From Glycomyces tenuis DSM 44171 (GTDB taxonomy: Bacteria; Actinomycetota; Actinomycetes; Mycobacteriales; Micromonosporaceae), in the NCBI RefSeq assembly GCF_000427885.1, contig NZ_ATYW01000020.1:1-64000 (forward strand): a stretch of DNA of 64,000 bases, written 5' to 3'. The notes under the pieces are model-generated. The model ran no database searches, was not told where the DNA came from, and worked only from the letters and a program-made list of their open reading frames with translations. The position numbers and the translations under genes were made by a program. The first letter of the stretch is position 1. Each line of letters starts with the position of its first letter. Positions 1-64,000 of the stretch are shown here, in pieces.

Positions 1-1001
1 TGGCACGGAAACGACCGACGATCAACGATGTCGCGGCGGCCTCGGGTGTCTCGCGCGGCACGGTCTCGCGCGTCCTCAACGAGAAGGGGAACGTCTCGCT
101 GGCGGCCGAGACGGCGGTGCGCAGGGCCGTGGCCGAGACCGGCTACGTCGTCAACCGCGCCGCCCGCAGCCTCAAGACCAACCGCACCGGCTCGATCGTC
201 ATGGTCCTGTCCGAACCGCAGGAGCGGCTGTTCGAGGACCCGAACTTCAGCGTGCTCATGCGCGTGGCCACGAACCAACTGGCCGAGCGCGACATGTCGC
301 TGGTGCTCATGGTCGCCGGCGACGACGGCGGCCGCGACCGCGTGGCCCGCTACCTGCGCGGCGGCCACGCCGACGGCGCCCTGCTCATCTCGACTCACTC
401 CGGCGACCCGCTCCTGGAGGCCATCGAGCGCTCGGACGTGCCCGCCGTCGCCTGCGGCGCCGTGCTGGGCCGCGAATCGGTCATCCCCTACGCCGCGGCC
501 GACGACCGCGGCGGCGCCCGCGCCATGACCGAATACCTGGTGGCGCGGGGGCGCCGCAGGATCGGCATGATCACCGGCCCGCTCGACACGCCCGGCGGCT
601 CGCTCCGCCTCGAAGGCTTCACCAGCGTCCTGGGCCGCAGGGCCACCAAGCAGATGGTCGTCCACAGCGATTACAGCCAAGCCGGCGGCGAGGCGGCCAT
701 GCGGCGGCTGCTGGAGACCGTCCCCGACCTCGACGCGGTCTTCGTCGCCTCGGACCTCATGGCCGCCGGAGCGCTCCAGGTCCTCCACACCGCGGGCCGC
801 CGGGTGCCCGACGACGTGGCCGTGGGCGGCTTCGACGACTCGGCCGTCGCCACCGCCACCAGGCCGATGCTGACGACGGTGCGCCAGCCGCTGGCGACGG
901 TCGCCGAGGAGACGGTCCGGCTCCTCACCGCCCTGCTCGACGACGAGCCGGTCGAGCCCGTCGTCCTGCCGACCGAACTGATCATCCGCGAGTCCGCCTG
1001 A
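1..1001 (+). CDS. LacI-family transcriptional repressor (first base of start codon outside window)
   Basis: The reading frame is open from the window edge. Positions 1-2 (tg) look like the last two bases of an ATG or GTG, so the protein would begin M-A-R-K-R-P. An N-terminal LacI helix-turn-helix follows at once (TINDVAAASGVSRGTVSRVL, then the NRAARSLKT hinge helix). After that comes a periplasmic-binding-protein-like sensor domain of about 270 residues ending ELIIRESA. Proteins of this family bind palindromic operators and release them on binding a sugar or nucleoside. The target is unknown. A LacI-like site (GTTATCGTTAAC) lies far away before the GH43 gene, and any link between the two is speculation. 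The following gene is a TetR unit with its own promoter. Confidence 0.93.
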   Translation, partial: ARKRPTINDVAAASGVSRGTVSRVLNEKGNVSLAAETAVRRAVAETGYVVNRAARSLKTNRTGSIVMVLSEPQERLFEDPNFSVLMRVATNQLAERDMSLVLMVAGDDGGRDRVARYLRGGHADGALLISTHSGDPLLEAIERSDVPAVACGAVLGRESVIPYAAADDRGGARAMTEYLVARGRRRIGMITGPLDTPGGSLRLEGFTSVLGRRATKQMVVHSDYSQAGGEAAMRRLLETVPDLDAVFVASDLMAAGALQVLHTAGRRVPDDVAVGGFDDSAVATATRPMLTTVRQPLATVAEETVRLLTALLDDEPVEPVVLPTELIIRESA

Positions 1002-1013
1002 GCCCGCCAATAA

Positions 1014-1045
1014 TTGCGTGATAAGCAAATTTGCGTAACACGCAA
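1014..1045. promoter_or_regulatory. Nested palindromic operator in front of TetR gene
   Basis: This is a 32-bp near-perfect dyad. The outer arms are TTGCGTG and CACGCAA, the centre is the perfect palindrome GCAAATTTGC, and 14 of 16 half-site positions are symmetric. It covers the -35 hexamer of the gene that starts at 1066, which is the usual arrangement for TetR autorepression. The site is read directly from sequence; its use by the adjacent TetR protein is inferred. Confidence 0.75.
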
Positions 1046-1059
1046 TATTGGGCTAGGCT
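1031..1059 (+). promoter_or_regulatory. Promoter of TetR gene, leaderless
   Basis: TTGCGT (1031-1036), 17-bp spacer, TAGGCT (1054-1059). The expected transcription start falls on the A of the ATG at 1066, and there is no Shine-Dalgarno sequence, so a leaderless mRNA is likely. Confidence 0.65.
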
Positions 1060-1065
1060 CGGCGC

Positions 1066-1671
1066 ATGTCCACTCGCAACGACCCCGCCCCGAGCCACCG
1101 GGAGCGCAAGAAGAACGCCACCCGCGAGCGCCTCGGCGAGGCCGCCCTGCGCCTGGCGGTGGAGCACGGACTCGAGCACGTCCGCGTCGAGCAGATCGCC
1201 GCCGCGGCCGAGGTCTCGCCGAGGACCTTCAACAACTACTTCTCGTCCAAGGAGCAGGCCATCGTCAGCCTGCTCGCGGGCCGGGCGCGGCGGTTCGCCG
1301 CCGCCGTGGCCGCCGCCGACGGGACCGCCCCGCTGTGGGAGGCGATCGCCGAGGCCGCCGCTGCGCTCGCCCCCGCCGACGACGAGGCCGAGCGGTGGCG
1401 GCCCCAGGTGCGGCTCATCCTGGACACCCCCGCCCTCGAGGCCGAGTACTTCCGCGTCACCGCCGCCGTCGAACGCGAACTGGCCCAGGAGATCACCGAC
1501 CGCACCGGTGAGACGGGCCTGTACCCGCGCCTCGCCGCCTGCGCGGCCGTCGGCGCCATCCGCGCCGCCCTGCTGCACTGGATCGACGAGCCCGACAGCC
1601 CTCCCTACACCGCGCTGCTCCGGCAGGCCATCACCCGGGTCGGCGCCGGACTGCCGGCCCCCACCGAATAG
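1066..1671 (+). CDS. TetR/AcrR-family transcriptional regulator
   Basis: A 201-residue protein with an N-terminal TetR helix-turn-helix (HVRVEQIAAAAEVSPRTFNN, then YFSSKEQA) at about residues 28-60 and an all-helical ligand-binding C-terminus with no recognisable ligand. The start is supported by a -10 hexamer 6 nt upstream. It is followed after 9 nt by an oxidoreductase gene that has a GGAG ribosome site, so the two probably form one unit that the regulator represses through the dyad at 1014-1045. The effector is unknown. Confidence 0.92.
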   Translation: MSTRNDPAPSHRERKKNATRERLGEAALRLAVEHGLEHVRVEQIAAAAEVSPRTFNNYFSSKEQAIVSLLAGRARRFAAAVAAADGTAPLWEAIAEAAAALAPADDEAERWRPQVRLILDTPALEAEYFRVTAAVERELAQEITDRTGETGLYPRLAACAAVGAIRAALLHWIDEPDSPPYTALLRQAITRVGAGLPAPTE

Positions 1672-1680
1672 GAGACCCCC

Positions 1681-2664
1681 ATGCCGCAACCGACCATGCG
1701 CACCGCACCCATGCGCGCCGTCAGGTACGACCGCTACGGACCCCCGGAAGTGCTGAACGTCCGCGAAGTGCCCCGGCCCGAACCGAAACGCGGCCAGATC
1801 CTGGTCCGGGTCCACGCCGCCGCCGTCAACGCGGTCGACGCCGCGATCAGGGCCGGCTCCCTGCGCCTGGCCACCGGCTTCCGCTTCCCCAAGGCGACCG
1901 GCGCCGACTTCGCCGGCACGGTGGCCCAGGTCGGCCCCGGCGGCGACGAGTCCCTCGTCGGCCGGGCGGTCTGGGGCGCGGTCAACCCGCTGTCCGGCCG
2001 CACTGCCGCCGAGTACATCGCCGTCGAGGACGGCCAGTGGTCCCCGGCCCCTGCGGGCCTCGACCTCGAAGGCGCCGCCGCGCTGCCGACGGTCGGGATC
2101 TCGGCGCTCCTGGCGCTCGACGCCGTCGGCGCCGGACGCGGCCGACGTCTGCTGGTCGTCGGCGCCAGCGGCGGCGTCGGCAACGCCGCCGTGCAGCTCG
2201 CCGCCGCCGCGGGCGCGAGCGTCGCGACGGTCTCGAGCAAGGCCAACCTCGACTTCTGCCGCACCTGGGGCGCCGAGGACGCCTACGCCTACGACGAGCG
2301 GGCCGACCTCGACCGCGTCCTGCGCGAGGAGCGCTTCGACGCGATCCTCGACGTCCACGGCACCGCCATCGGCGCCTACCGCAGGCGGCTGCGCCCCGGC
2401 GGGCGCATGGTGACCCTGGCGGCCAGGGCGATGCCCGCCGCCCTGGCCTCGGCCGTCCTGCCCGGCCCGCGGGTCCGGCTCGTCCAGATGCGGCCCACCG
2501 GGGCCCGCCTGAAGCGCCTCACCGGGCACGTCGAGCGCGGCGAGCTGCGGCCGGTCGTCGACCGGGTCTACCGCATGGACGAGATCGCCGAGGCCCACCG
2601 CTCGGCGGGCACCGGCCACAGCAGAGGCAAACGGGTCGTCCTCGTCGCCGAGGAGGGCGACTGA
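1681..2664 (+). CDS. NADPH:quinone-oxidoreductase-type MDR dehydrogenase
   Basis: A 327-residue medium-chain dehydrogenase/reductase without the structural or catalytic zinc cysteines, as in the quinone oxidoreductase branch. The N-terminal GroES-like fold has RYDRYGPPEVLNVREVPRPE near the start, and the Rossmann nucleotide-binding motif is VGASGGVGNAAVQLA around residue 160. It probably reduces quinones or other electrophilic enones with NADPH in the cytoplasm. GGAG at 1671-1674 supports the ATG at 1681; ATG codons at 1696 and 1711 are possible internal alternatives. Coupling to TetR suggests induction by a small electrophile or drug. Confidence 0.88.
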   Translation: MPQPTMRTAPMRAVRYDRYGPPEVLNVREVPRPEPKRGQILVRVHAAAVNAVDAAIRAGSLRLATGFRFPKATGADFAGTVAQVGPGGDESLVGRAVWGAVNPLSGRTAAEYIAVEDGQWSPAPAGLDLEGAAALPTVGISALLALDAVGAGRGRRLLVVGASGGVGNAAVQLAAAAGASVATVSSKANLDFCRTWGAEDAYAYDERADLDRVLREERFDAILDVHGTAIGAYRRRLRPGGRMVTLAARAMPAALASAVLPGPRVRLVQMRPTGARLKRLTGHVERGELRPVVDRVYRMDEIAEAHRSAGTGHSRGKRVVLVAEEGD

Positions 2665-2729
2665 GCCGGACGGACCGCTCGGCGATCCGCCCGAACTCGC
2701 TTGCGCGGCCCCGCTCCGGAGGCGAAGCT

Positions 2730-3284
2730 GTGGTCATGCGAACGGTGATGCGACTGGACGACGGGACCGTCTCCCTGACCCCGCTGGGGCCGGACGACCT
2801 CGAGGCCCACCTCGCCGGCGAGGACGAGGAGCTGGTCCGCTGGCTCTCGGGCGGACCGGCCGACCGCGACGGGCTCCTCGACTACCTGCGCGCCTGCGAG
2901 CGGATGTGGATCGAGGGCGGGCCGATGCACAATTTCGGCGTCCGCTGCGGCCCCGAGGCGGTCCTGGCCGGGACCATGGACGTCCAGTTCGACCAGCCGT
3001 ACCTGCCGCCCGGGGAGGTCAACCTCTCCTACGGGCTCTACCCCGCCTGGCGCGGCCGCGGCGTCGCCACGCGCGCGGTCGTCCTCGCCTGCGACTACGC
3101 CACCGCGCTCGGCGCCGAGGCCGCCGTCATCCGCTGCGAGGCGGCCAACCGACGCTCCGCCGCCGTGGCCGAGCGCGCCGGCTTCGAGCCGCTCGAGCCG
3201 CGCCTGGCCGAGGACGGCGACCTCCTCGACTGGTACCGCCGAGCCTTGATTCACCAAGACAGAACACCTAGCGCATGGACGTGA
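2730..3284 (+). CDS. GNAT-family N-acetyltransferase
   Basis: About 184 residues with the RimJ/RimL-like GNAT core: a beta strand then LYPAWRGRGVATRAVVLAC, the acetyl-CoA pyrophosphate loop (R-G-R-G-V-A), and ANRRSAAVAERAGFEPL for the second half of the fold. The substrate is unknown. The GTG at 2730 lies 7 nt after GGAGG (2718-2722); the ATG at 2736 is the alternative start and is 13 nt away. The 3' end overlaps the convergent sulfotransferase gene by 17 nt. Confidence 0.85.
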   Translation: MVMRTVMRLDDGTVSLTPLGPDDLEAHLAGEDEELVRWLSGGPADRDGLLDYLRACERMWIEGGPMHNFGVRCGPEAVLAGTMDVQFDQPYLPPGEVNLSYGLYPAWRGRGVATRAVVLACDYATALGAEAAVIRCEAANRRSAAVAERAGFEPLEPRLAEDGDLLDWYRRALIHQDRTPSAWT

Positions 3285-4470
3285 CCATGCGCCCGTAGTC
3301 GCCGAAGGCCCGCTCCACCGCCTCCGCGTCCAGCCCGTACCGGGCGAGCGTGTACTCGTGGTTCCGCCGCATCCCCGGCCGCGCGAGCACCGACTCGAGG
3401 TTGCCCTCCTCTTTGAACGTCCACTCCAGACCGAGCTGTTCGAAGATCTTCGGGAGCTGGCCGTAGGGGTCGGCCGTCAGCTGGTGGTAGGAGACGTCGA
3501 CCATCCGCTCCGGCGGGATCCGCAGCCGCTGCTCGCGACCCTGGTCGACCATCCACGGGAGGGCGTCGATCCAGTCCGCGCCGATGTCGAAGGGGTCGTA
3601 GACGCGGTTGCACATCGCCGTCCCGGTCTCCACCAGCGAGCACCACGAGCCCATGACGGTCTGCGGGTCGCGGTGCGTCCACATGATCGTCGCGTCCGGG
3701 AAGACCTTCATCAGGGCGTCCAGGTTGTACATGTGGAACGGCGACTTCAGCACCCAGCGCCGGGGCCGGTCGCCGTACTGGAGCACCTGGAGGAACTCCT
3801 TGAGGTAGGCGTAGTCCGGCGCGAAGTCGCGCTCGGCGAGCCACTCGCGGTAGCCGGTCAGGCGGAAGCGGGTCAGCCAGTGCAGGCCGTGGGGGAGGGC
3901 CAGCACGCACTCCTCCGGCGTGTCGGCGCTGTTGGGGTGGATCGTCTGCCACACCGGCGCGATGTACTTCACCGCGGAGGAGACCTGCTGGGCCTGCCTG
4001 CGGCGCCTGTCGCGCAGCCGGGGGTCGGCGTCGGCCCGGTCGGTGGCGCGGAACTCCCACATCAGCGGCGCCCGGTTCCCCTCCGGCGCGGCGATGACCT
4101 TGTGCGCCAGCGTGGTCGCGGTCCGCGGCAGGCCCACCACCACGATCGGCCGGTCGATCGGCTCCTCGGCGATCCGGGGCGCCTCGGCGAGGCGGGCGCG
4201 GATCCGCAGCCGGTTCTCGAGGCGCATCTGGATCTCCGCGGTCGTGGCCGCCCATCCCAGATACGAGAGGGTGGGGATCTCGGCGAAGCGGCGCAGCAGG
4301 CCGCGGAAGTCCTCGGCGAACGCGTCGCCGCGTTCCGCGTCGGCTCCGGCGGCCCGCTCGGCCCTGGCGAGCAGCCGGTCGAAGGTCCGGTCGGGCTCGC
4401 GTACGGCCCGCGCGAGCGCGGGCGACATCATGGCGTTGACGGGCCGGACCCAACGGGCGATACGGCGCAT
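3268..4470 (-). CDS. PAPS-dependent sulfotransferase family protein
   Basis: A 400-residue protein. PIVVVGLPRTATT (about residues 108-120) is the 5'-phosphosulfate-binding loop, and WVLKSPFHMYNLDALMKVFP followed by WTHRDP supplies the 3'-phosphate-binding region, both typical of the Sulfotransfer_3 group common in actinomycetes. The reaction would be transfer of sulfate from PAPS to a hydroxyl on a lipid or small molecule; the acceptor is unknown. The start at 4470 is preceded by AGGAGAGGA at a 6-nt spacing. The frame stays open 16 codons further upstream without a better ribosome site. It is convergent with the GNAT gene. Confidence 0.87.
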   Translation of the reverse strand: MRRIARWVRPVNAMMSPALARAVREPDRTFDRLLARAERAAGADAERGDAFAEDFRGLLRRFAEIPTLSYLGWAATTAEIQMRLENRLRIRARLAEAPRIAEEPIDRPIVVVGLPRTATTLAHKVIAAPEGNRAPLMWEFRATDRADADPRLRDRRRRQAQQVSSAVKYIAPVWQTIHPNSADTPEECVLALPHGLHWLTRFRLTGYREWLAERDFAPDYAYLKEFLQVLQYGDRPRRWVLKSPFHMYNLDALMKVFPDATIMWTHRDPQTVMGSWCSLVETGTAMCNRVYDPFDIGADWIDALPWMVDQGREQRLRIPPERMVDVSYHQLTADPYGQLPKIFEQLGLEWTFKEEGNLESVLARPGMRRNHEYTLARYGLDAEAVERAFGDYGRMVTSMR

Positions 4471-4598
4471 GGCGCGTCCTCTCCTGGGGCGTTGGAGTAA
4501 ACGCGCCCAGTCTCGCACACGGCGCGAACCGGCCGTGCCGCCTCGTCCGCCCCTCGGGCCGGCTTCGCGGGTTCGATCCGTCGCACGGCCGTGAAACC

Positions 4599-5273
4599 AT
4601 GGGCGCCATGGAATACGAAGCGATCAAACAAGACCTGCGGCAGGCCTACGATGCGAAGGCCGAAGTGCGCGAGCGCAAGGAGGACGCGCCGTGGAAGCGG
4701 GACGAGCGGGCCCGCTTCGCCGCCCACCTGCGCGAGGCCGGGTCGTCGGTCCTGCTGGAGATCGGGGCCGGCCACGGCGTGAGCGGCCGGTACTTCGCCG
4801 ACGAGGGCTTCGCGGTCACCTGCGTCGACCTCTCGCCGGAGATGATCGGCTACTGCCGCGCCAAGGGGCTCACCGCCGAGGTCATGGACTTCAACGCCCT
4901 CGACTTCGCGGACGGCTCCTTCGACGCCGTGTTCGGCATGAACACCCTCCTGCACGTCCCGCGCGCCGAACTCGAGGCCATACTGCGCGAAGTGAAGCGG
5001 GTCCTCGCGCCCGGCAGCCTGTTCTACTGGGGACAGTACGGCGGCCGGGACTCCGAGGGCGTCTGGTCCGGCGACCACTACGAACCGAAGCGGTTCTTCT
5101 CGTTCATGACCGTCGAGCGGATCACCGACCTCGCCGCCGAGCACTTCGAGCTGCTCGACCTCGTCGTCCTCGAAGCGGACTACACCGGTTTCGAGTACCA
5201 CGGCCTCGTCCTGCGGCGGAACCGGACCGATCCTGCCGGAACGGAGGAGGAGGCGGGGCTCGCCCGGCGTTAG
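4599..5273 (+). CDS. Class I SAM-dependent methyltransferase
   Basis: A 224-residue Methyltransf_11-type protein. LLEIGAGHGVSG (about 52-63) is the glycine-rich SAM loop, CVDLSPEMIGYCRAKG carries the acidic ribose-binding position, and FDAVFGMNTLLHVPR is the motif II/III region. It probably methylates a small molecule in the cytoplasm. There is no convincing Shine-Dalgarno sequence. ATG codons at 4599 and 4608 are both plausible starts. It is transcribed away from the sulfotransferase gene across a 128-nt gap. Confidence 0.85.
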   Translation: MGAMEYEAIKQDLRQAYDAKAEVRERKEDAPWKRDERARFAAHLREAGSSVLLEIGAGHGVSGRYFADEGFAVTCVDLSPEMIGYCRAKGLTAEVMDFNALDFADGSFDAVFGMNTLLHVPRAELEAILREVKRVLAPGSLFYWGQYGGRDSEGVWSGDHYEPKRFFSFMTVERITDLAAEHFELLDLVVLEADYTGFEYHGLVLRRNRTDPAGTEEEAGLARR

Positions 5274-5346
5274 ACTTTCCGGCAACCGGGCGGCAGCGCC
5301 CCCGTCGCCGCCCTGGCACCCGCTCGCCTGAAATCGAGGAAGAGTG

Positions 5347-5883
5347 ATGTCGGCAGTGCAACGCCAGATAGCCGAGTTGATCGCGACCGGCAACGACGGC
5401 CGCATGTACGCGACCGAGCCCGAGAAGCTCCGGCGGCTCGTCGAGTTCGAACTGGCGCGGGAGGCCGGGCTGGCCCAGCCCGAGCTGCGCCAGGTCGGCG
5501 TCGGCCTGATCGCGCTCGGCGACCATCGGAACGCCCAGAAGGTCCTGGGACGAGCCCTGTCCGGGGCCGCGACGCCCCGCCAGACCGTGGCGACGCTGAT
5601 CAACCTCGGCGACGCCCACCGCTACGGCGGCGACCTGGCCGGCGCCGAGCCCAACTACACGCGCGCCATCGAGACCGCCAAGTCCTCGTGCCCCGAAGTG
5701 CTCCACTTCGCCATGCAGCACTACGGCAAGCACCTCATCGACGCCCGCAAGCCCAAGCTCGCGGCCGAGGTGCTCCAAGAGGTCCTGAAGACCCGCAGGA
5801 AGATCGGCGACCAGGCCCTGATCGCCTCGACCCGGGAGGCGCTGAACCTCGCCAGAGCGGCGGTGGGCCGGCGGACCGTCTGA
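5347..5883 (+). CDS. TPR-type conserved protein
   Basis: 178 residues, entirely helical. TLINLGDAHRYGGDLAGAEP followed by NYTRAIETAK is a recognisable tetratricopeptide repeat, with weaker repeats on both sides (QVGVGLIALGDHRNAQKVLG; AAEVLQEVLKTRRKIGD). No enzymatic motif is visible, so a scaffold or binding role is likely. Start: ATG at 5347, 6 nt after GAGGA (5336-5340); a GTG at 5344 directly precedes it. It lies in the same direction as the methyltransferase and the Nudix gene. Confidence 0.75.
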   Translation: MSAVQRQIAELIATGNDGRMYATEPEKLRRLVEFELAREAGLAQPELRQVGVGLIALGDHRNAQKVLGRALSGAATPRQTVATLINLGDAHRYGGDLAGAEPNYTRAIETAKSSCPEVLHFAMQHYGKHLIDARKPKLAAEVLQEVLKTRRKIGDQALIASTREALNLARAAVGRRTV

Positions 5884-5889
5884 AGACGC

Positions 5890-5917
5890 ACCGGCGGGCG
5901 CCCTCCGGACCGCCGGT
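5890..5917 (+). terminator. Hairpin after TPR gene
   Basis: ACCGGCGG and CCGCCGGT form an 8-bp stem around a 12-nt loop, 6 nt after the TPR stop codon. There is no U-tract, as usual in high-GC actinobacteria, so termination strength is uncertain. Confidence 0.45.
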
Positions 5918-5949
5918 ACCCTCGGAGACCCGACGACCGAGGGAGAGCG

Positions 5950-7092
5950 ATGGCGGACGAGAGCGCGGCGGTGGGCCTGGCCAGGCTGGCGGGCATGCTG
6001 CGGGCCGAGGCGACGAACGGCCTGTTCTGGGGCGGCGACGAGGACGAGCTGGCGCGGCTGCGCCAGCTGCGCCGCAGCGCGGCGGCCCTGATGGCCGAGG
6101 TCGACCACCGGCCGAAGGAGGTCATCGAGGCGTTCTTCGACGCCGACGTGCATCTGCGCAGCCCCATGCCGGGCACGGAGTTCCGGATCCGCTGCGCCGA
6201 CGGCGAACTGCTGGTCCAGCGCCGCCGCCTGACCCGCGAGGGCGAGTCCCTCGGCACCCGCCTGGCCGAGCTCGCCGCGGCCCTGGAGACCGAGGCGCCC
6301 GCCGAGGCCTCCGGCATCGCCGACACCGACCTGGCCGGGCTGCCGTGCCCGCACACCTTCCTCCTCGTCTACGAGGCGGCCACGCCGCTCACCGCAGCCG
6401 AGGCCGGCCGCCGCCTCGCGCCGGGCGACGCCGACCTGGACGGCCCTGTGGAGGCCCTCGCGCCCGCCGCGAGCGCCGTCGTGCGCGAGCGGCCCCCGCT
6501 GCCGGTCTCGCCCGCCGTGAACGAGATCCTGAACGAGGTCGCCCGCACCGGCAAGGAGGGCATCGCCGCCGCGAAGACCGTCTACGAGCTCGAACGCCAC
6601 GAACGCGTCGTGGCCCTGTGCGGCGACACCGTCCGGACCGATCTCGCCTACGCCCGCATCGACTGCGGCGACCTCGCCTCCGAGTGCCTCTCGACCGGTA
6701 CGGACGCCGCGGTCTTCGACGACCGGGACCGCCTGCTGCTGATCCGCCGCACCGACACCGGCCAGTGGGCCATGCCGGGCGGCGGTTCCGAGGTCGGCGA
6801 GACCGTCGCAACGGCGGCCGTGCGCGAGGCCTTCGAGGAGACCGGCCTGGACGTCACCGTCACCGGACTGATCTCGGCCGTCGACAAGCGCGACGTCCGC
6901 GTCGCCGACTCACGGTTCCCCTTGATCGTGGCCTTCACGGCCCGGATGAACGACCCCGAGCAGCCCCTCCGCCTCGCCGAGCTGGAGGCCTCCGAGGCCC
7001 GCTGGATCACCCGCGACGAGGTCGGGGGCATCGACTTCTTCAAAGGCCACGAGCACCGCGTCCCGGCCGCCTTCGCCGCGCACCACCGCTGA
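5950..7092 (+). CDS. Nudix hydrolase with long N-terminal region
   Basis: 380 residues. The last ~150 form a Nudix domain whose box GGGSEVGETVATAAVREAFE-ETG (about residues 277-299) matches Gx5Ex7REUxEExGU in full, so it should hydrolyse a nucleoside diphosphate linked to another group. Residues ~205-240 (VNEILNEVARTGKEGIAAAK) resemble the helical Nudix N-terminal extension that often precedes such domains. The first ~190 residues are specific to this protein and I do not recognise them. The start is supported by GAGGGAGA just upstream of the ATG. The substrate cannot be told from the sequence. Confidence 0.85.
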   Translation: MADESAAVGLARLAGMLRAEATNGLFWGGDEDELARLRQLRRSAAALMAEVDHRPKEVIEAFFDADVHLRSPMPGTEFRIRCADGELLVQRRRLTREGESLGTRLAELAAALETEAPAEASGIADTDLAGLPCPHTFLLVYEAATPLTAAEAGRRLAPGDADLDGPVEALAPAASAVVRERPPLPVSPAVNEILNEVARTGKEGIAAAKTVYELERHERVVALCGDTVRTDLAYARIDCGDLASECLSTGTDAAVFDDRDRLLLIRRTDTGQWAMPGGGSEVGETVATAAVREAFEETGLDVTVTGLISAVDKRDVRVADSRFPLIVAFTARMNDPEQPLRLAELEASEARWITRDEVGGIDFFKGHEHRVPAAFAAHHR

Positions 7093-7101
7093 GGGGCGGC
7101 G

Positions 7102-7722
7102 CTACTCGGCGGCCGCGACCGGTTGGCGCAGGACCGTCCGCAGCTTCGCGGCCTCGGTCTTGCGCGGGTCGCTCAGATAGACCTCGTGGTGGTGGCCGTT
7201 GAACCCGAGGCGGTTGTCCGGCATGTAGCGCTCGTGGAGCTCGGCCAGGAGCGGGCCCTCGTCATCGTAGGAGCCCACGTGCAGCGCCTGCGCGCACCGG
7301 CCCTCGCGGAGGATCTCGAACCGCACCCGCTCGACGGCGGGCAGCCGCTTCTTCGCCAGCGCGGCGGCCTTCGCCTCCTCGATCGCCTCGGCGCCCACCC
7401 ACTCGGGCTGGCAGATCATCATCGTCCACTGCCACGACTGCTTGGCGCGGGCGGTGAAGTCCTCGGGCGTGTCCGACCACCAGAGCCCCTCGAGCGGCCC
7501 CACGACGAAATCCCCGCCCTCGCCGCGCTTGGAGGCGAACTTGATCGTGTACGCGACGCCGTAGAGCGCCTCGACGGCGTGCCTGTAGGCCTCGGCGGTG
7601 TTCGGGTCGCCCCGTCCGTCGACCGCGATGAACCGCTGTTCCGGCACGTCCACCAGGTTCCAGTCGGTGTTCTTCGGGGCGTAGAGCGTCTTGAGATCGC
7701 GTTTGAGGTCGTAGGCGGCCAT
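7102..7722 (-). CDS. GyrI-like small-molecule-binding domain protein
   Basis: 206 residues (MAAYDLKRDL...). It has the two-repeat SOUL/GyrI-like pattern seen in stand-alone AraC effector domains: FIAVDGRGDPNTAEAYRHAV in the first half and RCAQALHVGSYDDEGPLLAE with HHHEVYLSD in the second. Such proteins bind hydrophobic cations or drugs. The start at 7722 has GGAGA just before it; the frame extends 16 codons upstream with a weaker site. It is divergent from the TetR gene at 7835, so both may share the regulatory region around 7800-7833. Confidence 0.8.
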   Translation of the reverse strand: MAAYDLKRDLKTLYAPKNTDWNLVDVPEQRFIAVDGRGDPNTAEAYRHAVEALYGVAYTIKFASKRGEGGDFVVGPLEGLWWSDTPEDFTARAKQSWQWTMMICQPEWVGAEAIEEAKAAALAKKRLPAVERVRFEILREGRCAQALHVGSYDDEGPLLAELHERYMPDNRLGFNGHHHEVYLSDPRKTEAAKLRTVLRQPVAAAE

Positions 7723-7799
7723 GCCGTCTCCCATGTCCGTCGGAAATGAACCGGGCCACCGTACCCGCACGCTGCGACATCCCGGAGGCCCGCGTGCAC

Positions 7800-7828
7800 T
7801 TGACAGACTGACAGAATAAATTTATAAT
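7800..7828 (+). promoter_or_regulatory. Consensus promoter of second TetR gene, leaderless
   Basis: TTGACA (7800-7805), exactly 17 bp, TATAAT (7823-7828): a perfect match to the vegetative sigma-factor consensus. The predicted start is the ATG at 7835 itself, with no room for a Shine-Dalgarno sequence. Confidence 0.85.
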
Positions 7829-7833
7829 GTCAG
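7808..7833. promoter_or_regulatory. Palindromic operator over the TetR promoter
   Basis: CTGACA and TGTCAG arms flank an A/T-rich centre. 11 of 13 half-site positions are symmetric over 26 bp. The site covers the spacer and -10, so binding would block initiation. It is presumably the autorepression site of the TetR protein encoded at 7835. Confidence 0.7.
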
Positions 7834-7834
7834 T

Positions 7835-8413
7835 ATGTCGAGCAGATCAGCGGACACCAGGGACGCCATCGTGGCCGCCGCCATACCGGTCTTCGGCCGC
7901 TACGGCTACAGGAAGACCACCATGGACCTCATCGCCCAGGCCGCCGGCGTCTCACGGCCGGCGGTCTACCAGTACTTCGACGGCAAGACCGCGGTCTACC
8001 GCGCCGTCGCCGCCAGCGTCGGCGCCCAGCTCGCCCGATCGGCCGAGGCCGCCGCCGCGACCGGGGCGAGCACCGCCGAGCGGCTCCGAGGCGCGCTCGC
8101 GGTCAAGCTCGACTTCGCCGCGAGCGCCGTCGAGGCCGACCACCGCAACGAACTGGCCCTGGAGGCCGGCTCGATCGCCGCCGACGTCATGGCCGAGAGC
8201 GAGGCCCGCTACGCCGCCGTCGTCGAGGCGGTGCTCGCCTCGGCCGACGACCTCGACCTCCTCGACGACGCGCTCCCGGCCGCCGACGCGGCCGAGCTGC
8301 TCATCGACGCCATGACCGGCATCGCCCGGTCCCAGGCCACGCGCGAGCAGATGCACGAGCGACTGCGCCAGCTGGTCGCCCTCGCCGTCCGCGGCCTCTC
8401 CACGGGCCGCTGA
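7835..8413 (+). CDS. TetR/AcrR-family transcriptional regulator
   Basis: 192 residues. The N-terminal TetR domain (TRDAIVAAAIPVFGRYGYRK then TTMDLIAQAAGVSRPAVYQYF) occupies residues ~8-55, followed by a helical effector-binding region. A consensus promoter ends 6 nt before the ATG and a dyad overlaps it, indicating tight self-repression. A small membrane protein gene follows after 27 nt in the same direction and is likely to be co-regulated. The ligand is unknown. Confidence 0.92.
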   Translation: MSSRSADTRDAIVAAAIPVFGRYGYRKTTMDLIAQAAGVSRPAVYQYFDGKTAVYRAVAASVGAQLARSAEAAAATGASTAERLRGALAVKLDFAASAVEADHRNELALEAGSIAADVMAESEARYAAVVEAVLASADDLDLLDDALPAADAAELLIDAMTGIARSQATREQMHERLRQLVALAVRGLSTGR

Positions 8414-8440
8414 CCCCAACCACTACGCAACGGAGACGAC

Positions 8441-8734
8441 ATGTTCCAAGCAATCGCCCTCGGCCTCCTCGCGGGCCTGTTCCTCGCCAACGGCGTCCCG
8501 CACTTCTTCCGGGGCATCGTCAACGAGCGCTATCCGATGGTCTTCGGCTCGGGGCCGGTCCCCAACCTCATCGCCGGCTGGGGCTCCTTCGTCATCGGAG
8601 TGCTGCTCCTGGCCGCCGCCGACCTCGGTGCCGAACCGGTCGCGGGCGGGGCGGCCCTCGCACTCGGGGTGCTCCTGATGGGCCTGTTCCACGCCGCCGG
8701 CCTCGCCTTCGGCGTCGCCTCCGAGCGGTCATGA
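8441..8734 (+). CDS. Small membrane protein with LANGVPHF motif
   Basis: 97 residues with about three hydrophobic segments (near 3-20, 43-60 and 67-88) and an N-terminal LANGVPHFFRGI motif that I associate with a family of actinobacterial membrane proteins of unknown role. An ATG preceded by GGAGACGAC sets the start. It lies directly behind a TetR gene, the usual place for a regulated membrane target such as a stress or efflux-associated protein. No function can be assigned. Confidence 0.75.
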   Translation: MFQAIALGLLAGLFLANGVPHFFRGIVNERYPMVFGSGPVPNLIAGWGSFVIGVLLLAAADLGAEPVAGGAALALGVLLMGLFHAAGLAFGVASERS

Positions 8735-8745
8735 GGCCGTCTCGG

Positions 8746-8774
8746 TTGCCCTCGCCCGGCGCGGAGGCGATACT
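8746..8774 (+). promoter_or_regulatory. Leaderless promoter of first HAD gene
   Basis: TTGCCC (8746-8751), 17 bp, GATACT (8769-8774), then 6 nt to the GTG at 8781. The same arrangement recurs before the paralogue at 11771. Confidence 0.65.
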
Positions 8775-8780
8775 TGAGGA

Positions 8781-9602
8781 GTGCAGACTCCTCAGGTGAT
8801 CGCCTCCGACCTGGACGGCACGCTCCTCACCCCCGACGGCCGACTCTCCGAACGAACCCGCAAAGCCCTGGTGGCCGCGCGCGAATACGGCCTCGCCGTC
8901 GTCGCGGTCACCGCCCGCACCCCCTACGGCGTCGAGCTGCTCCCCGAGCTCCTCCCGCTGCTCGACACCGCCATCTGCGCCAACGGCGCCGTCTTCTACG
9001 ACCCGGTCGAAGCGAGCACGCTCATCCGGCACTCCATCGAGCCCGACACGGCCCACCAGGTGTGCGCCGCGCTCGCCGAGGCGCTGCCCGGCGCGTCCCT
9101 GGCGGTCGAGACCGGCGTGGGCATCGTCGGCAACCGGAGGCACTACGACCGCATCGTCTCCGACATGTCCCACTGGGAGTTCGTCGACTCCGACGAGGAG
9201 ATGCTCGCCCGCGCGGGCACCGTCGTCAAGATCAAGGTCTACGACCCGGGCCTGCACTCCGAGGAGATGCTCCTGGCCGTCGACGGAGCCGAGCTCGCCG
9301 GGCTCGACATGTGCCACTGGGGCGACTTCGGGATGCTCGACTTCAACCCTCCCGGCGTCAACAAGGCCACCGGCCTCGCCGCCTGGTGCGCCGAACGCGA
9401 GCTCGGGCCCCGGGACGTGGTCGCCTTCGGCGACATGCCCAACGACGTCCCCATGCTCGCCTGGGCCGGCCGCTCCTACGCCGTCGAGGGCGCCCACCCC
9501 GAGGCGCTGGCCGCCGCCACCGACGTCACCGCCTCCAACCTCGACGACGGCGTCGCCCGCGTCATCGAGTCCATCATCGACGGCGCCCGGGCCGCCGCCT
9601 GA
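8781..9602 (+). CDS. HAD-superfamily hydrolase (Cof type), copy 1
   Basis: 273 residues. Motif I is SDLDGTLL (about residues 9-16), motif II falls in VVAVTARTP, and motifs III/IV are near NKATGLAAWC and VAFGDMPNDVPML; the C2-type cap is in between. This is the Cof/YbiV class of sugar-phosphate or flavin-phosphate phosphatases. The GTG start follows a GATACT -10 by 6 nt. The gene at 11771 is a clear paralogue (shared MCHWG/MWHWG, GDMP, MLAWAGRSYAV and AHPEA blocks), and the two bracket the ribosomal-protection gene. Confidence 0.9.
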   Translation: MQTPQVIASDLDGTLLTPDGRLSERTRKALVAAREYGLAVVAVTARTPYGVELLPELLPLLDTAICANGAVFYDPVEASTLIRHSIEPDTAHQVCAALAEALPGASLAVETGVGIVGNRRHYDRIVSDMSHWEFVDSDEEMLARAGTVVKIKVYDPGLHSEEMLLAVDGAELAGLDMCHWGDFGMLDFNPPGVNKATGLAAWCAERELGPRDVVAFGDMPNDVPMLAWAGRSYAVEGAHPEALAAATDVTASNLDDGVARVIESIIDGARAAA

Positions 9603-9673
9603 GCGAAAAGCGATTGCGGCGCCGCCGCCGATCTGCTGCACTACTCCCGACCGCACGAACAAGGGAGTCCGAA

Positions 9674-9784
9674 ATGCGCCGAGCGTTCATGTCCGACCAG
9701 GAAGGAATCATCGTCAAAACGGAGGACATGACCGTACGTGCGCACACTCAACCTCGGCATCCTGGCCCATGTCGACGCCGGTAA
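9674..9784 (+). CDS. Upstream ORF overlapping the ribosomal-protection gene (possible leader peptide)
   Basis: 36 codons (MRRAFMSDQEGIIVKTEDMT... ending in PCRRR), preceded by AAGGGAG at a 6-nt spacing. It overlaps the first 47 nt of the Tet(M)-like gene in another frame. Classical tet(M) is controlled by a translated leader that senses slowed ribosomes, so a regulatory uORF is plausible here. Whether it is translated is unknown, and the sequence is not like the tet(M) leader. Confidence 0.4.
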   Translation: MRRAFMSDQEGIIVKTEDMTVRAHTQPRHPGPCRRR

Positions 9785-11726
9785 GACCAGCCTGACCGAG
9801 CGGCTGCTCCACGAGGCCGGCGTCACCGACGAGATCGGCAGCGTCGACGACGGCAGCACGCTGACCGACTCGCTCGCGCTCGAACGCCGCCGCGGCATCA
9901 CCATCAAGGCCGCCGTGGTCTCCTTCGCGCTCGGCGAGACCACCGTCAACCTCATCGACACGCCCGGCCACCCCGACTTCATCGCCGAGGTCGAACGGGC
10001 CCTCGGCGTGCTCGACGGCGCGGTCCTGGTGATCTCGGCCGTCGAGGGCGTGCAGGCCCAGACCCGCGTCCTGATGCGGGCGCTGCGGCGCCTGCGCATC
10101 CCGACGCTCCTGTTCGTCAACAAGATCGACCGCGAGGGCGCCCGGTACGGCGGCCTGCTGCGCGAGATCGCCGAGAAGCTCGACCCCTCGACGATCGCGA
10201 TGGACACCGTGGTGCGGGTCCCCGGCCTCCGCGCCCGGACCCGCTCGCTGCCCCGCACCGACCAGGTGTTCGGGGCCGAGCTGGCCGACCTGCTCGCCGA
10301 GCATGACGACGCCTTCCTCGCCGACTACGTCCGCGACGAGCGCTCGGCCACGCCCGAGCGACTCCGCCGGTCCCTGGCCGCCCAGACCGGCCGGGCGCGC
10401 GTCTTCCCCGTCCACTTCGGCTCGGCCATCACCGGCGAGGGCGTCGAGGGCCTCACCGAAGGCATCCGCCACCTGCTCCCGGCCGCGGCGGCCGACGCGG
10501 ACGGCCCGGTCTCGGGCACCGTCTTCAAGGTCGAACGCGGCCCGGCGGGGGAGAAGATCGCCTACGCCCGCCTGTTCTCCGGCACCATCCGCGTCCGCGA
10601 CCGCCTGCCCTTCGGCGACGGCAAGGAGGGCAAGGCGACCGCCGTCAGCGTCTTCGACCAGGGCACCGACCGCCGCCGGCCGTCGGTCGAGGCGGGCCGG
10701 ATCGCGAAGCTGTGGGGCCTGGACGCGCGGATCGGCGACCCGATCGGCCTCGAGCCGCCGACCCGGACCGAGCACTTCGCGCCGCCCACGCTGGAGACCG
10801 TCGTCGTCCCCTCCCGCCCCGGCGACAAGGGCGCCCTGCATCTGGCGCTCACCCAGCTCGCCGAGGCCGACCCGCTCATCGGCCTGCGCCACGACGAGCG
10901 ACGCTCGGAGCTCTCGCTCTCCCTGTACGGCGAGGTCCAGAAAGAGGTCATCGGCGCGACGCTCGCCGAGGAGTTCGGGCTCGACGTGGACTTCCGCGCC
11001 TCGACCGTCATCTGCGTCGAGCGGCCGACCGGCTCGGGTGAGGCCGTCGAGCACATCGCCAAGGCGCCGAACCCGTTCCTGGCCACGGTCGGGCTGCGGA
11101 TCGACCCGGCCCCGACCGGCTCGGGCATCGGCTTCCGCCTCGGCGTCGAGCTCGGATCGATGCCGTTCGCGTTCTTCAAGGCCGTCGAGGAGACCGTCCA
11201 CGAGACCCTCGCCCAGGGCCTGCGCGGCTGGCAGGTCGCCGACTGCACCGTCACCATGACCCACTCCGGGTACTGGGCCAGGCAGAGCACCGCGCACGGC
11301 GGCTTCGACAAGAGCATGTCCAGCACCGCGGGCGACTTCCGCGGCCTGACGCCCCTGGTGCTGATGGACGCGCTGCGCACCGCCGGGACGGCCGTGCACG
11401 AGCCGATCCACCGCTTCCGCCTCGACCTCCCGGCCGAGGCCCTCGGCCCGGTCCTGGCCGCGCTCGCGAAGCTCCGGGCCGTGCCCGAGACGCCGCGGCT
11501 GAACGGCGGGGAGTGCACCTTGGAGGGCACCGTCCCGGCCGCGTCCGTCCACGAGCTCGGGCAGCGGCTGCCCTCGCTGACCGGCGGCGAAGGCGTCGCC
11601 GAGAGCGCGTTCGAACGCTACGAGCCGGTGAGCGGCCCGGTCCCGAGCCGCTCCAGGACCGACCACAATCCGCTCGACCGAGAGGAGTACCTCCTGGCCG
11701 TCGTCCGCCGCGTCGCCGGACGCTGA
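9738..11726 (+). CDS. Tet(M)/OtrA-type ribosomal-protection GTPase
   Basis: 662 residues, the usual length of the class (about 640-665). The GTPase motifs are all present: AHVDAGKTS (residues 10-18), RGITI, DTPGH and NKID. ITELGSVD-like (DEIGSVDDGSTLTDS) and DGAVLVISAVEGVQAQTR are typical of Tet(M)/OtrA rather than of housekeeping EF-G. Domains II-V follow, with GYWARQSTAHGG in domain IV. Such proteins dislodge tetracycline from the ribosomal A site using GTP. The start is forced: an in-frame TGA sits at 9729, so the GTG at 9738 is the first possible codon; GGAGG lies 12 nt away, further than ideal. It could also be an EF-G paralogue not involved in resistance. Confidence 0.85.
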   Translation: MRTLNLGILAHVDAGKTSLTERLLHEAGVTDEIGSVDDGSTLTDSLALERRRGITIKAAVVSFALGETTVNLIDTPGHPDFIAEVERALGVLDGAVLVISAVEGVQAQTRVLMRALRRLRIPTLLFVNKIDREGARYGGLLREIAEKLDPSTIAMDTVVRVPGLRARTRSLPRTDQVFGAELADLLAEHDDAFLADYVRDERSATPERLRRSLAAQTGRARVFPVHFGSAITGEGVEGLTEGIRHLLPAAAADADGPVSGTVFKVERGPAGEKIAYARLFSGTIRVRDRLPFGDGKEGKATAVSVFDQGTDRRRPSVEAGRIAKLWGLDARIGDPIGLEPPTRTEHFAPPTLETVVVPSRPGDKGALHLALTQLAEADPLIGLRHDERRSELSLSLYGEVQKEVIGATLAEEFGLDVDFRASTVICVERPTGSGEAVEHIAKAPNPFLATVGLRIDPAPTGSGIGFRLGVELGSMPFAFFKAVEETVHETLAQGLRGWQVADCTVTMTHSGYWARQSTAHGGFDKSMSSTAGDFRGLTPLVLMDALRTAGTAVHEPIHRFRLDLPAEALGPVLAALAKLRAVPETPRLNGGECTLEGTVPAASVHELGQRLPSLTGGEGVAESAFERYEPVSGPVPSRSRTDHNPLDREEYLLAVVRRVAGR

Positions 11727-11734
11727 AAACAGCG

Positions 11735-11764
11735 TTGCCGTCCGCGCGGCGCCTCCCCGATACT
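11735..11764 (+). promoter_or_regulatory. Leaderless promoter of second HAD gene
   Basis: TTGCCG (11735-11740), 18 bp, GATACT (11759-11764), 6 nt to the GTG at 11771. It closely resembles the promoter of the paralogue at 8781. Confidence 0.6.
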
Positions 11765-11770
11765 CGAGGC

Positions 11771-12601
11771 GTGCAAGGGCTCAAGGTGATCGCCACCGAC
11801 CTCGACGGCACCCTCCTCGACAGGGGCCGGCTGTCCGAACGGAACCGGAAGGCGCTGCGGGCGGCGCGCGAACGCGGCGCCCACGTCGTGGCGGTCACCG
11901 CGCGAGCACCGCGCGGCGTCCACCGCCACCCCGGACTCGCGGCCTCGCTCGACGCCGCGATCTGCTGCAACGGCGCCATCCACTACGACTTCCCGACCCG
12001 CGCCACCGACTTCCGCCACCCGATCCCGCTCTCGGTGGCCCGCGAGCTCCACCGCCGACTGCGCGAGGCGATCCCCGGGGCGCTCTTCGCGATCGAGACC
12101 GGCGAGGGCCAGATCGCCCAATCGCGACGGTTCAGCGAGAACGTGCTCCTGCACGACCCGTGGACCTTCGTCGAGCCCGCCGCCGAGCTGTTCGACGGGG
12201 TCGACGCCGTCGCCACCTTCGTCGTCCGCGCCCCCGGCGCCGACGGCCCGGCACTGGTGGCCGGGGCCCGGAGCATCGAGGCACCCGGCGTGCGGATGTG
12301 GCACTGGGGCAGCTACCCCGAGATCGAGTACAGCGCGCACGCCGCCACCAAGGGCGCCTCCCTCGCCGCGTGGTGCGCCGAGCGCGGCATCGGCCCCGAG
12401 TCGGTGGTCGCCTTCGGCGACATGCCCACCGACGCCTCGATGCTGGCCTGGGCGGGCCGCTCCTACGCCGTCGCCGACGCGCACCCCGAAGCGGCCTCGG
12501 CGGCCTCCCACCGCACCGGCGCGTGCGCCGAGGACGGTGTGGCCCAAGCGGTCGAATCGATCCTCGCCGAGTTCGACGCTCCGAAGAAGCCCGGCCGCTG
12601 A
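11771..12601 (+). CDS. HAD-superfamily hydrolase (Cof type), copy 2
   Basis: 276 residues. ATDLDGTLLDRGRLSERNRK opens the HAD fold (motif I aspartates in DLDGT), VVAVTAR is motif II, and VAFGDMPTDASMLAWAG is motif IV. It is alignable end to end with the product of 8781. The GTG at 11771 is chosen because the -10 hexamer ends 6 nt before it and the protein then begins like its paralogue (V-Q-G-L-K-V-I-A); the frame stays open much further upstream inside the preceding gene. The substrate is unknown, as for most Cof-type phosphatases. Confidence 0.88.
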   Translation: MQGLKVIATDLDGTLLDRGRLSERNRKALRAARERGAHVVAVTARAPRGVHRHPGLAASLDAAICCNGAIHYDFPTRATDFRHPIPLSVARELHRRLREAIPGALFAIETGEGQIAQSRRFSENVLLHDPWTFVEPAAELFDGVDAVATFVVRAPGADGPALVAGARSIEAPGVRMWHWGSYPEIEYSAHAATKGASLAAWCAERGIGPESVVAFGDMPTDASMLAWAGRSYAVADAHPEAASAASHRTGACAEDGVAQAVESILAEFDAPKKPGR

Positions 12602-12674
12602 GCCGGGAGCCGCGTCCCCGAGCCGCCCGAATGTCGGATTCTCGCCGATCGCTTCCGCGCGGCGCCGCGGCGGT

Positions 12675-12680
12675 TAGGCT
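12675..12680 (+). promoter_or_regulatory. -10 element, leaderless start of NAD(P)-binding gene
   Basis: TAGGCT lies 6 nt before the ATG at 12687. No strong -35 is seen (TTCCGC at a 16-bp spacing is the best). Confidence 0.5.
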
Positions 12681-12686
12681 TCCGGT

Positions 12687-13355
12687 ATGCACATCGTCAT
12701 CGCCGGAGGACACGGACAGATCGCGCTGCGCCTGACCGAGGCCATGGCCGCCAGAGGCCACGCGGTCACCGGCCTGGTCCGCAATCCCGACCACACCGAG
12801 GACATCACGGCGATCGGCGGGCGGCCGATCGTGCTCGACCTCGAACAGGCCGACGTCGAGCACGTCTCGGGGCTCCTGGAGGACGTCGACGCCGTCGTCT
12901 TCGCCGCCGGGGCCGGACCGGGCAGCGGAGTGGACAGAAAGGACACCGTCGACCGGGCGGCATCGGTCCTCATGGCCGACGCGGCCGAGCAGGCCGGGGT
13001 CACCCGCTTTCTCCAGATCTCCACCATGGGCGCCGGAAGGGCCCCCGAGCCGGGGCGCGGCGAGGTCTGGGAGGCCTACATCGAGGCCAAGACCCGCGCC
13101 GAGGACGACCTCCGCTCGCGCGACCTCGACTGGGTCATCGTGCGCCCGGGCCGCCTGACCGACGACGAGCCGACCGGGACGGTGACGCTGGCCGAGGCGG
13201 TGGGCGGCGGCGAGATCGCCCGCGCCGACGTGGCCGCGGTGCTCGCCGCGCTCCTCGAGGCGCCCGAGCTGACCTGCCGCACCCTCGAACTGGTCGGCGG
13301 CGGGACGCCGATCGCCGACGCCATCGCGACCCTGGCGGCGCCCGAACAGGCCTGA
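12687..13355 (+). CDS. NAD(P)-binding atypical SDR-family protein
   Basis: 222 residues. The N-terminal Rossmann motif is IVIAGGHGQIALRL (G-x-x-G), and WVIVRPGRLTDDEPTGTV in the C-terminal half is typical of the YwnB/SDR_a5 group of NmrA-like proteins. There is no standard SDR YxxxK pair at the expected site apart from AYIEAKTRAED, which resembles it. It probably senses or reduces with NAD(P)H. It is a single gene under its own leaderless promoter. Confidence 0.83.
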   Translation: MHIVIAGGHGQIALRLTEAMAARGHAVTGLVRNPDHTEDITAIGGRPIVLDLEQADVEHVSGLLEDVDAVVFAAGAGPGSGVDRKDTVDRAASVLMADAAEQAGVTRFLQISTMGAGRAPEPGRGEVWEAYIEAKTRAEDDLRSRDLDWVIVRPGRLTDDEPTGTVTLAEAVGGGEIARADVAAVLAALLEAPELTCRTLELVGGGTPIADAIATLAAPEQA

Positions 13356-13386
13356 CCGCCGCGGCCCGGCTCACGGCGGAAATCGT

Positions 13387-13415
13387 TTGCGGCCCTGCGG
13401 CGGCGCGCCGATACT
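13387..13415 (+). promoter_or_regulatory. Leaderless promoter of kinase-like gene
   Basis: TTGCGG (13387-13392), 17 bp, GATACT (13410-13415), 6 nt to the ATG at 13422. Confidence 0.65.
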
Positions 13416-13421
13416 GGGCCG

Positions 13422-14345
13422 ATGCGCTTCGACCCCGTCCCCCAGAACGTCCGCCGCTCCGTGCTCGGTTGGAGCGGCGAGGACGGCGAACGCTGGCTCG
13501 CGAGCGTCCCCGGCACCGTCGAGCGGCTGCTGCGGGCCTGGGCGCTGCACCGGACGGGGCCGCCGTTCGACGGCGGCACCCACTCCTATGCGCTGCCCGT
13601 CGAACGCGCCGACGGCACGCCCGCCGTGCTGAAGGTGATCTATCGGGACGTGGAGAACCAGGCCGAGCCGACCGCGCTGCGCGCCTACGGCGGCGACGGC
13701 GCGGTCATGCTCTATGAGTACGATCCCGGCACCGGGGCGATGCTGCTGGAGCGGGCCGAACCGGGCGCACCGCTGCTGGAGCACGAGTTCCCCGGCCTGA
13801 GCGAGCGCGCCGCCGCCCGCGAGCGCATGGCGATCGCCTGCGAGCGCTACCGCCGGCTCTGGCGCTCCCCGGTCGTACCGGGGGAGTACCCGGACTTCCC
13901 GAAGGCGAGCGACATGCTCGCGGCCTGGGAGGCCGGCTTCGCCGAACCGCGGGCGCCGCTGCTGGACCGGATCGGCCCCGCATGGGCCGAGCGCGCGCTC
14001 GCCTGGTGCTCGGAACTGCGCGGCCCGGTCGCCGAGGGCATCGCCAACCGCGACACCCACATGGGCAACATCGTCTCGAGCCGGCGCGAGCCGTGGCTGC
14101 TGATCGACCCCAAGCCGTACGTGGCCGAACGGGCCTTCGACGGCGGCTACTTCGTGTTCAAACAGGTGCTGCACGGCCCGCTCGCCGCCGCCGAGGCGCT
14201 CCGCGCGACGGCCGAGGCCCTGGGCGCCGAGCTCGAACGCGTCCGGGCCTGGGCGGCGCTGCGCGGCGTCGACGTCGCGGCGGACCTCGACGAGAAGGAC
14301 GATCTCGCCGCCGCACTGGCCGCCGTCGAATCGATCTTGGAATGA
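13422..14345 (+). CDS. Aminoglycoside-phosphotransferase-like kinase (APH(6)/streptomycin-kinase type)
   Basis: 307 residues with the small-molecule kinase fold: VLKVIYRD (Lys71, ATP-binding lysine), ANRDTHMGNIV (Asp211, catalytic loop) and LLIDPKPYVAERAFD (Asp229, metal-binding, in the DPKP form typical of APH(6)/hydroxyurea kinases). The usual H-G-D catalytic triplet is N-R-D here. The family phosphorylates streptomycin-like aminoglycosides or hydroxyurea, but many chromosomal members have other or unknown substrates. The start is fixed by a promoter 6 nt upstream. It is followed by a hairpin and then the putative biosynthetic operon. Confidence 0.82.
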   Translation: MRFDPVPQNVRRSVLGWSGEDGERWLASVPGTVERLLRAWALHRTGPPFDGGTHSYALPVERADGTPAVLKVIYRDVENQAEPTALRAYGGDGAVMLYEYDPGTGAMLLERAEPGAPLLEHEFPGLSERAAARERMAIACERYRRLWRSPVVPGEYPDFPKASDMLAAWEAGFAEPRAPLLDRIGPAWAERALAWCSELRGPVAEGIANRDTHMGNIVSSRREPWLLIDPKPYVAERAFDGGYFVFKQVLHGPLAAAEALRATAEALGAELERVRAWAALRGVDVAADLDEKDDLAAALAAVESILE

Positions 14346-14665
14346 ACCGCGCCCGCTCCATAGTGCGCGGGCGACGACTTCACCTTCTTTTCTATTGAAA
14401 GTGCGAGTAATCGCGGCAATTGGATTCCAAAGTACCATGACGACGATCACAGTCGCCTTTTGATTCTCGATGCATCACCACTCTGATCTGCGTGAACGAT
14501 GACTCCACATGAGCGGCCGACTCGCGACCTCCAAGTCACAGCAGATGCACTGCATATCATCATCCCCAGTAGACGAGTTTCGTTGGGAGCGCTTCCCCAT
14601 GAAGGCGATCCGCGATGCTAGCCTGACCGCGGGCGCAGCCCCCGCCACAGAAGGAACCGTTCAAC
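14346..14665. other. Gene-free, AT-richer region upstream of the biosynthetic operon
   Basis: 320 bp between the kinase-like gene and the anthranilate-synthase-type gene. It starts with a hairpin (14350-14373) followed by a pyrimidine stretch, then a clearly AT-richer segment (about 14385-14600). A weak -10 (TAGCCT, 14619-14624) has no good -35. I see no trp-style leader peptide with tandem Trp codons and no known riboswitch. Confidence 0.6.
14350..14373 (+). terminator. Hairpin after the kinase-like gene
   Basis: CGCCCGC and GCGGGCG form a 7-bp stem with a 10-nt loop beginning 4 nt past the stop codon; a T-rich stretch (cttcttttct) follows 12-20 nt later. Confidence 0.6.
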
Positions 14666-16189
14666 ATGAATACAGTACGTCCACTGAGGATCGATTTGCA
14701 TCGATTCGCCTGTCCAGTAGCCGACCCGTTCGACGCCTTCATCAAACTGCGCGCGAGCCGGGGAGAACAGGAGGTCTTCCTGCTCGAATCGCTCTCCGGG
14801 CCCGCCGTGGACAAGACCCGCGCCCTCATCGGCGTGACGCCCCTGCTCGACGTCGTCGTGCGCGACGGCGCCGTCGAACTCGACGGCGCCGAGCACTGGC
14901 TGGCCTGGGCCCGCGACCGCATGACCGGCTTCGACGCCGCCCGCCCCGACGGCCGCCGCTTCCGGCTCGAACGCCGCGAGGCCCTCTGGGACGCCCTGCG
15001 CCACCTCCGGGCCGGACTGGCCGTCGACGCCGTCGACGACCGCCGCTTCGGCTTCGGATTCGTGACCCTGCTCAGCTACGACGCGGTCACCTACATCGAA
15101 ACCCTGCCCCGCCTCATCGAAGGCGACGACCGGATCCCCGACGCCGTGTTCCGCCTCTACGCCTCGGTGATCGAGATCGACCTGGTGCACCGCACCGCCG
15201 AGCTGACCGTCGCCACCTGCCGCGAATGGGACGGCCCCGACCCCGAGCGGACCCACCGCGCCATAGCCGCCGAGCTCTCCGTCGCCGACGACGCGCCGCC
15301 CGACCGCGCCCCCGGGCCGCCCCTCACCGCCGAACCGGAACTCACCACCACGCCGCGGGCCTACGCCCGGCGCGTCGAACGGGCACTCGACCACATCCGC
15401 GCCGGCGACATCTACCAAGTGCAGCTCGGCCACGAGGTCCGCACCGGCGGCAAGCGCTCCGACCTCGAGGTCTACCTGCGGATGAGGGCGGGCAACCCCT
15501 CCCCGTACATGGCCTTCATCCCCTTCGACGACATGACCCTCCTCAGTGCCAGCCCCGAGCTCCACGTCCGCATCGAGTCCTCGAAGCTCACCATGCGGCC
15601 CATCGCCGGCACCGTCCGCCGCGGCGCCGACGGCGACGAGGACGCCGAACGCGCCGCCTGGCTCCGCGGCGACGCCAAGGAGACGGCCGAGCACATCATG
15701 CTGGTCGACCTGTGCCGCAACGACCTCGGCCGCGTCGCCGAACCCGGCTCGGTCGAAGTCCTCGGCCTGATGAGCGTCGAGACCTACTCCCACGTGCTCC
15801 ACCTCGTCTCGACCGTCACCGCCGAACTCGCCGACGGCTTCGACGCCTACGACGTCGTGCGGGCCACCTTCCCGGCCGGCACCATGACCGGCGCGCCGAA
15901 ACTGCGGGCCATGGAGATCATCGAGGCCACCGAGACCAGCAGGCGCGGCATGTACGCCGGAGCCTTCGGCGTCATCGGCTTCGGCGGCTTCGCCAACCTG
16001 GCCCTGAGCATCCGCACCATCGTGGCCTCCGGCGGCACCTACACCGCCCGCGCCTCGGCGGGCGTGGTCGCCGACTCCTCGCCGCGCGGCGAATGGCACG
16101 AGACCCTCGCGAAGCTCGGCTCCTCGATCGACGCCCTCGTCGGCGACGACCGCGCCCGGCACTTCACCGCCGAAAGCGAGGGAATGTGA
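14666..16189 (+). CDS. Anthranilate-synthase-type chorismate-binding enzyme, large subunit
   Basis: 507 residues with the complete chorismate-binding domain: IRAGDIYQVQL, MRPIAGTVRRG, DAKETAEHIMLVDLCRNDLG, VETYSHVLHLVS and FPAGTMTGAPKLRAMEII. The PIAGT motif carries Ala314 where aminodeoxychorismate synthases (PabB) have a lysine (PIKGT), so the TrpE or ADIC-synthase chemistry is favoured over PabB. LLES at residues 39-42 resembles the tryptophan feedback element of TrpE. With the next gene it would convert chorismate and glutamine to anthranilate. The start has a GAAGGAA site upstream. No trpD, trpC or lyase gene is nearby, and the genes that follow are of specialised-metabolism type. Confidence 0.85.
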   Translation: MNTVRPLRIDLHRFACPVADPFDAFIKLRASRGEQEVFLLESLSGPAVDKTRALIGVTPLLDVVVRDGAVELDGAEHWLAWARDRMTGFDAARPDGRRFRLERREALWDALRHLRAGLAVDAVDDRRFGFGFVTLLSYDAVTYIETLPRLIEGDDRIPDAVFRLYASVIEIDLVHRTAELTVATCREWDGPDPERTHRAIAAELSVADDAPPDRAPGPPLTAEPELTTTPRAYARRVERALDHIRAGDIYQVQLGHEVRTGGKRSDLEVYLRMRAGNPSPYMAFIPFDDMTLLSASPELHVRIESSKLTMRPIAGTVRRGADGDEDAERAAWLRGDAKETAEHIMLVDLCRNDLGRVAEPGSVEVLGLMSVETYSHVLHLVSTVTAELADGFDAYDVVRATFPAGTMTGAPKLRAMEIIEATETSRRGMYAGAFGVIGFGGFANLALSIRTIVASGGTYTARASAGVVADSSPRGEWHETLAKLGSSIDALVGDDRARHFTAESEGM

Positions 16190-16782
16190 AAGCCCTCCTC
16201 ATCGACGCGTTCGACAGCTTCTCCCACATCATCTACCAGTACCTGCGGGTCCTCGACATCGAGACCACCGTCATCCGCTCGGGGCAGCTCACCCCCGCCG
16301 AAGCCCTCGCCCACCGCTCCGACTTCGCGGTCCTCGGCCCCGGCCCCGGCACCCCCGAGGACTCCGGCCACGTCGAGATGGTCCGCGCCATGGCCGGGAC
16401 CAAGCCCATCCTCGGCGTCTGCCTCGGACACCAGGCCATCGCCGTCGCCTACGGCGCACTGGTCCGGCCCGCCCGCCACCTCATGCACGGCAAGACCAGC
16501 GTCATCGCGCACGACGGACGCGGCGTGTTCACCGGGGCCGCACCGGACTTCAACGCCACCCGCTACCACTCCCTGATCGTCGTCGAGGAGAGCCTGCCCG
16601 CCGAGCTCGCCGTCACCGCCCGATCCGCCGACGACGGCTACGTCATGGGCCTGCGACACACCCGCCACCTCGTCGAAGGCGTCCAGTTCCACCCAGAGAG
16701 CGTCCTCACCGACGCCGGACTCGGCCTCTTCGCCGGATTCGCCGCCTCGGTCCGCGACGCCGACCCGGAGGCGAGACGATGA
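16186..16782 (+). CDS. Class I glutamine amidotransferase (TrpG/PabA type)
   Basis: 198 residues. LLIDAFDSFSHIIYQYL at the N-terminus, the oxyanion motif GPGPGTPED, the nucleophile Cys79 in GVCLGHQAIA, and the His169-Glu171 pair in FHPES make a complete glutaminase. It would feed ammonia to the chorismate enzyme encoded just upstream. The GTG at 16186 overlaps that gene's stop by 4 nt (translational coupling). TrpG and PabA cannot be told apart by sequence alone; the partner suggests the anthranilate route. Confidence 0.88.
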   Translation: MKALLIDAFDSFSHIIYQYLRVLDIETTVIRSGQLTPAEALAHRSDFAVLGPGPGTPEDSGHVEMVRAMAGTKPILGVCLGHQAIAVAYGALVRPARHLMHGKTSVIAHDGRGVFTGAAPDFNATRYHSLIVVEESLPAELAVTARSADDGYVMGLRHTRHLVEGVQFHPESVLTDAGLGLFAGFAASVRDADPEARR

Positions 16783-17402
16783 AGGTCCTCACGATCAACG
16801 GCTCCGAACGCGCCCGCGGCTCGACCTGGACGGCGGCCCGGCAGGTCCTCCAACACGCCCGCGAACGCGGCTGCGAGACCGAGGGCGTCGACCTGGCCGA
16901 CAAGCGCATCGTGCGATGCGAATGCGGACGCTGCAACTCCCGGCCCGAGCCGTGCCCCGTCGACGACGACGTGGCCGCGATCGTCGAGGCCATGATCGAG
17001 GCCGACGCGGTGGTGCTCGCCGCCCCCGTGCACGGCTTCGGACCGGCCTCGCTGATGCAGACGTTCATCGAACGCGCCGGCGTCGGCCACCTCCGCTTCG
17101 CCCGCCCGCTCACCAACAAGATCGGCGCCGCCGTCGTCGTCGGCAGACGCTACGGGCACCTCGAAGTCCACGCCCAACTGCTGCACAACCTCCTGCTCAA
17201 CCGCTTCATCGTCGTCGGCTCCGGCTTCCCCGCCATCCTCCACTCCGGAGGCGAACGGGGCGTCCTCTCCGACGCCGAGGGCATGGACGCCCTGCGCCGC
17301 ACCGTCGACAGGATCGTCGACATCGGCACCGCCCTGGCCGCCTCCGGCACCGCGCTGCCCGTGCCCGGCGAGATCGAGCGGCGACTCGGAAGGACCGGAT
17401 GA
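16779..17402 (+). CDS. NADPH-dependent FMN reductase-like flavoprotein
   Basis: 207 residues of flavodoxin fold: MKVLTINGSERARGSTWTAA is the FMN phosphate loop and VVLAAPVHGFGPASLMQTFI the second flavin loop. CECGRCNSRPEPCPVDDD is the cysteine cluster seen in multimeric flavodoxin and iron-sulfur flavoproteins. It probably reduces flavin or a quinone-like intermediate. An ATGA overlap (16779-16782) with the amidotransferase gene marks the operon. In this setting it may be a tailoring oxidoreductase or supply reduced flavin. Confidence 0.84.
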   Translation: MKVLTINGSERARGSTWTAARQVLQHARERGCETEGVDLADKRIVRCECGRCNSRPEPCPVDDDVAAIVEAMIEADAVVLAAPVHGFGPASLMQTFIERAGVGHLRFARPLTNKIGAAVVVGRRYGHLEVHAQLLHNLLLNRFIVVGSGFPAILHSGGERGVLSDAEGMDALRRTVDRIVDIGTALAASGTALPVPGEIERRLGRTG

Positions 17403-17406
17403 GCCG

Positions 17407-18660
17407 GTGACCGCCTCCGTGAACACCGGCCGGGCCGCCGGCGGCGGACTGCGGCTGCTCATCGCCGGCAAATTCGCCTCCACCGTCGCCTACGCCACCT
17501 CGTGGGTCCTGCTGCCGCTCTACGTCTACGAGGCCAGCGGCTCGGCGATCGCCGCCGCCCTCGCCTCGGCCTCCAACGTGGTGCCGTTCCTGCTGTTCGG
17601 GCTGCTCGCCGGCTCCATGGTCGACCGCTCCTCGCCGACGCGCCTCATGGCCTGGATGGAGTGCGCCAACGCCGCGGTCCTGCTGTGCGTCCCGCTCCTC
17701 GTCGCCACCGTCGGAGCCGGACCGGTGGCCCTGTGCCTCATCGGCTTCGCCTCGGCCACCGCCTACGTCTGGTTCGACGTCGCCAGTGCCGCCGCCGTCC
17801 CGGCCCTGGCCGGCAAGGACGGCGTCTTCCGCGCCAACAGCCGCCTGTGGACGGTCACGACCGTGCTCACCGCCGTCGCCGCGCCGCTCGGGCTGTTCCT
17901 GCTCGACGCGCTCCGGCTCGGGCCGACCTTCGCCGTGCTCGCCGGCTGCTACCTCGTCTCGGCGCTCCTGATCGCCCTGGTGCGCCTGCCCGCCGACGCC
18001 GAAGACCGGCGGCCTCCCGGGCGCGGCGCGGTCTGGGCCGGCATCCGCTTCATCACCGCCCATCCGCTGCTGCGCGTCTACACCGCCGTCAACGTCGGCG
18101 TCGGCCTCAGCGCCGGCGCGGTGTACGGCATGCTCGTCGTCTTCGCCTCCGAAGCGCTCGACCTCGACACCGACGACTACCGGATGGCCTGGATCATCGC
18201 CGCCTCCGGCGTCGGCGCGCTGTGCGGGGCGCTCCTGGCGCCGCGGTTCAAGTCCGCGCCGCCGATCCCCGTCGCCCGCTGGATGATCGGCGTCGAGCTC
18301 GCCCTGCTGCTGGCCTACGCCGCCGCACCGGACTGGACCCTCGCCGCGGCGGCCCTGCTGTGCTGGAACACCGTCCACACCTGCTTCCTGGTGGTGGGCG
18401 TCTCGGTGCGCCAGACCGCCACACCGCAGTCCCTGCAGGGCAGGGTGAACGCCGTGGGCCGGATGATCGTGTGGGGCTCGGTGCCGGCCGGGACGCTGCT
18501 GTGCGGCTGGCTGACCGACGCCATCGGCCCCCGGCCCGCCCTCGCGGCGCTGGCCGTCTGCGCCCTCGCCAGTCTCGTCGCCGCCATGCGCGCCCCCCGC
18601 GGCCTGCGCGCCGAATCCACCACGACGGAGCCCCCGTCCATGAAGAAAGTGAGCCAATGA
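17407..18660 (+). CDS. MFS transporter (probable exporter)
   Basis: 417 residues with about 12 hydrophobic segments. The intracellular loop 2 region (LAGSMVDRSSPTRLMAWMEC) is like drug-exporting MFS proteins of the MFS_3 type. Start: GTG at 17407, 5 nt after the preceding stop. The 3' end overlaps the glycosyltransferase start by 4 nt. Its place between biosynthetic enzymes suggests export of the product, and perhaps self-protection. Confidence 0.87.
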   Translation: MTASVNTGRAAGGGLRLLIAGKFASTVAYATSWVLLPLYVYEASGSAIAAALASASNVVPFLLFGLLAGSMVDRSSPTRLMAWMECANAAVLLCVPLLVATVGAGPVALCLIGFASATAYVWFDVASAAAVPALAGKDGVFRANSRLWTVTTVLTAVAAPLGLFLLDALRLGPTFAVLAGCYLVSALLIALVRLPADAEDRRPPGRGAVWAGIRFITAHPLLRVYTAVNVGVGLSAGAVYGMLVVFASEALDLDTDDYRMAWIIAASGVGALCGALLAPRFKSAPPIPVARWMIGVELALLLAYAAAPDWTLAAAALLCWNTVHTCFLVVGVSVRQTATPQSLQGRVNAVGRMIVWGSVPAGTLLCGWLTDAIGPRPALAALAVCALASLVAAMRAPRGLRAESTTTEPPSMKKVSQ

Positions 18661-19877
18661 ACGACCACGATCGCCCGATGCGGGCGCTGTTCGTCGCCTT
18701 CAGCCGTTCGAGCCTCGGGCACATCACGCGGATGCGCACGGCGGCGGAGCGGTTCGCCCAGGCCGGCCACGAGGTCGCCGTCGCCGCCCACGCCGAGGTC
18801 CGAGACCTGGTCGCCAAGGCCGGACTGCCCTGGATCGGGATCGACGAGATCGGCCCGGCCCCGGCCTGGCGTGGCATGGACGACGTCGCCCAGCTGCGCG
18901 CCTTCGCCCGCACCAGGCTCGCCAGCCCCGAATACGTCGCCGACTCGCTGCGGGACGAGCTGCGGGCCATCGACGACTTCGGACCCGACGTCGTGGTCAG
19001 CGACATGCGCAACACCGCCTCGGTGGCCGCCTCGATGCGCGACCTGCCGAGCTTCACCTGCCACAACCTGCGCCTGTTCCGCCACCCCATGCACGCCGTC
19101 CTGCCCGAGATCCTCGCGACCCTCCGGCAGCTCGGCGTCGGCAGCTTCCACGCCCGCAAGGCCCTCGGCGACGTGCTGCTCGTGCCCGACCTGCCGCTGC
19201 TCGACCCGCTGTCCGACATCCCCGCCGAGACCGCCGGACTCGTCTCCGGCCTGGTCTCCGAGATCCGCCACATCGGACCGCTCGCCCCCGAGCGGCTGCG
19301 CACCGGCCCGATCGCCGCCGACCGGCCCCCGCTGCTCCACCTCACCCTCGGCGGCAGCGGCGCCGGCGACAAGGACCTGCTGCGGGCGGTCGCCGCCGCC
19401 CGAGGGCTCGGCGTGCCGATGGCCGTCACCCTCGGCGTCGAGGGACCCCAGAGCGAGGTCCTCGCCGACGAGGTCCGGGCTGCGGCGGCCGGCGCCGATA
19501 TCGACATCGCGGCGTTCCGCCACGACGCCGCCGAGCTCACCGCCCGGGCGGCGGCCGCGGTCGTCCACGGCGGCCACACCTCCATGATGGAGGCGCTGCT
19601 GAGCGCCACGCCCATGGTGTTCATGCCGCACTCCGAAGAGCAGCGCGGCAACGCCGCCCGCATCGCCTCCCTCGGCCTGGGCGCCGTCGTCGAACCGGAC
19701 GACCCGGTCGAGACCGTGTCCGCCACAATGGCCTCGGTGATGTCGACGCCCGACGCCGACGCCCACGGCGCGTTCGCCGCTCTGCTGCGCTCGGCCGACG
19801 GGGCCGAGGCGATGCTCGCGCGCGTCGAGCAGGCCGTGCGCATGCACCGCATCAGAAGGGACCTCCATGCCAGGTGA
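18657..19877 (+). CDS. GT1/MurG-like glycosyltransferase
   Basis: 406 residues. SSLGHITRMRTAAERFAQAG at the N-terminus is the GT-B acceptor-side glycine loop, and AAVVHGGHTSMMEALLSATP-MVFMPHSEEQRGNAARIASLGLG in the C-terminal half is the nucleotide-sugar site of UGT/macrolide-type transferases (H-G-G...E...Q). It would attach a sugar from an NDP-sugar to the cluster product. The ATG at 18657 overlaps the transporter stop by 4 nt. No sugar-biosynthesis genes are nearby, so a common NDP-sugar would have to be used. Confidence 0.87.
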   Translation: MNDHDRPMRALFVAFSRSSLGHITRMRTAAERFAQAGHEVAVAAHAEVRDLVAKAGLPWIGIDEIGPAPAWRGMDDVAQLRAFARTRLASPEYVADSLRDELRAIDDFGPDVVVSDMRNTASVAASMRDLPSFTCHNLRLFRHPMHAVLPEILATLRQLGVGSFHARKALGDVLLVPDLPLLDPLSDIPAETAGLVSGLVSEIRHIGPLAPERLRTGPIAADRPPLLHLTLGGSGAGDKDLLRAVAAARGLGVPMAVTLGVEGPQSEVLADEVRAAAAGADIDIAAFRHDAAELTARAAAAVVHGGHTSMMEALLSATPMVFMPHSEEQRGNAARIASLGLGAVVEPDDPVETVSATMASVMSTPDADAHGAFAALLRSADGAEAMLARVEQAVRMHRIRRDLHAR

Positions 19878-20958
19878 CGACGTCCGCCTCTCCGCGGCGA
19901 TCATGACCCACCCCGCCCGGGCCGGGCACGCGCGCGAGCTGGCCGCGCGCCTGCCCGAGCTCGACCCCGTCTGCGTGGTCGACGAGACCGGGCCGGACCG
20001 CGGCAACCTCGCCAACGCGCTGCGCGCCTGGGCGGCGGTCGGCGACGACGCCACCCACCACCTGGTCCTCCAAGACGACGTCATCCTCTGCGACCGCTTC
20101 ACCGAACTCGTCCACTCGGCGGTCCGCTCCCGGCCGGACGAGGCGGTGAGCCTGTTCTGCGAATGGGGCTCGCGCACGGCCACCCTCGTGCGGGCGGCGG
20201 CCTGGCAGGGCCTGTCGTGGGCCCGGGCGGTGGACATGTACACCCCGTCGCAGGCCCTGGTCATGCCGCGGGCGGTCGCGCTCGACTTCGTCGCGAGCGC
20301 GGCGGACCCCGACGGCCCCGACGACCTCGCCCTCGCCTCCCATCTGCGCCGCACCGGCGTCCCCTCCGTGGTGACGGTGCCGAACCTGCTGGAGCACGAC
20401 GACCGCCCGAGCCTGACCGGCAACGGCTTCCAAGGGCTGCGCCGCTCCGCGTGCCCCCCGCCGCCCGGCATCGGACCGCTCGCGGCCTCGGAGGCGGCCG
20501 GGAGCGGCCTGGTGTGGCTGCCGTACGTCTCGTGGATGCGCGTGTACGCCGAATGGTGCTACTGCGGCACCATCGCCGAGCCCGCCTGGATCGGCGAGCC
20601 GGCCGACACGAAGCTCCCCAAGGGCTTCGCGAAGGCCGAGCTCGCCGACGCCTTCGCCGAGGCGCTCGACGCGGCCGACCCCGCGCTGCGGCGGGCGGTC
20701 AGCGAGGTGACGCTGTTCGAGTTCTGGACGGCCTACACCGCCCTCGGCCTCGCCGTGCCCGGCGCGGCGCGACCCGGGCCGCTGGCCGAGACCGCGTTCG
20801 GGACCGCCCTGCCGGGCGCCTTCCGCCGGTACCTGTCCGCGTCCGCGCTGGAGGCGCTGGCGCCCGCGGCCGGACGGTTCGCGATGGCCGCGTTCGCACT
20901 GGGGTCCGCGGCGGAGATCGACCGCCCGCACCCGGCGTGGTACACCGAGGAGACGTGA
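19867..20958 (+). CDS. Unassigned glycosyltransferase-like protein (QDDV motif)
   Basis: 363 residues, overlapping the GT gene by 11 nt, hence the last gene of the operon. LSAAIMTHPARAGHARELAA followed by PVCVVDETGPDRGNLANALR and HHLVLQDDVILCDRF gives a GT-A-like pattern with a D-D-V metal motif near residue 78, and DLALASHLRRTGVPSVVTVP with NLLEHDD is consistent with GT25/GT2-like transferases. The C-terminal 150 residues are unfamiliar. The call is by motif only; it may not be a transferase. Confidence 0.65.
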   Translation: MPGDDVRLSAAIMTHPARAGHARELAARLPELDPVCVVDETGPDRGNLANALRAWAAVGDDATHHLVLQDDVILCDRFTELVHSAVRSRPDEAVSLFCEWGSRTATLVRAAAWQGLSWARAVDMYTPSQALVMPRAVALDFVASAADPDGPDDLALASHLRRTGVPSVVTVPNLLEHDDRPSLTGNGFQGLRRSACPPPPGIGPLAASEAAGSGLVWLPYVSWMRVYAEWCYCGTIAEPAWIGEPADTKLPKGFAKAELADAFAEALDAADPALRRAVSEVTLFEFWTAYTALGLAVPGAARPGPLAETAFGTALPGAFRRYLSASALEALAPAAGRFAMAAFALGSAAEIDRPHPAWYTEET

Positions 20959-21022
20959 GGCGCCGCTCCCCTGAAAGGGTGAACTTCGCTGCGCGGCGAC
21001 GGGCTTTCCCGGTGCGGCCGGA

Positions 21023-21265
21023 CTAGGAGGACCGCCGGGCCGCCAGGAGCCCGCGGAGGCCGATGACCCCGATCGCCGCTCCGAGCGCGAAGGAGACCAC
21101 CGCCAGGACCAGATGCACCCAGAAGTACCCGGTCGGGTCCCCGGCGGCGTCGAACGCGAGCCCGCTCGCGTCCTCGAACAGGTTCTTCACGAACGTGGTC
21201 CACACGATCAGCGACCAGACCCCGAAGAGGAGCAGGAACCAGGAGATCGGGCGACTGAGCTTCAT
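21023..21265 (-). CDS. Small two-helix membrane protein (SCO4848-like)
   Basis: 80 residues: MKLSRPISWFLLLFGVWSLI opens the first membrane helix, then a soluble loop (TFVKNLFEDASGLAFDAAGD), then WVHLVLAVVSFALGAAIGVI. The pattern recalls the SCO4848 family of conserved Streptomyces membrane proteins, from memory. The function is unknown. The start at 21265 is chosen because a GATACT -10 lies 7 nt upstream and the protein begins at the hydrophobic region. Confidence 0.7.
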   Translation of the reverse strand: MKLSRPISWFLLLFGVWSLIVWTTFVKNLFEDASGLAFDAAGDPTGYFWVHLVLAVVSFALGAAIGVIGLRGLLAARRSS

Positions 21266-21272
21266 GCCTCCC

Positions 21273-21278
21273 AGTATC
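21273..21278 (-). promoter_or_regulatory. -10 element of the small membrane protein gene
   Basis: GATACT on the minus strand, 7 nt before the start at 21265; no clear -35. GGGAGG lies in the gap, so a leaderless or a very short-leader mRNA is possible. Confidence 0.4.
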
Positions 21279-21463
21279 CGCGCCGACGCGCCGCGCCGCG
21301 GCCGGGGCGAGCGCGCACGGTCACCGCTCACATATGGAATCCGGCGGCGCTCAGGCCGTTTTCGCGTCGATTCGACCGTGCCTCTATCCTGTGGACATGC
21401 GATCCGGTATCACGCTGTGCGCCGCTTGCGTGCATACGGTGGTCTGCGATGATGGAGACCGGA

Positions 21464-21799
21464 ATGTCATCAATGCATGGATTGGCTGATTCGAAGATGA
21501 GCCGACCGACTGGACGTGAACTGCCCACGGGGTACCCCGACCCCTCCACCGCTGGCTGGATTCGCACCGATGACCTCGAGTTCGGGGGTCTCAGCATCAG
21601 GATGACGGTGGCCCCCGGCGAACGGCTCGTCGAACTCTGGGAGCTCGAGGACGGCCATCCCCGGCAGTGGCTCGGCCACGTGTTCCGATTGGACTCCGAA
21701 CCCCCCGTCGTCCGACTCAACTACGTGTACGAGCGGCGCCTCAAGCCCGCCGAGCGCATCGCACTGGCCCGCCTCGGCGCCAAGTTCTGGAAGTCCTGA
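21464..21799 (+). CDS. Hypothetical protein (111 aa)
   Basis: Reads MSSMHGLADSKMSRPTGREL... and ends LARLGAKFWKS. There is no membrane segment and no motif I recognise; it has a beta-rich middle (LSIRMTVAPGERLVELWELE). GGAGA at 21454-21458 gives a 5-nt spacing to the ATG at 21464; ATG codons at 21449, 21473 and 21497 are other choices. Codon use is less GC-extreme at the 5' end than in neighbours. It stands alone between a small membrane protein gene and the kdp operon. Confidence 0.6.
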   Translation: MSSMHGLADSKMSRPTGRELPTGYPDPSTAGWIRTDDLEFGGLSIRMTVAPGERLVELWELEDGHPRQWLGHVFRLDSEPPVVRLNYVYERRLKPAERIALARLGAKFWKS

Positions 21800-22031
21800 A
21801 CCGGGGACCGCCCCCTCCCGAGCCCGGATGCGACCCGACGGTTCGCCTTAGTGCGCCCTGAATCCGGACCGCCCGCCCCGCCCGTCAAGCGCACGTCAAT
21901 ATCCGCTTCTCGCTCGTATCGAAGCCGTCAACCCCCTAGGCAAGCGCTCGCGCCGGGCGTTCACTCGAGTCGCCGGCCCGCACCGAGCCGGTGGCGCGCC
22001 CCGCGCCTCCTGCGATCGAGAAGAAGGAATC

Positions 22032-22115
22032 ATGCCCGATCTCGCCTACCTGGCGCTGACGGCGGCCTGCTTCATCGCCCTCGGCCTCCTCGTCAAGGCG
22101 GTGGAGCGACGGTGA
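22032..22115 (+). CDS. 27-residue membrane peptide at head of kdp operon
   Basis: [20 protein letters not shown] followed by VKAVERR: one hydrophobic helix with a basic C-terminal end. AAGGA lies just upstream of the ATG, and the stop overlaps the KdpF start by 3 nt. Position and size suggest a second KdpF-like stabilising peptide or a coupling ORF. It is not named in the classical Kdp complex. Confidence 0.65.
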
Positions 22116-22201
22116 GCGCTGTGAACCTCATCGGCGCCGTCCTCGCCGTCGGCATCGGCGTCTACCTCGTCGTCGCGCTGCTCAGACCGGAGCGGTTCTG
22201 A
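22112..22201 (+). CDS. kdpF: KdpF, small subunit of K+-transporting ATPase
   Basis: 29 residues (start [16 protein letters not shown], end LLRPERF), the exact length of E. coli KdpF. It is one membrane helix that stabilises the KdpABC complex. The GTG at 22112 overlaps the preceding peptide ORF; the GTG at 22121 is an alternative. The last base of the stop is the first base of kdpA. Confidence 0.88.
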
Positions 22202-23862
22202 TGTCCGAGACCACCGCCGGCCTCACCTTCATCGCCGCGATGATCGCGGCCCTCGCCGCCACCTACCGGCCGCTCGGCGACCACCTCTACCGCGTGGCCG
22301 CCCGCGAGCACCACCGCGCGGTCGAACGCGGCGTCTACCGGCTCGTCGGCGTCGACGCCGACACCGAGCAGAACTGGGCCGGGTACGCCCGCAGCGTCCT
22401 CGCCTTCTCCGCGGTGAGCATCGTCGCCCTCTACGGCCTGCTGCGGCTCCAGCACCTGCTGCCGCTCGACAAGGGCATGCCCGGCCTCGAACCGGGCCTG
22501 GCCTGGAACACCGCCGTCAGCTTCACCACCAACACCAACTGGCAGGCCTACTCCGGCGAGTCCGCCCTGGGGCAGATCGCGCAGACCGCGGGCCTGGCGG
22601 TCCAGAACTTCGTCTCCGCCGCCGTCGGCATCGCCGTCGCGATGGTCCTCGTGCGCGGCTTCGCCCGCAAGGCCACCGACCGGCTCGGCAACTTCTGGGT
22701 CGACCTGACCCGCATCACCCTGTGGGTGCTGCTGCCGATCTGCCTCGTCGCCGCGATCGCGCTGCTCGCCGGCGGCGCCGTCCAGAACCTCACCGACACC
22801 GTCCAGGCCACCGGGCCGGCCGGCGACACCCAGGCGATCACCGGTGGCGCCGTCGCCAGCCAGGAGGCGATCAAGAACCTCGGCACCAACGGCGGCGGCT
22901 ACTACAACGCCAATGCCGCCCATCCGTTCGAGAACCCGACGTCCTGGACGAACTTCCTGCTGGTCTACCTGATCCTCGCCATCCCGTTCTCGCTGCCGCG
23001 CGCCTTCGGCCGCATGGTCGGCGACAAGCGCCAGGGCCTGGCGATCGCCGCCGTCATGGGCGTCATCGCGTCGGTCTCGCTCGCCCTGGTCGTCGGCCTC
23101 GAGAGCCTCGGGAACGGCACCGTGCCGCAGGCCGTGGCCGCCGCCATGGAGGGCCGCGAGGTCCGCTTCGGCGTCCCCGATTCGGCCCTGTTCGCCTCGG
23201 CGACCACGCTGACCTCGACCGGTTCGGTGAACTCCTTCCACGACTCGTACACCTCGTTCGGCGGCGGCGTGCTCATCCTCAACATGATGCTCGGCGAGGT
23301 CGCACCCGGCGGGGTCGGCGCGGGCCTGTACGGGATGCTCGTGCTCGCCGTCGTCACCGTCTTCGTCGCCGGCCTCATGGTCGGGCGCACCCCCGAGTAC
23401 CTGGGCAAGAAGATCGGCGCCCGCGAGGTCAAGCTCGCGAGCCTGTACTTCCTGGTCACCCCGGCGCTGCTGCTCGTCGGCGTCGCCGCCTCCATCGCCG
23501 TGCCGTCCAACCTCGAGTCCATGCAGGAGGCCGGGCCGCACGGCCTCTCGGAGATGCTCTACGCCTTCGCGTCGGCGTCGAACAACAACGGCTCGGCCTT
23601 CGCCGGCTTCGGCGCGGACACGCCGTGGTTCAACACCGCGCTGGGCCTGTGCATGGCGCTCGGCCGCTTCGTCCCGATCGTCCTGGTGCTCGCCCTGGGC
23701 GGAGCGCTCGCGAGGCAGCGGCGCGTCCCGGCCTCGGCCGGCACCCTCCCCACCCACCGACCGCTGTTCGTCGGCATGGTCGTCGGCGTGACGCTCATCC
23801 TCGTCGCGCTCACCTTCCTGCCCGTCCTGGCCCTCGGCCCGATCGCCGAAGGCCTCCAGTAG
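22201..23862 (+). CDS. kdpA: KdpA, K+-channel-like subunit of Kdp ATPase
   Basis: 553 residues, the normal length, about ten membrane helices. The K+ filter loops are visible: [37 protein letters not shown] and [13 protein letters not shown]. KdpA selects and binds K+ from outside and passes it to KdpB. It overlaps kdpF by one base. Confidence 0.97.
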
Positions 23863-23874
23863 ATGAGGTCCGCA

Positions 23875-26025
23875 ATGTCAAGCATGGCGACAGTGGCGCC
23901 GAAGACCCGCGGGGGCCTGCTCGACCCCCGGCAGTGGCTCGAGTCCGCCCCCGCCGCGTTCCGCAAGCTCGATCCCCGCGTCATGTGGCGCAAGCCGGTC
24001 ATGTTCGTCGTCGAGATCGGCGCGGTGTTCACCACCGTGCTCGCCTTCGCCGAACCGAGCGTCTTCGCATGGCTGATCACGGTGTGGCTGTGGCTGACCG
24101 TGCTGTTCGCGAACGCCGCCGAGGCCATCGCCGAAGGCCGCGGCAAAGCCCAGGCCGAGAGCCTGCGCAAGGCCAAGACCGACACGATCGCCCACCGCCT
24201 CATCGCGCCCGGGAGCGACCGGACGCCCGAGGCCGAGACGGTCGAGGTGCCCGCGCCCGAACTGGTGCGCGGCGACCTCGTCCTGGTGACCGCCGGGCAG
24301 GTGATCCCGGGCGACGGCGACGTCGTGGCCGGCATCGCCTCGGTCGACGAATCCGCCATCACCGGCGAGTCCGCCCCGGTCATCCGCGAATCGGGCGGCG
24401 ACCGCTGCGCGGTCATGGGCGGCACCGGAGTCCTCTCCGACTGGATCGTCGTCAGGATCACCGCCGAGCCCGGCAAGTCCTTCCTGGACCGCATGATCGC
24501 GCTCGTCGAGGGCTCGGAGCGGCGCAAGACGCCGGGTGAGATCGCCCTCGACATCCTGCTGTCGGCCATGACCGTCGTCTTCCTGCTGGCCGTGGTCACC
24601 ATGCAGCCGGTCGCGATCTTCTCCAAGGACTTCATGGCCGCCTCGCCCGACACCGCCGTCCTCGACGGCGACGGCGTCACCGGCATCGTCCTCGTCTCGC
24701 TCCTGGTGTGCCTGATCCCCACCACGATCGGCGCGCTGCTCAGCGCGATCGGCATCGCCGGCATGGACCGGCTCGTCCAGCGGGGCGTGCTGGCCATGTC
24801 CGGGCGCGCCGTCGAGGCCGCCGGCGACGTCGACACGCTGCTGCTCGACAAGACCGGCACCATCACCTACGGCAACCGGCGGGCGAGCGCCTTCCTGCCC
24901 GTCCCCGGCGTGGCGGGGCGGCGCCTCACCGACGCCGCGCAGCTGTCGAGCCTGGCCGACGAGACCCCCGAGGGCCGCTCCATCGTCGTGTACGCCAAGG
25001 AGGCGCACGGGCTGCGCGAACGCCGCACCGGCGAACTCGCGCACGCCGACTGGATCGAGTTCACCGCCGCCACCCGCATGAGCGGCGTCGACCTCGGCGC
25101 CGCTCACACCGGCGACGGCGCGGTCCGCCGCATCCGCAAGGGCGCCGCCGCGTCGGTCGCCGCATGGGTCGCGGCCCGCGGCGGCGACCCGAACCCGCGC
25201 GTCGACGACCTGGTCGAGGAGGTTTCCGCCTCGGGCGGCACACCGCTGGTCGTCGCGGAGCACCGCGACGGCGAGCCGGCCGAGGTCCTCGGGGTCGTCC
25301 ACCTCAAGGACGTCGTCAAGGAGGGCATGGCCGAGCGCTTCGCCCGCCTGCGCTCCATGGGCATCCGCACCGTCATGGTCACCGGTGACAACCCGCGCAC
25401 CGCCGCGGCCATCGCCGCCGAGGCCGGCGTCGACGACCATCTCGCCGAGGCCAGGCCCGAGGACAAGATGGCGCTCATCAAGTCCGAGCAGGACGCCGGC
25501 CGCATGGTCGCCATGACCGGCGACGGCACCAACGACGCGCCCGCGCTGGCGGCCGCCGACGTCGGCGTCGCCATGAACACCGGCACCTCGGCGGCCAAAG
25601 AGGCCGGCAACATGGTCGACCTGGACTCCGACCCGACCAAGCTCATCGAGATCGTCGCGATCGGCAAGCAACTGCTGATGACCAGAGGGGCGCTCACGAC
25701 GTTCTCGATCGCCAACGACATCGCCAAGTACTTCGCGATCATCCCCGCGGTCTTCGCGGCCGTCTACCCGGGCCTGGACGCGCTCAACATCATGCGCCTC
25801 GCCAGCCCCGAATCGGCGATCGTCTCGGCGGTGGTCTTCAACGCGCTCGTCATCGTCGCGCTCGTGCCCTTGGCGCTCAAGGGCGTCGCCTACAAGCCGG
25901 GCTCCGCCACGTCGCTGCTGCGCCGGAACCTCCTGATCTACGGCCTCGGCGGCCTCGTCACGCCGTTCATCGGCATCAAAGCCATCGACCTGCTGGTCGC
26001 GCTCATACCAGGAGTGGCATCATGA
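23875..26025 (+). CDS. kdpB: KdpB, P-type ATPase catalytic subunit
   Basis: 716 residues from the ATG at 23875 (GAGGT 7 nt before; the ATG at 23863 and one at 23884 are also in frame). The phosphorylated Asp325 is in [16 protein letters not shown] ([10 protein letters not shown]) is the actuator loop, and [17 protein letters not shown] is the hinge. It couples ATP hydrolysis to K+ import together with KdpA. A 4-nt overlap with kdpC follows. Confidence 0.97.
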
Positions 26026-26936
26026 TCCGTCTTCCACGCTGGGCCTCCCGGCACCTGGCCGCGCTCCGCGCGCTCGCCGTCCTCACCGTCGTCACCGGCG
26101 TCCTCTACCCCCTCGCCGTCCTCGCCGCCGCCCAGCTCCCCGGCCTGGACGACCAGGCCGAAGGCTCGCTCATCTATGACAGCGACGGCGACGTCGTCGG
26201 CTCCTCGCTCATCGGGCAGTCCTTCACCGACGGCGACGGCGAGGCGCTCCTCGAGTACTTCCAGCCGCGGCCCTCGGCCGCCGGCGACGGCTACGACCCG
26301 CTCGCCTCCGGGGCCTCCAACCTCGGCCCCGAGAGCGTCGTCGACGCCCTGCCCGACCCCGCGCTCGGCTGGGACGGCGACGAGAACGCCGCCAAGAGCC
26401 TGCTCACGCAGGTGTGCGAGCGCAGTTTCGCGATCGGCGAGCGCGAAGGCGTCGACGGCTCCCGGCCGTACTGCACGCCCTCCGGCGGCACCGCCGTCGG
26501 CGCCGTCCTCGGCGTCTACCGCTCCGAGGGCACCTCCGGCGAGGTGGTGCGGGCGGTCAGCCTCAACGAGGAGTGCGGCACCGTCGAGGCGCCGTTCATC
26601 GCCGCCTACGGCGGCGCCCGCGTCGAGTGCGCCGCCTACGGCGAGGACCACTCGGCCGCCGTCGTGACCCCGATCAGGGGCGAGGCCCCAGCGGAGCCGG
26701 CCGTCCCCGCCGACGCGGTCACCGCCTCGGGCTCCGGACTCGACCCGCACATCAGCCCGGCCTACGCCGAGCTCCAGGCCGCCCGCGTCGCCGCCGAGCG
26801 CGGCGCCGACGAACGGGCCGTCCTCCAACTCGTCGAGGAGCACACCACCGGCCGCTTCCTCGGCTTCATGGGCGAACCGGCGGTCAACGTCGTCGAGCTC
26901 AACGTCGATCTCGACCGGGCGTTCCCGCTCACCTGA
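26022..26936 (+). CDS. kdpC: KdpC with large cysteine-containing insert
   Basis: 304 residues against a usual ~190-220. One N-terminal membrane helix (about 13-37), then the conserved [10 protein letters not shown] and ASNLGP, and later [20 protein letters not shown] with RVAAERG. Between ASNLGP (about 103) and [12 protein letters not shown] (about 228) lie roughly 100 extra residues with four cysteines (132, 151, 185, 203), on the extracytoplasmic side. KdpC assists nucleotide binding and assembly of the Kdp pump. The insert's role is unknown; disulfides are plausible. Confidence 0.93.
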
Positions 26937-26979
26937 GCGAGGGGAACGGTGGCGGCCCCGCGGACAAGGGAGGATGCTA

Positions 26980-29529
26980 ATGGCTGTGACACGCGGCCAG
27001 CTTCGGATCTACCTCGGGGCCGCCCCGGGCGTGGGGAAGACGTTCGCGGCGCTCGAGGAGGCGCACCGGCGCGCCGGGCGCGGCACCGACGTCGTGGTCG
27101 GCTTCGTCGAGACCCACGGCCGGTCCGCCACCGCCGCGCTCCTGGAGGGGCTCGAGGTCGTCCCGCGCCGCACGCTCCACCACCGCGGTGCCCCGTTCGA
27201 GGAGTTCGACGTCGACGCGGTCCTGGCGCGCGCGCCCGCGGTCGCGCTCGTCGACGAGCTCGCCCACACCAACGTCCCCGGCTCCCGCAACGCCAAGCGC
27301 TGGCAGGACGTCGACGAGCTCCTCGACGCCGGGATCGACGTCGTCTCCACGGTCAACATCCAGCACCTCGAATCGCTGGGCGACGTCGTCGCCGCCATCA
27401 CCGGCGTGCCGCAGCGCGAGACCGTCCCCGACGAGGTCGTCCGCCGCGCCGACCAGGTCGAGCTCGCCGACATCACGCCCGAGGCCCTGCGCCGCCGCAT
27501 GCTCCACGGCAACGTCTACCCGCCCGAGCGGGTCGACGCCGCGCTGTCGCACTACTTCCGGGTCGGCAACCTCACCGCGCTGCGCGAGATCGCGCTGCTG
27601 TGGCTGGCCGACAAGGTCGAGGACCAGCTCGAGCGGTACCGCGCCGACGAGGACATCACCGCCGTCTGGGAGTCGAAGGAGCGCGTCGTCGTCGCCCTGT
27701 CCGGCGGCGCCGAGGGCGACACGCTCGTCCGCCGCGCCGGGCGCATCGCCGCCCGCTCCGGCGCCGAGCTCAAGGCGGTCCACGTCGCCTCCGGCGACGG
27801 CCTGACCAGCGCCGACCACGCCCGCAACCTCGCCCGCCAGCGGCTCCTCGTCGAAGACCTGGGCGGCACCTTCCACCAGGTCGTCGGCGACTCGACCGTC
27901 GAGGCGCTCCTGGAGTTCGCGCGCGGCGCCAACGCCACCCAGCTCGTCCTCGGCGCCTCCAGGCGCGGCCGGCTCGCGCAGCTGGTCTCCCGGGGCGTCG
28001 GGGTCACCACGGCCGCCAAGTCCGGGCCGATCGACGTCCACCTCGTCACCCACGAGCGGGTCGCGACCGCCAGGCGCGCCCGCTCCGGCCGCGGCGTCAT
28101 CGGCGCCGGGCGGCGCCGCCTCGGCTTCGCGCTGGCCGCGCTCGGCATCCCGGCGCTGGTCGCCGCCCTGATCCCGCTGCGCGGCGAGCTGTCGCTGACC
28201 ACGCTCATGCTGGTCGTGCTCACCGCCGTCATGGGCATCACGCTGACCGGCGGCATGTGGCCCGCGCTGACCGCGGCCCTCATGGGCTTCTCCCTGCTGA
28301 ACTTCCTGTTCACCGAGCCCTACCACCACTTCAAGGTCTACGACCGGGAGCACCTCATCGCGCTCTTGGTGTTCGTGGCGCTGGCGCTCGGCGGGGCCGC
28401 CGTCGTGAACATCTCGGCCGCGCGGGCCCGGCTCGCGGCCCGCGCCAGCGCCGAGGCGCAGACCCTCGCGACCCTGGCCGGGAACGTCCTGCGCGGCGGG
28501 AACCGCCTGGCCGACCTGCTGGAGCAGTTGCGGGAGACGTTCTCGCTGGAGTCGGTGACGCTGCTGGAGCGGACCGGGCCCGGCGCCGGGCCCGCCGAGC
28601 GCCGCGACCCGAGGCTGTGGCGGGCCGTCGCCTGCGCCGGGGCTCCGTGCGCGAGCCCCGGTGAGGCCGAGAACGACCTGCCGGTCGACGACGAGCTGAC
28701 GCTGGCGCTGCGCGGCCACACCCTGGAGGCCGCCGACCGGCGCATCGCCCAGGCGTTCGCGATGCACGCCGCGGCCGCCCTCGAACGCGAACGACTGGAA
28801 CGCCAGGCGGAGGCGGTGCGGCGGCTGACCGACACCGACAAGCTCCGCACGGCCCTGCTGGCGGCGGTCTCGCACGACCTGCGCACCCCGCTGGCCTCGG
28901 CCAGGGTCGCCGTCGGCAGTCTGAAGTCCACAGGAGATCTGTTCACCGCCGAGGAGCGCGCCGAACTGCTCGACAGCGCCGACGCCTCGCTGGCGCGCCT
29001 GACCGGCCTGGTGGACAACCTGCTCGACATGAGCCGCCTCCAGGCCGGGGTGCTCGGCGCCGACCCGGTGCCGATCGCGCTCGACGAGGCGGTGCCGTGG
29101 GCGCTCGACGAGCTCGGCGAGGCCGCCGCCGACGTCCAGCCGCAGGTCTCCAGCGAACTGCCCGAGGTGGTGGCCGACCCCGGCCTGCTCCAGCGCATCC
29201 TCGTCAACGTCATCGGCAACGCCCTGCGCTACAGTCCCGCTGGCCGCCCGCCGCGGATCACGGCCGGGGCCCACTCGGGCGCGGTGGAGCTGCGCGTCAT
29301 CGACCGCGGGCCGGGCGTGCCCGACGAGGAGCACGAGCTGATGTTCACGCCGTTCCAGCGCCTCGGCGACCGCGACAACACCAGCGGCGTCGGCCTCGGC
29401 CTGGCGCTCTCGCGCGGCCTGGCCGAGGCGATGGGCGGCACGCTCGCCCCCGAGGCCACGCCCGGCGGCGGCCTCACCATGGTCTTGGCGCTGCCCCTGG
29501 CGGCGAACGACACTGAGGAGGCACGGTGA
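26980..29529 (+). CDS. kdpD: KdpD, K+/turgor sensor histidine kinase
   Basis: 849 residues. The N-terminal KdpD domain has Walker A GAAPGVGKT (13-21) and VDELAHTNVPGSRNAKRWQD; a universal-stress-like domain follows (VVVALSGGAEGDTLVRRAGR), then four membrane helices near 375-480. The histidine box SHDLRTPLASARVA contains His632, and the ATPase has NVIGNALRYSP and GVGLGLALSRG. It senses K+ limitation and phosphorylates KdpE. The start at 26980 has AAGGGAGG at 6-7 nt; the ATG at 26974 directly abuts the ribosome site. It overlaps kdpE by 4 nt. Confidence 0.96.
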   Translation: MAVTRGQLRIYLGAAPGVGKTFAALEEAHRRAGRGTDVVVGFVETHGRSATAALLEGLEVVPRRTLHHRGAPFEEFDVDAVLARAPAVALVDELAHTNVPGSRNAKRWQDVDELLDAGIDVVSTVNIQHLESLGDVVAAITGVPQRETVPDEVVRRADQVELADITPEALRRRMLHGNVYPPERVDAALSHYFRVGNLTALREIALLWLADKVEDQLERYRADEDITAVWESKERVVVALSGGAEGDTLVRRAGRIAARSGAELKAVHVASGDGLTSADHARNLARQRLLVEDLGGTFHQVVGDSTVEALLEFARGANATQLVLGASRRGRLAQLVSRGVGVTTAAKSGPIDVHLVTHERVATARRARSGRGVIGAGRRRLGFALAALGIPALVAALIPLRGELSLTTLMLVVLTAVMGITLTGGMWPALTAALMGFSLLNFLFTEPYHHFKVYDREHLIALLVFVALALGGAAVVNISAARARLAARASAEAQTLATLAGNVLRGGNRLADLLEQLRETFSLESVTLLERTGPGAGPAERRDPRLWRAVACAGAPCASPGEAENDLPVDDELTLALRGHTLEAADRRIAQAFAMHAAAALERERLERQAEAVRRLTDTDKLRTALLAAVSHDLRTPLASARVAVGSLKSTGDLFTAEERAELLDSADASLARLTGLVDNLLDMSRLQAGVLGADPVPIALDEAVPWALDELGEAAADVQPQVSSELPEVVADPGLLQRILVNVIGNALRYSPAGRPPRITAGAHSGAVELRVIDRGPGVPDEEHELMFTPFQRLGDRDNTSGVGLGLALSRGLAEAMGGTLAPEATPGGGLTMVLALPLAANDTEEAR

Positions 29530-30200
29530 TCAAGGTCCTGGTGGTCGACGACGAGCCGCAGATCGCGCGGGCGCTGCGCATCAACCTGACCGCCCACGGC
29601 TACGAGGTGCGCACCGCCGCCGACGGCGCGGGGGCGCTGCGGGCGGCCGCCTCGGCCGCCCCTGACGTGGTGGTGCTCGACCTCGGCCTGCCCGACATGG
29701 ACGGCGGCGAGGTCATCGCCGGGCTGCGCGGCTGGACCGACGCGCCGATCATCGTCCTGTCGGGCCGGGCCGCCAGCGCCGACAAGATCGCGGCGCTCGA
29801 CGCCGGAGCCGACGACTACGTGACCAAGCCGTTCGACGTCGGCGAGCTCCTGGCGCGGGTCCGGGCGGCGACCCGCCGCCGCGGCGGTGACGCCGAGCCG
29901 GCGGTCGTGACCTTCGGGGAGACGAACGTCGACCTCGCCGCCCGAACCGTCCATAAGGGTAATGCGGAGGTCCGCCTGACGCCCACCGAGTGGCAGCTGC
30001 TCGAGGTCCTGCTGCGCAACCCGGGCAAACTCGTCGCCCAGCGCCAGCTGCTGCACCAGGTGTGGGGCCCGGGCTACGACCGCGAGACGAACTACCTGCG
30101 CCAGTACATGGCCCAGCTGCGCCGCAAACTCGAGGCCGACCCCGCCCGCCCGGCCCACCTGCTCACCGAGCCCGGCATGGGCTACCGCTTCCGGCCCTGA
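29526..30200 (+). CDS. kdpE: KdpE, OmpR-type response regulator
   Basis: 224 residues. The receiver domain has VVDDEP, the phospho-acceptor Asp52 (VVVLDLGLPDMDGG) and DDYVTKPFD. The winged-helix DNA-binding domain (LTPTEWQLLEVLLRNPGKLV, then LRQYMAQLRRKLE) is in the C-terminal half. The GTG at 29526 overlaps kdpD. Its target is the kdp promoter, but I could not find a convincing KdpE box or -10/-35 in 21800-22031. The end overlaps the convergent SUMF1 gene by 19 nt. Confidence 0.95.
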   Translation: MIKVLVVDDEPQIARALRINLTAHGYEVRTAADGAGALRAAASAAPDVVVLDLGLPDMDGGEVIAGLRGWTDAPIIVLSGRAASADKIAALDAGADDYVTKPFDVGELLARVRAATRRRGGDAEPAVVTFGETNVDLAARTVHKGNAEVRLTPTEWQLLEVLLRNPGKLVAQRQLLHQVWGPGYDRETNYLRQYMAQLRRKLEADPARPAHLLTEPGMGYRFRP

Positions 30201-30886
30201 CCGCGCCGAGCGGAGCGCGCGAGACGGAAGCCCAGGTCGTCGATCTGGAACGTGGACATGCTGCGCCGCCGCACCGAGGCCCGGCAGCTCCAGTGCTCGT
30301 CGAACCACCCGCCGCCGCGCAGCACCCGATAGGTGCCGTAGACCTCGGGGTCGTAGAGCTCCCAGCACCACTCCCAGACGTTCCCGAGCATGTCGTACAG
30401 GCCCCACGGGTTCGGCCGCTTGCCGCCGACCTCGTGGATCCGCTCCTCGGAGTTGCCGCGGTACCAGGCGATCTCGTCGAGCTCGCCGTACCGCGGGCCG
30501 GTGGTGCCGGCCCGGCAGGCGTGCTCCCACTCGGCCTCGGCGGGCAGCCGGTACCCGTCGGCGTCGTCGTCGAGCCCGATGGCGTCGTCCGTCTCGGCGC
30601 CCTCGCCGCCGAGACGGTAGACCGGTGCCAGCCCTTCGCGTTCGGACAGGGCGTTGCAGAACCGGACCGCCTCCCACCAGGAGACGTTCGTGACCGGCAG
30701 CCGGGCGCCGCGCACCGTGCTCGGCCAGGCGCCGGTGACGGCCGCGTACCGCGCCTGCGTCACCGGATGGGCTCCGAGCAGACACGCCTCGACCGCGACC
30801 GTCCAACTGCGCTCGGTGCGCTTGTCCGCCAGGGTCACCCGCCCCGCGGGGACGGGAATCATCGCCATGTCCGCATCCGTGTCCAT
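30182..30886 (-). CDS. SUMF1/formylglycine-generating-enzyme-like protein
   Basis: 234 residues of the FGE-sulfatase/EgtB C-lectin-like fold: AMIPVPAGRVTLADKRTER, PVTNVSWWEAVRFCNALSER, YRLPAEAEWEHACRAGT and MLGNVWEWCWELYDPEVYGT, ending VLRGGGWFDEHWSCRASVRR. True formylglycine-generating enzymes have two copper-binding cysteines in the last motif; only one is seen here, so sulfatase activation is doubtful. The start at 30886 follows a TAGGAT -10 by 8 nt. The open frame continues far upstream through the GT39 gene, which I treat as accidental. Confidence 0.82.
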   Translation of the reverse strand: MDTDADMAMIPVPAGRVTLADKRTERSWTVAVEACLLGAHPVTQARYAAVTGAWPSTVRGARLPVTNVSWWEAVRFCNALSEREGLAPVYRLGGEGAETDDAIGLDDDADGYRLPAEAEWEHACRAGTTGPRYGELDEIAWYRGNSEERIHEVGGKRPNPWGLYDMLGNVWEWCWELYDPEVYGTYRVLRGGGWFDEHWSCRASVRRRSMSTFQIDDLGFRLARSARRGQGRKR

Positions 30887-30894
30887 CGGCGGCG

Positions 30895-30900
30895 ATCCTA
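30895..30900 (-). promoter_or_regulatory. -10 element of SUMF1-type gene
   Basis: TAGGAT on the minus strand 8 nt before the start codon at 30886, with no Shine-Dalgarno in between; no convincing -35. Confidence 0.4.
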
Positions 30901-30947
30901 CCGGTCGCCCGGTCGGCGGCCGGCGCGTTCGGCCCCGGTGCGACCGG
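30901..30947 (-). terminator. Possible hairpin after GT39 gene
   Basis: CCGGTCGC (30901-30908) and GCGACCGG (30940-30947) can pair across a GC-rich interior that itself folds. It begins 5 nt beyond the GT39 stop on the minus strand. No U-tract. Confidence 0.4.
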
Positions 30948-30951
30948 GCGC

Positions 30952-32436
30952 TCAGCTGTAGTGCTGGAAGTGCGGCCACAGCTCGCCCCAGGCCTCCACG
31001 GGGCCGCGGCAGACGCCGACGGTGCGGCCCTGCTCCTCGTTGTCGACGCCGATCCCGTTGTCCAGGGTCGCGGCGGCCTCGCAGTCCTCGAAGAAGCCCT
31101 CGACGCGCGGCAGCGGTATGCCCACGGTGACCACCACCGTCGCCGTCTCGGGCGGCGGCCCGTAGTGCCGGAGGTGGTTGTGTCCGCTGTAGACCTCGGG
31201 CAGGCCCCACGCGTCGCCGTAGCGGTCGACCGCTCCGGCCTCGCCGTAGTTGGAGGCGATCACGACCGCCGACGCCGCGTCGGCCTCGGGCAGGCCCTGA
31301 TAGACCTCGCCGATCTGCTCCACGTACGCCTGCCAGCCGAGCTGGTCGGGCAGCGAGGAGTTGACCTCGGGCAGCGGCGTCTCGCCGAGCCGCTCGGCGG
31401 GCACCAGCGGCAGCCCGATGACCGCCGAGACGGCCGTGTTCAAACCCACGGCCCCGATCACCGTCCACTCGCGCCACCTGCCGCGGCGCATCCACTCGGC
31501 GGTCGGAACGCAGCCGATCGCGAACAGCGCGATGACCAGCCCCAGCGGGTAGTACATCTGCCCGCCCGCGATCAGGACGATGACCAGCAGCACCGGATAG
31601 GCCACCGCGAGCGCCCGCGCCCCGCGCCAATGCGGGCGGCGCAGCAGCGCGATGACGCCCGCGATCCAGATCGGCGTCATCAGCGCCAGGAGCACCGGCT
31701 GGAACGGCAGGAGCTCGACCCGGGCGTCGGGCCCCTTCGTCTCGGCGATGACCGAGGCCATCTCCAGTTGCGGCCAGCCGTTGAGGGCCTGGTAGAGCAG
31801 GTTCGGGGCGCCGATGAGGAGCGCCAGGCCGACGCCCGCCCACAGGTGCCCCGACCGCAGGACGCGCCTCGGGCCGACCACCAGGAGCGCGACGGCGAGG
31901 CTGATCAGGAGCAGCACCACCAGGTGCTTGTTGTACAGGCCGACGCCGACCGCCGCCCCGGCCGCGAGCCACCAGCGCGGGTCCGCGCGGCGCAGCGCGC
32001 GGGCGGTGAACAGCAGCACCGCGGTCCACACCGGGATGTCGACGGTGGCCGTGGCGAGCATGTGCCCCATGGAGACCGAGACGCCCGCGAAGGCCAGGCC
32101 GGCGGCGCACACGGTCTGCGCGCGGGGCCCGCCGCCGAACTCGCGGGTGATGAGGACGGCCAGCCACAGCGTCGCGAGCATGCACAGCATCGCCGGAACC
32201 CTGAGGGCCCACAGGGAGTCGCCGAAGACGGCGATGGCCGCCTGCGCCAGCAGCGGGGTGAGCGGCGGCTGGTCCACATAGCCCCAGGCGGGTTCGAGCA
32301 TCCGGAAGTACAGCTCGTCGCGGTGGTAGTCGTACCTGGAGGCGGTCGCGGCGTACACCGCGGTCAGGACGAGGGCGGTGACGGCCAGCGGCGGGCGCGC
32401 CACGCGCGGCAGCGCCTCGGGGGTGCGTTCGGTCAT
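30952..32436 (-). CDS. GT39-family membrane glycosyltransferase (PMT_2/ArnT-like)
   Basis: 494 residues with about 10-12 hydrophobic segments. The first extracytoplasmic loop SRYDYHRDELYFRMLEPAWG then YVDQPPLTPLLAQ carries the acidic catalytic pair (D-E) typical of ArnT/PMT-type enzymes that use polyprenyl-phosphate sugars. A soluble extracytoplasmic C-terminus of ~170 residues follows. It probably glycosylates an envelope lipid or protein. The start at 32436 has GAAGG about 6 nt upstream. Confidence 0.88.
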   Translation of the reverse strand: MTERTPEALPRVARPPLAVTALVLTAVYAATASRYDYHRDELYFRMLEPAWGYVDQPPLTPLLAQAAIAVFGDSLWALRVPAMLCMLATLWLAVLITREFGGGPRAQTVCAAGLAFAGVSVSMGHMLATATVDIPVWTAVLLFTARALRRADPRWWLAAGAAVGVGLYNKHLVVLLLISLAVALLVVGPRRVLRSGHLWAGVGLALLIGAPNLLYQALNGWPQLEMASVIAETKGPDARVELLPFQPVLLALMTPIWIAGVIALLRRPHWRGARALAVAYPVLLVIVLIAGGQMYYPLGLVIALFAIGCVPTAEWMRRGRWREWTVIGAVGLNTAVSAVIGLPLVPAERLGETPLPEVNSSLPDQLGWQAYVEQIGEVYQGLPEADAASAVVIASNYGEAGAVDRYGDAWGLPEVYSGHNHLRHYGPPPETATVVVTVGIPLPRVEGFFEDCEAAATLDNGIGVDNEEQGRTVGVCRGPVEAWGELWPHFQHYS

Positions 32437-32564
32437 GTGGGCCTTCGGTTCTGGTCGGCGGTGACTTCGGGCGGCCGCCGGAGGGGTGGCGCCGCCTCGA
32501 TCATTCCGCGGCTCGACCGAAAGCGCAAGCCCGCTCCGATGAGGACGTCACCGCGCACGCGGAA

Positions 32565-32591
32565 GGGCCGCGGGCGGTCGGCCCGCGGCCC
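32565..32591 (-). terminator. Strong hairpin after GH64 gene
   Basis: GGGCCGCGGGC and GCCCGCGGCCC form a perfect 11-bp stem with a 5-nt loop, 22 nt beyond the GH64 stop codon on the minus strand. No U-run, but stability is high. Confidence 0.75.
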
Positions 32592-32612
32592 CCGTCCCAC
32601 AGGAGCGAGGCG

Positions 32613-33833
32613 TCAGCCGGCGTTCACGGTCAGGCGGCTCGGGTTGCCGTCGAAGGCGGCGCCCGACTGGTCCGGCGCGCCGTCGGGGGTGACGTCGTCG
32701 TAGGGGAAGGCGTAGCCGATCGGCGAGTTCGCGTGGACGGCCCGGGAGTAGTGGTTGGTGACGGGGTCGAGGTAGAACTCGTCCACGCCTGGGCCGTTCG
32801 GCTGCTCGGCGTGGCTGTGGATCGTGCTGCGGTTGAACGCGGCGGCGATGCGCGCGAGCAGGCCCTTCTTCTCCTCGGAGTCCGAGGGGATGTTGGCGAA
32901 CGGCCCGTGGTTGCAGGTGAAGACGTCCCACGAATTGGGTTTGGCGAAGGTCGAGCCGTCCCCGAAGACGAGCACGTCGCCTTCGACGCGGCCGGTGAGC
33001 ACGCCGCGCCCGCCCTGGAGGTCCACGTTCAGGTCGGTGCCGCGGTAGTGCTCCCAGACCCGGTCGGCGTAGCCGCTCCAGTAGTCGGCGAACGGCATGT
33101 CCGGCTGCCCGAGGGCGGGCGCCATGAGGTTCTGCGGCGACATGACCCGCAGGATCCGCCCGCCGTCGTCGCGCATGATCAGGCGGTCCCACGGCTGCCC
33201 GTCGGCCTCGGCCTGGCCGGTGAGCTCGGCGGCGATCGCGTCGACCGCGCCGGCCGGGAGCGGTGCGACGCTGCGGTCGCCGTCGCCTTGGAGGCGCAGG
33301 CCGATCGGCAGGGCCGTCACGAGGTCGACGTAGCTGATGTTGACGAACAGCTGCACGTCGTTGAAAGTGAACTCGCAGAACGAGACGACCTTGCCGTAGT
33401 TCGAGTCCGCGGGGTTGTGCAGCGCCGGTTCGACGAGCGCGGGGCCGGGGTTGACGTAGAAGTCGAGGGTGTCCTCGCGGACGAAGTAGATGCGGGCGCC
33501 GTACATCCGCGGCAGTGTCACGACCACCGGCCCGGAGCCGGGCGCGCCGAGCGGGATCGAGGCGTCCACGGGGAGCGGCGTGGCCGGCCCGGGCGGCTCC
33601 TCGAGGTAGTAGGGGCCGCCGCTCGCGCGCAGCAGTATGAAGCGGTCGGTGCCGAACTCGCGCCCGGTCACGTAGGCGTTGACCGCGGCGTCCGAGTCGT
33701 TCACGAGCGCGAGCTCGCAGGTGGCAGGGGCGGCCGAGGCCGGGGGAGCGGCGGCGCCGCGCCACCAGGCGGTGCCCGCCGCGAGGGCGCCGGTCGCGGC
33801 GGTGGCGGTGATGAGCGTTCTTCGTGAGACCAT
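32613..33833 (-). CDS. Secreted GH64-type beta-1,3-glucanase
   Basis: 406 residues. MVSRRTLITATAATGALAAG is a Tat-type signal (S-R-R-T-L). The rest matches the GH64 laminaripentaose-producing glucanase pattern: LALVNDSDAAVNAYVTGREF, RMYGARIYFVREDTLDFYVN, FCEFTFNDVQLFVNISYVDL, and near the end DEFYLDPVTNHYSRAVHANS with IGYAFPYDD. The family cleaves beta-1,3-glucan of fungal walls. GGAGG sits 7 nt before the ATG. It is a single gene with its own terminator. There is no carbohydrate-binding module. Confidence 0.85.
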   Translation of the reverse strand: MVSRRTLITATAATGALAAGTAWWRGAAAPPASAAPATCELALVNDSDAAVNAYVTGREFGTDRFILLRASGGPYYLEEPPGPATPLPVDASIPLGAPGSGPVVVTLPRMYGARIYFVREDTLDFYVNPGPALVEPALHNPADSNYGKVVSFCEFTFNDVQLFVNISYVDLVTALPIGLRLQGDGDRSVAPLPAGAVDAIAAELTGQAEADGQPWDRLIMRDDGGRILRVMSPQNLMAPALGQPDMPFADYWSGYADRVWEHYRGTDLNVDLQGGRGVLTGRVEGDVLVFGDGSTFAKPNSWDVFTCNHGPFANIPSDSEEKKGLLARIAAAFNRSTIHSHAEQPNGPGVDEFYLDPVTNHYSRAVHANSPIGYAFPYDDVTPDGAPDQSGAAFDGNPSRLTVNAG

Positions 33834-33966
33834 CGAAAACCTCCAAGCGAAGCCCCCTAAAACACACCAGAGGGCTGGAATTCGGAAGAGATTAGCATGG
33901 TTTCTTTAAAGATTAAAGGGGCAATTCCGTATATACGCGCTCACGGGACGGCATCCCACCAGGCGA

Positions 33967-35061
33967 TCAGTCCGATACGAAATCGATTCCAGTCAATGCC
34001 ACCGCCCGATGGCGGGCGAGGCGCTCCGCCTGCTCCGCAACGGCGTCTCGCAAGGCCGCCGACATCCCGCCCCACGGCCGGACCGCGACGGTGAACTTCT
34101 TGCCCGCCTTGCGGGGCCGCCACGTGCCGGCGACCTCCCCGTCGACCAGGACCGCCCCGGGCCGCCCCAGGACCGGCCACAGCTCCTTCGCCCGGGCCTT
34201 GTCCGGCACCAGCGTGGCGCGGTCCCTGGCCTGGAGGAACAGGTCGTAGGGGCCGAGCAGCCGCGTTCCCTCCGCCTCGGCCGAGCGCAGCGCCGCCTCG
34301 TCTTCGGCCAGCGCCCACCGGGCCTCGCCGTCGACGCGCACCTCGACCGTGTCCTCGGGCCAGCGCGCCTTCACCTCCTTGACCGTCGAGTCGAGGAACT
34401 CGGCCACGTGCTTCGGCGTGGCCGGGCCGAGCAGCCGCAGATACGAGCGGACCAGGTCGAAGCGCTCGTCGGCGGCCGCCTTCGCGAAACCGGGCAGGGG
34501 CCGCAGCACCGGCGGCGACGTGCCCGGCTCCAGCTCCAGCCCCGCCCGCAGCGCGCCCAGCCGGAACGGCTGCTCGTACATGTGGATCGCATCGCACGGC
34601 CGGCAGAAGCGCAGATACGGCTCCGGCAGCTCCTCGGCGAGCCGTCCCGAGAGCTCGCCCTTCACCGTCGGCTCGGTGACGATGGCGCGCATCCGCGAGG
34701 CGACCTCGTCCAGCGCCTCCACGATGCCGATGCCCGCCGCCTTGAGCGGTTTGGACGCGTCGAAGACCCGCTTGGCGGCGTCGGCCTCCGAGTACGGCTC
34801 GAGGGCCGCGGCCACGCGCCCGGCGTCGCCGCGCCGGTACAGATGCGGCGCCCCCCGCAGCGTCCACAGCAGGACCAGCTCCTCATCGCTCACCGCGGCG
34901 ACGTCCACGCCGCGCAGCGCCAGCGCCCAGCGGGCGCCGTCGGGGCCGGTGTCCTGCACGCCGAAGTCGAGCACGGCGGTGTCCGCCGGCGTCCCTCCGC
35001 CGTCCCTGTCGAGCTGCTGAGCGCCCATGCGGAAGCGCAGGACCCGGTGTCGATCGATCAT
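33967..35061 (-). CDS. Winged-helix protein of the AlkZ/HTH_42 family
   Basis: 364 residues. The family pattern is seen in MIDRHRVLRFRMGAQQLDRD, LWTLRGAPHLYRRGDAGRVA (the H-x-Y/H-R element), AYVRPCD-like FCRPCDAIHMYEQPFRLG, and VRSYLRLLGPATPKHVAEFL. AlkZ-type glycosylases unhook interstrand crosslinks, and actinobacteria encode several uncharacterised paralogues. The catalytic Q-x-Q of AlkZ is not clearly present (GVQDTGPD is the nearest), so activity is uncertain. A TACCGT -10 lies 6 nt before the start codon. Confidence 0.8.
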   Translation of the reverse strand: MIDRHRVLRFRMGAQQLDRDGGGTPADTAVLDFGVQDTGPDGARWALALRGVDVAAVSDEELVLLWTLRGAPHLYRRGDAGRVAAALEPYSEADAAKRVFDASKPLKAAGIGIVEALDEVASRMRAIVTEPTVKGELSGRLAEELPEPYLRFCRPCDAIHMYEQPFRLGALRAGLELEPGTSPPVLRPLPGFAKAAADERFDLVRSYLRLLGPATPKHVAEFLDSTVKEVKARWPEDTVEVRVDGEARWALAEDEAALRSAEAEGTRLLGPYDLFLQARDRATLVPDKARAKELWPVLGRPGAVLVDGEVAGTWRPRKAGKKFTVAVRPWGGMSAALRDAVAEQAERLARHRAVALTGIDFVSD

Positions 35062-35067
35062 GCCGGT

Positions 35068-35073
35068 ACGGTA
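35068..35073 (-). promoter_or_regulatory. -10 element, leaderless start of HTH_42 gene
   Basis: TACCGT on the minus strand 6 nt before the ATG at 35061; no Shine-Dalgarno between them. Confidence 0.45.
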
Positions 35074-35187
35074 GCGCGCCCCGCCGACACCGGGCCGAGG
35101 AAAACACGGTGGCGCTCCGCCACGGCCCTTGATACCTTGTGCGCGCGTCACCGGACGACCGGGGCGCGGACACAGGAGGTACTTCCG

Positions 35188-35217
35188 ATGCGGGACGCCG
35201 TCACTCACCAGCGCTGA
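35188..35217 (+). CDS. Nine-codon leader ORF upstream of ABC exporter
   Basis: MRDAVTHQR followed by TGA, with a strong ribosome site (AGGAGGT) 8 nt before the ATG. It ends 70 nt before the exporter start. It may be a translated leader that couples or attenuates exporter expression; no rare-codon run or clear alternative hairpin was found. Confidence 0.4.
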   Translation: MRDAVTHQR

Positions 35218-35287
35218 GCGGCGGTGCCGGATTCCGGTCGCCCGTTCGGCTCGAATCCGTCCATCCTCATCCGCCCCGGAGGGCCCT

Positions 35288-37102
<1,815 letters not shown>

Positions 37103-37198
37103 GCAACGCAACCATCCCTATTGGATTTGATGGAGAGAACGCGAGAGTGTTTGCAGTAGCATGTTGCCTCAACGTCGGCATGGACGAGTGGAGGCGCC

Positions 37199-39067
37199 GT
37201 GGCGCAGTACTATCAGGCCGTCCTCCGCGACGGCGGCGACAAGCTCGGGCCGAGACTCCGCCGATGCTTCGCCGCCTGGGCCTCTGTGGACGATGACGGC
37301 TCGGCCCGCCTCGAGCGCTCCCGCGGCCGCACCCGCGTCTCCTTGGCCGACAACGACGTCTGCGGACGCTACACCGTCGACATCCCCACCGGCGCCGGGC
37401 GGCTGCGCACCACCGCCACCTGGGCCGAGGCCAAGCGCCGCGCCCACAACTGGGTCACGGTCACCGTCGAGGGCGAGCTGTCCTCCGACGCCGAGCCCGT
37501 GCGCGCCCCCTCGCTGGTCCCCGCCTTCCTCCGGACCGGGCGGGCCGGCGACGGCGCGGTCCCGCTCGAAGCGGCGCCGCACCTCGCGGGCCGCGACGAG
37601 ATCGACCAGCTCACCGGCTGGCTCGCCGACCCCGCCCGGACCGTCCCCGTCACCGTCCTCACCGTCGACCGCGCCGACCCCGAGGTCATCGCCTCCCACG
37701 CCGAGCACCTCGCCGAAGCGCTCGCCGGCGTCGCGGTCGTGGTGCGGCTCTTCGACGTCCAGACCCAGGACCTGCTCAACGAGCGGCTCGGCGAGGCGCT
37801 CACCGTCTTCGGCGGCGGCCTGCGCACGTACATGCCCGGCCTCGACCTCCGCGCCGATCCCTACCCGCCGCGCCACCCCGTCCGCGGCGGCGGCGCCATC
37901 CGCGACCAGGGCGCCCGCGCCCTGGGGGTCGTCATCGACGGCGTCATCGAGCACGCCGTCCGCCGCCCCCTCCCCGCCGACGTCCGCCAGGCCGACGCCC
38001 GCGTCTCCCGCATCCTCGCCGGGGAGGTCGGCCCCGAGCACCTCCACGCCGCCCCGCCGAGCCCCGCCGAACTCGCCCGCCCCCGCGGCCTCGAAGTCCC
38101 CGCGCGCCGGGCCGCGAAACCTCCGGCCGCCGAAGCCGAACCGACGCCCGAGCCCGACGAGCCGGCCGAGCCGATCCCGCCCGAGGCCGTCGCGCTCATC
38201 GCCGAGCGCGTCTCCCAGCAGGTCACCGACAAGCTCGCCGACGGCATCCTCGAAGCACTGGTGGACATGGCCCGCGGCGGCGACTCCGAGACCACCCGGC
38301 TCATCCGCGCCATGTCGGCCCACCTCGCCGCGCTCATGGGCGCCATCGAGGAGGCCGAGCTCATCGGCGACCGCGCCGCCCGCGACGACCGCCGCAAACG
38401 CGAACTCGAACGGCTCCGCAAGGACTACGACCAGCTCGAGTTCGACTACGGGCTGCTCCTGGACGAGGAGCGGCACGCCCAGGAGCGGATCAGATGGCTC
38501 GAGGGCCGCCTGGCCGAACACGCCGACCCCGTCTACGGCGTGGACGAGCCCGGCGAAGTGTGGGAGGCGGGCAGCCTCATAGAGGTCGTCGCCCGCGCCC
38601 GCGAGACGCTCAGCCGCGTCGACCTGCCGGAGACGCTCGACGCCGACGTCGCCAAACTCGACGTCACCCACCCGCGGATGCGCCGCCGCTGGACCGGCAA
38701 GGCCTGGGACGCGCTGCGCGCCCTGGACGCCTACGCCACCGCCCGCGCCGAGGAGCGGTTCACCGGCGGCTTCTACGACTGGTGCTCCCGCCCGCTGCCG
38801 GGCCGGCCCGCCATCTCCCCGAGCATGGTGTCCATGAAGGAGTCCGACAGCGTCACGGGGCGGCCGAAGTTCCGCGAGGCCCGGACCTTCCGCGTCCCGA
38901 CCGCCGTCGACCCCTCCGGGCGGCTGTACATGCCCTCGCACATCAAGCTCCAACGGGTCGGCAACCCCGCGCCCCGCATGCACTTCCTCGACGACGCCGG
39001 CGGCGCGACCGGCAGGATCTGGATCGGCTATCTGGGCGACCACCTGCCCAACACGCGGACCAACTGA
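37199..39067 (+). CDS. Large multidomain coiled-coil protein of unknown function
   Basis: 622 residues, not recognised with confidence. Residues ~1-90 are a beta-rich N-terminal part; 120-230 are alpha/beta (PVTVLTVDRADPEVIASHAE, VVVRLFDVQTQDLLNERLGE, GGGLRTYMPGLDLRADPYPP). A Pro/Ala/Glu linker spans ~305-335, a coiled coil ~390-440 (RRKRELERLRKDYDQLEFDY). The C-terminal domain (ARTFRVPTAVDPSGRLYMPS, HFLDDAGGATGRIWIGYLGD, HLPNTRTN) recalls the end of several actinobacterial conserved hypotheticals, from memory. GGAGG precedes the GTG start. A canonical T-run terminator follows. It has no signal peptide or membrane segment. Confidence 0.75.
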   Translation: MAQYYQAVLRDGGDKLGPRLRRCFAAWASVDDDGSARLERSRGRTRVSLADNDVCGRYTVDIPTGAGRLRTTATWAEAKRRAHNWVTVTVEGELSSDAEPVRAPSLVPAFLRTGRAGDGAVPLEAAPHLAGRDEIDQLTGWLADPARTVPVTVLTVDRADPEVIASHAEHLAEALAGVAVVVRLFDVQTQDLLNERLGEALTVFGGGLRTYMPGLDLRADPYPPRHPVRGGGAIRDQGARALGVVIDGVIEHAVRRPLPADVRQADARVSRILAGEVGPEHLHAAPPSPAELARPRGLEVPARRAAKPPAAEAEPTPEPDEPAEPIPPEAVALIAERVSQQVTDKLADGILEALVDMARGGDSETTRLIRAMSAHLAALMGAIEEAELIGDRAARDDRRKRELERLRKDYDQLEFDYGLLLDEERHAQERIRWLEGRLAEHADPVYGVDEPGEVWEAGSLIEVVARARETLSRVDLPETLDADVAKLDVTHPRMRRRWTGKAWDALRALDAYATARAEERFTGGFYDWCSRPLPGRPAISPSMVSMKESDSVTGRPKFREARTFRVPTAVDPSGRLYMPSHIKLQRVGNPAPRMHFLDDAGGATGRIWIGYLGDHLPNTRTN

Positions 39068-39073
39068 AATCGC

Positions 39074-39110
39074 GGCGACGACGCGCCCAACGGCGCGCCG
39101 ACCGTTTTTT
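39074..39110 (+). terminator. Rho-independent terminator with T-run
   Basis: CGCGCC/GGCGCG stem (39082-39087 with 39092-39097, loop CAAC) extended by imperfect pairs, followed by TTTTTT at 39105-39110. It is the only terminator with a real T-tract that I saw in the window. It closes the gene at 37199. Confidence 0.85.
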
Positions 39111-39241
39111 GTAGGGTCCGACATCCGGCCTCCGCTTACCCGTGGAGCTGTGTCGCTTACGAAGCCGCGCCGCCCGGCGGGCCCTGGTGCGGAGTCGACA
39201 GACGCGGCCCTCGCGAAGCGGCCGGATCGCCTTGCGCGTGT

Positions 39242-39270
39242 TTGACTTCGGTGAACGCGATGCCTAGATT
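39242..39270 (+). promoter_or_regulatory. Promoter of Rv3235-like gene
   Basis: TTGACT (39242-39247), 17 bp, TAGATT (39265-39270). The transcript would start near 39277 and carry a ~37-nt leader with the GGGAGGA ribosome site. Confidence 0.7.
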
Positions 39271-39313
39271 CCTCCTCATCCCACCAACATTCATCACTCT
39301 CTTGGGAGGAACC

Positions 39314-39676
39314 ATGGTCTGCGACAACCGGACTGCGGTCGGATCCGCTCGGCTCTCGCCCCGCGAGGCGGTCAGCCACTCCTGCTATTTCCTCAACATC
39401 CTCACCGGTCGCAAGCCGCTGCTCGGCGCCGAGAGGCTCGCCACCCGAAACGGCTGGGCGGCGTTCGCGAAGGTGCGCCGCCGCATCCCGAACCGCTTCC
39501 GCAGCGTGCGAGTGGGGCGCACGGCGTGCCCGAGCGACCGCGTCGTCGAGATCGTGGCCTTCGTGGAGGACGGACGGCACCACCAGGCGATGACGTTCAC
39601 CTTCCGCGCCACCGCGGCGGGCTGGCGGCTCGACGACTGCGAACTGATCGACACGAACGGACGCCGCCGCGCATGA
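39314..39676 (+). CDS. Rv3235-family-like protein
   Basis: 120 residues. SCYFLNILTGRKPLLGAERL, then FRSVRVGRTACPSDRVVEIV, AFVEDGRHHQAMTFTFRAT and AAGWRLDDCELID follow the order of the actinobacterial Rv3235 family, an NTF2-like small protein of unknown function usually found near secA/prfB. GGGAGGA lies 4 nt before the ATG. In this window it is a lone gene, without its usual neighbours. Confidence 0.65.
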   Translation: MVCDNRTAVGSARLSPREAVSHSCYFLNILTGRKPLLGAERLATRNGWAAFAKVRRRIPNRFRSVRVGRTACPSDRVVEIVAFVEDGRHHQAMTFTFRATAAGWRLDDCELIDTNGRRRA

Positions 39677-39803
39677 GCACCGGATGACGGTGGGGCCGCG
39701 CCTTCCGGCGCGGCCCCGCGAGCCGTTCGGCGTCCGCGCCGTCGGCCCGCCACCGCGGCGCGCGGCCTCGGTAGGCTCGGGAGGGAACGAGGAGGAGACC
39801 ACG

Positions 39804-39998
39804 ATGCGGGGAATGCGGCGGTACTCGCGATGGATCGCGTTGGCGGTGGTCATCGCCATGGCCGCGCCGTTCCTCGCCCAAGGCCTGGGCGCGCTGCTCT
39901 CGATCGAGCCGGTGTACGTGGCCGCGGCGCTCCTGGCCGCCACCGTGCTGGCGATCGTGCTCATGGCCCGCCCGCGGGACGACGAAGAAGAGGACTGA
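39804..39998 (+). CDS. Small membrane protein with acidic tail
   Basis: 64 residues: basic start (MRGMRRYSR), two membrane helices (about 10-30 and 35-53), then RPRDDEEED. GGAGGAGA lies 6 nt before the ATG. A possible -10 (TAGGCT, 39772-39777) is ~26 nt upstream. No family is recognised. Confidence 0.65.
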   Translation: MRGMRRYSRWIALAVVIAMAAPFLAQGLGALLSIEPVYVAAALLAATVLAIVLMARPRDDEEED

Positions 39999-40153
39999 GC
40001 CGCCTCGGCCGCGCCGCCGACCCGGCGGGTGCCCCGGTCCGGGCGATCGCCGCGACCGTGCCCACCACGGCCGTCCGATGGGCACCGCCCCGCCGACCAC
40101 CGGACGCCGCATTCGCGGCGGCCGCGGCAGGAGCCCAAGCCACGGGACGGCCC

Positions 40154-41029
40154 CTAAGCGATCCGCCCGTAGGCGTGCAAGGTCGTCAGCCTCGAATACG
40201 TCAGATGGCCGCCCCACTCGTGCCGCACCAGCGGCGTCCACATCTCGAAGTTCGGCGCCCAGCTCCCGTCGTCCTGCTGCGCGTCGACCATCGCGTCCAG
40301 ATGCAGGTCGATGTCCGCGTCGGTGAACAGGCGGCGCGCCAGCGCATCCGGCGTCGGCGCCACGTCGAGCGGGGAGTGGACGTGGCCCGGCGCGTCGGGG
40401 TCGAGCGCCACCGTCGCCAGCAGGGCTTCGCCGAGCCGCTCGAACTCCGCTTCGGCCCGCGCCCGGTCGGGCACCCGCTCGAGGAACGCGAGGACGCACA
40501 GGGCCTCGTACGCGCCCGGCTCCGAGGCGGTGGCGATGCGGTCCCAGCAGAACTCGACGGCCCGCTCCAGCCACGGGTGCTCCACACCGTGGGCGAGCAG
40601 GAGCCCGGCGATCGGCCCGGTCGGGTTGAGCGAGCCCGGAGCCGGGTCGCCCTCCGGCTGCCACCACGGGGCGCGCTCGGTCTCCACGACGTTCGGGAGC
40701 ACCCACGGCACCCCGCCGTCCTCGGCCGTGTGCGCGGCCAGCCAGTCGCAGGCGGCCCGGACCGAGGGGTCGTCGAAGGCGTCGAGCTCGTCGAGGACCC
40801 AGAACGCCATCTCCACGCCCTGCGGCTGGCCGCCGGAACCGCGCAGGTCCGGCTCGATCGCGTTGCCGAAACCGCCGTCCGGGTTCTGGTAGCCGCGCAG
40901 GGCGTTCAGGATCGGTTCGGACGGCCCGCCGTGGAAGCACCGGGCGAACCGGAGCCGGTCGATGAGCCTGGCGTTGAGGACCATATAGCGTTCGGCCGCG
41001 GCGAACGCGTCCTCGGTGAGCGTCTTCAT
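40154..41029 (-). CDS. Terpenoid-cyclase/prenyltransferase-like alpha-toroid protein
   Basis: 291 residues. GYQNPDGGFGNAIEPDLRGS is a QW/prenyltransferase-type repeat; VRAACDWLAAHTAEDGGVPW and VDAQQDDGSWAPNFEMW are further repeats of the same toroid. It has no DxDD or DDxxD cyclase motif, so this is probably a substrate-binding or structural toroid of unknown role, common in actinomycetes. The start at 41029 has GAGGGGA upstream; the frame stays open a further 36 codons. Confidence 0.75.
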   Translation of the reverse strand: MKTLTEDAFAAAERYMVLNARLIDRLRFARCFHGGPSEPILNALRGYQNPDGGFGNAIEPDLRGSGGQPQGVEMAFWVLDELDAFDDPSVRAACDWLAAHTAEDGGVPWVLPNVVETERAPWWQPEGDPAPGSLNPTGPIAGLLLAHGVEHPWLERAVEFCWDRIATASEPGAYEALCVLAFLERVPDRARAEAEFERLGEALLATVALDPDAPGHVHSPLDVAPTPDALARRLFTDADIDLHLDAMVDAQQDDGSWAPNFEMWTPLVRHEWGGHLTYSRLTTLHAYGRIA

Positions 41030-41139
41030 CTGCGGAATCCCCTCGGTTCGATGCGGTGGATCCGCAACCGTACCGTCCGGGACCGACACGTGGGCTGCCC
41101 CGATGGAACAGCCCGCCCCCGAAGGCGAACGAAGCAACC

Positions 41140-41183
41140 GCGCGGCCGGGCTCGGCTCCCGAAGGAACCGAGCCCGGCCGCGC
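41140..41183 (-). terminator. Terminator hairpin 2 after T7SS-like operon
   Basis: A 16-bp perfect stem (GCGCGGCCGGGCTCGG with its complement) around a 12-nt loop. It lies beyond the first hairpin on the minus strand and may also stop transcription from the other side. Confidence 0.75.
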
Positions 41184-41194
41184 CGAAGACCGGA

Positions 41195-41227
41195 GCGCGG
41201 GGCGGCTGCACGGTGGCCGCCCCGCGC
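41195..41227 (-). terminator. Terminator hairpin 1 after T7SS-like operon
   Basis: GCGCGGGGCGGC and GCCGCCCCGCGC form a 12-bp stem with a 9-nt loop, starting 9 nt past the stop codon of the gene at 41237. With the next hairpin it forms a tandem terminator. Confidence 0.75.
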
Positions 41228-41236
41228 CCCGACCGC

Positions 41237-43186
41237 CTACGCGTACGGATCGTCGTCGTCGTCCTCGGGCGATCCGCCCCAGACCTCCTCCTCCTCGGTC
41301 ATCCACACCTTCCGCTCGCGGTCCTCGTCCTCACCCGGGCCCTTGCCGCCCGCGCCTCCGGCGGGGACCACTCCGGTGGCGCCCATGCCGCCTCGCCCGG
41401 CGGCACCGCCGCCGAGGCCGCCGCGTCCGGCACCGCCGAGGCCGCCTCCGCCGCGCCCGCCGCCGGCACCGGAGCCCGAGCCGCCACCGGCGCCCAGTCC
41501 GCCGCCGCTGCCGCGGCCGAGCGATCCCGATGAGCCGCCGAGCCCGCGGCTCGTCGTCCCCGCCGGACGGTTCGCCCCGGTGCCCGCGTTGATCGGGTTC
41601 TTGCCGCCGCGTCTGGTGCTGGGCACCAGCCCGCCGCCTCCACCGCCGATCCCGATGGGCCCGCCGCCGAGACCGCCCCCACCGAGACCCCCTCCGCCGC
41701 CGATCCCGCTGGGAGGGGCGCCCGTTCCGCCCAGGGGCCCGCCGCCGCTGGCGAGACCGCCCGAGACGTCCTCGGGGTCGGGCGGGTTCGCGGGGTCCCA
41801 TGGATTGGCCGGGTCCAGGTCGCCGAGACCGCTGCCGGGGTACTGGGAGGGCGGCAGACCGCCCCCGCCGGGATTGACTCCGGTGAGGTCGCCGGGAGGC
41901 TGGCCGCCGAGGTTGTCGGGGTCCTCCAGGCCGGAGCTGAACGGGTTCTCCTCGCCCAGGCCACCCGGGCCGGAGCCGCCGGGGTACTGGGACGGCGTCA
42001 GACCGCCGCTCCCGGGGCCGCCGCTGCCGAGGCCGCCCGGGCCGCTCCCGATGTCCTTCAGGTCGGTCGGGCCGGTCATGCCGTCCAGCCCGCCTCCACC
42101 GCCGATGTCGGGCATCCCCCCGCCGCCGCCGGTGTCGAGCCCGCCGCTGCCGGGCATGTCGGTCATGCCCTCCTCGAAGGTGGTCGGCTCGCCCTGCCCG
42201 GCGTCGGGCTCGATCTCGGTGACCTGGGCTTCGACGTTGCTGTGCCGCTCGGTCACGTCCTCATTGATGATGGAGGCCTCTTCTTCGAGCTGCTCGGACC
42301 CCTGCGCCCCCATCGCGACCAGCTCCTGGTCGGCGTACTCGTCGGCCTTGCTCTGGGCGAGCGCTTCGCCCTTGAGGCCGTTCTCCTCGTAGTCGGGGTT
42401 GTTGTTGAGGTACTCGATCCACCGGTCGTAGGTGCGCTGGCGGCCCTCCTGGACCTCGTCGACCACGGTCGGGTCGAACCCGGCCATCTCGACCGCGTGC
42501 TTGATCTCGTCGTTCTCCTCGATCACGCAGGACTTGAAGAAGGGCGGCCGGATGTGGATCCGGTGCGAGCCGCAGCTCGTGCCCTCCATGTAGAACTTCG
42601 GCGCCGGATACGCGCAGGCGGTGCCCCCCTGCTGCTCGAAGATCTCGATCTGCTTGGTGTCGAGAAGCTTGATGACCCCGTCGGCGCCGTCCTCGCCGCC
42701 GATGTCGTTCTGGATCGTCCGGCAGTTCGCGATGACGGTCTCGAGCTGCTCCTCGAAACCGTCGTAGTCCTCGCCCTTCCAAGCCGAGGACAGCGCCACC
42801 AGGCCCTGCTCGAGCTTGGGGCCGACGATCCGGAACTCCTCGTAGAAGTCGGTCCACTCGTCCCTGATGGTGTCCAGGGCGTAGTCGGCCTCCGGCTGGG
42901 GGCGGATCGAGGAGACCATGCTCTGGATGGTCTTCCCCTCGGGGAGCATCATGGTGCCCTCGCGGGCGGCGCGGATGTTGTTGATCTGCGTCGCCTGCGG
43001 GACCGCCGACATGAGCTTGACCCACGCCGCCTCGGCCGGCTCCTCCTGCTGGGCGGTGCACGAGTCGGTGCCGCAGTGCGGCTTGACCGTCAGATCGTTG
43101 GCCGCCTCCTGGTACTGCGAGGAGGACTGGCCTTCGGCCAGGTCCCCGTACTCTTCGCGCTCGACTTCAGGTGCTTCTTCGGTCAT
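41237..43186 (-). CDS. Large Gly-rich T7SS-type substrate (PPE/WXG-like N-terminus)
   Basis: 649 residues. About 330 N-terminal residues are soluble and largely helical (e.g. DTIRDEWTDFYEEFRIVGPK, YDGFEEQLETVIANCRTIQN). They are followed by ~250 residues of Gly/Pro-rich low complexity with a repeated GGL-x-PSQYPG unit. The end is a short acidic tail with ERKVWMTEEEEVWGG and a run of Asp. The plan of helical head, glycine-rich linker and acidic W-containing tail is that of actinobacterial proteins encoded with ESX/type VII secretion. It has no Sec signal. GAGGAA precedes the ATG. The secretion machinery is not in the window. Confidence 0.7.
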   Translation of the reverse strand: MTEEAPEVEREEYGDLAEGQSSSQYQEAANDLTVKPHCGTDSCTAQQEEPAEAAWVKLMSAVPQATQINNIRAAREGTMMLPEGKTIQSMVSSIRPQPEADYALDTIRDEWTDFYEEFRIVGPKLEQGLVALSSAWKGEDYDGFEEQLETVIANCRTIQNDIGGEDGADGVIKLLDTKQIEIFEQQGGTACAYPAPKFYMEGTSCGSHRIHIRPPFFKSCVIEENDEIKHAVEMAGFDPTVVDEVQEGRQRTYDRWIEYLNNNPDYEENGLKGEALAQSKADEYADQELVAMGAQGSEQLEEEASIINEDVTERHSNVEAQVTEIEPDAGQGEPTTFEEGMTDMPGSGGLDTGGGGGMPDIGGGGGLDGMTGPTDLKDIGSGPGGLGSGGPGSGGLTPSQYPGGSGPGGLGEENPFSSGLEDPDNLGGQPPGDLTGVNPGGGGLPPSQYPGSGLGDLDPANPWDPANPPDPEDVSGGLASGGGPLGGTGAPPSGIGGGGGLGGGGLGGGPIGIGGGGGGLVPSTRRGGKNPINAGTGANRPAGTTSRGLGGSSGSLGRGSGGGLGAGGGSGSGAGGGRGGGGLGGAGRGGLGGGAAGRGGMGATGVVPAGGAGGKGPGEDEDRERKVWMTEEEEVWGGSPEDDDDDPYA

Positions 43187-43292
43187 TGCCGTTCCTCGTT
43201 CTCGGCTGGCTTCGGGATGTCCGACCGGATCCGCGGCGGGCGGCCCCGGTCGATGGCTGGTGCCGTGGTGCGGGGGTACACCGTCGTGCGTC

Positions 43293-43625
43293 TCACTGTC
43301 CGCCGGTGAGCTCGGACTCGTAGTCCTCCAGTTCCGAGGCGGAATCCTCGTCGGCGTCGGTTGCGAGTGCGGCGGAGTCGTCGAGAGTCCGCATGATCCC
43401 GCTGAGCGACGCGCGGAGGGTCTGCAGGTTCTCCCAGGTCGTCTGGTGGAAGGTCTCGTAGTTCGTTCGCGCGGTCACCGAGGCGTCGAGCTGCCCGAAG
43501 GCGGGGAGCCTGCCGAGCGCGTTCCCGTTCTTGAGCCTGGGGATGATCGTGTCGATGTGGTCCAATTGCTCTTGGACGAGCGTGCGGTATTCGTCGAGGG
43601 CTTCGGGATCGAGCTCTCTTGCCAT
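43293..43625 (-). CDS. Small helical WXG100-like protein
   Basis: 110 residues, predicted helical hairpin: LDEYRTLVQEQLDHIDTIIP, then TTWENLQTLRASLSGIMRTL. The W-E-N in the second half takes the place of W-x-G; a strict WXG motif is absent. The acidic C-terminus ends ELTGGQ. It lies 106 nt upstream of the large Gly-rich gene in the same direction, as in T7SS substrate pairs. The start codon at 43625 has no clear ribosome site. Confidence 0.65.
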   Translation of the reverse strand: MARELDPEALDEYRTLVQEQLDHIDTIIPRLKNGNALGRLPAFGQLDASVTARTNYETFHQTTWENLQTLRASLSGIMRTLDDSAALATDADEDSASELEDYESELTGGQ

Positions 43626-43651
43626 TGGTCGCCAATCTGTGTCAGAGTGCG

Positions 43652-43675
43652 GCGGGCCGTGCCGGATCGGCCCGC
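43652..43675 (-). terminator. Hairpin between the first two genes of the T7SS-like set
   Basis: GCGGGCCG and CGGCCCGC, 8-bp stem, 8-nt loop, in the 93-nt gap. It could be a partial terminator or an mRNA processing/stability element. Confidence 0.4.
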
Positions 43676-43709
43676 CAATGTAAATCTGTTGAGGACAGAT
43701 AATCGAGTG

Positions 43710-43723
43710 CCTGATCGATCAGG
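43710..43723. repeat. 14-bp perfect palindrome
   Basis: CCTGATCGATCAGG spans the stop codon of the gene at 43719. It has no loop, so it looks more like a protein-binding site than a terminator; the role is unknown. Confidence 0.35.
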
Positions 43724-44228
43724 AGCGGAGCGCGGTCTCGGTGACCTTCCACCCGAGGGCCTTCCGCCCCGCCGCGAAGGCGCGCCTGTCGGGCACGGCC
43801 GAGGGGAACGGATACTCCATGGTGGACTTGACCGCGGCGGGTCGGCTCGTGCTTCTGGCGCGTCCGACCAGCGGTTCGGGCTCGGCGCCGTTGCCGCTTC
43901 CCGGGGCGTTGTTCTGGAATCGCTCCCAGGTCTGGATCGCGGCCTCGAGTCCCTCCGAAGCCGTGGTGCGCAGGGCGGGATGCGCCGACGCGGCGCTCCG
44001 ATCGCTCCTCGACGCCGCCCCTTCCTCGTCGGGTTCCGACTGCGAGCGCTGCCGGTCGGGAGACGCGAGCGGACCCCGCTCGCGGAGGCTGTCCCGCGGC
44101 CCGGTCGGTGCCGTGAAGACCTCGTCGAGCGGCGGCTCGGCTTCGACCGTGGGGGCCGAGCCGGCGGTGACCGCGACGGTGGCGTTGCCGCAGGCGAGAG
44201 ATCGCTCTCTGGAACCTTTGTCGGTCAA
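43719..44228 (-). CDS. Hypothetical protein at head of T7SS-like gene set
   Basis: 169 residues from a TTG start at 44228 supported by AGGAG about 6 nt before. It is low in hydrophobic residues and rich in Ser/Arg/Glu (e.g. RDSLRERGPLASPDRQRSQS); EGLEAAIQTWERFQNN is a helical patch with a W. The C-terminus KALGWKVTETALRS is basic. No family recognised. Orientation and spacing suggest it belongs with the two T7SS-like genes downstream. Confidence 0.5.
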   Translation of the reverse strand: MTDKGSRERSLACGNATVAVTAGSAPTVEAEPPLDEVFTAPTGPRDSLRERGPLASPDRQRSQSEPDEEGAASRSDRSAASAHPALRTTASEGLEAAIQTWERFQNNAPGSGNGAEPEPLVGRARSTSRPAAVKSTMEYPFPSAVPDRRAFAAGRKALGWKVTETALRS

Positions 44229-44574
44229 CAGAGCTCCTGACGAAGTGGGATCGGAATCAGATAGACGCCAACATTATGCAGACTTTCCATATCCGGGTCG
44301 GTACGGACTCATCTGCACGGTATGTACTCGACTGGACACGTTCATGCCATGGGGTGTGTCCTGAAGTGCGAATACGCACGCAAATTACTCCGATGTGGAC
44401 AGACTGATGTTCGACATCGGGTGCGCCGGAATGTGAAGCATTAGACAGCATTCATTGATTCCGCAACCGAATCGCAACGGAGAATTCATATCGGAAGGCG
44501 TTGTAGTTCAGCGGTGCCGCCGGGCGGCGGGCCTGTCGATGCGGCCCCGGTCGGCCGGAACCCTGTGCCGGTCC
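44229..44574. other. Gene-free AT-rich region
   Basis: 346 bp between the divergent T7SS-like set and the macrodomain gene's 3' end. It is markedly more AT-rich than surrounding DNA. It holds a possible minus-strand -10 (CATAAT, about 44271-44279) and a GTGCG-AATA-CGCAC hairpin (44366-44379). I found no ORF, tRNA or known RNA. Regulatory DNA for the T7SS-like genes is the simplest reading. Confidence 0.5.
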
Positions 44575-45084
44575 TTATCGTTCGGAGGCCTTCCGGAATG
44601 CGGCGAGCACCTCGGGGTCGAGCAGCACGAAGCGGATGTCGGCGATCGAGGAGGAGGCCGAGGCCACCGTCTCGAGCGCGATGCGGGCCGCCGAATCGGC
44701 CGGCCAGCCGTAGACGCCGGCCGAGACGGCCGGGAACGCGATCGAGTCCGCGCCGAGGTTGTCGGCCACCGCGAGGGACTGGCGGTAGCAGGAGGCCAGC
44801 AGCTCCGAGCGGTCCTCGGTGGGGGAGTAGACGGGGCCGACGGTGTGGATCACCCAGCGCGCCGGGAGCTTCCCGGCGGTGGTGGCCACCGCCTTGCCGG
44901 TGGGCAGACCCCCGCCGTACTGGGAGGCCCGCAGCTGACGGCACTCCTCGAGGATCGCCGGCCCGCCGCGCCGGTGGATCGCCCCGTCGACGCCGCCTCC
45001 GCCCATGAGTGATGAATTGGCGGCGTTGACGATCGCGTCGACGCGCTGCTCGGTGATGTCACCGCTGATGATCGATATCCCCAT
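44575..45084 (-). CDS. Macrodomain protein, O-acetyl-ADP-ribose deacetylase type (YmdB-like)
   Basis: 169 residues, a stand-alone macrodomain: ISIISGDITEQRVDAIVNAA, then NSSLMGGGGVDGAIHRRGGP (the ADP-ribose diphosphate loop), VIHTVGPVY, and AFPAVSAGVYGWP (catalytic-side loop). Such proteins bind ADP-ribose and hydrolyse O-acetyl-ADP-ribose or remove ADP-ribose from acidic residues. The start at 45084 is where homology begins; there is no good ribosome site. Confidence 0.9.
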   Translation of the reverse strand: MGISIISGDITEQRVDAIVNAANSSLMGGGGVDGAIHRRGGPAILEECRQLRASQYGGGLPTGKAVATTAGKLPARWVIHTVGPVYSPTEDRSELLASCYRQSLAVADNLGADSIAFPAVSAGVYGWPADSAARIALETVASASSSIADIRFVLLDPEVLAAFRKASER

Positions 45085-45170
45085 ACCCGCATTGAAACAC
45101 GAGGCCGCGGCCGCCAGGCGCCGCCGCGCGTTTCGGGCCACGCGGCGGCGGAGACGCGAACCGGCCGCGC

Positions 45171-46181
45171 CTACCAGCGGTGGTGGACCAGCGGCCGGAT
45201 GAATTCGTCGTAGACCGCGGCCACCTCGGCGTGGACCTCCTCCGACAGCGGCGCGAAGCCGGCCGCCGCCGCGTTCGCCTTCGCCTGGGCGGCGTTGCGG
45301 GCGCCGGGGATGACCACCGAGACGCCCCGCTGGTCGAGGATCCACCGCAGCGCGAACTGCGCCATCGTCATGCCCTCGGGCACCAGCGGCCGCAGCCGCT
45401 CCACGGCCGCCAGGCCGGTCTCGTAGTCGACGCCGGCGAAGGTCTCGCCGACGTCGAAGGCCTCGCCGTGCCGGTTGAAGTTCCGGTGGTCGTCCTCGGC
45501 GAACCGCGTCCCGGCGTCGTACCTGCCCGACAGGAGCCCCGAGGCCAGCGGGACGCGCGCGATGACGCCGACCCCGGCCTTCTCGGCGGCGGGCAGCACC
45601 GCTTCGAGCGGCTTCTGCCGGAACGGGTTGAGGATGATCTGGACGCTCGCCACGTTCGGACGGCCGATGGCCGCGAGCGCCTGCTCGCACGTCTCGACAC
45701 TGACCCCGTAGGCGCGCATCCGGCCCTCGGCGACCATCGCGTCGAGGTCGTCGAAGACCGCCTCGGAGTGGTAGACCGGCGTGGGCGGGCAGTGCAGCTG
45801 CACCAGATCCAGCGTCTCGACGCCGAGATTCGCCCGCGAGGCGTCGTTCCAGGCCCGGAAGTGCTCGGGGCTGTAGTTCTCGGGCAGCTGCTCCATACGC
45901 CGTCCCATCTTGGTGGCGACGGTGATGCCCGGGTGCCGTCGCAGCAGGGCGCCGACGAGCAGCTCGGACCGGCCGTCGCCGTAGACGTCGGCGGTGTCGA
46001 AGAAGCTCACGCCCGCTTCGACCGCCGTCTCCAGGGCGGCGTTCGCGTCGCCCTCGCCCACCTCGCCCCAGGACGCGCCGATCTGCCAGGCGCCGAAGCC
46101 GACCGCGCCGACCGCGACGGGAGCGCCGTCGGTTTCGCCCGCTCGGGGCGCCGTGCGAGTGATCAGTGTCCGCTCTTCCAT
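45171..46181 (-). CDS. Aldo/keto reductase
   Basis: 336 residues, a TIM-barrel AKR: GFGAWQIGASWGEVG, FFDTADVYGDGRSE (catalytic Asp and Tyr), VATKMGRR (Lys), LDLVQLHCPP (His), and near the end VSVVIPGARNAAQAKANAAA (NADPH-binding). It resembles the AKR11/12 group. A TATGCT -10 is 6 nt upstream, so the mRNA is probably leaderless. The open frame continues upstream through the ROK gene by chance. Confidence 0.92.
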   Translation of the reverse strand: MEERTLITRTAPRAGETDGAPVAVGAVGFGAWQIGASWGEVGEGDANAALETAVEAGVSFFDTADVYGDGRSELLVGALLRRHPGITVATKMGRRMEQLPENYSPEHFRAWNDASRANLGVETLDLVQLHCPPTPVYHSEAVFDDLDAMVAEGRMRAYGVSVETCEQALAAIGRPNVASVQIILNPFRQKPLEAVLPAAEKAGVGVIARVPLASGLLSGRYDAGTRFAEDDHRNFNRHGEAFDVGETFAGVDYETGLAAVERLRPLVPEGMTMAQFALRWILDQRGVSVVIPGARNAAQAKANAAAAGFAPLSEEVHAEVAAVYDEFIRPLVHHRW

Positions 46182-46187
46182 GCGCCG

Positions 46188-46193
46188 AGCATA
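46188..46193 (-). promoter_or_regulatory. -10 element, leaderless start of aldo/keto reductase
   Basis: TATGCT on the minus strand 6 nt before the ATG at 46181. Confidence 0.5.
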
Positions 46194-46263
46194 ATGGGCA
46201 TGGGACCCCGCGGGGCCGCCCGATGGCCGCATCGCCTTCGAAGGCCGGTGACCGGCTTCATCT

Positions 46264-46279
46264 AACCCATTTACAAAGG
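46264..46279. promoter_or_regulatory. ROK box 1 (shared 16-bp motif)
   Basis: AACCCATTTACAAAGG over the -35 of the ROK gene. It differs at one base from AACCCATTGACAAAGG (47691-47706) before the ABC sugar operon. The matching pair implies a common regulator, most simply the ROK protein itself. Confidence 0.7.
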
Positions 46280-46298
46280 TGTCGGGCCGACGTACGCT
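46270..46298 (+). promoter_or_regulatory. Leaderless promoter of ROK gene
   Basis: TTTACA (46270-46275), 17 bp, TACGCT (46293-46298), 6 nt to the ATG at 46305. Confidence 0.7.
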
Positions 46299-46304
46299 TC
46301 CATC

Positions 46305-47510
46305 ATGAAATCCACCTCGCGCGACATCCGCATTCGCAATTGCTTCTCTGTGCTCAGGCATCTCATCGCGGAGACGCCGACGTCGCGCCAGATCCTCGCC
46401 CGCGAGACCGAGCTGTCCGTCGCCACGGTCTCGAACCTGGTGTCCGACCTGATCGAGCTCGGGGTCGTCGTCGAGGTCGGGCGCGAGGAATCGGGAGGCG
46501 GCAGGCCCAGGGCGCTCCTGTCGCCCAACACCGGCGGCGGCGTCCTGATCGGGGTGGACGTGGCCGAGACGTACGTGCAGCTCGAGGCCTACGATCTCGG
46601 CCTCTCCGTGCTCTGGCGGGTGGACGAGCGCCTGGACACCGCCGAGAACACCCCCGAGCAGGTCCTCGGCCATCTCATCGACGGCATCGAGGCCGTGCGC
46701 GAGCGCTTGGGGGACCGCGAGGTGCTCGGGCTCGGCGTCAGCCTGCCCGGCCAGGTCGACGTGGCCGGCGGCGTCTCGACCTTCGCGCCGAACTGGAACT
46801 GGCACGACGTGCCGTTCCGGGACCTGCTGGCCGAGCGGTTGGACCTCGACGTCCCGATCTACCTGGACAACCCCCTCAAGACGGTCACGGTCGGCGAGCT
46901 GTGGTTCGGCGACGGCCGCGGTGTCGACCGCCTGGCCGTGGTCAACCTCGGCACCGGGTGCGGCGTCGGGCTGGCCTTCGAAGGGAAGCTCTACCGCGGG
47001 GCGACGAACTCGGCGGGGGAGTGGGGGCACACCACGCTCGACCCCGACGGCCCCCAGTGCCGCTGCGGCTCCAAGGGATGCGTCGAGGCCTATGTGGGGG
47101 CTCCGGCGATCCTGCGGCAGTGGGGCGAGCGGGACGAGCGCGCCCTCGACGGCTCGCAGTCCGAGGCGATGGCCGCGCTCGCCGCGGCCTGGGAGGCGGG
47201 GGATCCCGCCGCGGTCCGCACCGTCGAGGCGGTCTCGCGGCAACTGGCGGCGGGCGTCGCGAACCTGGTCAACCTCGTCAACCCCGATCTCGTGGTTCTC
47301 ATAGGGTGGGTCGCGCGCGTTCTCGGGGACGGGCTGATGCCCGAACTCGAGCGCCGCCTTCCCGAACACGCGATGGAAGCGCCTCTCAAGGCGCTGCAAC
47401 TGAAGCGGAACAGCCAGCAGCGCAACATGGTCTGCCTCGGAGCCGCCGCCCTGGCCCTGGAGGGCCACCTCAACCGCATCAACACCGTGGGCGCCCGCGC
47501 CCGCCGCTGA
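46305..47510 (+). CDS. ROK-family transcriptional repressor (NagC/XylR type)
   Basis: 401 residues. An N-terminal winged helix (TSRQILARETELSVATVSNL) is followed by the ROK sugar-kinase fold: GVDVAETYVQL, VNLGTGCGVGLAFEGKLYRG, GEWGHTTLDPDGPQC, and the zinc motif CRCGSKGCVEAY. It would bind a sugar or sugar phosphate as inducer and repress the ABC operon starting at 47828. A 16-bp box shared by the two promoters supports that, and it sits on its own -35, so autoregulation is expected. Confidence 0.92.
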   Translation: MKSTSRDIRIRNCFSVLRHLIAETPTSRQILARETELSVATVSNLVSDLIELGVVVEVGREESGGGRPRALLSPNTGGGVLIGVDVAETYVQLEAYDLGLSVLWRVDERLDTAENTPEQVLGHLIDGIEAVRERLGDREVLGLGVSLPGQVDVAGGVSTFAPNWNWHDVPFRDLLAERLDLDVPIYLDNPLKTVTVGELWFGDGRGVDRLAVVNLGTGCGVGLAFEGKLYRGATNSAGEWGHTTLDPDGPQCRCGSKGCVEAYVGAPAILRQWGERDERALDGSQSEAMAALAAAWEAGDPAAVRTVEAVSRQLAAGVANLVNLVNPDLVVLIGWVARVLGDGLMPELERRLPEHAMEAPLKALQLKRNSQQRNMVCLGAAALALEGHLNRINTVGARARR

Positions 47511-47518
47511 AGGCCCGC

Positions 47519-47536
47519 CTCCGCGCACGCGCGGAG
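47519..47536 (+). terminator. Short hairpin after ROK gene
   Basis: CTCCGCG and CGCGGAG, 7-bp stem with a CACG loop, 8 nt past the stop codon. No T-run. Confidence 0.45.
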
Positions 47537-47690
47537 ACCACGACCGAGGGACGCGGCTCCGAAACCCGCCCCGCTCCTCGGGCGGGATCGGGCGAACGCT
47601 CCCGTCGGTCTTCGCCCCGTGCCGTCGTCTCCCGCCTCGGACGCCTGCTGGGAGCCCGGTGGGAGCGCGTCTCCTGAAGACCCTTACTTC

Positions 47691-47706
47691 AACCCATTGA
47701 CAAAGG
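47691..47706. promoter_or_regulatory. ROK box 2 at the ABC sugar operon
   Basis: AACCCATTGACAAAGG. The TTGACA in it is the -35 of the operon, so a bound repressor would exclude RNA polymerase. Confidence 0.7.
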
Positions 47707-47726
47707 GGGTTCACTCCCGCAAGACT
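47697..47726 (+). promoter_or_regulatory. Promoter of ABC sugar operon
   Basis: TTGACA (47697-47702), 18 bp, AAGACT (47721-47726). The start would be near 47733, leaving a ~95-nt leader. Confidence 0.65.
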
Positions 47727-47827
47727 GATGAGGAATCGACGAATATTGATTCTCCGCTGCGGCGTCGACCATGACCCGGGGTCGCACGGAAACCCTTCCG
47801 ACCTCTCGACGTAGCGAGGAGCACGAC

Positions 47828-49123
47828 ATGGTTGCTTCAGGCAACACCCGCTTTTCGAAGAACGCGCTTGCAGCGACGGCGTTGAACCGCCGCCGAATGC
47901 TCGCCCTCGGCGGGCTCACCGCCGGAGCCGGAGCACTCGCCGCCTGCGGATCCAACACCGGACGGGGCGACGGCGACGGCGTCAACCTCTCGCAGTGGTA
48001 CCACCAGTACGGCGAGGCCGGCACGCAGCAGGCCGCCGAGAAGTACGCCGCGGCCTACGAGGACGCCAACGTCACCATCAACTGGGTGCCCGGCGACTAC
48101 GACACCGCCCTCTCCTCGGGACTGCTCGCCGGCGAGGGCGAGGCCCCCGACGTGTTCGAAAGCCACCTCAACCGCTCCATGGTCGAGAGCGGCCAGGTCG
48201 TCGCGCTCGACGACCTCTACGAAGGCGTCCTCGACGACTTCACCGAAGGCGACCTCGCCCGCAACACGATCGACGGCAAGCTCTACGGCATCCGCATGAT
48301 CGACGACCCGCAGTTCCTGTACTACCGGCCCTCCCTCCTGGAGGCCAAGGGCGTCGAGCCGCCGACCACCTTCGAGGACCTCATGGCCGGCTCGGCCGAA
48401 CTGACCACCGGCGACGTCAAAGGGCTGTTCCTCGGCAACGACGACTCGGCCACCAAGCTGTTCCAGCCGATCGTCTTCTCGGCTGGGCAGACGCTCCTGA
48501 CCGAGGACAACCAGATCGGCTTCGACAAGGACGCCGTCATCGCCGGCGCCCTCCAGGTCAAGGAGCTGCACGAGTCCGGTTCGCTCCTCATCGGAGCCCC
48601 CACCGAGGCCTGGGACCCGACCTCGATCATCCAGGAACTGTGCGCGATCCAGTGGTGCGGCCTGTGGGCCATGCCCCAGATCATCGAGGCCCACGGCGAG
48701 GACGTCGCCATCATCCCCTTCCCCGGCTTCGGCGGCGGCACCCCGACCGTCTTCAACGGCGGCTGGTCCACCTTCGTCAACGCCAAGTCGCCCCACGTCG
48801 AGGAGGCCAAGGCGTTCACCAAGTGGCTGTGGATCGACCACGAGGAGTTCATCCAGGACTGGTGCCTCTCCTACGGCTTCCACATCCCGCCGCGCCTGTC
48901 GATGCGCGAGAGCGCCGAGGCCCTCGCCGACGGCCCCGCCGCCGAGGCCGTCCGCATCTCCGAGGAGTACGGCTGGGCCGAGAACCCCAACTGGACGCCC
49001 ACCATGGAGACCGCGGTCGACGACATGATGACCAACATCGTGCTCGAGGGCAACGACCCCGAGGCCGAGTTCGACAACGCCGTCGGCACGATCCAGACCG
49101 AGCTCGACAGCATCTTCGGATAG
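47828..49123 (+). CDS. Sugar ABC transporter, substrate-binding lipoprotein
   Basis: 431 residues. An N-terminal signal with NRRRMLALGG and the lipobox LAAC (Cys40) indicates a lipoprotein, possibly Tat-exported. The rest is a CUT1-type (MalE/UgpB-like) binding fold: VTINWVPGDYDTALSSGLLA, GEAPDVFESH, ARNTIDGKLYGIRMIDDPQF and NGGWSTFVNAKSPHVEEAKA. GAGGAG lies 7 nt before the ATG. It heads an operon of binding protein plus two permeases. The sugar is unknown. Confidence 0.93.
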   Translation: MVASGNTRFSKNALAATALNRRRMLALGGLTAGAGALAACGSNTGRGDGDGVNLSQWYHQYGEAGTQQAAEKYAAAYEDANVTINWVPGDYDTALSSGLLAGEGEAPDVFESHLNRSMVESGQVVALDDLYEGVLDDFTEGDLARNTIDGKLYGIRMIDDPQFLYYRPSLLEAKGVEPPTTFEDLMAGSAELTTGDVKGLFLGNDDSATKLFQPIVFSAGQTLLTEDNQIGFDKDAVIAGALQVKELHESGSLLIGAPTEAWDPTSIIQELCAIQWCGLWAMPQIIEAHGEDVAIIPFPGFGGGTPTVFNGGWSTFVNAKSPHVEEAKAFTKWLWIDHEEFIQDWCLSYGFHIPPRLSMRESAEALADGPAAEAVRISEEYGWAENPNWTPTMETAVDDMMTNIVLEGNDPEAEFDNAVGTIQTELDSIFG

Positions 49124-49132
49124 GCGCGCACC

Positions 49133-50098
49133 GTGGCCGTCTCAGCAGAGCCCGCCGCGCCCGAAGCGGGAACCGGGGGCCCCGCCCCCCGGCCCCCCCG
49201 CTCGGGCCGCTGGCGGACGACACTCGCGTTCTGGTACTTCGTCGGGCCGTTCCTGGCCGGGCTGATGATCTTCACCTTCATCCCGGTGCTGTGGAGCGCG
49301 TACCTCTCGTTCTTCGAAGCCCGCAACACCGTGACGCCCGCGGCCGAGGACTACGTCGGCTTCGACAACTACGTCAGGATGTTCCAGGACGACGCCTTCC
49401 GCGACAGCCTGGTCACCTTCACCGTCTTCGCGGCGTTCGTCGTCCCGCTCACCTTCGCCAGCTCGCTCGGCCTGGCGCTCATGCTCAACCGCGTCCGATT
49501 GGCGCGCGCCTTCTTCCGCTCGGTGTTCTTCCTGCCGTTCGCATGCTCCTATGTGGTCGCATCGCTGGTGTGGAAGATGTCGATCTTCAACGGCGTGCGC
49601 TACGGCATGGCGAACTCCATCCTGGACCTGTTCGGCCTCGAGGACGTCCCCTGGCTGTTCGACCCGAGCCCGCCGTGGTACTGGCTGGTCATCGTCACGC
49701 TGCGCCTGTGGATCCAGTGCGGCTTCTACATGATCCTGTTCATCGCCGCCCTCCAGCAGATCCCCGAACAGCTCTACGAGGCCGCCTACGTCGACGGCGC
49801 CAAACCCGGCAGGCAGACGTTCTGGCACATCACGCTGCCGCAGCTGCGCTTCAGCGCCGTGGCCGTGCTGATGCTCATCCTCATCGCCGCCTACCAGGCC
49901 TTCGACGAATTCATCAACCTCATAGGCAACCAGGCCTACGCCAGACCGCCGCTGGTGTACCTCTACTACACCTCCCTGGGCACGCAGCAGGACCTCGGCC
50001 TCGGCTCGGCCGGGGCGCTCATCCTGGCCCTGATCATCGCGATCGTCACCCTCGCCCAGGGCAAGATACTCGGCTTCGGCAAGACGGAGGAACGGTGA
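49133..50098 (+). CDS. Sugar ABC transporter permease (MalF/UgpA type)
   Basis: 321 residues with about six membrane helices after a Pro-rich start. The cytoplasmic EAA loop EAAYVDGAKPGRQTFWHITL is intact for ATPase docking. GTG start at 49133, 9 nt after the binding-protein stop. It overlaps the second permease by 4 nt. Confidence 0.92.
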   Translation: MAVSAEPAAPEAGTGGPAPRPPRSGRWRTTLAFWYFVGPFLAGLMIFTFIPVLWSAYLSFFEARNTVTPAAEDYVGFDNYVRMFQDDAFRDSLVTFTVFAAFVVPLTFASSLGLALMLNRVRLARAFFRSVFFLPFACSYVVASLVWKMSIFNGVRYGMANSILDLFGLEDVPWLFDPSPPWYWLVIVTLRLWIQCGFYMILFIAALQQIPEQLYEAAYVDGAKPGRQTFWHITLPQLRFSAVAVLMLILIAAYQAFDEFINLIGNQAYARPPLVYLYYTSLGTQQDLGLGSAGALILALIIAIVTLAQGKILGFGKTEER

Positions 50099-50979
50099 GT
50101 CCGATGGTGACACTCAAGGAGCGGAAGAACCCCGTCGGATACCGGCCCGGCGCCGCCTCGAAGGGCGCCAGGGCCGCGAACTTCGCCGTGCTCAGCGTGC
50201 TCGCGGTGATCTTCCTGATCCCGTTCTACCTGATCGTGCGCAACGCGCTGGCCACCGACGCCGAGATCACCGCGCCGGGGTGGATGTGGTTCTCCTCCTC
50301 GCCGGCCTGGGAGAACATCTCGAAGCTGTTCAGCGACCCCGCGGTGCCGATGGCCAGGAGCCTGCTGAACTCCGCGGTGGTGGCGGTGCTGACCACCGTC
50401 GGCACGCTGTTCCTGTGCGCCACGGCCGGATACGGCCTCGCCAGGATCCCCTACCGGCACGCGAACAAGGTGTTCTACCTCGTCCTGGCCACGCTCATGA
50501 TCCCGAGCGCGGTCACCTTCGTGCCCAGTTTCGTGATGGTCTCCAGCCTCGGCTGGATCTCCGACTTCCGGGGCCTGATCATCCCGACGCTGTTCAACGG
50601 CTTCCTGACGTTCCTGTGCCGGCAGTTCTTCCTGGGCTTCCCCAGGGAACTCGAGGAAGCGGCCAGAATGGACGGACTCGGCTACTGGGGCGCGTTCTGG
50701 CGCATCGTGGTCCCCAACTCCAGCAGCTTCCTCGCCGCGATCGCCGTGATCACCTTCGTCACCTCGTGGAACTCCTTCCTGTGGCCGCTGGTCATCGCCC
50801 GCTCGCCCGACTCCTGGACGGTCCAGGTCGCCCTGTCGACCTTCCTGACCGCCCAGACGATCAACATCTCGCAGCTGTTCATGGCCGCCGCCGTGGCGAT
50901 CCTGCCGCTGATCTTCGTGTTCCTGTTCCTGCAGCGGTTCCTGGTGCAGGGCGTGGCCCAGACCGGCCTGAAAGGTTGA
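50095..50979 (+). CDS. Sugar ABC transporter permease (MalG/UgpE type)
   Basis: 294 residues and six membrane helices; EAA loop EEAARMDGLGYWGAFWRIVV. The GTG at 50095 has GGAGG 5 nt upstream and overlaps the previous stop; the ATG at 50104 is an alternative. There is no ATPase gene in the operon, so a shared MsiK-type ATPase encoded elsewhere is expected. Confidence 0.92.
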   Translation: MSPMVTLKERKNPVGYRPGAASKGARAANFAVLSVLAVIFLIPFYLIVRNALATDAEITAPGWMWFSSSPAWENISKLFSDPAVPMARSLLNSAVVAVLTTVGTLFLCATAGYGLARIPYRHANKVFYLVLATLMIPSAVTFVPSFVMVSSLGWISDFRGLIIPTLFNGFLTFLCRQFFLGFPRELEEAARMDGLGYWGAFWRIVVPNSSSFLAAIAVITFVTSWNSFLWPLVIARSPDSWTVQVALSTFLTAQTINISQLFMAAAVAILPLIFVFLFLQRFLVQGVAQTGLKG

Positions 50980-51136
50980 GGAGCGCCGGCCGAAGGGCGG
51001 TCCGGACAAGACGATCAACCGTGCTAGCGTGATGACCTCATTGCCGACGCCCAGTTCATCCTGCCGCGGGACCGCCCGTCCGGCGGCCGGAGGGGTCGGT
51101 ACACCCTGATCCTGAAACACAAGGAGTCGTTCTCCA

Positions 51137-51523
51137 ATGCCCGACATCAAGACCCGCAGCCCCTTCGGCGTGTGGGGGCTCAGCCTCATCACCTTCGGCA
51201 TCTACTACTACGTGTGGGCCTTCAAGACGTGCGGTGAGGTCCAGGCCGTCAACCCCAACCACCCCGACAACCGCAGCGGCGGCAACGTGGTGCTCTCGAT
51301 GCTCTTCGGCGGGCTCACCCTGCTCATCTGGCCCGCCATCAACTGGTTCAAGTTCTGCGGCTCGGTCAAGGCCGAGCAGCAGGCCGTCGGCCTCCAGCCC
51401 ACCTTCAACACCGGCCTGGCCACCTTCCTGATCTTCGTGGCCAGCACCCACACCTGCTACGTCCAGTCGCAGCGCAACCTCGTCGTCCAGACGGTCAAGC
51501 AGCGCCAGGGCATGCCTGTCTAG
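51137..51523 (+). CDS. DUF4234-type small membrane protein
   Basis: 128 residues with hydrophobic segments near 11-28, 48-66 and 92-105. The N-terminal KTRSPFGVWGLSLITFGIYY then YVWAFKTCGEVQAVNP is the DUF4234 pattern (R-S/P...TFGIY...Y). The function is unknown. AAGGAG lies 9-10 nt before the ATG. A -10 candidate TAGCGT is in the upstream region without a good -35. Confidence 0.78.
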   Translation: MPDIKTRSPFGVWGLSLITFGIYYYVWAFKTCGEVQAVNPNHPDNRSGGNVVLSMLFGGLTLLIWPAINWFKFCGSVKAEQQAVGLQPTFNTGLATFLIFVASTHTCYVQSQRNLVVQTVKQRQGMPV

Positions 51524-51538
51524 AACCCCTCGAAGCCC

Positions 51539-51573
51539 GGACGCCTCCGCCCGCCTCCCGGGCGGGGGCGTCC
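51539..51573 (+). terminator. Terminator after DUF4234 gene
   Basis: GGACGCC pairs with GGCGTCC and CCGCCCG with CGGGCGG: two stacked 7-bp helices separated by a T/G mismatch, 5-nt loop. It begins 15 nt after the stop. Confidence 0.75.
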
Positions 51574-51589
51574 GGCGTCCAGGGCCCGT

Positions 51590-51595
51590 TACCCT
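51590..51595 (+). promoter_or_regulatory. -10 element, leaderless start of apt-like gene
   Basis: TACCCT lies 6 nt before the GTG at 51602; no Shine-Dalgarno, and the terminator hairpin sits just upstream. Confidence 0.45.
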
Positions 51596-51601
51596 TGCGT
51601 G

Positions 51602-52117
51602 GTGGATCTGACCGACTACGTGCCCATCGTGTCCGACTTCCCCGAACCGGGCGTGGGCTTCCGCGACATCACGCCGCTCCTGGCCGCCCCGCAGGCGTTC
51701 CGGGCCTCGATCGACCGGCTCGAGGCCGCCTGCGCGGCCCACCCGTACGACGCCATCGCCGCCTTCGACGCCCGGGGGTTCCTGTGGGCCGCCCCGCTGG
51801 CAGACCGCACCGCGAAGCCGCTGATCCCCATCCGCAAGGCCGGCAAGCTCCCGCGCCCGGCCGCCGTCGAGGCCTACCGCGGCGAGTACGCCGAGGTCCG
51901 CGTCGAGATGCACGCCGACGCCGTCGCGGCCGAGGACCGCGTCCTCCTGGTGGACGACGTCATCGCCACCGGCGAGTCCATGGCCGCCGGCATCAGGCTC
52001 GTCGAAGGGCTCGGCGGCACCGTCGCCGCCTGCGCGGCCCTGCTCGAGATCGGCGCGCTCGCCGGACGGGACCGCCTCGACGGCTACCCGGTCGTCTCCC
52101 TGCTCGGGAAGCTCTGA
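51602..52117 (+). CDS. apt: Adenine phosphoribosyltransferase
   Basis: 171 residues, the usual length. YVPIVSDFPEPGVGFRDITP is the Apt N-terminal signature; AIAAFDARGFLWAAPLA and IPIRKAGKLPRPAAVEAY follow, and the PRPP-binding loop is VLLVDDVIATGESMAAG. It makes AMP from adenine and PRPP. The GTG at 51602 is preferred to the one at 51599 because of the -10 spacing. It stands alone, not next to rel or secDF as often in actinobacteria. Confidence 0.92.
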   Translation: MDLTDYVPIVSDFPEPGVGFRDITPLLAAPQAFRASIDRLEAACAAHPYDAIAAFDARGFLWAAPLADRTAKPLIPIRKAGKLPRPAAVEAYRGEYAEVRVEMHADAVAAEDRVLLVDDVIATGESMAAGIRLVEGLGGTVAACAALLEIGALAGRDRLDGYPVVSLLGKL

Positions 52118-52121
52118 GCCC

Positions 52122-52715
52122 CTACCGCCCCGTCAGCTTCGCCAGCGCCGCCGGATCGGCCAGCGCCGAGCCGATCCCGATCACCGACGCGCCCGCCCGC
52201 AGGTAGGCGTCGACCTCGTCGACGGCCACCCCGCCGGTGGCCACGAACCGCATGTCCGGGAACGGGCCCCGCATCGCCTTGAACCAGGCCGGGCCCAGCG
52301 CCGCGGCGGGGAAGACCTTCACCCAGCGGCGCCCGTGCGCCGCCGCCAGCTGCAACTCGCTCGCCGTGGCCACACCCGGCAGGTGCGGCATCCCGGCGGA
52401 CTCCGAGGCCTCGAGCACGCTCACGTCCAGGCCCGGCGCGACGGTGTAGGCCGCCCCCGCCTCGCGGGCGCGGGCCACGTGGTCGGCGGAGACGACCGTG
52501 CCGGCCCCCACGGCGTGGCCGCGCTTCGCGCCGGCCTCGACGGCGGCGGCGAGCGCCTTCTCCTGGCCCGGCTGCCCGATCGGCACCTCGACGAGCTCGA
52601 CGCCGCCGTCCCAGGCGGTCTCGGCCAGCGCGACGGTCTCGGCCGGGGGCAGGCCGCGCAGGATGGCCATCACGCGCTGGCCGTCGAAGAGGGCGTCGAA
52701 GTCGATTCGGGTCAT
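52122..52715 (-). CDS. eda: KDPG/KHG aldolase
   Basis: 197 residues, a single TIM barrel. RVMAILRGLPPAETVALAET, the catalytic region VELVEVPIG (Glu43), and the Schiff-base lysine Lys133 in WVKVFPAAALGP match class I 2-keto-3-deoxy-6-phosphogluconate aldolases. VATGGV and GIGSALADP are the phosphate loops. It cleaves KDPG (or a related keto-acid phosphate) to pyruvate and glyceraldehyde-3-phosphate. The start overlaps the kinase stop by 4 nt, forming a two-gene pathway unit. Confidence 0.9.
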   Translation of the reverse strand: MTRIDFDALFDGQRVMAILRGLPPAETVALAETAWDGGVELVEVPIGQPGQEKALAAAVEAGAKRGHAVGAGTVVSADHVARAREAGAAYTVAPGLDVSVLEASESAGMPHLPGVATASELQLAAAHGRRWVKVFPAAALGPAWFKAMRGPFPDMRFVATGGVAVDEVDAYLRAGASVIGIGSALADPAALAKLTGR

Positions 52716-53629
52716 GTCTGCTGCTCCAGGATAGATCTGACTGTCTGCGGTCCGGGGGGTGCGGCGAGGTCGCCGGTGGTCTGGAGGGCGCCGGCGGCGA
52801 GCCGGTGGCCCAGCCTCATGCAGCCGTCGGGCGAGGCGCCCTTGAGGCGGCCGTAGAGGAATCCGGCGGCGAAGGCGTCACCGGCGCCGACCGGTTCGAT
52901 GATCTCGACCGGCTCGGCGGGGGAGTAGTGGTGCTCCGAGCCCTCGAAGCAGGTGACGCCGTTGCCGCCGTCCTTGACCACCAGCGTGTCCACCGTGGGC
53001 AGTTCGGCGCGGACGTCGTCGGCGGTCTTGCAGCCCCAGAGCGTCTCGGCCTCGTCGAGGCCGACGAAGGTGATGTCCGCGGCGTCGGCCAGGCGCGCCA
53101 GCTGCGGTGCGGCCCGCTCGACCGGCCACAGCGCGGGCCGGTAGTTGACGTCGAAGCTGACGGTGGCGGGAGCGAGCGCGCGGTCGACGACGAGTTCGCG
53201 CATCAGACCGGCGCAGCTGTCCGAGAGCGCCTGCGTGATGCCCGAGACGTGGAGGATCGCCGGCGGCTCGACGTCGGCGAGGTGCCCGGGCCCCATGGCG
53301 GAGGCCGCCGACCCGGACCGGTAGTAGTGGACCTTGGTGCCCTCGGGGTGCGGGTCCTTGAAGTAGACGCCGGTGGGCCTGCCGGGGTCGACCTCGGCGC
53401 CGTCGCAGTCGACGTCGGAGGCGCGCAGCACGTCGAGGACGCGCTGTCCGAAGGGGTCGTCGCCGACCTTGCCGCGCCACCCGGCGTGGACGCCGAGCAG
53501 CGCCAGGCTGATCGCGACGTTGGACTCGGCGCCGGCGATGCCGGCCCGCAGGTTGGCGGCGTGGCGCAGGGGCGCCGCGGCCGTGGGGGCGAAGACGACC
53601 ATCGACTCGCCCAGGCACAGGACTTCCAT
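52712..53629 (-). CDS. PfkB-family sugar kinase, probable 2-keto-3-deoxygluconate kinase
   Basis: 305 residues. MEVLCLGESMVVFAPTAAAP then AESNVAISLALLGVHAGWRG is the PfkB start; EIIEPVGAGDAFAAGFLYGR holds the catalytic Asp in GAGD. Pairing with a KDPG aldolase makes KDG kinase (KdgK) the likely identity. The start at 53629 has GAGGAG 6 nt upstream; the frame stays open 37 codons further without a better site. Confidence 0.87.
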   Translation of the reverse strand: MEVLCLGESMVVFAPTAAAPLRHAANLRAGIAGAESNVAISLALLGVHAGWRGKVGDDPFGQRVLDVLRASDVDCDGAEVDPGRPTGVYFKDPHPEGTKVHYYRSGSAASAMGPGHLADVEPPAILHVSGITQALSDSCAGLMRELVVDRALAPATVSFDVNYRPALWPVERAAPQLARLADAADITFVGLDEAETLWGCKTADDVRAELPTVDTLVVKDGGNGVTCFEGSEHHYSPAEPVEIIEPVGAGDAFAAGFLYGRLKGASPDGCMRLGHRLAAGALQTTGDLAAPPGPQTVRSILEQQT

Positions 53630-53683
53630 TGGCGACTCCTCACGGCTCGAATGTGCCCACGCGGATCCCACGGCGCTGTGACT

Positions 53684-53714
53684 CCTTGTGGCGGGGTGCT
53701 CCCAGAGTACAAGG
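53684..53714. promoter_or_regulatory. Inverted repeat upstream of KDG kinase gene
   Basis: CCTTGT and ACAAGG separated by 19 bp, 55-85 nt before the kinase start. A candidate operator; no strong -10/-35 pair was identified for the kinase gene. Confidence 0.35.
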
Positions 53715-53890
53715 ACCGTTGCTCCGCGGCTCATCCTCATCGATCGATATCCGCGTTAGACTCGGAGCCGAGCCGCCGCACTGCGCGGACCAGCGGCCGC
53801 GGGTGTCGGCGAGGGCGGTCGGCGGCGCTCGGATCCCACCCGTGCGGCGGGCTCGCGGACCGCGCCGGGCAGTGAGGAGGGGCGGGGTGG

Positions 53891-54319
53891 ATGATGACCG
53901 GCGCAGCCCTGGTCAAGCTCTTCGCCTGGGTGATCGGCGCGCTCGTGCTGCTGTGGATCCTCGTGCAGTGCCTGGGCGGGCCCGGCGACCCCACCGAGCC
54001 CGAGGGGGAGAACACCGAGCGGAACGCCGAGCAGTACGCCGAGGACTGCCGGAACACGTGGGAGGCGCTGGAGCTCATGGGCGAGGCCGACCATGAGAAC
54101 GTCGACACGGTGGTCGACGAGATCGACCTGATCGCCTCCGAGATCGAGGACCCCGAACTGTCCGAGATGGCGTACGCCTTCGTCACCCGGACCCAGGAGA
54201 TGGTCGAGCACGCCGAGCCCGGCGACACCGAGGAGCTCGAGGACACCTACCACCTGTACCGGGGCCTGGTCGAGGTCGACCTGTCGCTCAGGTGCGCCGG
54301 CGTCGACCGATCCGATTGA
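53891..54319 (+). CDS. Hypothetical membrane-anchored acidic protein
   Basis: 142 residues. One membrane helix (about 9-27, ends VQCLGGPGD) is followed by a strongly acidic helical domain (NAEQYAEDCRNTWEALELMG, EIDLIASEIEDPELSEMAYA). Three Cys (27, 53, 137) are present. Two ATG codons at 53891 and 53894; GGAGG is ~10 nt upstream. No family recognised. Confidence 0.6.
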   Translation: MMTGAALVKLFAWVIGALVLLWILVQCLGGPGDPTEPEGENTERNAEQYAEDCRNTWEALELMGEADHENVDTVVDEIDLIASEIEDPELSEMAYAFVTRTQEMVEHAEPGDTEELEDTYHLYRGLVEVDLSLRCAGVDRSD

Positions 54320-54323
54320 CGGA

Positions 54324-54352
54324 TTGACAACGTTGAAAGTTATCGTTAACCT
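54324..54352 (+). promoter_or_regulatory. Promoter of GH43 gene
   Basis: TTGACA (54324-54329), 17 bp, TAACCT (54347-54352). The leader is ~99 nt, with GGAG near the ATG at 54458. Confidence 0.75.
54339..54350. promoter_or_regulatory. LacI-type operator inside the GH43 promoter
   Basis: GTTATCGTTAAC is a 10-of-12 palindrome with central CG, the form used by LacI-family repressors. It is enclosed by a wider CGTTGA...TCAACG inverted repeat (54331-54357). It covers the spacer and -10, so it is well placed for repression. Confidence 0.6.
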
Positions 54353-54457
54353 CAACGCGTTCGAACCTCCGCCCCTCCGCCGACATTCGAAGCCGCACCA
54401 CCCCTCGGCGCCGCCGTCCCGGTCTGCCGGCTCCCGCTACAACCACAGTGGAGTGAT

Positions 54458-55993
54458 ATGAAATCCCTCGTCGAACGCCTGAGAGCCGCGCGCCGGCCGC
54501 GCCGCTCCCGGCTCGCCGCCGGCCTGGCCCTCGCGGTCGCCGGCACGCTCTTCCTCACCGCTCCGGCCGCGCTCGCCGACCGCGGCCACCACCCCGACTG
54601 CGAGAGCCCCGAAGCGCCGTCCGGCCCCATGCTCGGCGAGCTCGGCTCGCACGACCCGGCCCTCGTGACCGGCTGCGAAGGCGAGCCCTGGTACGTCCTG
54701 GCCACCGGCCACGGACCGTTCATGGACGGCACCGTCCCGATCCGGCAGTCGCTCGACGAGGGCCGCTCGTGGCGGACCGTCGGCACCGTCTTCGACGCCA
54801 AGCCCGCCTGGGTCGAGGCGGCCGTCCCCGGCGTCGACAACCTGTGGGCGCCCGCCGTCCACTTCGACCGCGGGACCGAGACCTACTACGTCTACTACTC
54901 CGCCTCCACCTTCGGCTCCCAGCGCTCGGTGATCGGCCTGGCCACCAACACCACGCTCGACCCGGCCGACCCCGACTACGAATGGGTCGACCACGGCCAG
55001 GTCTTCGAGTCCTCCGACGGCGACCCGTACAACGCCATCGACCCCGAGATCGTCGTCGCCGGGCACGGCAGGCACGCGAAGCACTACATGGTCTTCGGCT
55101 CCTGGTGGACCGGGATCTACACCGTCGAGCTCGACTGGCCCTCCGGCAAGCCCGCCGAGGGCGCCGAACCGGTCCACCTCGCAAGCCAAGGCGGCGAGGG
55201 CATCGAAGGCCCGGCGATGGTCAAGCACGGCCGGTACTACTACCTGTTCGTCTCCCTCGGCGTCTGCTGCGCCGGAGCCGACTCGACGTACTCCATCGCC
55301 GTGGGCCGCTCCACCTCCCCGACCGGCCCGTTCTACGACCGGGACGGCGTCGACATGCGCGACGGCGGCGGCACCGTGATCCTCAAGGAGCACGGCACCA
55401 ACGTCGCCACCGGCGGCCAGAGCCTCGACGACGGCCTCATCGCCTACCACTCCTACGACCAGGCCGGCGGCTTCGCCTTCGGCATCGAACGGGTCGAGTG
55501 GAGGCGCGGCTGGCCGAGCCTGTCCGGCCCCGCCGGCGGCGGTGAGCCGAGCCCGGCGGTCGACCCCGACACCTGGTACGAGATCACCAGCGCCCACTCC
55601 GGACTGGTCCTCGGCATCGAAGGCGCCTCCACCGAGGGCGGCGCGCCCCTGGTGCAGCAGGAGCCCACCGGCGACGCCCACCAGCAGTGGCGCTTCGTCT
55701 ACTCCGACAACGGCTTCTACCGCCTCGAGAACCGGCATTCGGGCCGCGTGCTCGACATCTGGGAGTGGAACGCCCAGCCCGGCGCCGTCATCGCCCAGTG
55801 GGACGACCTCAACGGCGTCAACCAGCAGTGGCGGATAGAGCAGACCGACGGCGGGGCGATCACCCTGCTCAACCGCTTCTCCGCGCTGTCGCTGACCGTC
55901 TGGGAGGGCGCGACCGAACCGGGCGCGCGCGTCAGCCAGGACCTGCCCTCCGGCGGCGCCGAGCAGCAGTGGACCCTCACCGCCGTCACCTGA
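54458..55993 (+). CDS. Secreted GH43 arabinanase-like enzyme with ricin-type lectin domain
   Basis: 511 residues. A basic start (RRPRRSR), hydrophobic core and ALA-D site give a Sec/Tat signal (about 1-40). The GH43 five-bladed propeller has ELGSHDPALV (Asp66, base), LWAPAVHFDRGTETYYVYYS, NAIDPEIVV (Asp195, pKa modulator) and GIEGPAMVKHGRYYYLFVS (Glu250, acid). Residues ~370-511 form a CBM13/ricin-B trefoil (HQQWRF, VNQQWRI, EQQWTL repeats). This is the arrangement of endo-arabinanases acting on arabinan. Confidence 0.9.
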   Translation: MKSLVERLRAARRPRRSRLAAGLALAVAGTLFLTAPAALADRGHHPDCESPEAPSGPMLGELGSHDPALVTGCEGEPWYVLATGHGPFMDGTVPIRQSLDEGRSWRTVGTVFDAKPAWVEAAVPGVDNLWAPAVHFDRGTETYYVYYSASTFGSQRSVIGLATNTTLDPADPDYEWVDHGQVFESSDGDPYNAIDPEIVVAGHGRHAKHYMVFGSWWTGIYTVELDWPSGKPAEGAEPVHLASQGGEGIEGPAMVKHGRYYYLFVSLGVCCAGADSTYSIAVGRSTSPTGPFYDRDGVDMRDGGGTVILKEHGTNVATGGQSLDDGLIAYHSYDQAGGFAFGIERVEWRRGWPSLSGPAGGGEPSPAVDPDTWYEITSAHSGLVLGIEGASTEGGAPLVQQEPTGDAHQQWRFVYSDNGFYRLENRHSGRVLDIWEWNAQPGAVIAQWDDLNGVNQQWRIEQTDGGAITLLNRFSALSLTVWEGATEPGARVSQDLPSGGAEQQWTLTAVT

Positions 55994-56007
55994 CGGCCGT
56001 GCGGCCA

Positions 56008-56064
56008 GGCCCGGCCCGCGGCCCGCAGACGACCTTGGCGGGTCTGCGGGCCGCGGACCGGGCC
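56008..56064 (+). terminator. Very long hairpin after GH43 gene
   Basis: A 23-bp stem (56008-56030 with 56042-56064) with a single mismatch and an 11-nt loop, 14 nt past the stop codon. A second GGGCCCC/GGGGCCC hairpin follows at about 56070-56089. Confidence 0.8.
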
Positions 56065-56194
56065 GTCCCCGGGCCCCGGTCCGGGGCCCTCCGCGGCCGT
56101 CGGACACCTCCCGAGCGCCCCTGTCCAGCTTCCGTGATGAAGCCCCCATAACTGCTCATACGCCCCTCGAGCGTTTGGGATAGGGACCCGACCT

Positions 56195-58144
56195 GTGGCA
56201 AAATGGCTCGTCTGCCGCGAACCCGTAGGAGCCTCGTTGCCACCCAGCGAACTGCACGCCACCTTCATCCCCGACCACGCCTCACCCGCGGACGGTCGGC
56301 TGCTGCTCTACGGCGGCGCGCACCCGGTGGCCGCCGTCGCCGAACTCGGCCTGCCCCCCGGCGACCACGTCACCGCCCAGCTCTACCTCGACGGCGAACT
56401 GCGCGAGGTCGACGGCGTGGCCCTCCCGGTCCGGCCCATCCTGGCCGCGCTCACCCGCATCGCCTCGCGCCCCGACATCACCGCCTCCGTCGCCGCCTGG
56501 GCGCGCATCGCGGCCGCCGTCGACGACGACAAGTTCGACGACCTCGACCGCGTCGCCGCCGAACTGCCCGCCGAAGGCCACGCCGCCCCCCACTCCGAGG
56601 GCCACGTGTGGACCGCCGCGGCCGCCGTCAGCGCCTTCGTCGAGTCCCACACCGAGCTGCTGCGCTCCGACTCCGGGCTCAACCTCCGGCTCATCACCGC
56701 CCAGCACGCCGACCCCGGCGACGTCCGCGTCAACGCCGACCTGCGCCGCTACCAGGCCCACGGCATCGCCTGGCTCGAGGCCGCCGCCGAAGGCGGCGCC
56801 GGCGTCATCCTCGCCGACGACATGGGCCTCGGCAAGACCCTCCAGTCCATCGGACTGCTCGTGCGCCGCGCCGGCCACGCCCCTCACCTGGTCGTGTGCC
56901 CCACCTCCCTGGTCGGCAACTGGCAGCGCGAGATCGCCCGCTTCGCCCCGCAGCTGAGCGTCCACCTCCACCACGGGCCGCAGCGCGCCAAGAGCGCCGC
57001 GCCGCTGCTCGACGCCGACGTCGTCGTCACCTCCTACTCGATCGCGCTGCGCGACATCAAGCTCCTGCGCTCCATCTCCTTCGACACCATCGTCATCGAC
57101 GAGGCCCAGGCCATCAAGAACCACCGCTCCCGCACCGCCGGGGCCGTCCGCGATCTCACCGGCCGCGTCCGCGTCGCCCTCACCGGCACACCCGTGGAGA
57201 ACCACCTCGCCGAGCTGTGGTCGATCTCCGAGTTCGTCAACCCCGGCCTCCTCGGCGGCCAGGCCGACTTCAAGCGCCGCTTCGCCGACCCCATCGAGAT
57301 CGGCCGCGACCCCGCCAGCGCCGCGCTGCTGCGCGCCCGCATCGACCCGGTCGTCCTGCGCCGCCTGAAGGAGGAGGTCGCCGCCGACCTGCCGCCGAAG
57401 ATCGAGTCCACCGTCGCCTGCACCATGACCGACGAGCAGGCCGGCCTCTACAAGGAGGCGATCCGGGAGGCCTTCGACGAGGGCCTGGGCGACGGCATCA
57501 CCCGCCGCGGGCGGGTCCTGAAGCTCCTGACCCGCCTCAAGCAGGTCTGCAACCACCCCGCGCAGGCCGTCGGCAACGGCGACGGCGGCTCCCTCGCCGA
57601 ACGCTCCGGCAAACTCGACCGCGTCACCGAGATGCTCACCGAAGTCGTCGACGAGGGCGCCAAGGCGCTCGTGTTCACCCAGTACCGGCAGATGGGCGAG
57701 CTGCTCTCCAGCCACCTGGCCGCCGAGCTCGGCGTCGAGGCCCCGTTCCTGCACGGCGGCCTCGACCAGGGCGCCCGCGACAAGCTCGTCGACGAGTTCC
57801 AGACCGCCGAAGGCCCGGCGATCCTGCTCATCTCGCTGCGCGCCGGCGGCACCGGCCTCAACCTGACCGGCGCCTCCCACGTCGTCCACTACGACCGGTG
57901 GTGGAACCCGGCCGTCGAGGACCAGGCCACCGACCGGGCCCACCGCATCGGGCAGACGCAGACCGTGCACGTCCACAAGCTCGTCACCGCCGGCACCCTC
58001 GAGGAGCGCGTCGACGAGCTGCTCGCCCGCAAACGGGCGATCGCCGAGGCCGTCGTCGGCTCGGGCGAGGACTGGCTCGGCGAACTCGACGACTCCCAGC
58101 TGCGCAAGCTCATCGAACTCGACGAGGACGGAGTCCACGCGTGA
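56195..58144 (+). CDS. SNF2-family DEAD/DEAH-box helicase-like ATPase
   Basis: 649 residues. Motif I ADDMGLGKTLQ, II DEAQAIKNHRSR, III ALTGTPVENHLAELW, V ISLRAGGTGLNLTGASHVVH, VI DRAHRIGQTQTVHV. The ATPase core is complete; the ~190-residue N-terminal part is shorter than in many bacterial SNF2 proteins of ~900-1000 residues. A DNA-translocating remodeller of unknown purpose. GTG start at 56195, with no clear Shine-Dalgarno sequence. It overlaps the SWIM gene by 4 nt. Confidence 0.92.
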   Translation: MAKWLVCREPVGASLPPSELHATFIPDHASPADGRLLLYGGAHPVAAVAELGLPPGDHVTAQLYLDGELREVDGVALPVRPILAALTRIASRPDITASVAAWARIAAAVDDDKFDDLDRVAAELPAEGHAAPHSEGHVWTAAAAVSAFVESHTELLRSDSGLNLRLITAQHADPGDVRVNADLRRYQAHGIAWLEAAAEGGAGVILADDMGLGKTLQSIGLLVRRAGHAPHLVVCPTSLVGNWQREIARFAPQLSVHLHHGPQRAKSAAPLLDADVVVTSYSIALRDIKLLRSISFDTIVIDEAQAIKNHRSRTAGAVRDLTGRVRVALTGTPVENHLAELWSISEFVNPGLLGGQADFKRRFADPIEIGRDPASAALLRARIDPVVLRRLKEEVAADLPPKIESTVACTMTDEQAGLYKEAIREAFDEGLGDGITRRGRVLKLLTRLKQVCNHPAQAVGNGDGGSLAERSGKLDRVTEMLTEVVDEGAKALVFTQYRQMGELLSSHLAAELGVEAPFLHGGLDQGARDKLVDEFQTAEGPAILLISLRAGGTGLNLTGASHVVHYDRWWNPAVEDQATDRAHRIGQTQTVHVHKLVTAGTLEERVDELLARKRAIAEAVVGSGEDWLGELDDSQLRKLIELDEDGVHA

Positions 58145-58716
58145 GCGATCCGTACGGCAAGACCTGGTGGGGCCGCAAATGGTGGCGGGCCCTGGAGACC
58201 ATCGGCCTGAACTACCCCGACCAGCGCATCGTCAAGGGCCGCGCCCTCGCCGGGCACGGCGCCGTCGAGGGCCTGAGCATCGAGCCCGGCGTCGTCTCGG
58301 GCCGCGTGGCCGACACCAACGGCACCTTCGAGGCCGCCGTCCGCATCCCCGTCTACGACGCCTCGACGTGGACCGAGGGCATGACGGCGCTGTCGCTGTC
58401 GCCCTCGTGCGTGGCGGCCCTGCTCGCCGGGCGGCTGCCCAAGCGCATCGACGACGTCCTGGCCGGCGCGGGCATGCGGCTGCTGCCCAAGAAGTACGTG
58501 GCCGAGCCGTACAACCGGATCACCACCTCGTGCGACTGCGCCGACGACCGCGAGGTGTGCGCCCACATCATGGCCGTGTCGCTGGTGAGCGCCGCGAGGA
58601 TGGACGACGACCCGTGGCTGGTGCTGCTGCTGCGCGGCGGCCCGACCAGGGACCTCGCCGGGAGGCTGCGGGCCGCCCGCGTCGCCAGCATGGACGCCGC
58701 CCAGCCCGTCGCCTAG
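58141..58716 (+). CDS. SWIM zinc-finger protein
   Basis: 191 residues. KTWWGRKWWRALETIGLNYP is the conserved start of SNF2-linked SWIM proteins, and TTSCDCADDREVCAHIMAV is the C-x-C-xn-C-x-H zinc motif. Such proteins are expected to bind nucleic acid or protein and work with the SNF2 ATPase, whose gene it overlaps by 4 nt. The 3' end overlaps the convergent HAD gene by 4 nt. Confidence 0.9.
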   Translation: MSDPYGKTWWGRKWWRALETIGLNYPDQRIVKGRALAGHGAVEGLSIEPGVVSGRVADTNGTFEAAVRIPVYDASTWTEGMTALSLSPSCVAALLAGRLPKRIDDVLAGAGMRLLPKKYVAEPYNRITTSCDCADDREVCAHIMAVSLVSAARMDDDPWLVLLLRGGPTRDLAGRLRAARVASMDAAQPVA

Positions 58717-59369
58717 CCGTTCGGCAACGCCACATCGAGGCCGGAGTCGGCGGCAGCCACCCGGACGCGCCGCAGGTCCTTCACCCGCGGCAGGCCCTCG
58801 GCCGCCGGTCCGTCGTAGCCGCCGACCACCACCGTCGCCGCGCCGCTGGCCCGGCCCGCCAGGAGCCCGGCCTCGGCGTCCTCGAAGACCACCGCGTCGC
58901 CCGGGGCGGCGCCGAGCGCCTCGGCGGCCATCCGGTAGCCCTCCGGGTCCGGCTTGCCGTTCGTGATGTCGTCGGCCGAGACCAGCACCTTCGGCTGCGG
59001 CAGTCCGGCCGTGGTCAGGCGCCGCCGCGCCAGTTCCGCGGTCGCCGAGGTCACCACCGCCCACCGGTCGGGGTCCAGCGACTCCAGCAGCGCCGCGGCC
59101 CCGGCGATCTCGACGATGCCCTCGGTCCGGTCGATCTCCTCGGCCTCGATCCGCGCCGTCTCGGCGGCCACGTCCATGCCCGGCGGCGCGAACTCGGCGA
59201 TGACCTCGACGGTGGGGCGTCCGTGCGCCACCGCCAGGATCGCCTCGGCGTCCAGGCCGGTCCGGGCGGCGAACCGCCGCCAGGCGCCCTCGACCGCCAC
59301 GCTGGAATCGACCAGCGTCCCGTCCATGTCGAACAGCAGCACCTCTGCGGGCAACACCACAGCATCCAT
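58713..59369 (-). CDS. HAD hydrolase, beta-phosphoglucomutase/sugar-phosphatase-like
   Basis: 218 residues. LLFDMDGTLVDSSVAVEGAW (motif I), VVTSATAELARRRL (motif II), ITNGKPDPEGYRMAAEALGA (Lys, motif III) and VFEDAEAGLLAG (motif IV); the cap is C1-type. It resembles DOG/sugar-phosphatases (GppA-like, YfbT). The start at 59369 has GGGAG 6 nt upstream. Convergent with the SWIM gene. Confidence 0.88.
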   Translation of the reverse strand: MDAVVLPAEVLLFDMDGTLVDSSVAVEGAWRRFAARTGLDAEAILAVAHGRPTVEVIAEFAPPGMDVAAETARIEAEEIDRTEGIVEIAGAAALLESLDPDRWAVVTSATAELARRRLTTAGLPQPKVLVSADDITNGKPDPEGYRMAAEALGAAPGDAVVFEDAEAGLLAGRASGAATVVVGGYDGPAAEGLPRVKDLRRVRVAAADSGLDVALPNG

Positions 59370-59438
59370 GAGCGACTCCCAATCTTCCGGTCCGCCACGG
59401 TACCAAGCCGAAATGAACGGCGCCTGACGCAATTCCGC

Positions 59439-59467
59439 TTGTAGCCGACGCGCACTTCCCCTAGGTT
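59439..59467 (+). promoter_or_regulatory. Leaderless promoter of GNAT gene
   Basis: TTGTAG (59439-59444), 17 bp, TAGGTT (59462-59467), 7 nt to the ATG at 59475. Confidence 0.6.
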
Positions 59468-59474
59468 CGGAACC

Positions 59475-60398
59475 ATGCCCGGACTCATCGCACCGACCGA
59501 ACGCCTCGCCGCCTCCTTCGCCGAGGCCGTCGACGAATTCATCGCCGAAGGCCGCGGCACCCCCGACGACCGCACCCTCCTCGGCCAGATGATCCGCGAA
59601 TACGTCCTCCCCGCCGGACGGACGGACTGGGTGCCCGCCTACCTCGCCGACGAGCGCCGCTGGGAGACCCGCCCGCCCGCGAACTTCGTCCCCATGACCA
59701 TGCTGTGGTGGGCCGACGGCGACACCTACCTCGGCCGCATCTCGATCCGGCACCGCCTCAACGACCATCTGCGCGACGTCGGCGGCCACATCGGCTACGA
59801 CATCCGCCCCAGCGCCCGCCGCCGGGGCCACGCCACCGCCATGCTCGCCGCCGCCCTGCCGCGCGCCGCCGCGCTCGGCATCGACAAGGCCCTCATCACC
59901 TGCGACTTCGACAACGTCGCCTCCCGCAAGGTCATCGAGCACAACGGCGGCGTCTTCGAAGACCAGCGGGGCAGGAAACTCCGATTCTGGACCCCCACCA
60001 CGCCGGTCACCGCCGCGGAAGAGGAGGCACTCCCGAATGCTCAAGCGAGTCGATTACGACCTGACCCAGCACGCCGGCTACGCCAAGGGCCGCGCCCTGC
60101 TGCCGCTCAGCCGCGCCAACTGGCTCCGCGCCTTCCGCGAACACGCCGGAACCGGCCCGGTCCGGACCGTCCTCGACGTCGGATCGGGCACCGGGCGCTT
60201 CACGCCGGTGCTGGCCGACGGCTTCGCCGCCGATGTGACCGGCGTCGAGCCCTCCGAGCGGATGAGGGAGATCGCCCAGGCCGAGGCCGCCCACCCGGAC
60301 GTCACGTACCTGCCCGGCTCGGCCGCCGAGCTCCCGGTGCCCGACGCCTCGGCCGACCTGGCGCTCATGTTCCTCGTGTGGCACCACGTGCCCGATAA
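59475..60398 (+). CDS. GNAT acetyltransferase with long overlapping C-terminal extension
   Basis: The first ~185 residues are a complete GNAT protein: HIGYDIRPSARRRGHATAML is the acetyl-CoA loop and ITCDFDNVASRKVIEHNGGV the following helix; RGRKLRFWTPTTPV ends the domain near 60004. No stop occurs there: the frame runs to 60398, giving 307 residues whose last ~120 are Arg/Pro-rich and overlap the methyltransferase gene by 362 nt in another frame. Either the overlap is real, or a frameshift or sequence error removed the natural stop. I trust the GNAT part only. Confidence 0.75.
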   Translation: MPGLIAPTERLAASFAEAVDEFIAEGRGTPDDRTLLGQMIREYVLPAGRTDWVPAYLADERRWETRPPANFVPMTMLWWADGDTYLGRISIRHRLNDHLRDVGGHIGYDIRPSARRRGHATAMLAAALPRAAALGIDKALITCDFDNVASRKVIEHNGGVFEDQRGRKLRFWTPTTPVTAAEEEALPNAQASRLRPDPARRLRQGPRPAAAQPRQLAPRLPRTRRNRPGPDRPRRRIGHRALHAGAGRRLRRRCDRRRALRADEGDRPGRGRPPGRHVPARLGRRAPGARRLGRPGAHVPRVAPRAR

Positions 60399-60801
60399 AG
60401 CGGCCGCCGCGGCCGAACTCGCGCGCGCCCTCCGGCCCGGCGCCCGCCTGCTCATCGCCACCACACTGTCGGACCGGCTCAAAGACCTGCTGATCTACCG
60501 GTACTTCCCGCGCACCAAGGAGATCGACACCGCCCTGTTTCCCAGCCGCGCCGAGACCGCCGAGCTCTTCGCCGAGGTCGGCTTCGACGAGGCCGCGCTG
60601 GTCGAGGTGCACCACCGCTCCTCCGACACGCTCGCCGAGTACGCCGAACGCCAGCGCATGCGGGCCTTGTCGGTCTACGAGCACCTCACCGACGAGGAGT
60701 ACGAGGAGGGCATGGCCGCCCTGGAGGCCGACGCGGCGGCCGAGACCGAGCCGACGCCGGTCGAAGCCGAATGCGACCTGCTGGTCCTCGCCAGGCGGTG
60801 A
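60037..60801 (+). CDS. Class I SAM-dependent methyltransferase
   Basis: 254 residues. VLDVGSGTGRFTPVLADGFA (45-64) is SAM motif I, VEPSERMREIAQAE the acidic motif, and ALMFLVWHHVPDKAAAAAEL motif III (Methyltransf_11/25). GAGGAGG at 60021-60027 is 9 nt before the ATG. It lies within the overlong GNAT ORF, in a different frame. The substrate is unknown. Confidence 0.88.
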   Translation: MLKRVDYDLTQHAGYAKGRALLPLSRANWLRAFREHAGTGPVRTVLDVGSGTGRFTPVLADGFAADVTGVEPSERMREIAQAEAAHPDVTYLPGSAAELPVPDASADLALMFLVWHHVPDKAAAAAELARALRPGARLLIATTLSDRLKDLLIYRYFPRTKEIDTALFPSRAETAELFAEVGFDEAALVEVHHRSSDTLAEYAERQRMRALSVYEHLTDEEYEEGMAALEADAAAETEPTPVEAECDLLVLARR

Positions 60802-60804
60802 ACC

Positions 60805-61482
60805 TCAGCCGTGGTTGTCGGGGCTGACCAGCCCCGTGTTGTAGGCGAAGATGACCGCCTGGACCCGGTCGCGCGCGCCGACCTTCGCGAGGATGCGGCC
60901 CACGTGCGTCTTCACCGTCGACTCGGCCAGGTGGAAGCGTTCGGCGATCTCCGTGTTGTTCCAGCCCCGGCCGATCGCGGTGAGCACCTCGCGCTCGCGT
61001 TCGGTCAGCATCTCGAGCCGCTCCGCGGACTGCCCGTTCTCGGTCTCGCCTTCGACGGGGAACTGGTCGGCGAAGCGGTCGAGCAGCCTGCGGGTCAGCT
61101 TCGGCGCCACCACCGCGTCCCCCGCGGCCACCACCCGGATGCCCGAGAGCAGGTCCTCTGGCTGCGCGTCCTTGACCAGGAAGCCGCTCGCCCCGGCCCG
61201 CAGCGCCGCATAGGCGTACTCGTCGAGGTCGAAGGTGGTCAGCACCAGCACCCGGCTGCGTCCGCCCGAGGCGATGATCCTCCTGGTCGCCTCGATCCCG
61301 TCCATCCCGGGCATGCGCACGTCCATGAGCACCACGTCGGGCGCGAGATCGGCGGCCCTGCGGACCGCGTCAGCGCCGTTGTCGGCCTCGCCGAGGACCG
61401 TCAGATCCGGCTGGCTCTCCACCAGCATGCGAAAGCCCATCCGCTGGAGGGCGTGGTCGTCGACGATGAGCAGTGTCGTCAC
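60805..61482 (-). CDS. NarL/FixJ-family response regulator
   Basis: 225 residues. Receiver with Asp54 (VVLMDVRMPGMDGIEATRRI), Lys in GFLVKDAQPED, and a LuxR-type helix-turn-helix (LTEREREVLTAIGRGWNNTE, STVKTHVGRILAKVGARDR). GTG start at 61482. It partners with the histidine kinase encoded just upstream and likely controls the ABC-2 transporter genes. Confidence 0.94.
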   Translation of the reverse strand: MTTLLIVDDHALQRMGFRMLVESQPDLTVLGEADNGADAVRRAADLAPDVVLMDVRMPGMDGIEATRRIIASGGRSRVLVLTTFDLDEYAYAALRAGASGFLVKDAQPEDLLSGIRVVAAGDAVVAPKLTRRLLDRFADQFPVEGETENGQSAERLEMLTEREREVLTAIGRGWNNTEIAERFHLAESTVKTHVGRILAKVGARDRVQAVIFAYNTGLVSPDNHG

Positions 61483-62692
61483 CCGCCGACCTTAACCCGG
61501 CGGCGTCTCCGGGCAGCCACAGGGCCACTCGCCAACCCCCCGTCGGCTGCGGCCCGGCTTCCATCGTGCCGCCGAAGGCCGCGGCCCGCTCGCGCAGCCC
61601 CAGCAGGCCCCGCGGCACCCCCGCCTCCTCCACGATCGGCCCGGTGTTGGCGATCGCGACGCCGAGCCCGTCGTCGCGGTAGTCGAGCGTCACCTGCGCC
61701 CGCCGCGGCCCGGTGGTGTGCTTGAGCACGTTGGTCAGCGCCTCCTGGACGGTCCGGTAGACCGCCAACTGCTGGTTCTCCGACAGCTCGACGGGCCTGC
61801 CGGTGATCTTGAACGTCACCGGCAGGCCGGCGTCGCGCACCCGCTCCACCAGCGGCCCCAGATCCGCCATGCCCGGCTGCGGCGCCAGCTCGGCCCCGTC
61901 CTCGCCGTCCTCGGCCTGGAGGACCGACAGCACCCGGCGCAGCTCGCTGAGCGCCTGCCGGCTCGTCGCCCCGATCGCCGTCAGCGCCTCCTTCGCCCGC
62001 TCCGGCGCGGCCGCGGCCGCGTACGCGCCGCCGTCGGCCAGGGCGTTGATCACCGCCAGGTTGTGGCCGATGATGTCGTGCATCTCCCGCGCGATCCGCG
62101 CCCGCTCCTCCTGGACCGCCTCCCGAGCCGTGCTGTGTCGCACCGAGTCCTGGTAGTTCCGGCGGGTCCGCACCAGCATCGCCACCGTGAGGATGAAACC
62201 GAAGACGAACGCCGTCTCGACGATGTACGACAGGAAGTCCCACACCGAGTGGGTCCTGGAGTTCGCCGCGAAGTCCGCGACCGCCGTCGAGACCGCCATC
62301 AGCGCGGCCCACCACACCAGCACCAGTCGCCGCCGCAGCACCACGTTGTACAGCGCCAGCGTGAACGCGATCCCGGCCGTGGAATCGAGGAGCGAGGCGC
62401 CGAAACCGGTGAGGTTGAAGGCGATCCCCGCCGTCGTCGGCACCAACTGGCTCAGCAGCACCGCGAACGGGTACCGCCGCCGCCAGATCAGCGGCACCAC
62501 GAACGCCGCGACGAGGATCAGCTGCAGCCCCGGGTACCGCTGCGGCTCGGCGCTCAGGATCGCCCCCGCCAGTACGAACAGGAGGTACACGGGAATCGGC
62601 ATCAGATTCCACAGCAGCGGATGCCGGGAGTCGAACTCCGACATCCGCTGCCACAGCCCCGGTTTCCTCGGGACGGTCACGGTTTGCGCCAC
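61370..62692 (-). CDS. HisKA_3-type sensor histidine kinase
   Basis: 440 residues. About 4-6 N-terminal membrane helices (30-175), the dimerisation/phosphoacceptor helix ERARIAREMHDIIGHNLAVI (His205), and a short HATPase domain (VYRTVQEALTNVLKHTTGPR, GVPRGLLGLRERAAAFGGTM). The ATPase should end near WRVALWLPG (about 61510); the ORF runs 37-40 residues further into the response-regulator gene, overlapping it by 113 nt. GTG start at 62692, 10 nt after the permease stop. Confidence 0.9.
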   Translation of the reverse strand: MAQTVTVPRKPGLWQRMSEFDSRHPLLWNLMPIPVYLLFVLAGAILSAEPQRYPGLQLILVAAFVVPLIWRRRYPFAVLLSQLVPTTAGIAFNLTGFGASLLDSTAGIAFTLALYNVVLRRRLVLVWWAALMAVSTAVADFAANSRTHSVWDFLSYIVETAFVFGFILTVAMLVRTRRNYQDSVRHSTAREAVQEERARIAREMHDIIGHNLAVINALADGGAYAAAAAPERAKEALTAIGATSRQALSELRRVLSVLQAEDGEDGAELAPQPGMADLGPLVERVRDAGLPVTFKITGRPVELSENQQLAVYRTVQEALTNVLKHTTGPRRAQVTLDYRDDGLGVAIANTGPIVEEAGVPRGLLGLRERAAAFGGTMEAGPQPTGGWRVALWLPGDAAGLRSAGDDTAHRRRPRPPADGLSHAGGEPAGSDGPRRGRQRR

Positions 62693-62702
62693 GAGGGCAT
62701 TC

Positions 62703-63542
62703 TCACACGTCCCGGCGCTTGAGGAGCACGGCCGCGAGACCGAAGGAGACGACCATCCACACGCCCATCCAGGCCCACGACTGACCGAGCGAGAGCTGGG
62801 CGCCCGCCGTGTCGGGCATCGTCAGCGTGTTGGGCACGTTGCCCGGCGTGTACGGGGCGATGTCGCGCACCCACTGCCACGGCAGCTGCACCATGAGCAT
62901 CGGCAGCACCATGATCGCGCCGATGTAGAAGCTGATGGAGCCGGCCGAGTTGCGCAGGATCGCGCCGAGCGCGAGCCCGAGCAGGCCCAGGTAGACGGTC
63001 GTGACCACATAGCCGGACAGCACCCTGAACACGCCGGTGTCGCCCAGGCCGACGCCGCCGGCCGGGGTGTCGGCCATGATCAGCTGCGTCACGAAGAAGG
63101 TGGCGAGCAGCAGCGCGGCGTAGACCGCGAGGACGATCGTGCCGAACACGGCCGTCTTGGCCCACAGCACGCCCGTCCGCTTCGGCGCGGCGGACATGGT
63201 GGAGCGGATCGAGCCGGTCGTGTACTCGCCGCTGATGAACAGGACCCCCAGTACGGCGATGAACACCGCGCTCATGCCGAAGCCGAACATGACGTCCAGG
63301 GCGCTCAACCCCATCTGGGCCTCCGCGGCCTCGCCCCCGGTGTCCGCGTCGGCGGCGTAGTCGAAGGCGAGGGCGATGCCGATCCCGGCCCCGAACGCGG
63401 CGGCGCAGACCATGACGATCCAGCTGGAGCGCAGGGACCAGAACTTGGTCCACTCCGAGCGGAGCAGGCCGAGCCCGCTCAGTCGGAACTGCTTGGGCGG
63501 CGAGTAGGTCGCCGGGGTCTCTGCGAGCATCGTGGTGGTCAT
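62703..63542 (-). CDS. ABC-2 type transporter permease
   Basis: 279 residues, six hydrophobic segments. LGLLRSEWTKFWSLRSSWIV is the typical cytoplasmic start, GEYTTGSIRSTMSAAPKRTG the conserved loop, and QSWAWMGVWMVVSFGLAAVLL the last helix. It overlaps the ATPase stop by one base. Probable drug or lipid exporter, e.g. for a cell-envelope antibiotic. Confidence 0.9.
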   Translation of the reverse strand: MTTTMLAETPATYSPPKQFRLSGLGLLRSEWTKFWSLRSSWIVMVCAAAFGAGIGIALAFDYAADADTGGEAAEAQMGLSALDVMFGFGMSAVFIAVLGVLFISGEYTTGSIRSTMSAAPKRTGVLWAKTAVFGTIVLAVYAALLLATFFVTQLIMADTPAGGVGLGDTGVFRVLSGYVVTTVYLGLLGLALGAILRNSAGSISFYIGAIMVLPMLMVQLPWQWVRDIAPYTPGNVPNTLTMPDTAGAQLSLGQSWAWMGVWMVVSFGLAAVLLKRRDV

Positions 63543-64000
63543 TACGCCGCCACCCCTTCCTTCCTGGTCTGCTGGTACTCGACGACGTCGGCGGTGAGCT
63601 CCATGAACACGTCCTCGAGCGAGGCGCGCTGGATGCTCAGCTCGTGCAGCACGAGCCCGTGCGCCGCCGCGGTGGTGCCCACGACCGCGGCCTCGGTGCC
63701 CTGGATCTCCAGGACCCCCGTCTTCGGGCTGGAGATGGCGATGCCCGGCCCCTGGAGGCGCTCGGCGAGCGCCGCCGCGTCCGGGGAGACGACCTTGACC
63801 TTCTCGCCGGAGCGCCCGTTGACGAAGTCGTCGACGGTGGTGTCGGCCAAGAGCTTGCCCTGGCCGATGACGACGAGGTGGTCGGCGGTCTGGGACAGCT
63901 CGCTCATCAGGTGCGAGGACAGGAACACCGTCCGGCCCTCGGCCGCCAGGCTCTTGAGCAGTTGGCGGATCCAGCGGACGCCGTCGGGGTCGAGGCCGTT
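63542..64000 (-). CDS. ABC transporter ATPase (C-terminal part; continues past window)
   Basis: The frame is open to the window end, reading NGLDPDGVRWIRQLLKSLAA then FLSSHLMSELSQTADHLVVI: the D-loop and H-loop (SSHLMSE) of an ABC-2/CcmA-type ATPase. The C-terminus (LHELSIQRASLEDVFMELTA) is the standard regulatory tail. The Walker motifs lie beyond the window. With the permease it forms the exporter. Confidence 0.92.
   Translation of the reverse strand, partial: NGLDPDGVRWIRQLLKSLAAEGRTVFLSSHLMSELSQTADHLVVIGQGKLLADTTVDDFVNGRSGEKVKVVSPDAAALAERLQGPGIAISSPKTGVLEIQGTEAAVVGTTAAAHGLVLHELSIQRASLEDVFMELTADVVEYQQTRKEGVAA

Follow-up and report, generated by a model that had tools for sequence, protein, structure and literature searches.

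The closest described relatives of the first three genes of the operon analysed here belong to the biosynthesis of the anticancer compound C-1027, where they carry out the two opening steps on the way to benzoxazolinate (the roles of SgcD, SgcG and XsbC are given in the excerpted text of PMC10098953). The intermediate 3-enolpyruvoylanthranilate (OPA) appears in the published excerpts only as a precursor of benzoxazolinate. According to the same excerpts, a wide survey was probed with the ligase XsbC, and an SgcG probe was used only within Xenorhabdus and Photorhabdus (PMC10098953), so ligase-free clusters would be missed.

Operon architecture and upstream signal

The window (the whole 64,000 nt stretch from Glycomyces tenuis DSM 44171) contains an operon of six plus-strand genes at 14666-20958 (~6.3 kb), referred to as genes 1-6 or E, G, F, M, T and X. 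A sequence-only reading had placed six genes here with overlaps of 4-11 nt or a 4-nt gap, and we confirmed this on the plus strand (junctions of -4, -4, +4, -4 and -11 nt, i.e. four overlaps and one 4-nt gap). It had also proposed a non-primary, chorismate-fed cluster containing a glycosyltransferase, a proposal to be dropped if the trp genes were absent elsewhere in the genome. They are present: a fused TrpEG is encoded on contig C2 (912 bits, cut-off 739), TrpD on C40 and a PabB-like protein with PIKGT on C11, which supports the proposal; a TrpG-like protein (49% identity) is found on C10. The genome-wide TrpD search gave no match inside the window, and no trp, PKS or NRPS gene was found among the scanned flanking genes. 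Since the genome owns a separate TrpEG and TrpD and the scanned flanks contain no trp genes, we rejected the reading as primary trpEG; the six-gene operon is an extra gene set and not the tryptophan operon.

The two scanned genes directly upstream encode NAD(P)-binding and APH(6)-like proteins, and HAD hydrolases and an Otr(A)/Tet-type GTPase are found farther upstream. Downstream are two small ORFs without a family, followed by kdpA, a P-type ATPase gene (kdpB by position), kdpC, kdpD and a response regulator gene. A promoter-like pair precedes gene 1 at 14584..14624 on the plus strand (TGGGAGCG at 14584-14591 and TAGCCT at 14619-14624). All seven same-genus loci have TGGGAGCG, a 27-28 nt spacer and TARYCT, 70-89 nt ahead of gene 1, whereas the 500 nt preceding gene 3 lack such a pair in all six loci of the genus g16 (L054 carries a reversed TGGGAGCG). 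We can only infer a putative promoter role for the TGGGAGCG/TAGCCT pair. For the CebR-like operator TGGGAGCGNTCCCA, a full palindrome was unsupported (four matches with at most two mismatches vs 3.2 expected). An Rfam scan over 13000-22500 gave two sub-threshold matches only.

Genes 1 and 2: chorismate enzyme and amidotransferase

Gene 1 (E; 14666..16189, plus strand, 507 aa) encodes a TrpE-like subunit, a candidate SgcD-type synthase of 2-amino-2-deoxyisochorismate (ADIC), and gene 2 (G; 16186..16782, plus strand, 198 aa, GTG start) its glutamine amidotransferase partner. Gene 1 matches Chorismate_bind (PF00425, 274 bits) and Anth_synt_I_N, and shares 43.9% identity with SgcD over 492 aa. In an unrooted tree it groups with SgcD apart from primary TrpE (support 97/94; 16 SgcD-type vs 14 primary rows), with the caveats that some branches are long (L070, Pcor) and that the primary set comprises only 15 proteins from one GTDB family. 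At 11 diagnostic positions, a residue common to all 16 SgcD-type rows is present in none of the 15 primary rows. Both SgcD and E score below the NCBIfam TrpE cut-off of 518 bits (345 and 364 bits, respectively). As SgcD is the nearest characterised relative of gene 1, ADIC is favoured over anthranilate as its product.

The sequence-only reading had used the PIAGT motif to argue for anthranilate or ADIC and against aminodeoxychorismate. The motif is indeed present in gene 1 (residues 312-316), but it is shared by 16/16 SgcD-type rows and 5/5 unfused primary TrpE rows and does not separate the two types of enzyme. The exclusion of aminodeoxychorismate stands: PabB rows cluster together as a separate clade (100/100) in the E tree, with E outside it and carrying PIAGT instead of PIKGT, and we rejected a PabA/PabB identity on motif and clade; anthranilate and ADIC are not equal, as the relatives favour the latter. 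PhzE, the other type of ADIC synthase considered, has its two domains fused into one polypeptide of about 600-650 aa; E and G are encoded separately, E matches the PhzE structure 3r74 with an E-value of only 5e-11, and this identity was not adopted. E retains LHLVSTV, a stretch containing a His that is conserved in TrpE. This His has a role in pyruvate elimination, and a TrpE His mutant reportedly produces ADIC; given the His, E could possibly be an anthranilate synthase.

Gene 2 matches GATase (PF00117, 156 bits) and TIGR00566 (170 bits, cut-off 121), has the motifs GVCLGHQ and HPES, and shares 60% identity, across 190 aa, with the amidotransferase encoded next to SgcD in the C-1027 cluster.

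Gene 3: SgcG-type flavoprotein

Gene 3 (F; 16779..17402, plus strand, 207 aa), previously called a flavin reductase, is corrected here to a four-Cys SgcG-type flavoprotein and FMN/[Fe-S] ADIC dehydrogenase candidate. It belongs to FMN_red (PF03358, 109 bits) and shares 51.9% identity with SgcG over 183 aa; the closest solved FMN_red protein (phmmer E 5e-6) is far below this likeness. The AF2 model (pLDDT 86) has a flavodoxin-like fold. Four cysteines at 16917..16955 on the plus strand (residues 47-59, C-x1-C-x2-C-x6-C) are candidate Fe-S ligands, and the motif is found in all 13 window-type gene 3 proteins; in 14 out of the 15 other SgcG-type proteins the pattern is C-x2-C-x2-C-x6-C, making the window-type spacing one residue shorter than that of SgcG. 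One branch splits window-type from other SgcG-type proteins, with support of only 91/78 in a tree where the Pseudomonas row sits on a very long branch. No relatives of gene 3 were found in an IMG/VR scan. Gene 3 probably encodes an FMN protein with an Fe-S centre, and is better read as a candidate ADIC dehydrogenase than as a supplier of reduced flavin to another enzyme.

Genes 4-6: candidate exporter and probable sugar-transfer proteins

Gene 4 (M; 17407..18660, plus strand, 417 aa) is an MFS exporter candidate, matching MFS_1 (PF07690, 57 bits) and PF05977, with all NCBIfam matches (EntS among them) below cut-off. Gene 5 (T; 18657..19877, plus strand, 406 aa) is a GT-B glycosyltransferase candidate with weak matches to the Pfam GT-B families Glyco_trans_1_3 (36 bits) and Glyco_tran_28_C (34 bits), a below-cut-off NCBIfam match to the MGT subfamily, and profile matches to the oleandomycin glycosyltransferase 2iya (E 3.5e-13) and CalG2 (E 1.2e-10). 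Gene 6 (X; 19867..20958, plus strand, 363 aa) encodes a protein with a GT-A-like part at residues ~3-176 and no assignment for its C-terminal half; the Pfam and NCBIfam scans gave nothing for this protein, and its structure model is of low confidence. T and X are probably two sugar-transfer proteins. The X-type GT-A-like family is also found in other loci, two of which resemble natural-product clusters.

Conservation of the locus

The same six genes occur in the same order in 6/6 other same-genus sample genomes with gene 3 (with an additional ORF separating genes 5 and 6 in L052), so the arrangement is more than chance. E-G-F are adjacent in all seven same-genus loci, and the F-M-T-X order is found in 13/13 window-type loci from two genera. 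In the six g16 loci, E-G are absent beside F while F-M-T-X is retained, and the genomes of these loci contain no close SgcD relative; a PhzE-type enzyme could supply ADIC there. PhzE-type proteins are found in 154 of the 200 family genomes (and in 1/22 same-genus genomes), and their co-occurrence with F is therefore confounded as independent proof of ADIC use. Among other F loci of the family, 10/11 have an SgcD-like E nearby (five tree-placed, five by BLAST only). Genes for a P450 and a GT2 are added in 11 of the 13 loci, the window and one relative being the short form.

In L050, L051 and L053, an AurF/carbamoyltransferase/ATP-grasp block adjoins the operon. We did not adopt it as part of the pathway: G117 has its carbamoyltransferase (88%) on a different contig, and the window's own genome gave no AurF match (in a search run without a positive control) and a carbamoyltransferase match of only 42% with a stop inside. 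The L054 cluster is flanked by related genes (carbamoyltransferase 68%, ATP-grasp 50%), given which a link of the block to the operon is possible. Readings of fam11 as DAHP-synthase-like and of fam12 as PhzD-like were dropped: fam11 matches the Pfam AMP-binding family below its cut-off, and fam12 has no family in the Pfam scan.

Ring-closing acyl-AMP ligase

A homolog of the acyl-AMP ligase by which OPA is cyclised to benzoxazolinate is found near 14/15 other SgcG-type genes examined (a count that takes in distances to F of up to about 23 kb, in three loci) and near 0/13 window-type gene 3 loci (Fisher test p 7e-7, which ignores kinship and is descriptive only). The flanks of 12 window-type loci are shorter than this reach (12.5-19.9 kb in total), hence the importance of searching whole genomes for the ligase. 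In nine window-type genomes, that search gave one weak partial match in the window's own genome (30% identity across 165 aa, E 4e-6) and, at E 1e-5, none in the six other same-genus genomes and the two of six g16 genomes that it covered; the positive control, G184, scored 5.5e-150. Judging from these searches, the XsbC-type acyl-AMP ligase of the three-gene benzoxazolinate cassette appears to be missing.

Proposed pathway and alternatives

The operon would divert chorismate. By homology to SgcD, E and G would combine chorismate with glutamine-derived ammonia to give ADIC, without elimination of pyruvate, and by homology to SgcG, F would oxidise ADIC to OPA. This route to an OPA core is our best reading, and we consider it probable. 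As no ring-closing acyl-AMP ligase is recognisable, OPA, or 3-hydroxyanthranilate derived from it, may be glycosylated instead, by T and/or X at a presumed acceptor position and from a presumed sugar donor, and M may export the product. The glycosylated anthranilate derivative suggested by the sequence-only reading is thus far a plausible product. For the whole chain, from ADIC through the OPA core to glycosylation, we see about an even chance. More tentatively, and at somewhat less than even chance, we propose a ligase-free OPA branch in two actinobacterial genera, in which OPA would be glycosylated by a GT-B enzyme and the new GT-A-like family X and exported, giving an undescribed class of enolpyruvoyl-anthranilate glycosides, with a P450 and a GT2 added in 11 of the 13 loci.

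E and G might instead form an ordinary anthranilate synthase serving specialised metabolism, with F acting as a flavin or quinone reductase and a glycosylated anthranilate as product. The TrpE-like character of E (PIAGT and the His-containing LHLVSTV) and the membership of F in a family that includes FMN reductases are consistent with this, but the grouping of E with SgcD, the SgcG likeness and four-Cys motif of F, and a set of six genes without a flavin-dependent partner enzyme make it decidedly unlikely. Very unlikely is a benzoxazolinate pathway completed by an unlinked or non-homologous cyclase, with an end product containing benzoxazolinate: the own genome yields just a weak, partial match to the ligase and the eight other window-type genomes searched yield none at 1e-5, even though E-G-F correspond to the opening part of the published three-gene cassette and a cluster can borrow an enzyme encoded elsewhere, as described for an ADIC synthase (excerpts of PMC10098953). 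The reading through ADIC and OPA has an overlapping sub-variant, in which these intermediates lose the enolpyruvyl group and the product is a 3-hydroxyanthranilate glycoside. T or X would find a simple acceptor in a free 3-OH, and other clusters are known to make 3-hydroxyanthranilate from ADIC as a building block (as described in parts of PMC8097395 and PMC4425429); the six genes include no isochorismatase or DHHA dehydrogenase family and no obvious enol-ether hydrolase, and we regard this sub-variant as rather unlikely.

Comparison with known systems

The sequence-only reading knew of no characterised cluster with this content, and we found no match to the whole cluster either (no paper recognised as treating it was found in the open-access literature), but genes 1-3 match the benzoxazolinate steps of C-1027. 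The product may be an undescribed sugar-decorated molecule. If the proposed reading is right, this small and tractable operon would open a different chemical outcome of the SgcD/SgcG chorismate branch, and would also give access to an uncharacterised GT-A-like family.

Primary TrpE/TrpG share fold, motifs and two-subunit arrangement with E/G, and form a separate tree group. The paulomycin product is, like the proposed one, glycosylated and ADIC-derived, whereas its cluster uses a PhzE-type ADIC synthase, an isochorismatase and a dehydrogenase in place of E-G-F (in the excerpts of PMC4425429 and PMC4802897). The xsb, pbz and xvb clusters for benzoxazolinate and benzobactin have an SgcG homolog thought to act on ADIC, as proposed for F, but contain the ligase; xsb borrows ADIC from a PhzE homolog, as the E-less g16 loci might (all from the excerpted text of PMC10098953). 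Closest is the C-1027 cluster (Streptomyces globisporus C-1027, NZ_CP013739.1), which shares the SgcD-type enzyme, the adjacent amidotransferase and the SgcG-type flavoprotein (44, 60 and 52% identity, respectively). There, a phenylacetate-CoA-ligase-family gene lies between sgcG and sgcD in an enediyne cluster setting, whereas the window has no such ligase and has MFS, GT-B and GT-A-like genes. The operon would be a known module, with an SgcD/SgcG-type start, in a new variant with a different continuation.

Operon structure and genomic context

Six consecutive genes on the + strand (14666–20958) form an operon, and are called here E (a TrpE-like protein of 507 aa), G (a TrpG-like protein of 198 aa that starts with GTG), F (an FMN_red protein of 207 aa), M (an MFS protein of 417 aa), T (a GT-B protein of 406 aa) and X (363 aa, matched by no family). 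The junctions from E to X are -4, -4, +4, -4 and -11 nt, as the sequence-only reading had described this run. G+C content is 57% in the 320 nt before E and 73% in the operon.

The genes on either side look unrelated to the operon. Directly upstream is an APH(6)/hydroxyurea-kinase-like protein (13422–14345, +; PF04655, 83 bits), which does not reach NCBIfam cut-offs and, as a tblastn query, has no match at 1e-8 in loci L014 and L050–L072. An Otr(A)/Tet-type GTPase for ribosomal protection (662 aa; NF000120 738 bits, below the cut-off of 900) lies at 9738–11726 (+). Downstream are two small family-less ORFs and then kdp genes (22201–26936); kdp genes also adjoin the operon in genome G117, upstream and on the opposite strand (L052, 2043–6764).

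The source genome (5.74 Mb, 44 contigs; the window is C9:1-64000) encodes three PF00425 proteins: E, a fused TrpEG (contig C2, 742 aa; TIGR01815 912 bits, cut-off 739) and a PabB-like protein (C11, 395 aa) that has PIKGT and scores below the pabB cut-off. TrpD is encoded on C40 (356 bits, cut-off 199), and a separate TrpG/PabA-like protein on C10 shares 49% identity with G. With fused TrpEG and TrpD encoded elsewhere, a tryptophan operon is ruled out, and the earlier suggestion that E and G are not the primary trpEG holds. Among the 25 NCBIfam models listed for E, no TrpE or PabB cut-off is reached (TIGR00564: 364 bits vs 518); SgcD, like E, falls under the TIGR00564 cut-off (345 bits).

Homology to SgcD and SgcG

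E, G and F are homologous to enzymes of the benzoxazolinate branch of C-1027 biosynthesis. Using F as a tblastn query against a plasmid collection, we matched 53 records; among the 40 of 53 listed, at least five matches are annotated as sgcG, including that of S. globisporus C-1027, whose plasmid has the order sgcG, phenylacetate-CoA-ligase-family gene, sgcD, amidotransferase. By BLASTP, identities are 43.9% over 492 aa (E and SgcD), 60.0% over 190 aa (G and the C-1027 amidotransferase) and 51.9% over 183 aa (F and SgcG), and 38–40% over 368–434 aa for E against two unfused primary TrpE proteins from a second genus with F-M-T-X (g16). In an unrooted maximum-likelihood tree of 30 proteins, which carries a long-branch warning and a small primary set, 16 SgcD-type proteins (seven from copies of the operon, SgcD with two Streptomyces relatives, one Pseudomonas protein and five other F-linked proteins) are set apart from 14 primary enzymes with support of 97/94. 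At 11 alignment positions, one residue is common to 16/16 SgcD-type proteins and found in 0/15 primary rows (e.g. Cys350 in VDLCRND, Ala431 in YAG, and Ser464).

The AF2 model of F (pLDDT 86) has a flavodoxin-like fold; its best Foldseek match is RosB (5mji, E 3.3e-11), followed by WrbA, with flavone reductase 7d38 at rank 29. Four cysteines (C-x1-C-x2-C-x6-C) are kept in 13/13 F proteins of the operon's own kind (window-type, i.e. same genus and g16), and 14/15 other SgcG-type proteins have C-x2-C-x2-C-x6-C (the exception is a Pseudomonas protein). These cysteines of F are candidate Fe-S ligands, with spacing shorter than in the SgcG-type relatives.

According to PMC10098953, SgcD makes 2-amino-2-deoxyisochorismate (ADIC) without pyruvate loss, and SgcG, with FMN and [Fe-S], oxidises ADIC to 3-enolpyruvoylanthranilate (OPA). 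We infer that the operon would form ADIC and OPA, and it may also provide glycosylation and export; confidence is higher for the core steps, ADIC and OPA formation, than for the whole chain.

Conservation across genomes

F (E ≤ 1e-20) is present in 24 of 200 family genomes, sampled from a larger group. Thirteen are window-type (71–100% identity), from 7/22 same-genus genomes (the source genome included) and six of g16, and all 13 keep the order F-M-T-X. E-G lies directly before F in 7/7 same-genus loci and in 0/6 of g16. Eleven of the 13 carry genes for a P450 and a GT2 after X; both are absent from the window and L061, in whose genomes the best P450 match reaches only 31%. A promoter-like pair, TGGGAGCG and TARYCT spaced by 27–28 nt (14584–14624 in the window), is found 70–89 nt before E in 7/7 same-genus loci; none of the six g16 loci has this pair within 500 nt upstream of F. 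Locus L054 has TGGGAGCG in reverse orientation within 500 nt before F.

The remaining 11 F loci (47–54% identity) are different clusters, with an SgcD-like E near F in 10/11 (the exception is L072). Seven loci (L063–L068, L070) are SgcG/SgcD-type clusters with varying sets of amidohydrolase, TrpB-like PLP enzyme, chorismate mutase, cupin and ATP-grasp genes. Divergent genes for an AurF-type N-oxygenase, two carbamoyltransferases and ATP-grasp proteins adjoin the operon in L050, L051 and L053 (about 1–6.7 kb), and the L054 cluster has relatives of the carbamoyltransferase and ATP-grasp genes in its flanks.

Absence of a recognisable ligase

Cyclisation of OPA requires the acyl-AMP ligase XsbC, and E. 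coli with an SgcG homolog and ADIC synthase but no ligase gave no benzoxazolinate, as described in PMC10098953. With the C-1027 ligase as query (1e-10), 0/13 window-type loci had a match (64 kb covered for the window, 12.5–19.9 kb for the others), and no recognisable cyclase is present. Matches were found in 7/11 other F loci with initial flanks and in 4/4 plasmid references; with flanks extended for eight other loci only, the count is 10/11 (L070 is the one without, and in three the match lies at a distance of about 23 kb from F). All these counts, those of the window-type loci included, are of related loci and descriptive only. Because flank lengths differ between the groups, a genome-wide search is the fairer test: seven same-genus and two of six g16 genomes gave one weak partial match only, in the source genome (E 4e-6, with 30% identity across 165 aa), and control genome G184 gave a match at E 5.5e-150. 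In the F tree, window-type and ligase-linked proteins fall on opposite sides of one branch (91/78).

A conjugative plasmid of a plant-associated Pseudomonas carries an SgcD/amidotransferase/ligase/SgcG-like set (L120, NZ_CP046442.1 27502–46029), whose SgcG-like protein is missing the regular four-Cys spacing; other listed Pseudomonas plasmids encode similar proteins.

Comparison with known systems

No close SgcD relative was found in the six g16 genomes (best E matches 36–45%, five of six placed with primary enzymes in the tree). Each encodes a PhzE-type protein (three gene-called at 636–638 aa), and in PDB comparison the best match of L115 (genome G133) and of L108 (second paralogue of G136) is PhzE 3r74 (E 3e-159 and 1e-131, respectively). 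In G100, a PhzE-like C-terminal fragment (316 aa, GATase end; L060 15221–16171, -) adjoins the g16 cluster copy. g16 recalls the Xenorhabdus case in which ADIC is borrowed from a PhzE homolog (PMC10098953). PhzE-type proteins occur in 154/200 family genomes, and their co-occurrence with F in g16 is therefore expected; they occur in 0/7 same-genus F carriers.

The E-G-F module itself is already known; no paper listed by the open-licence literature search describes it joined to T and X instead of to the ligase. In C-1027 a phenylacetate-CoA-ligase-family gene lies between sgcG and sgcD, whereas the operon, without a recognisable ligase, carries T and X instead.
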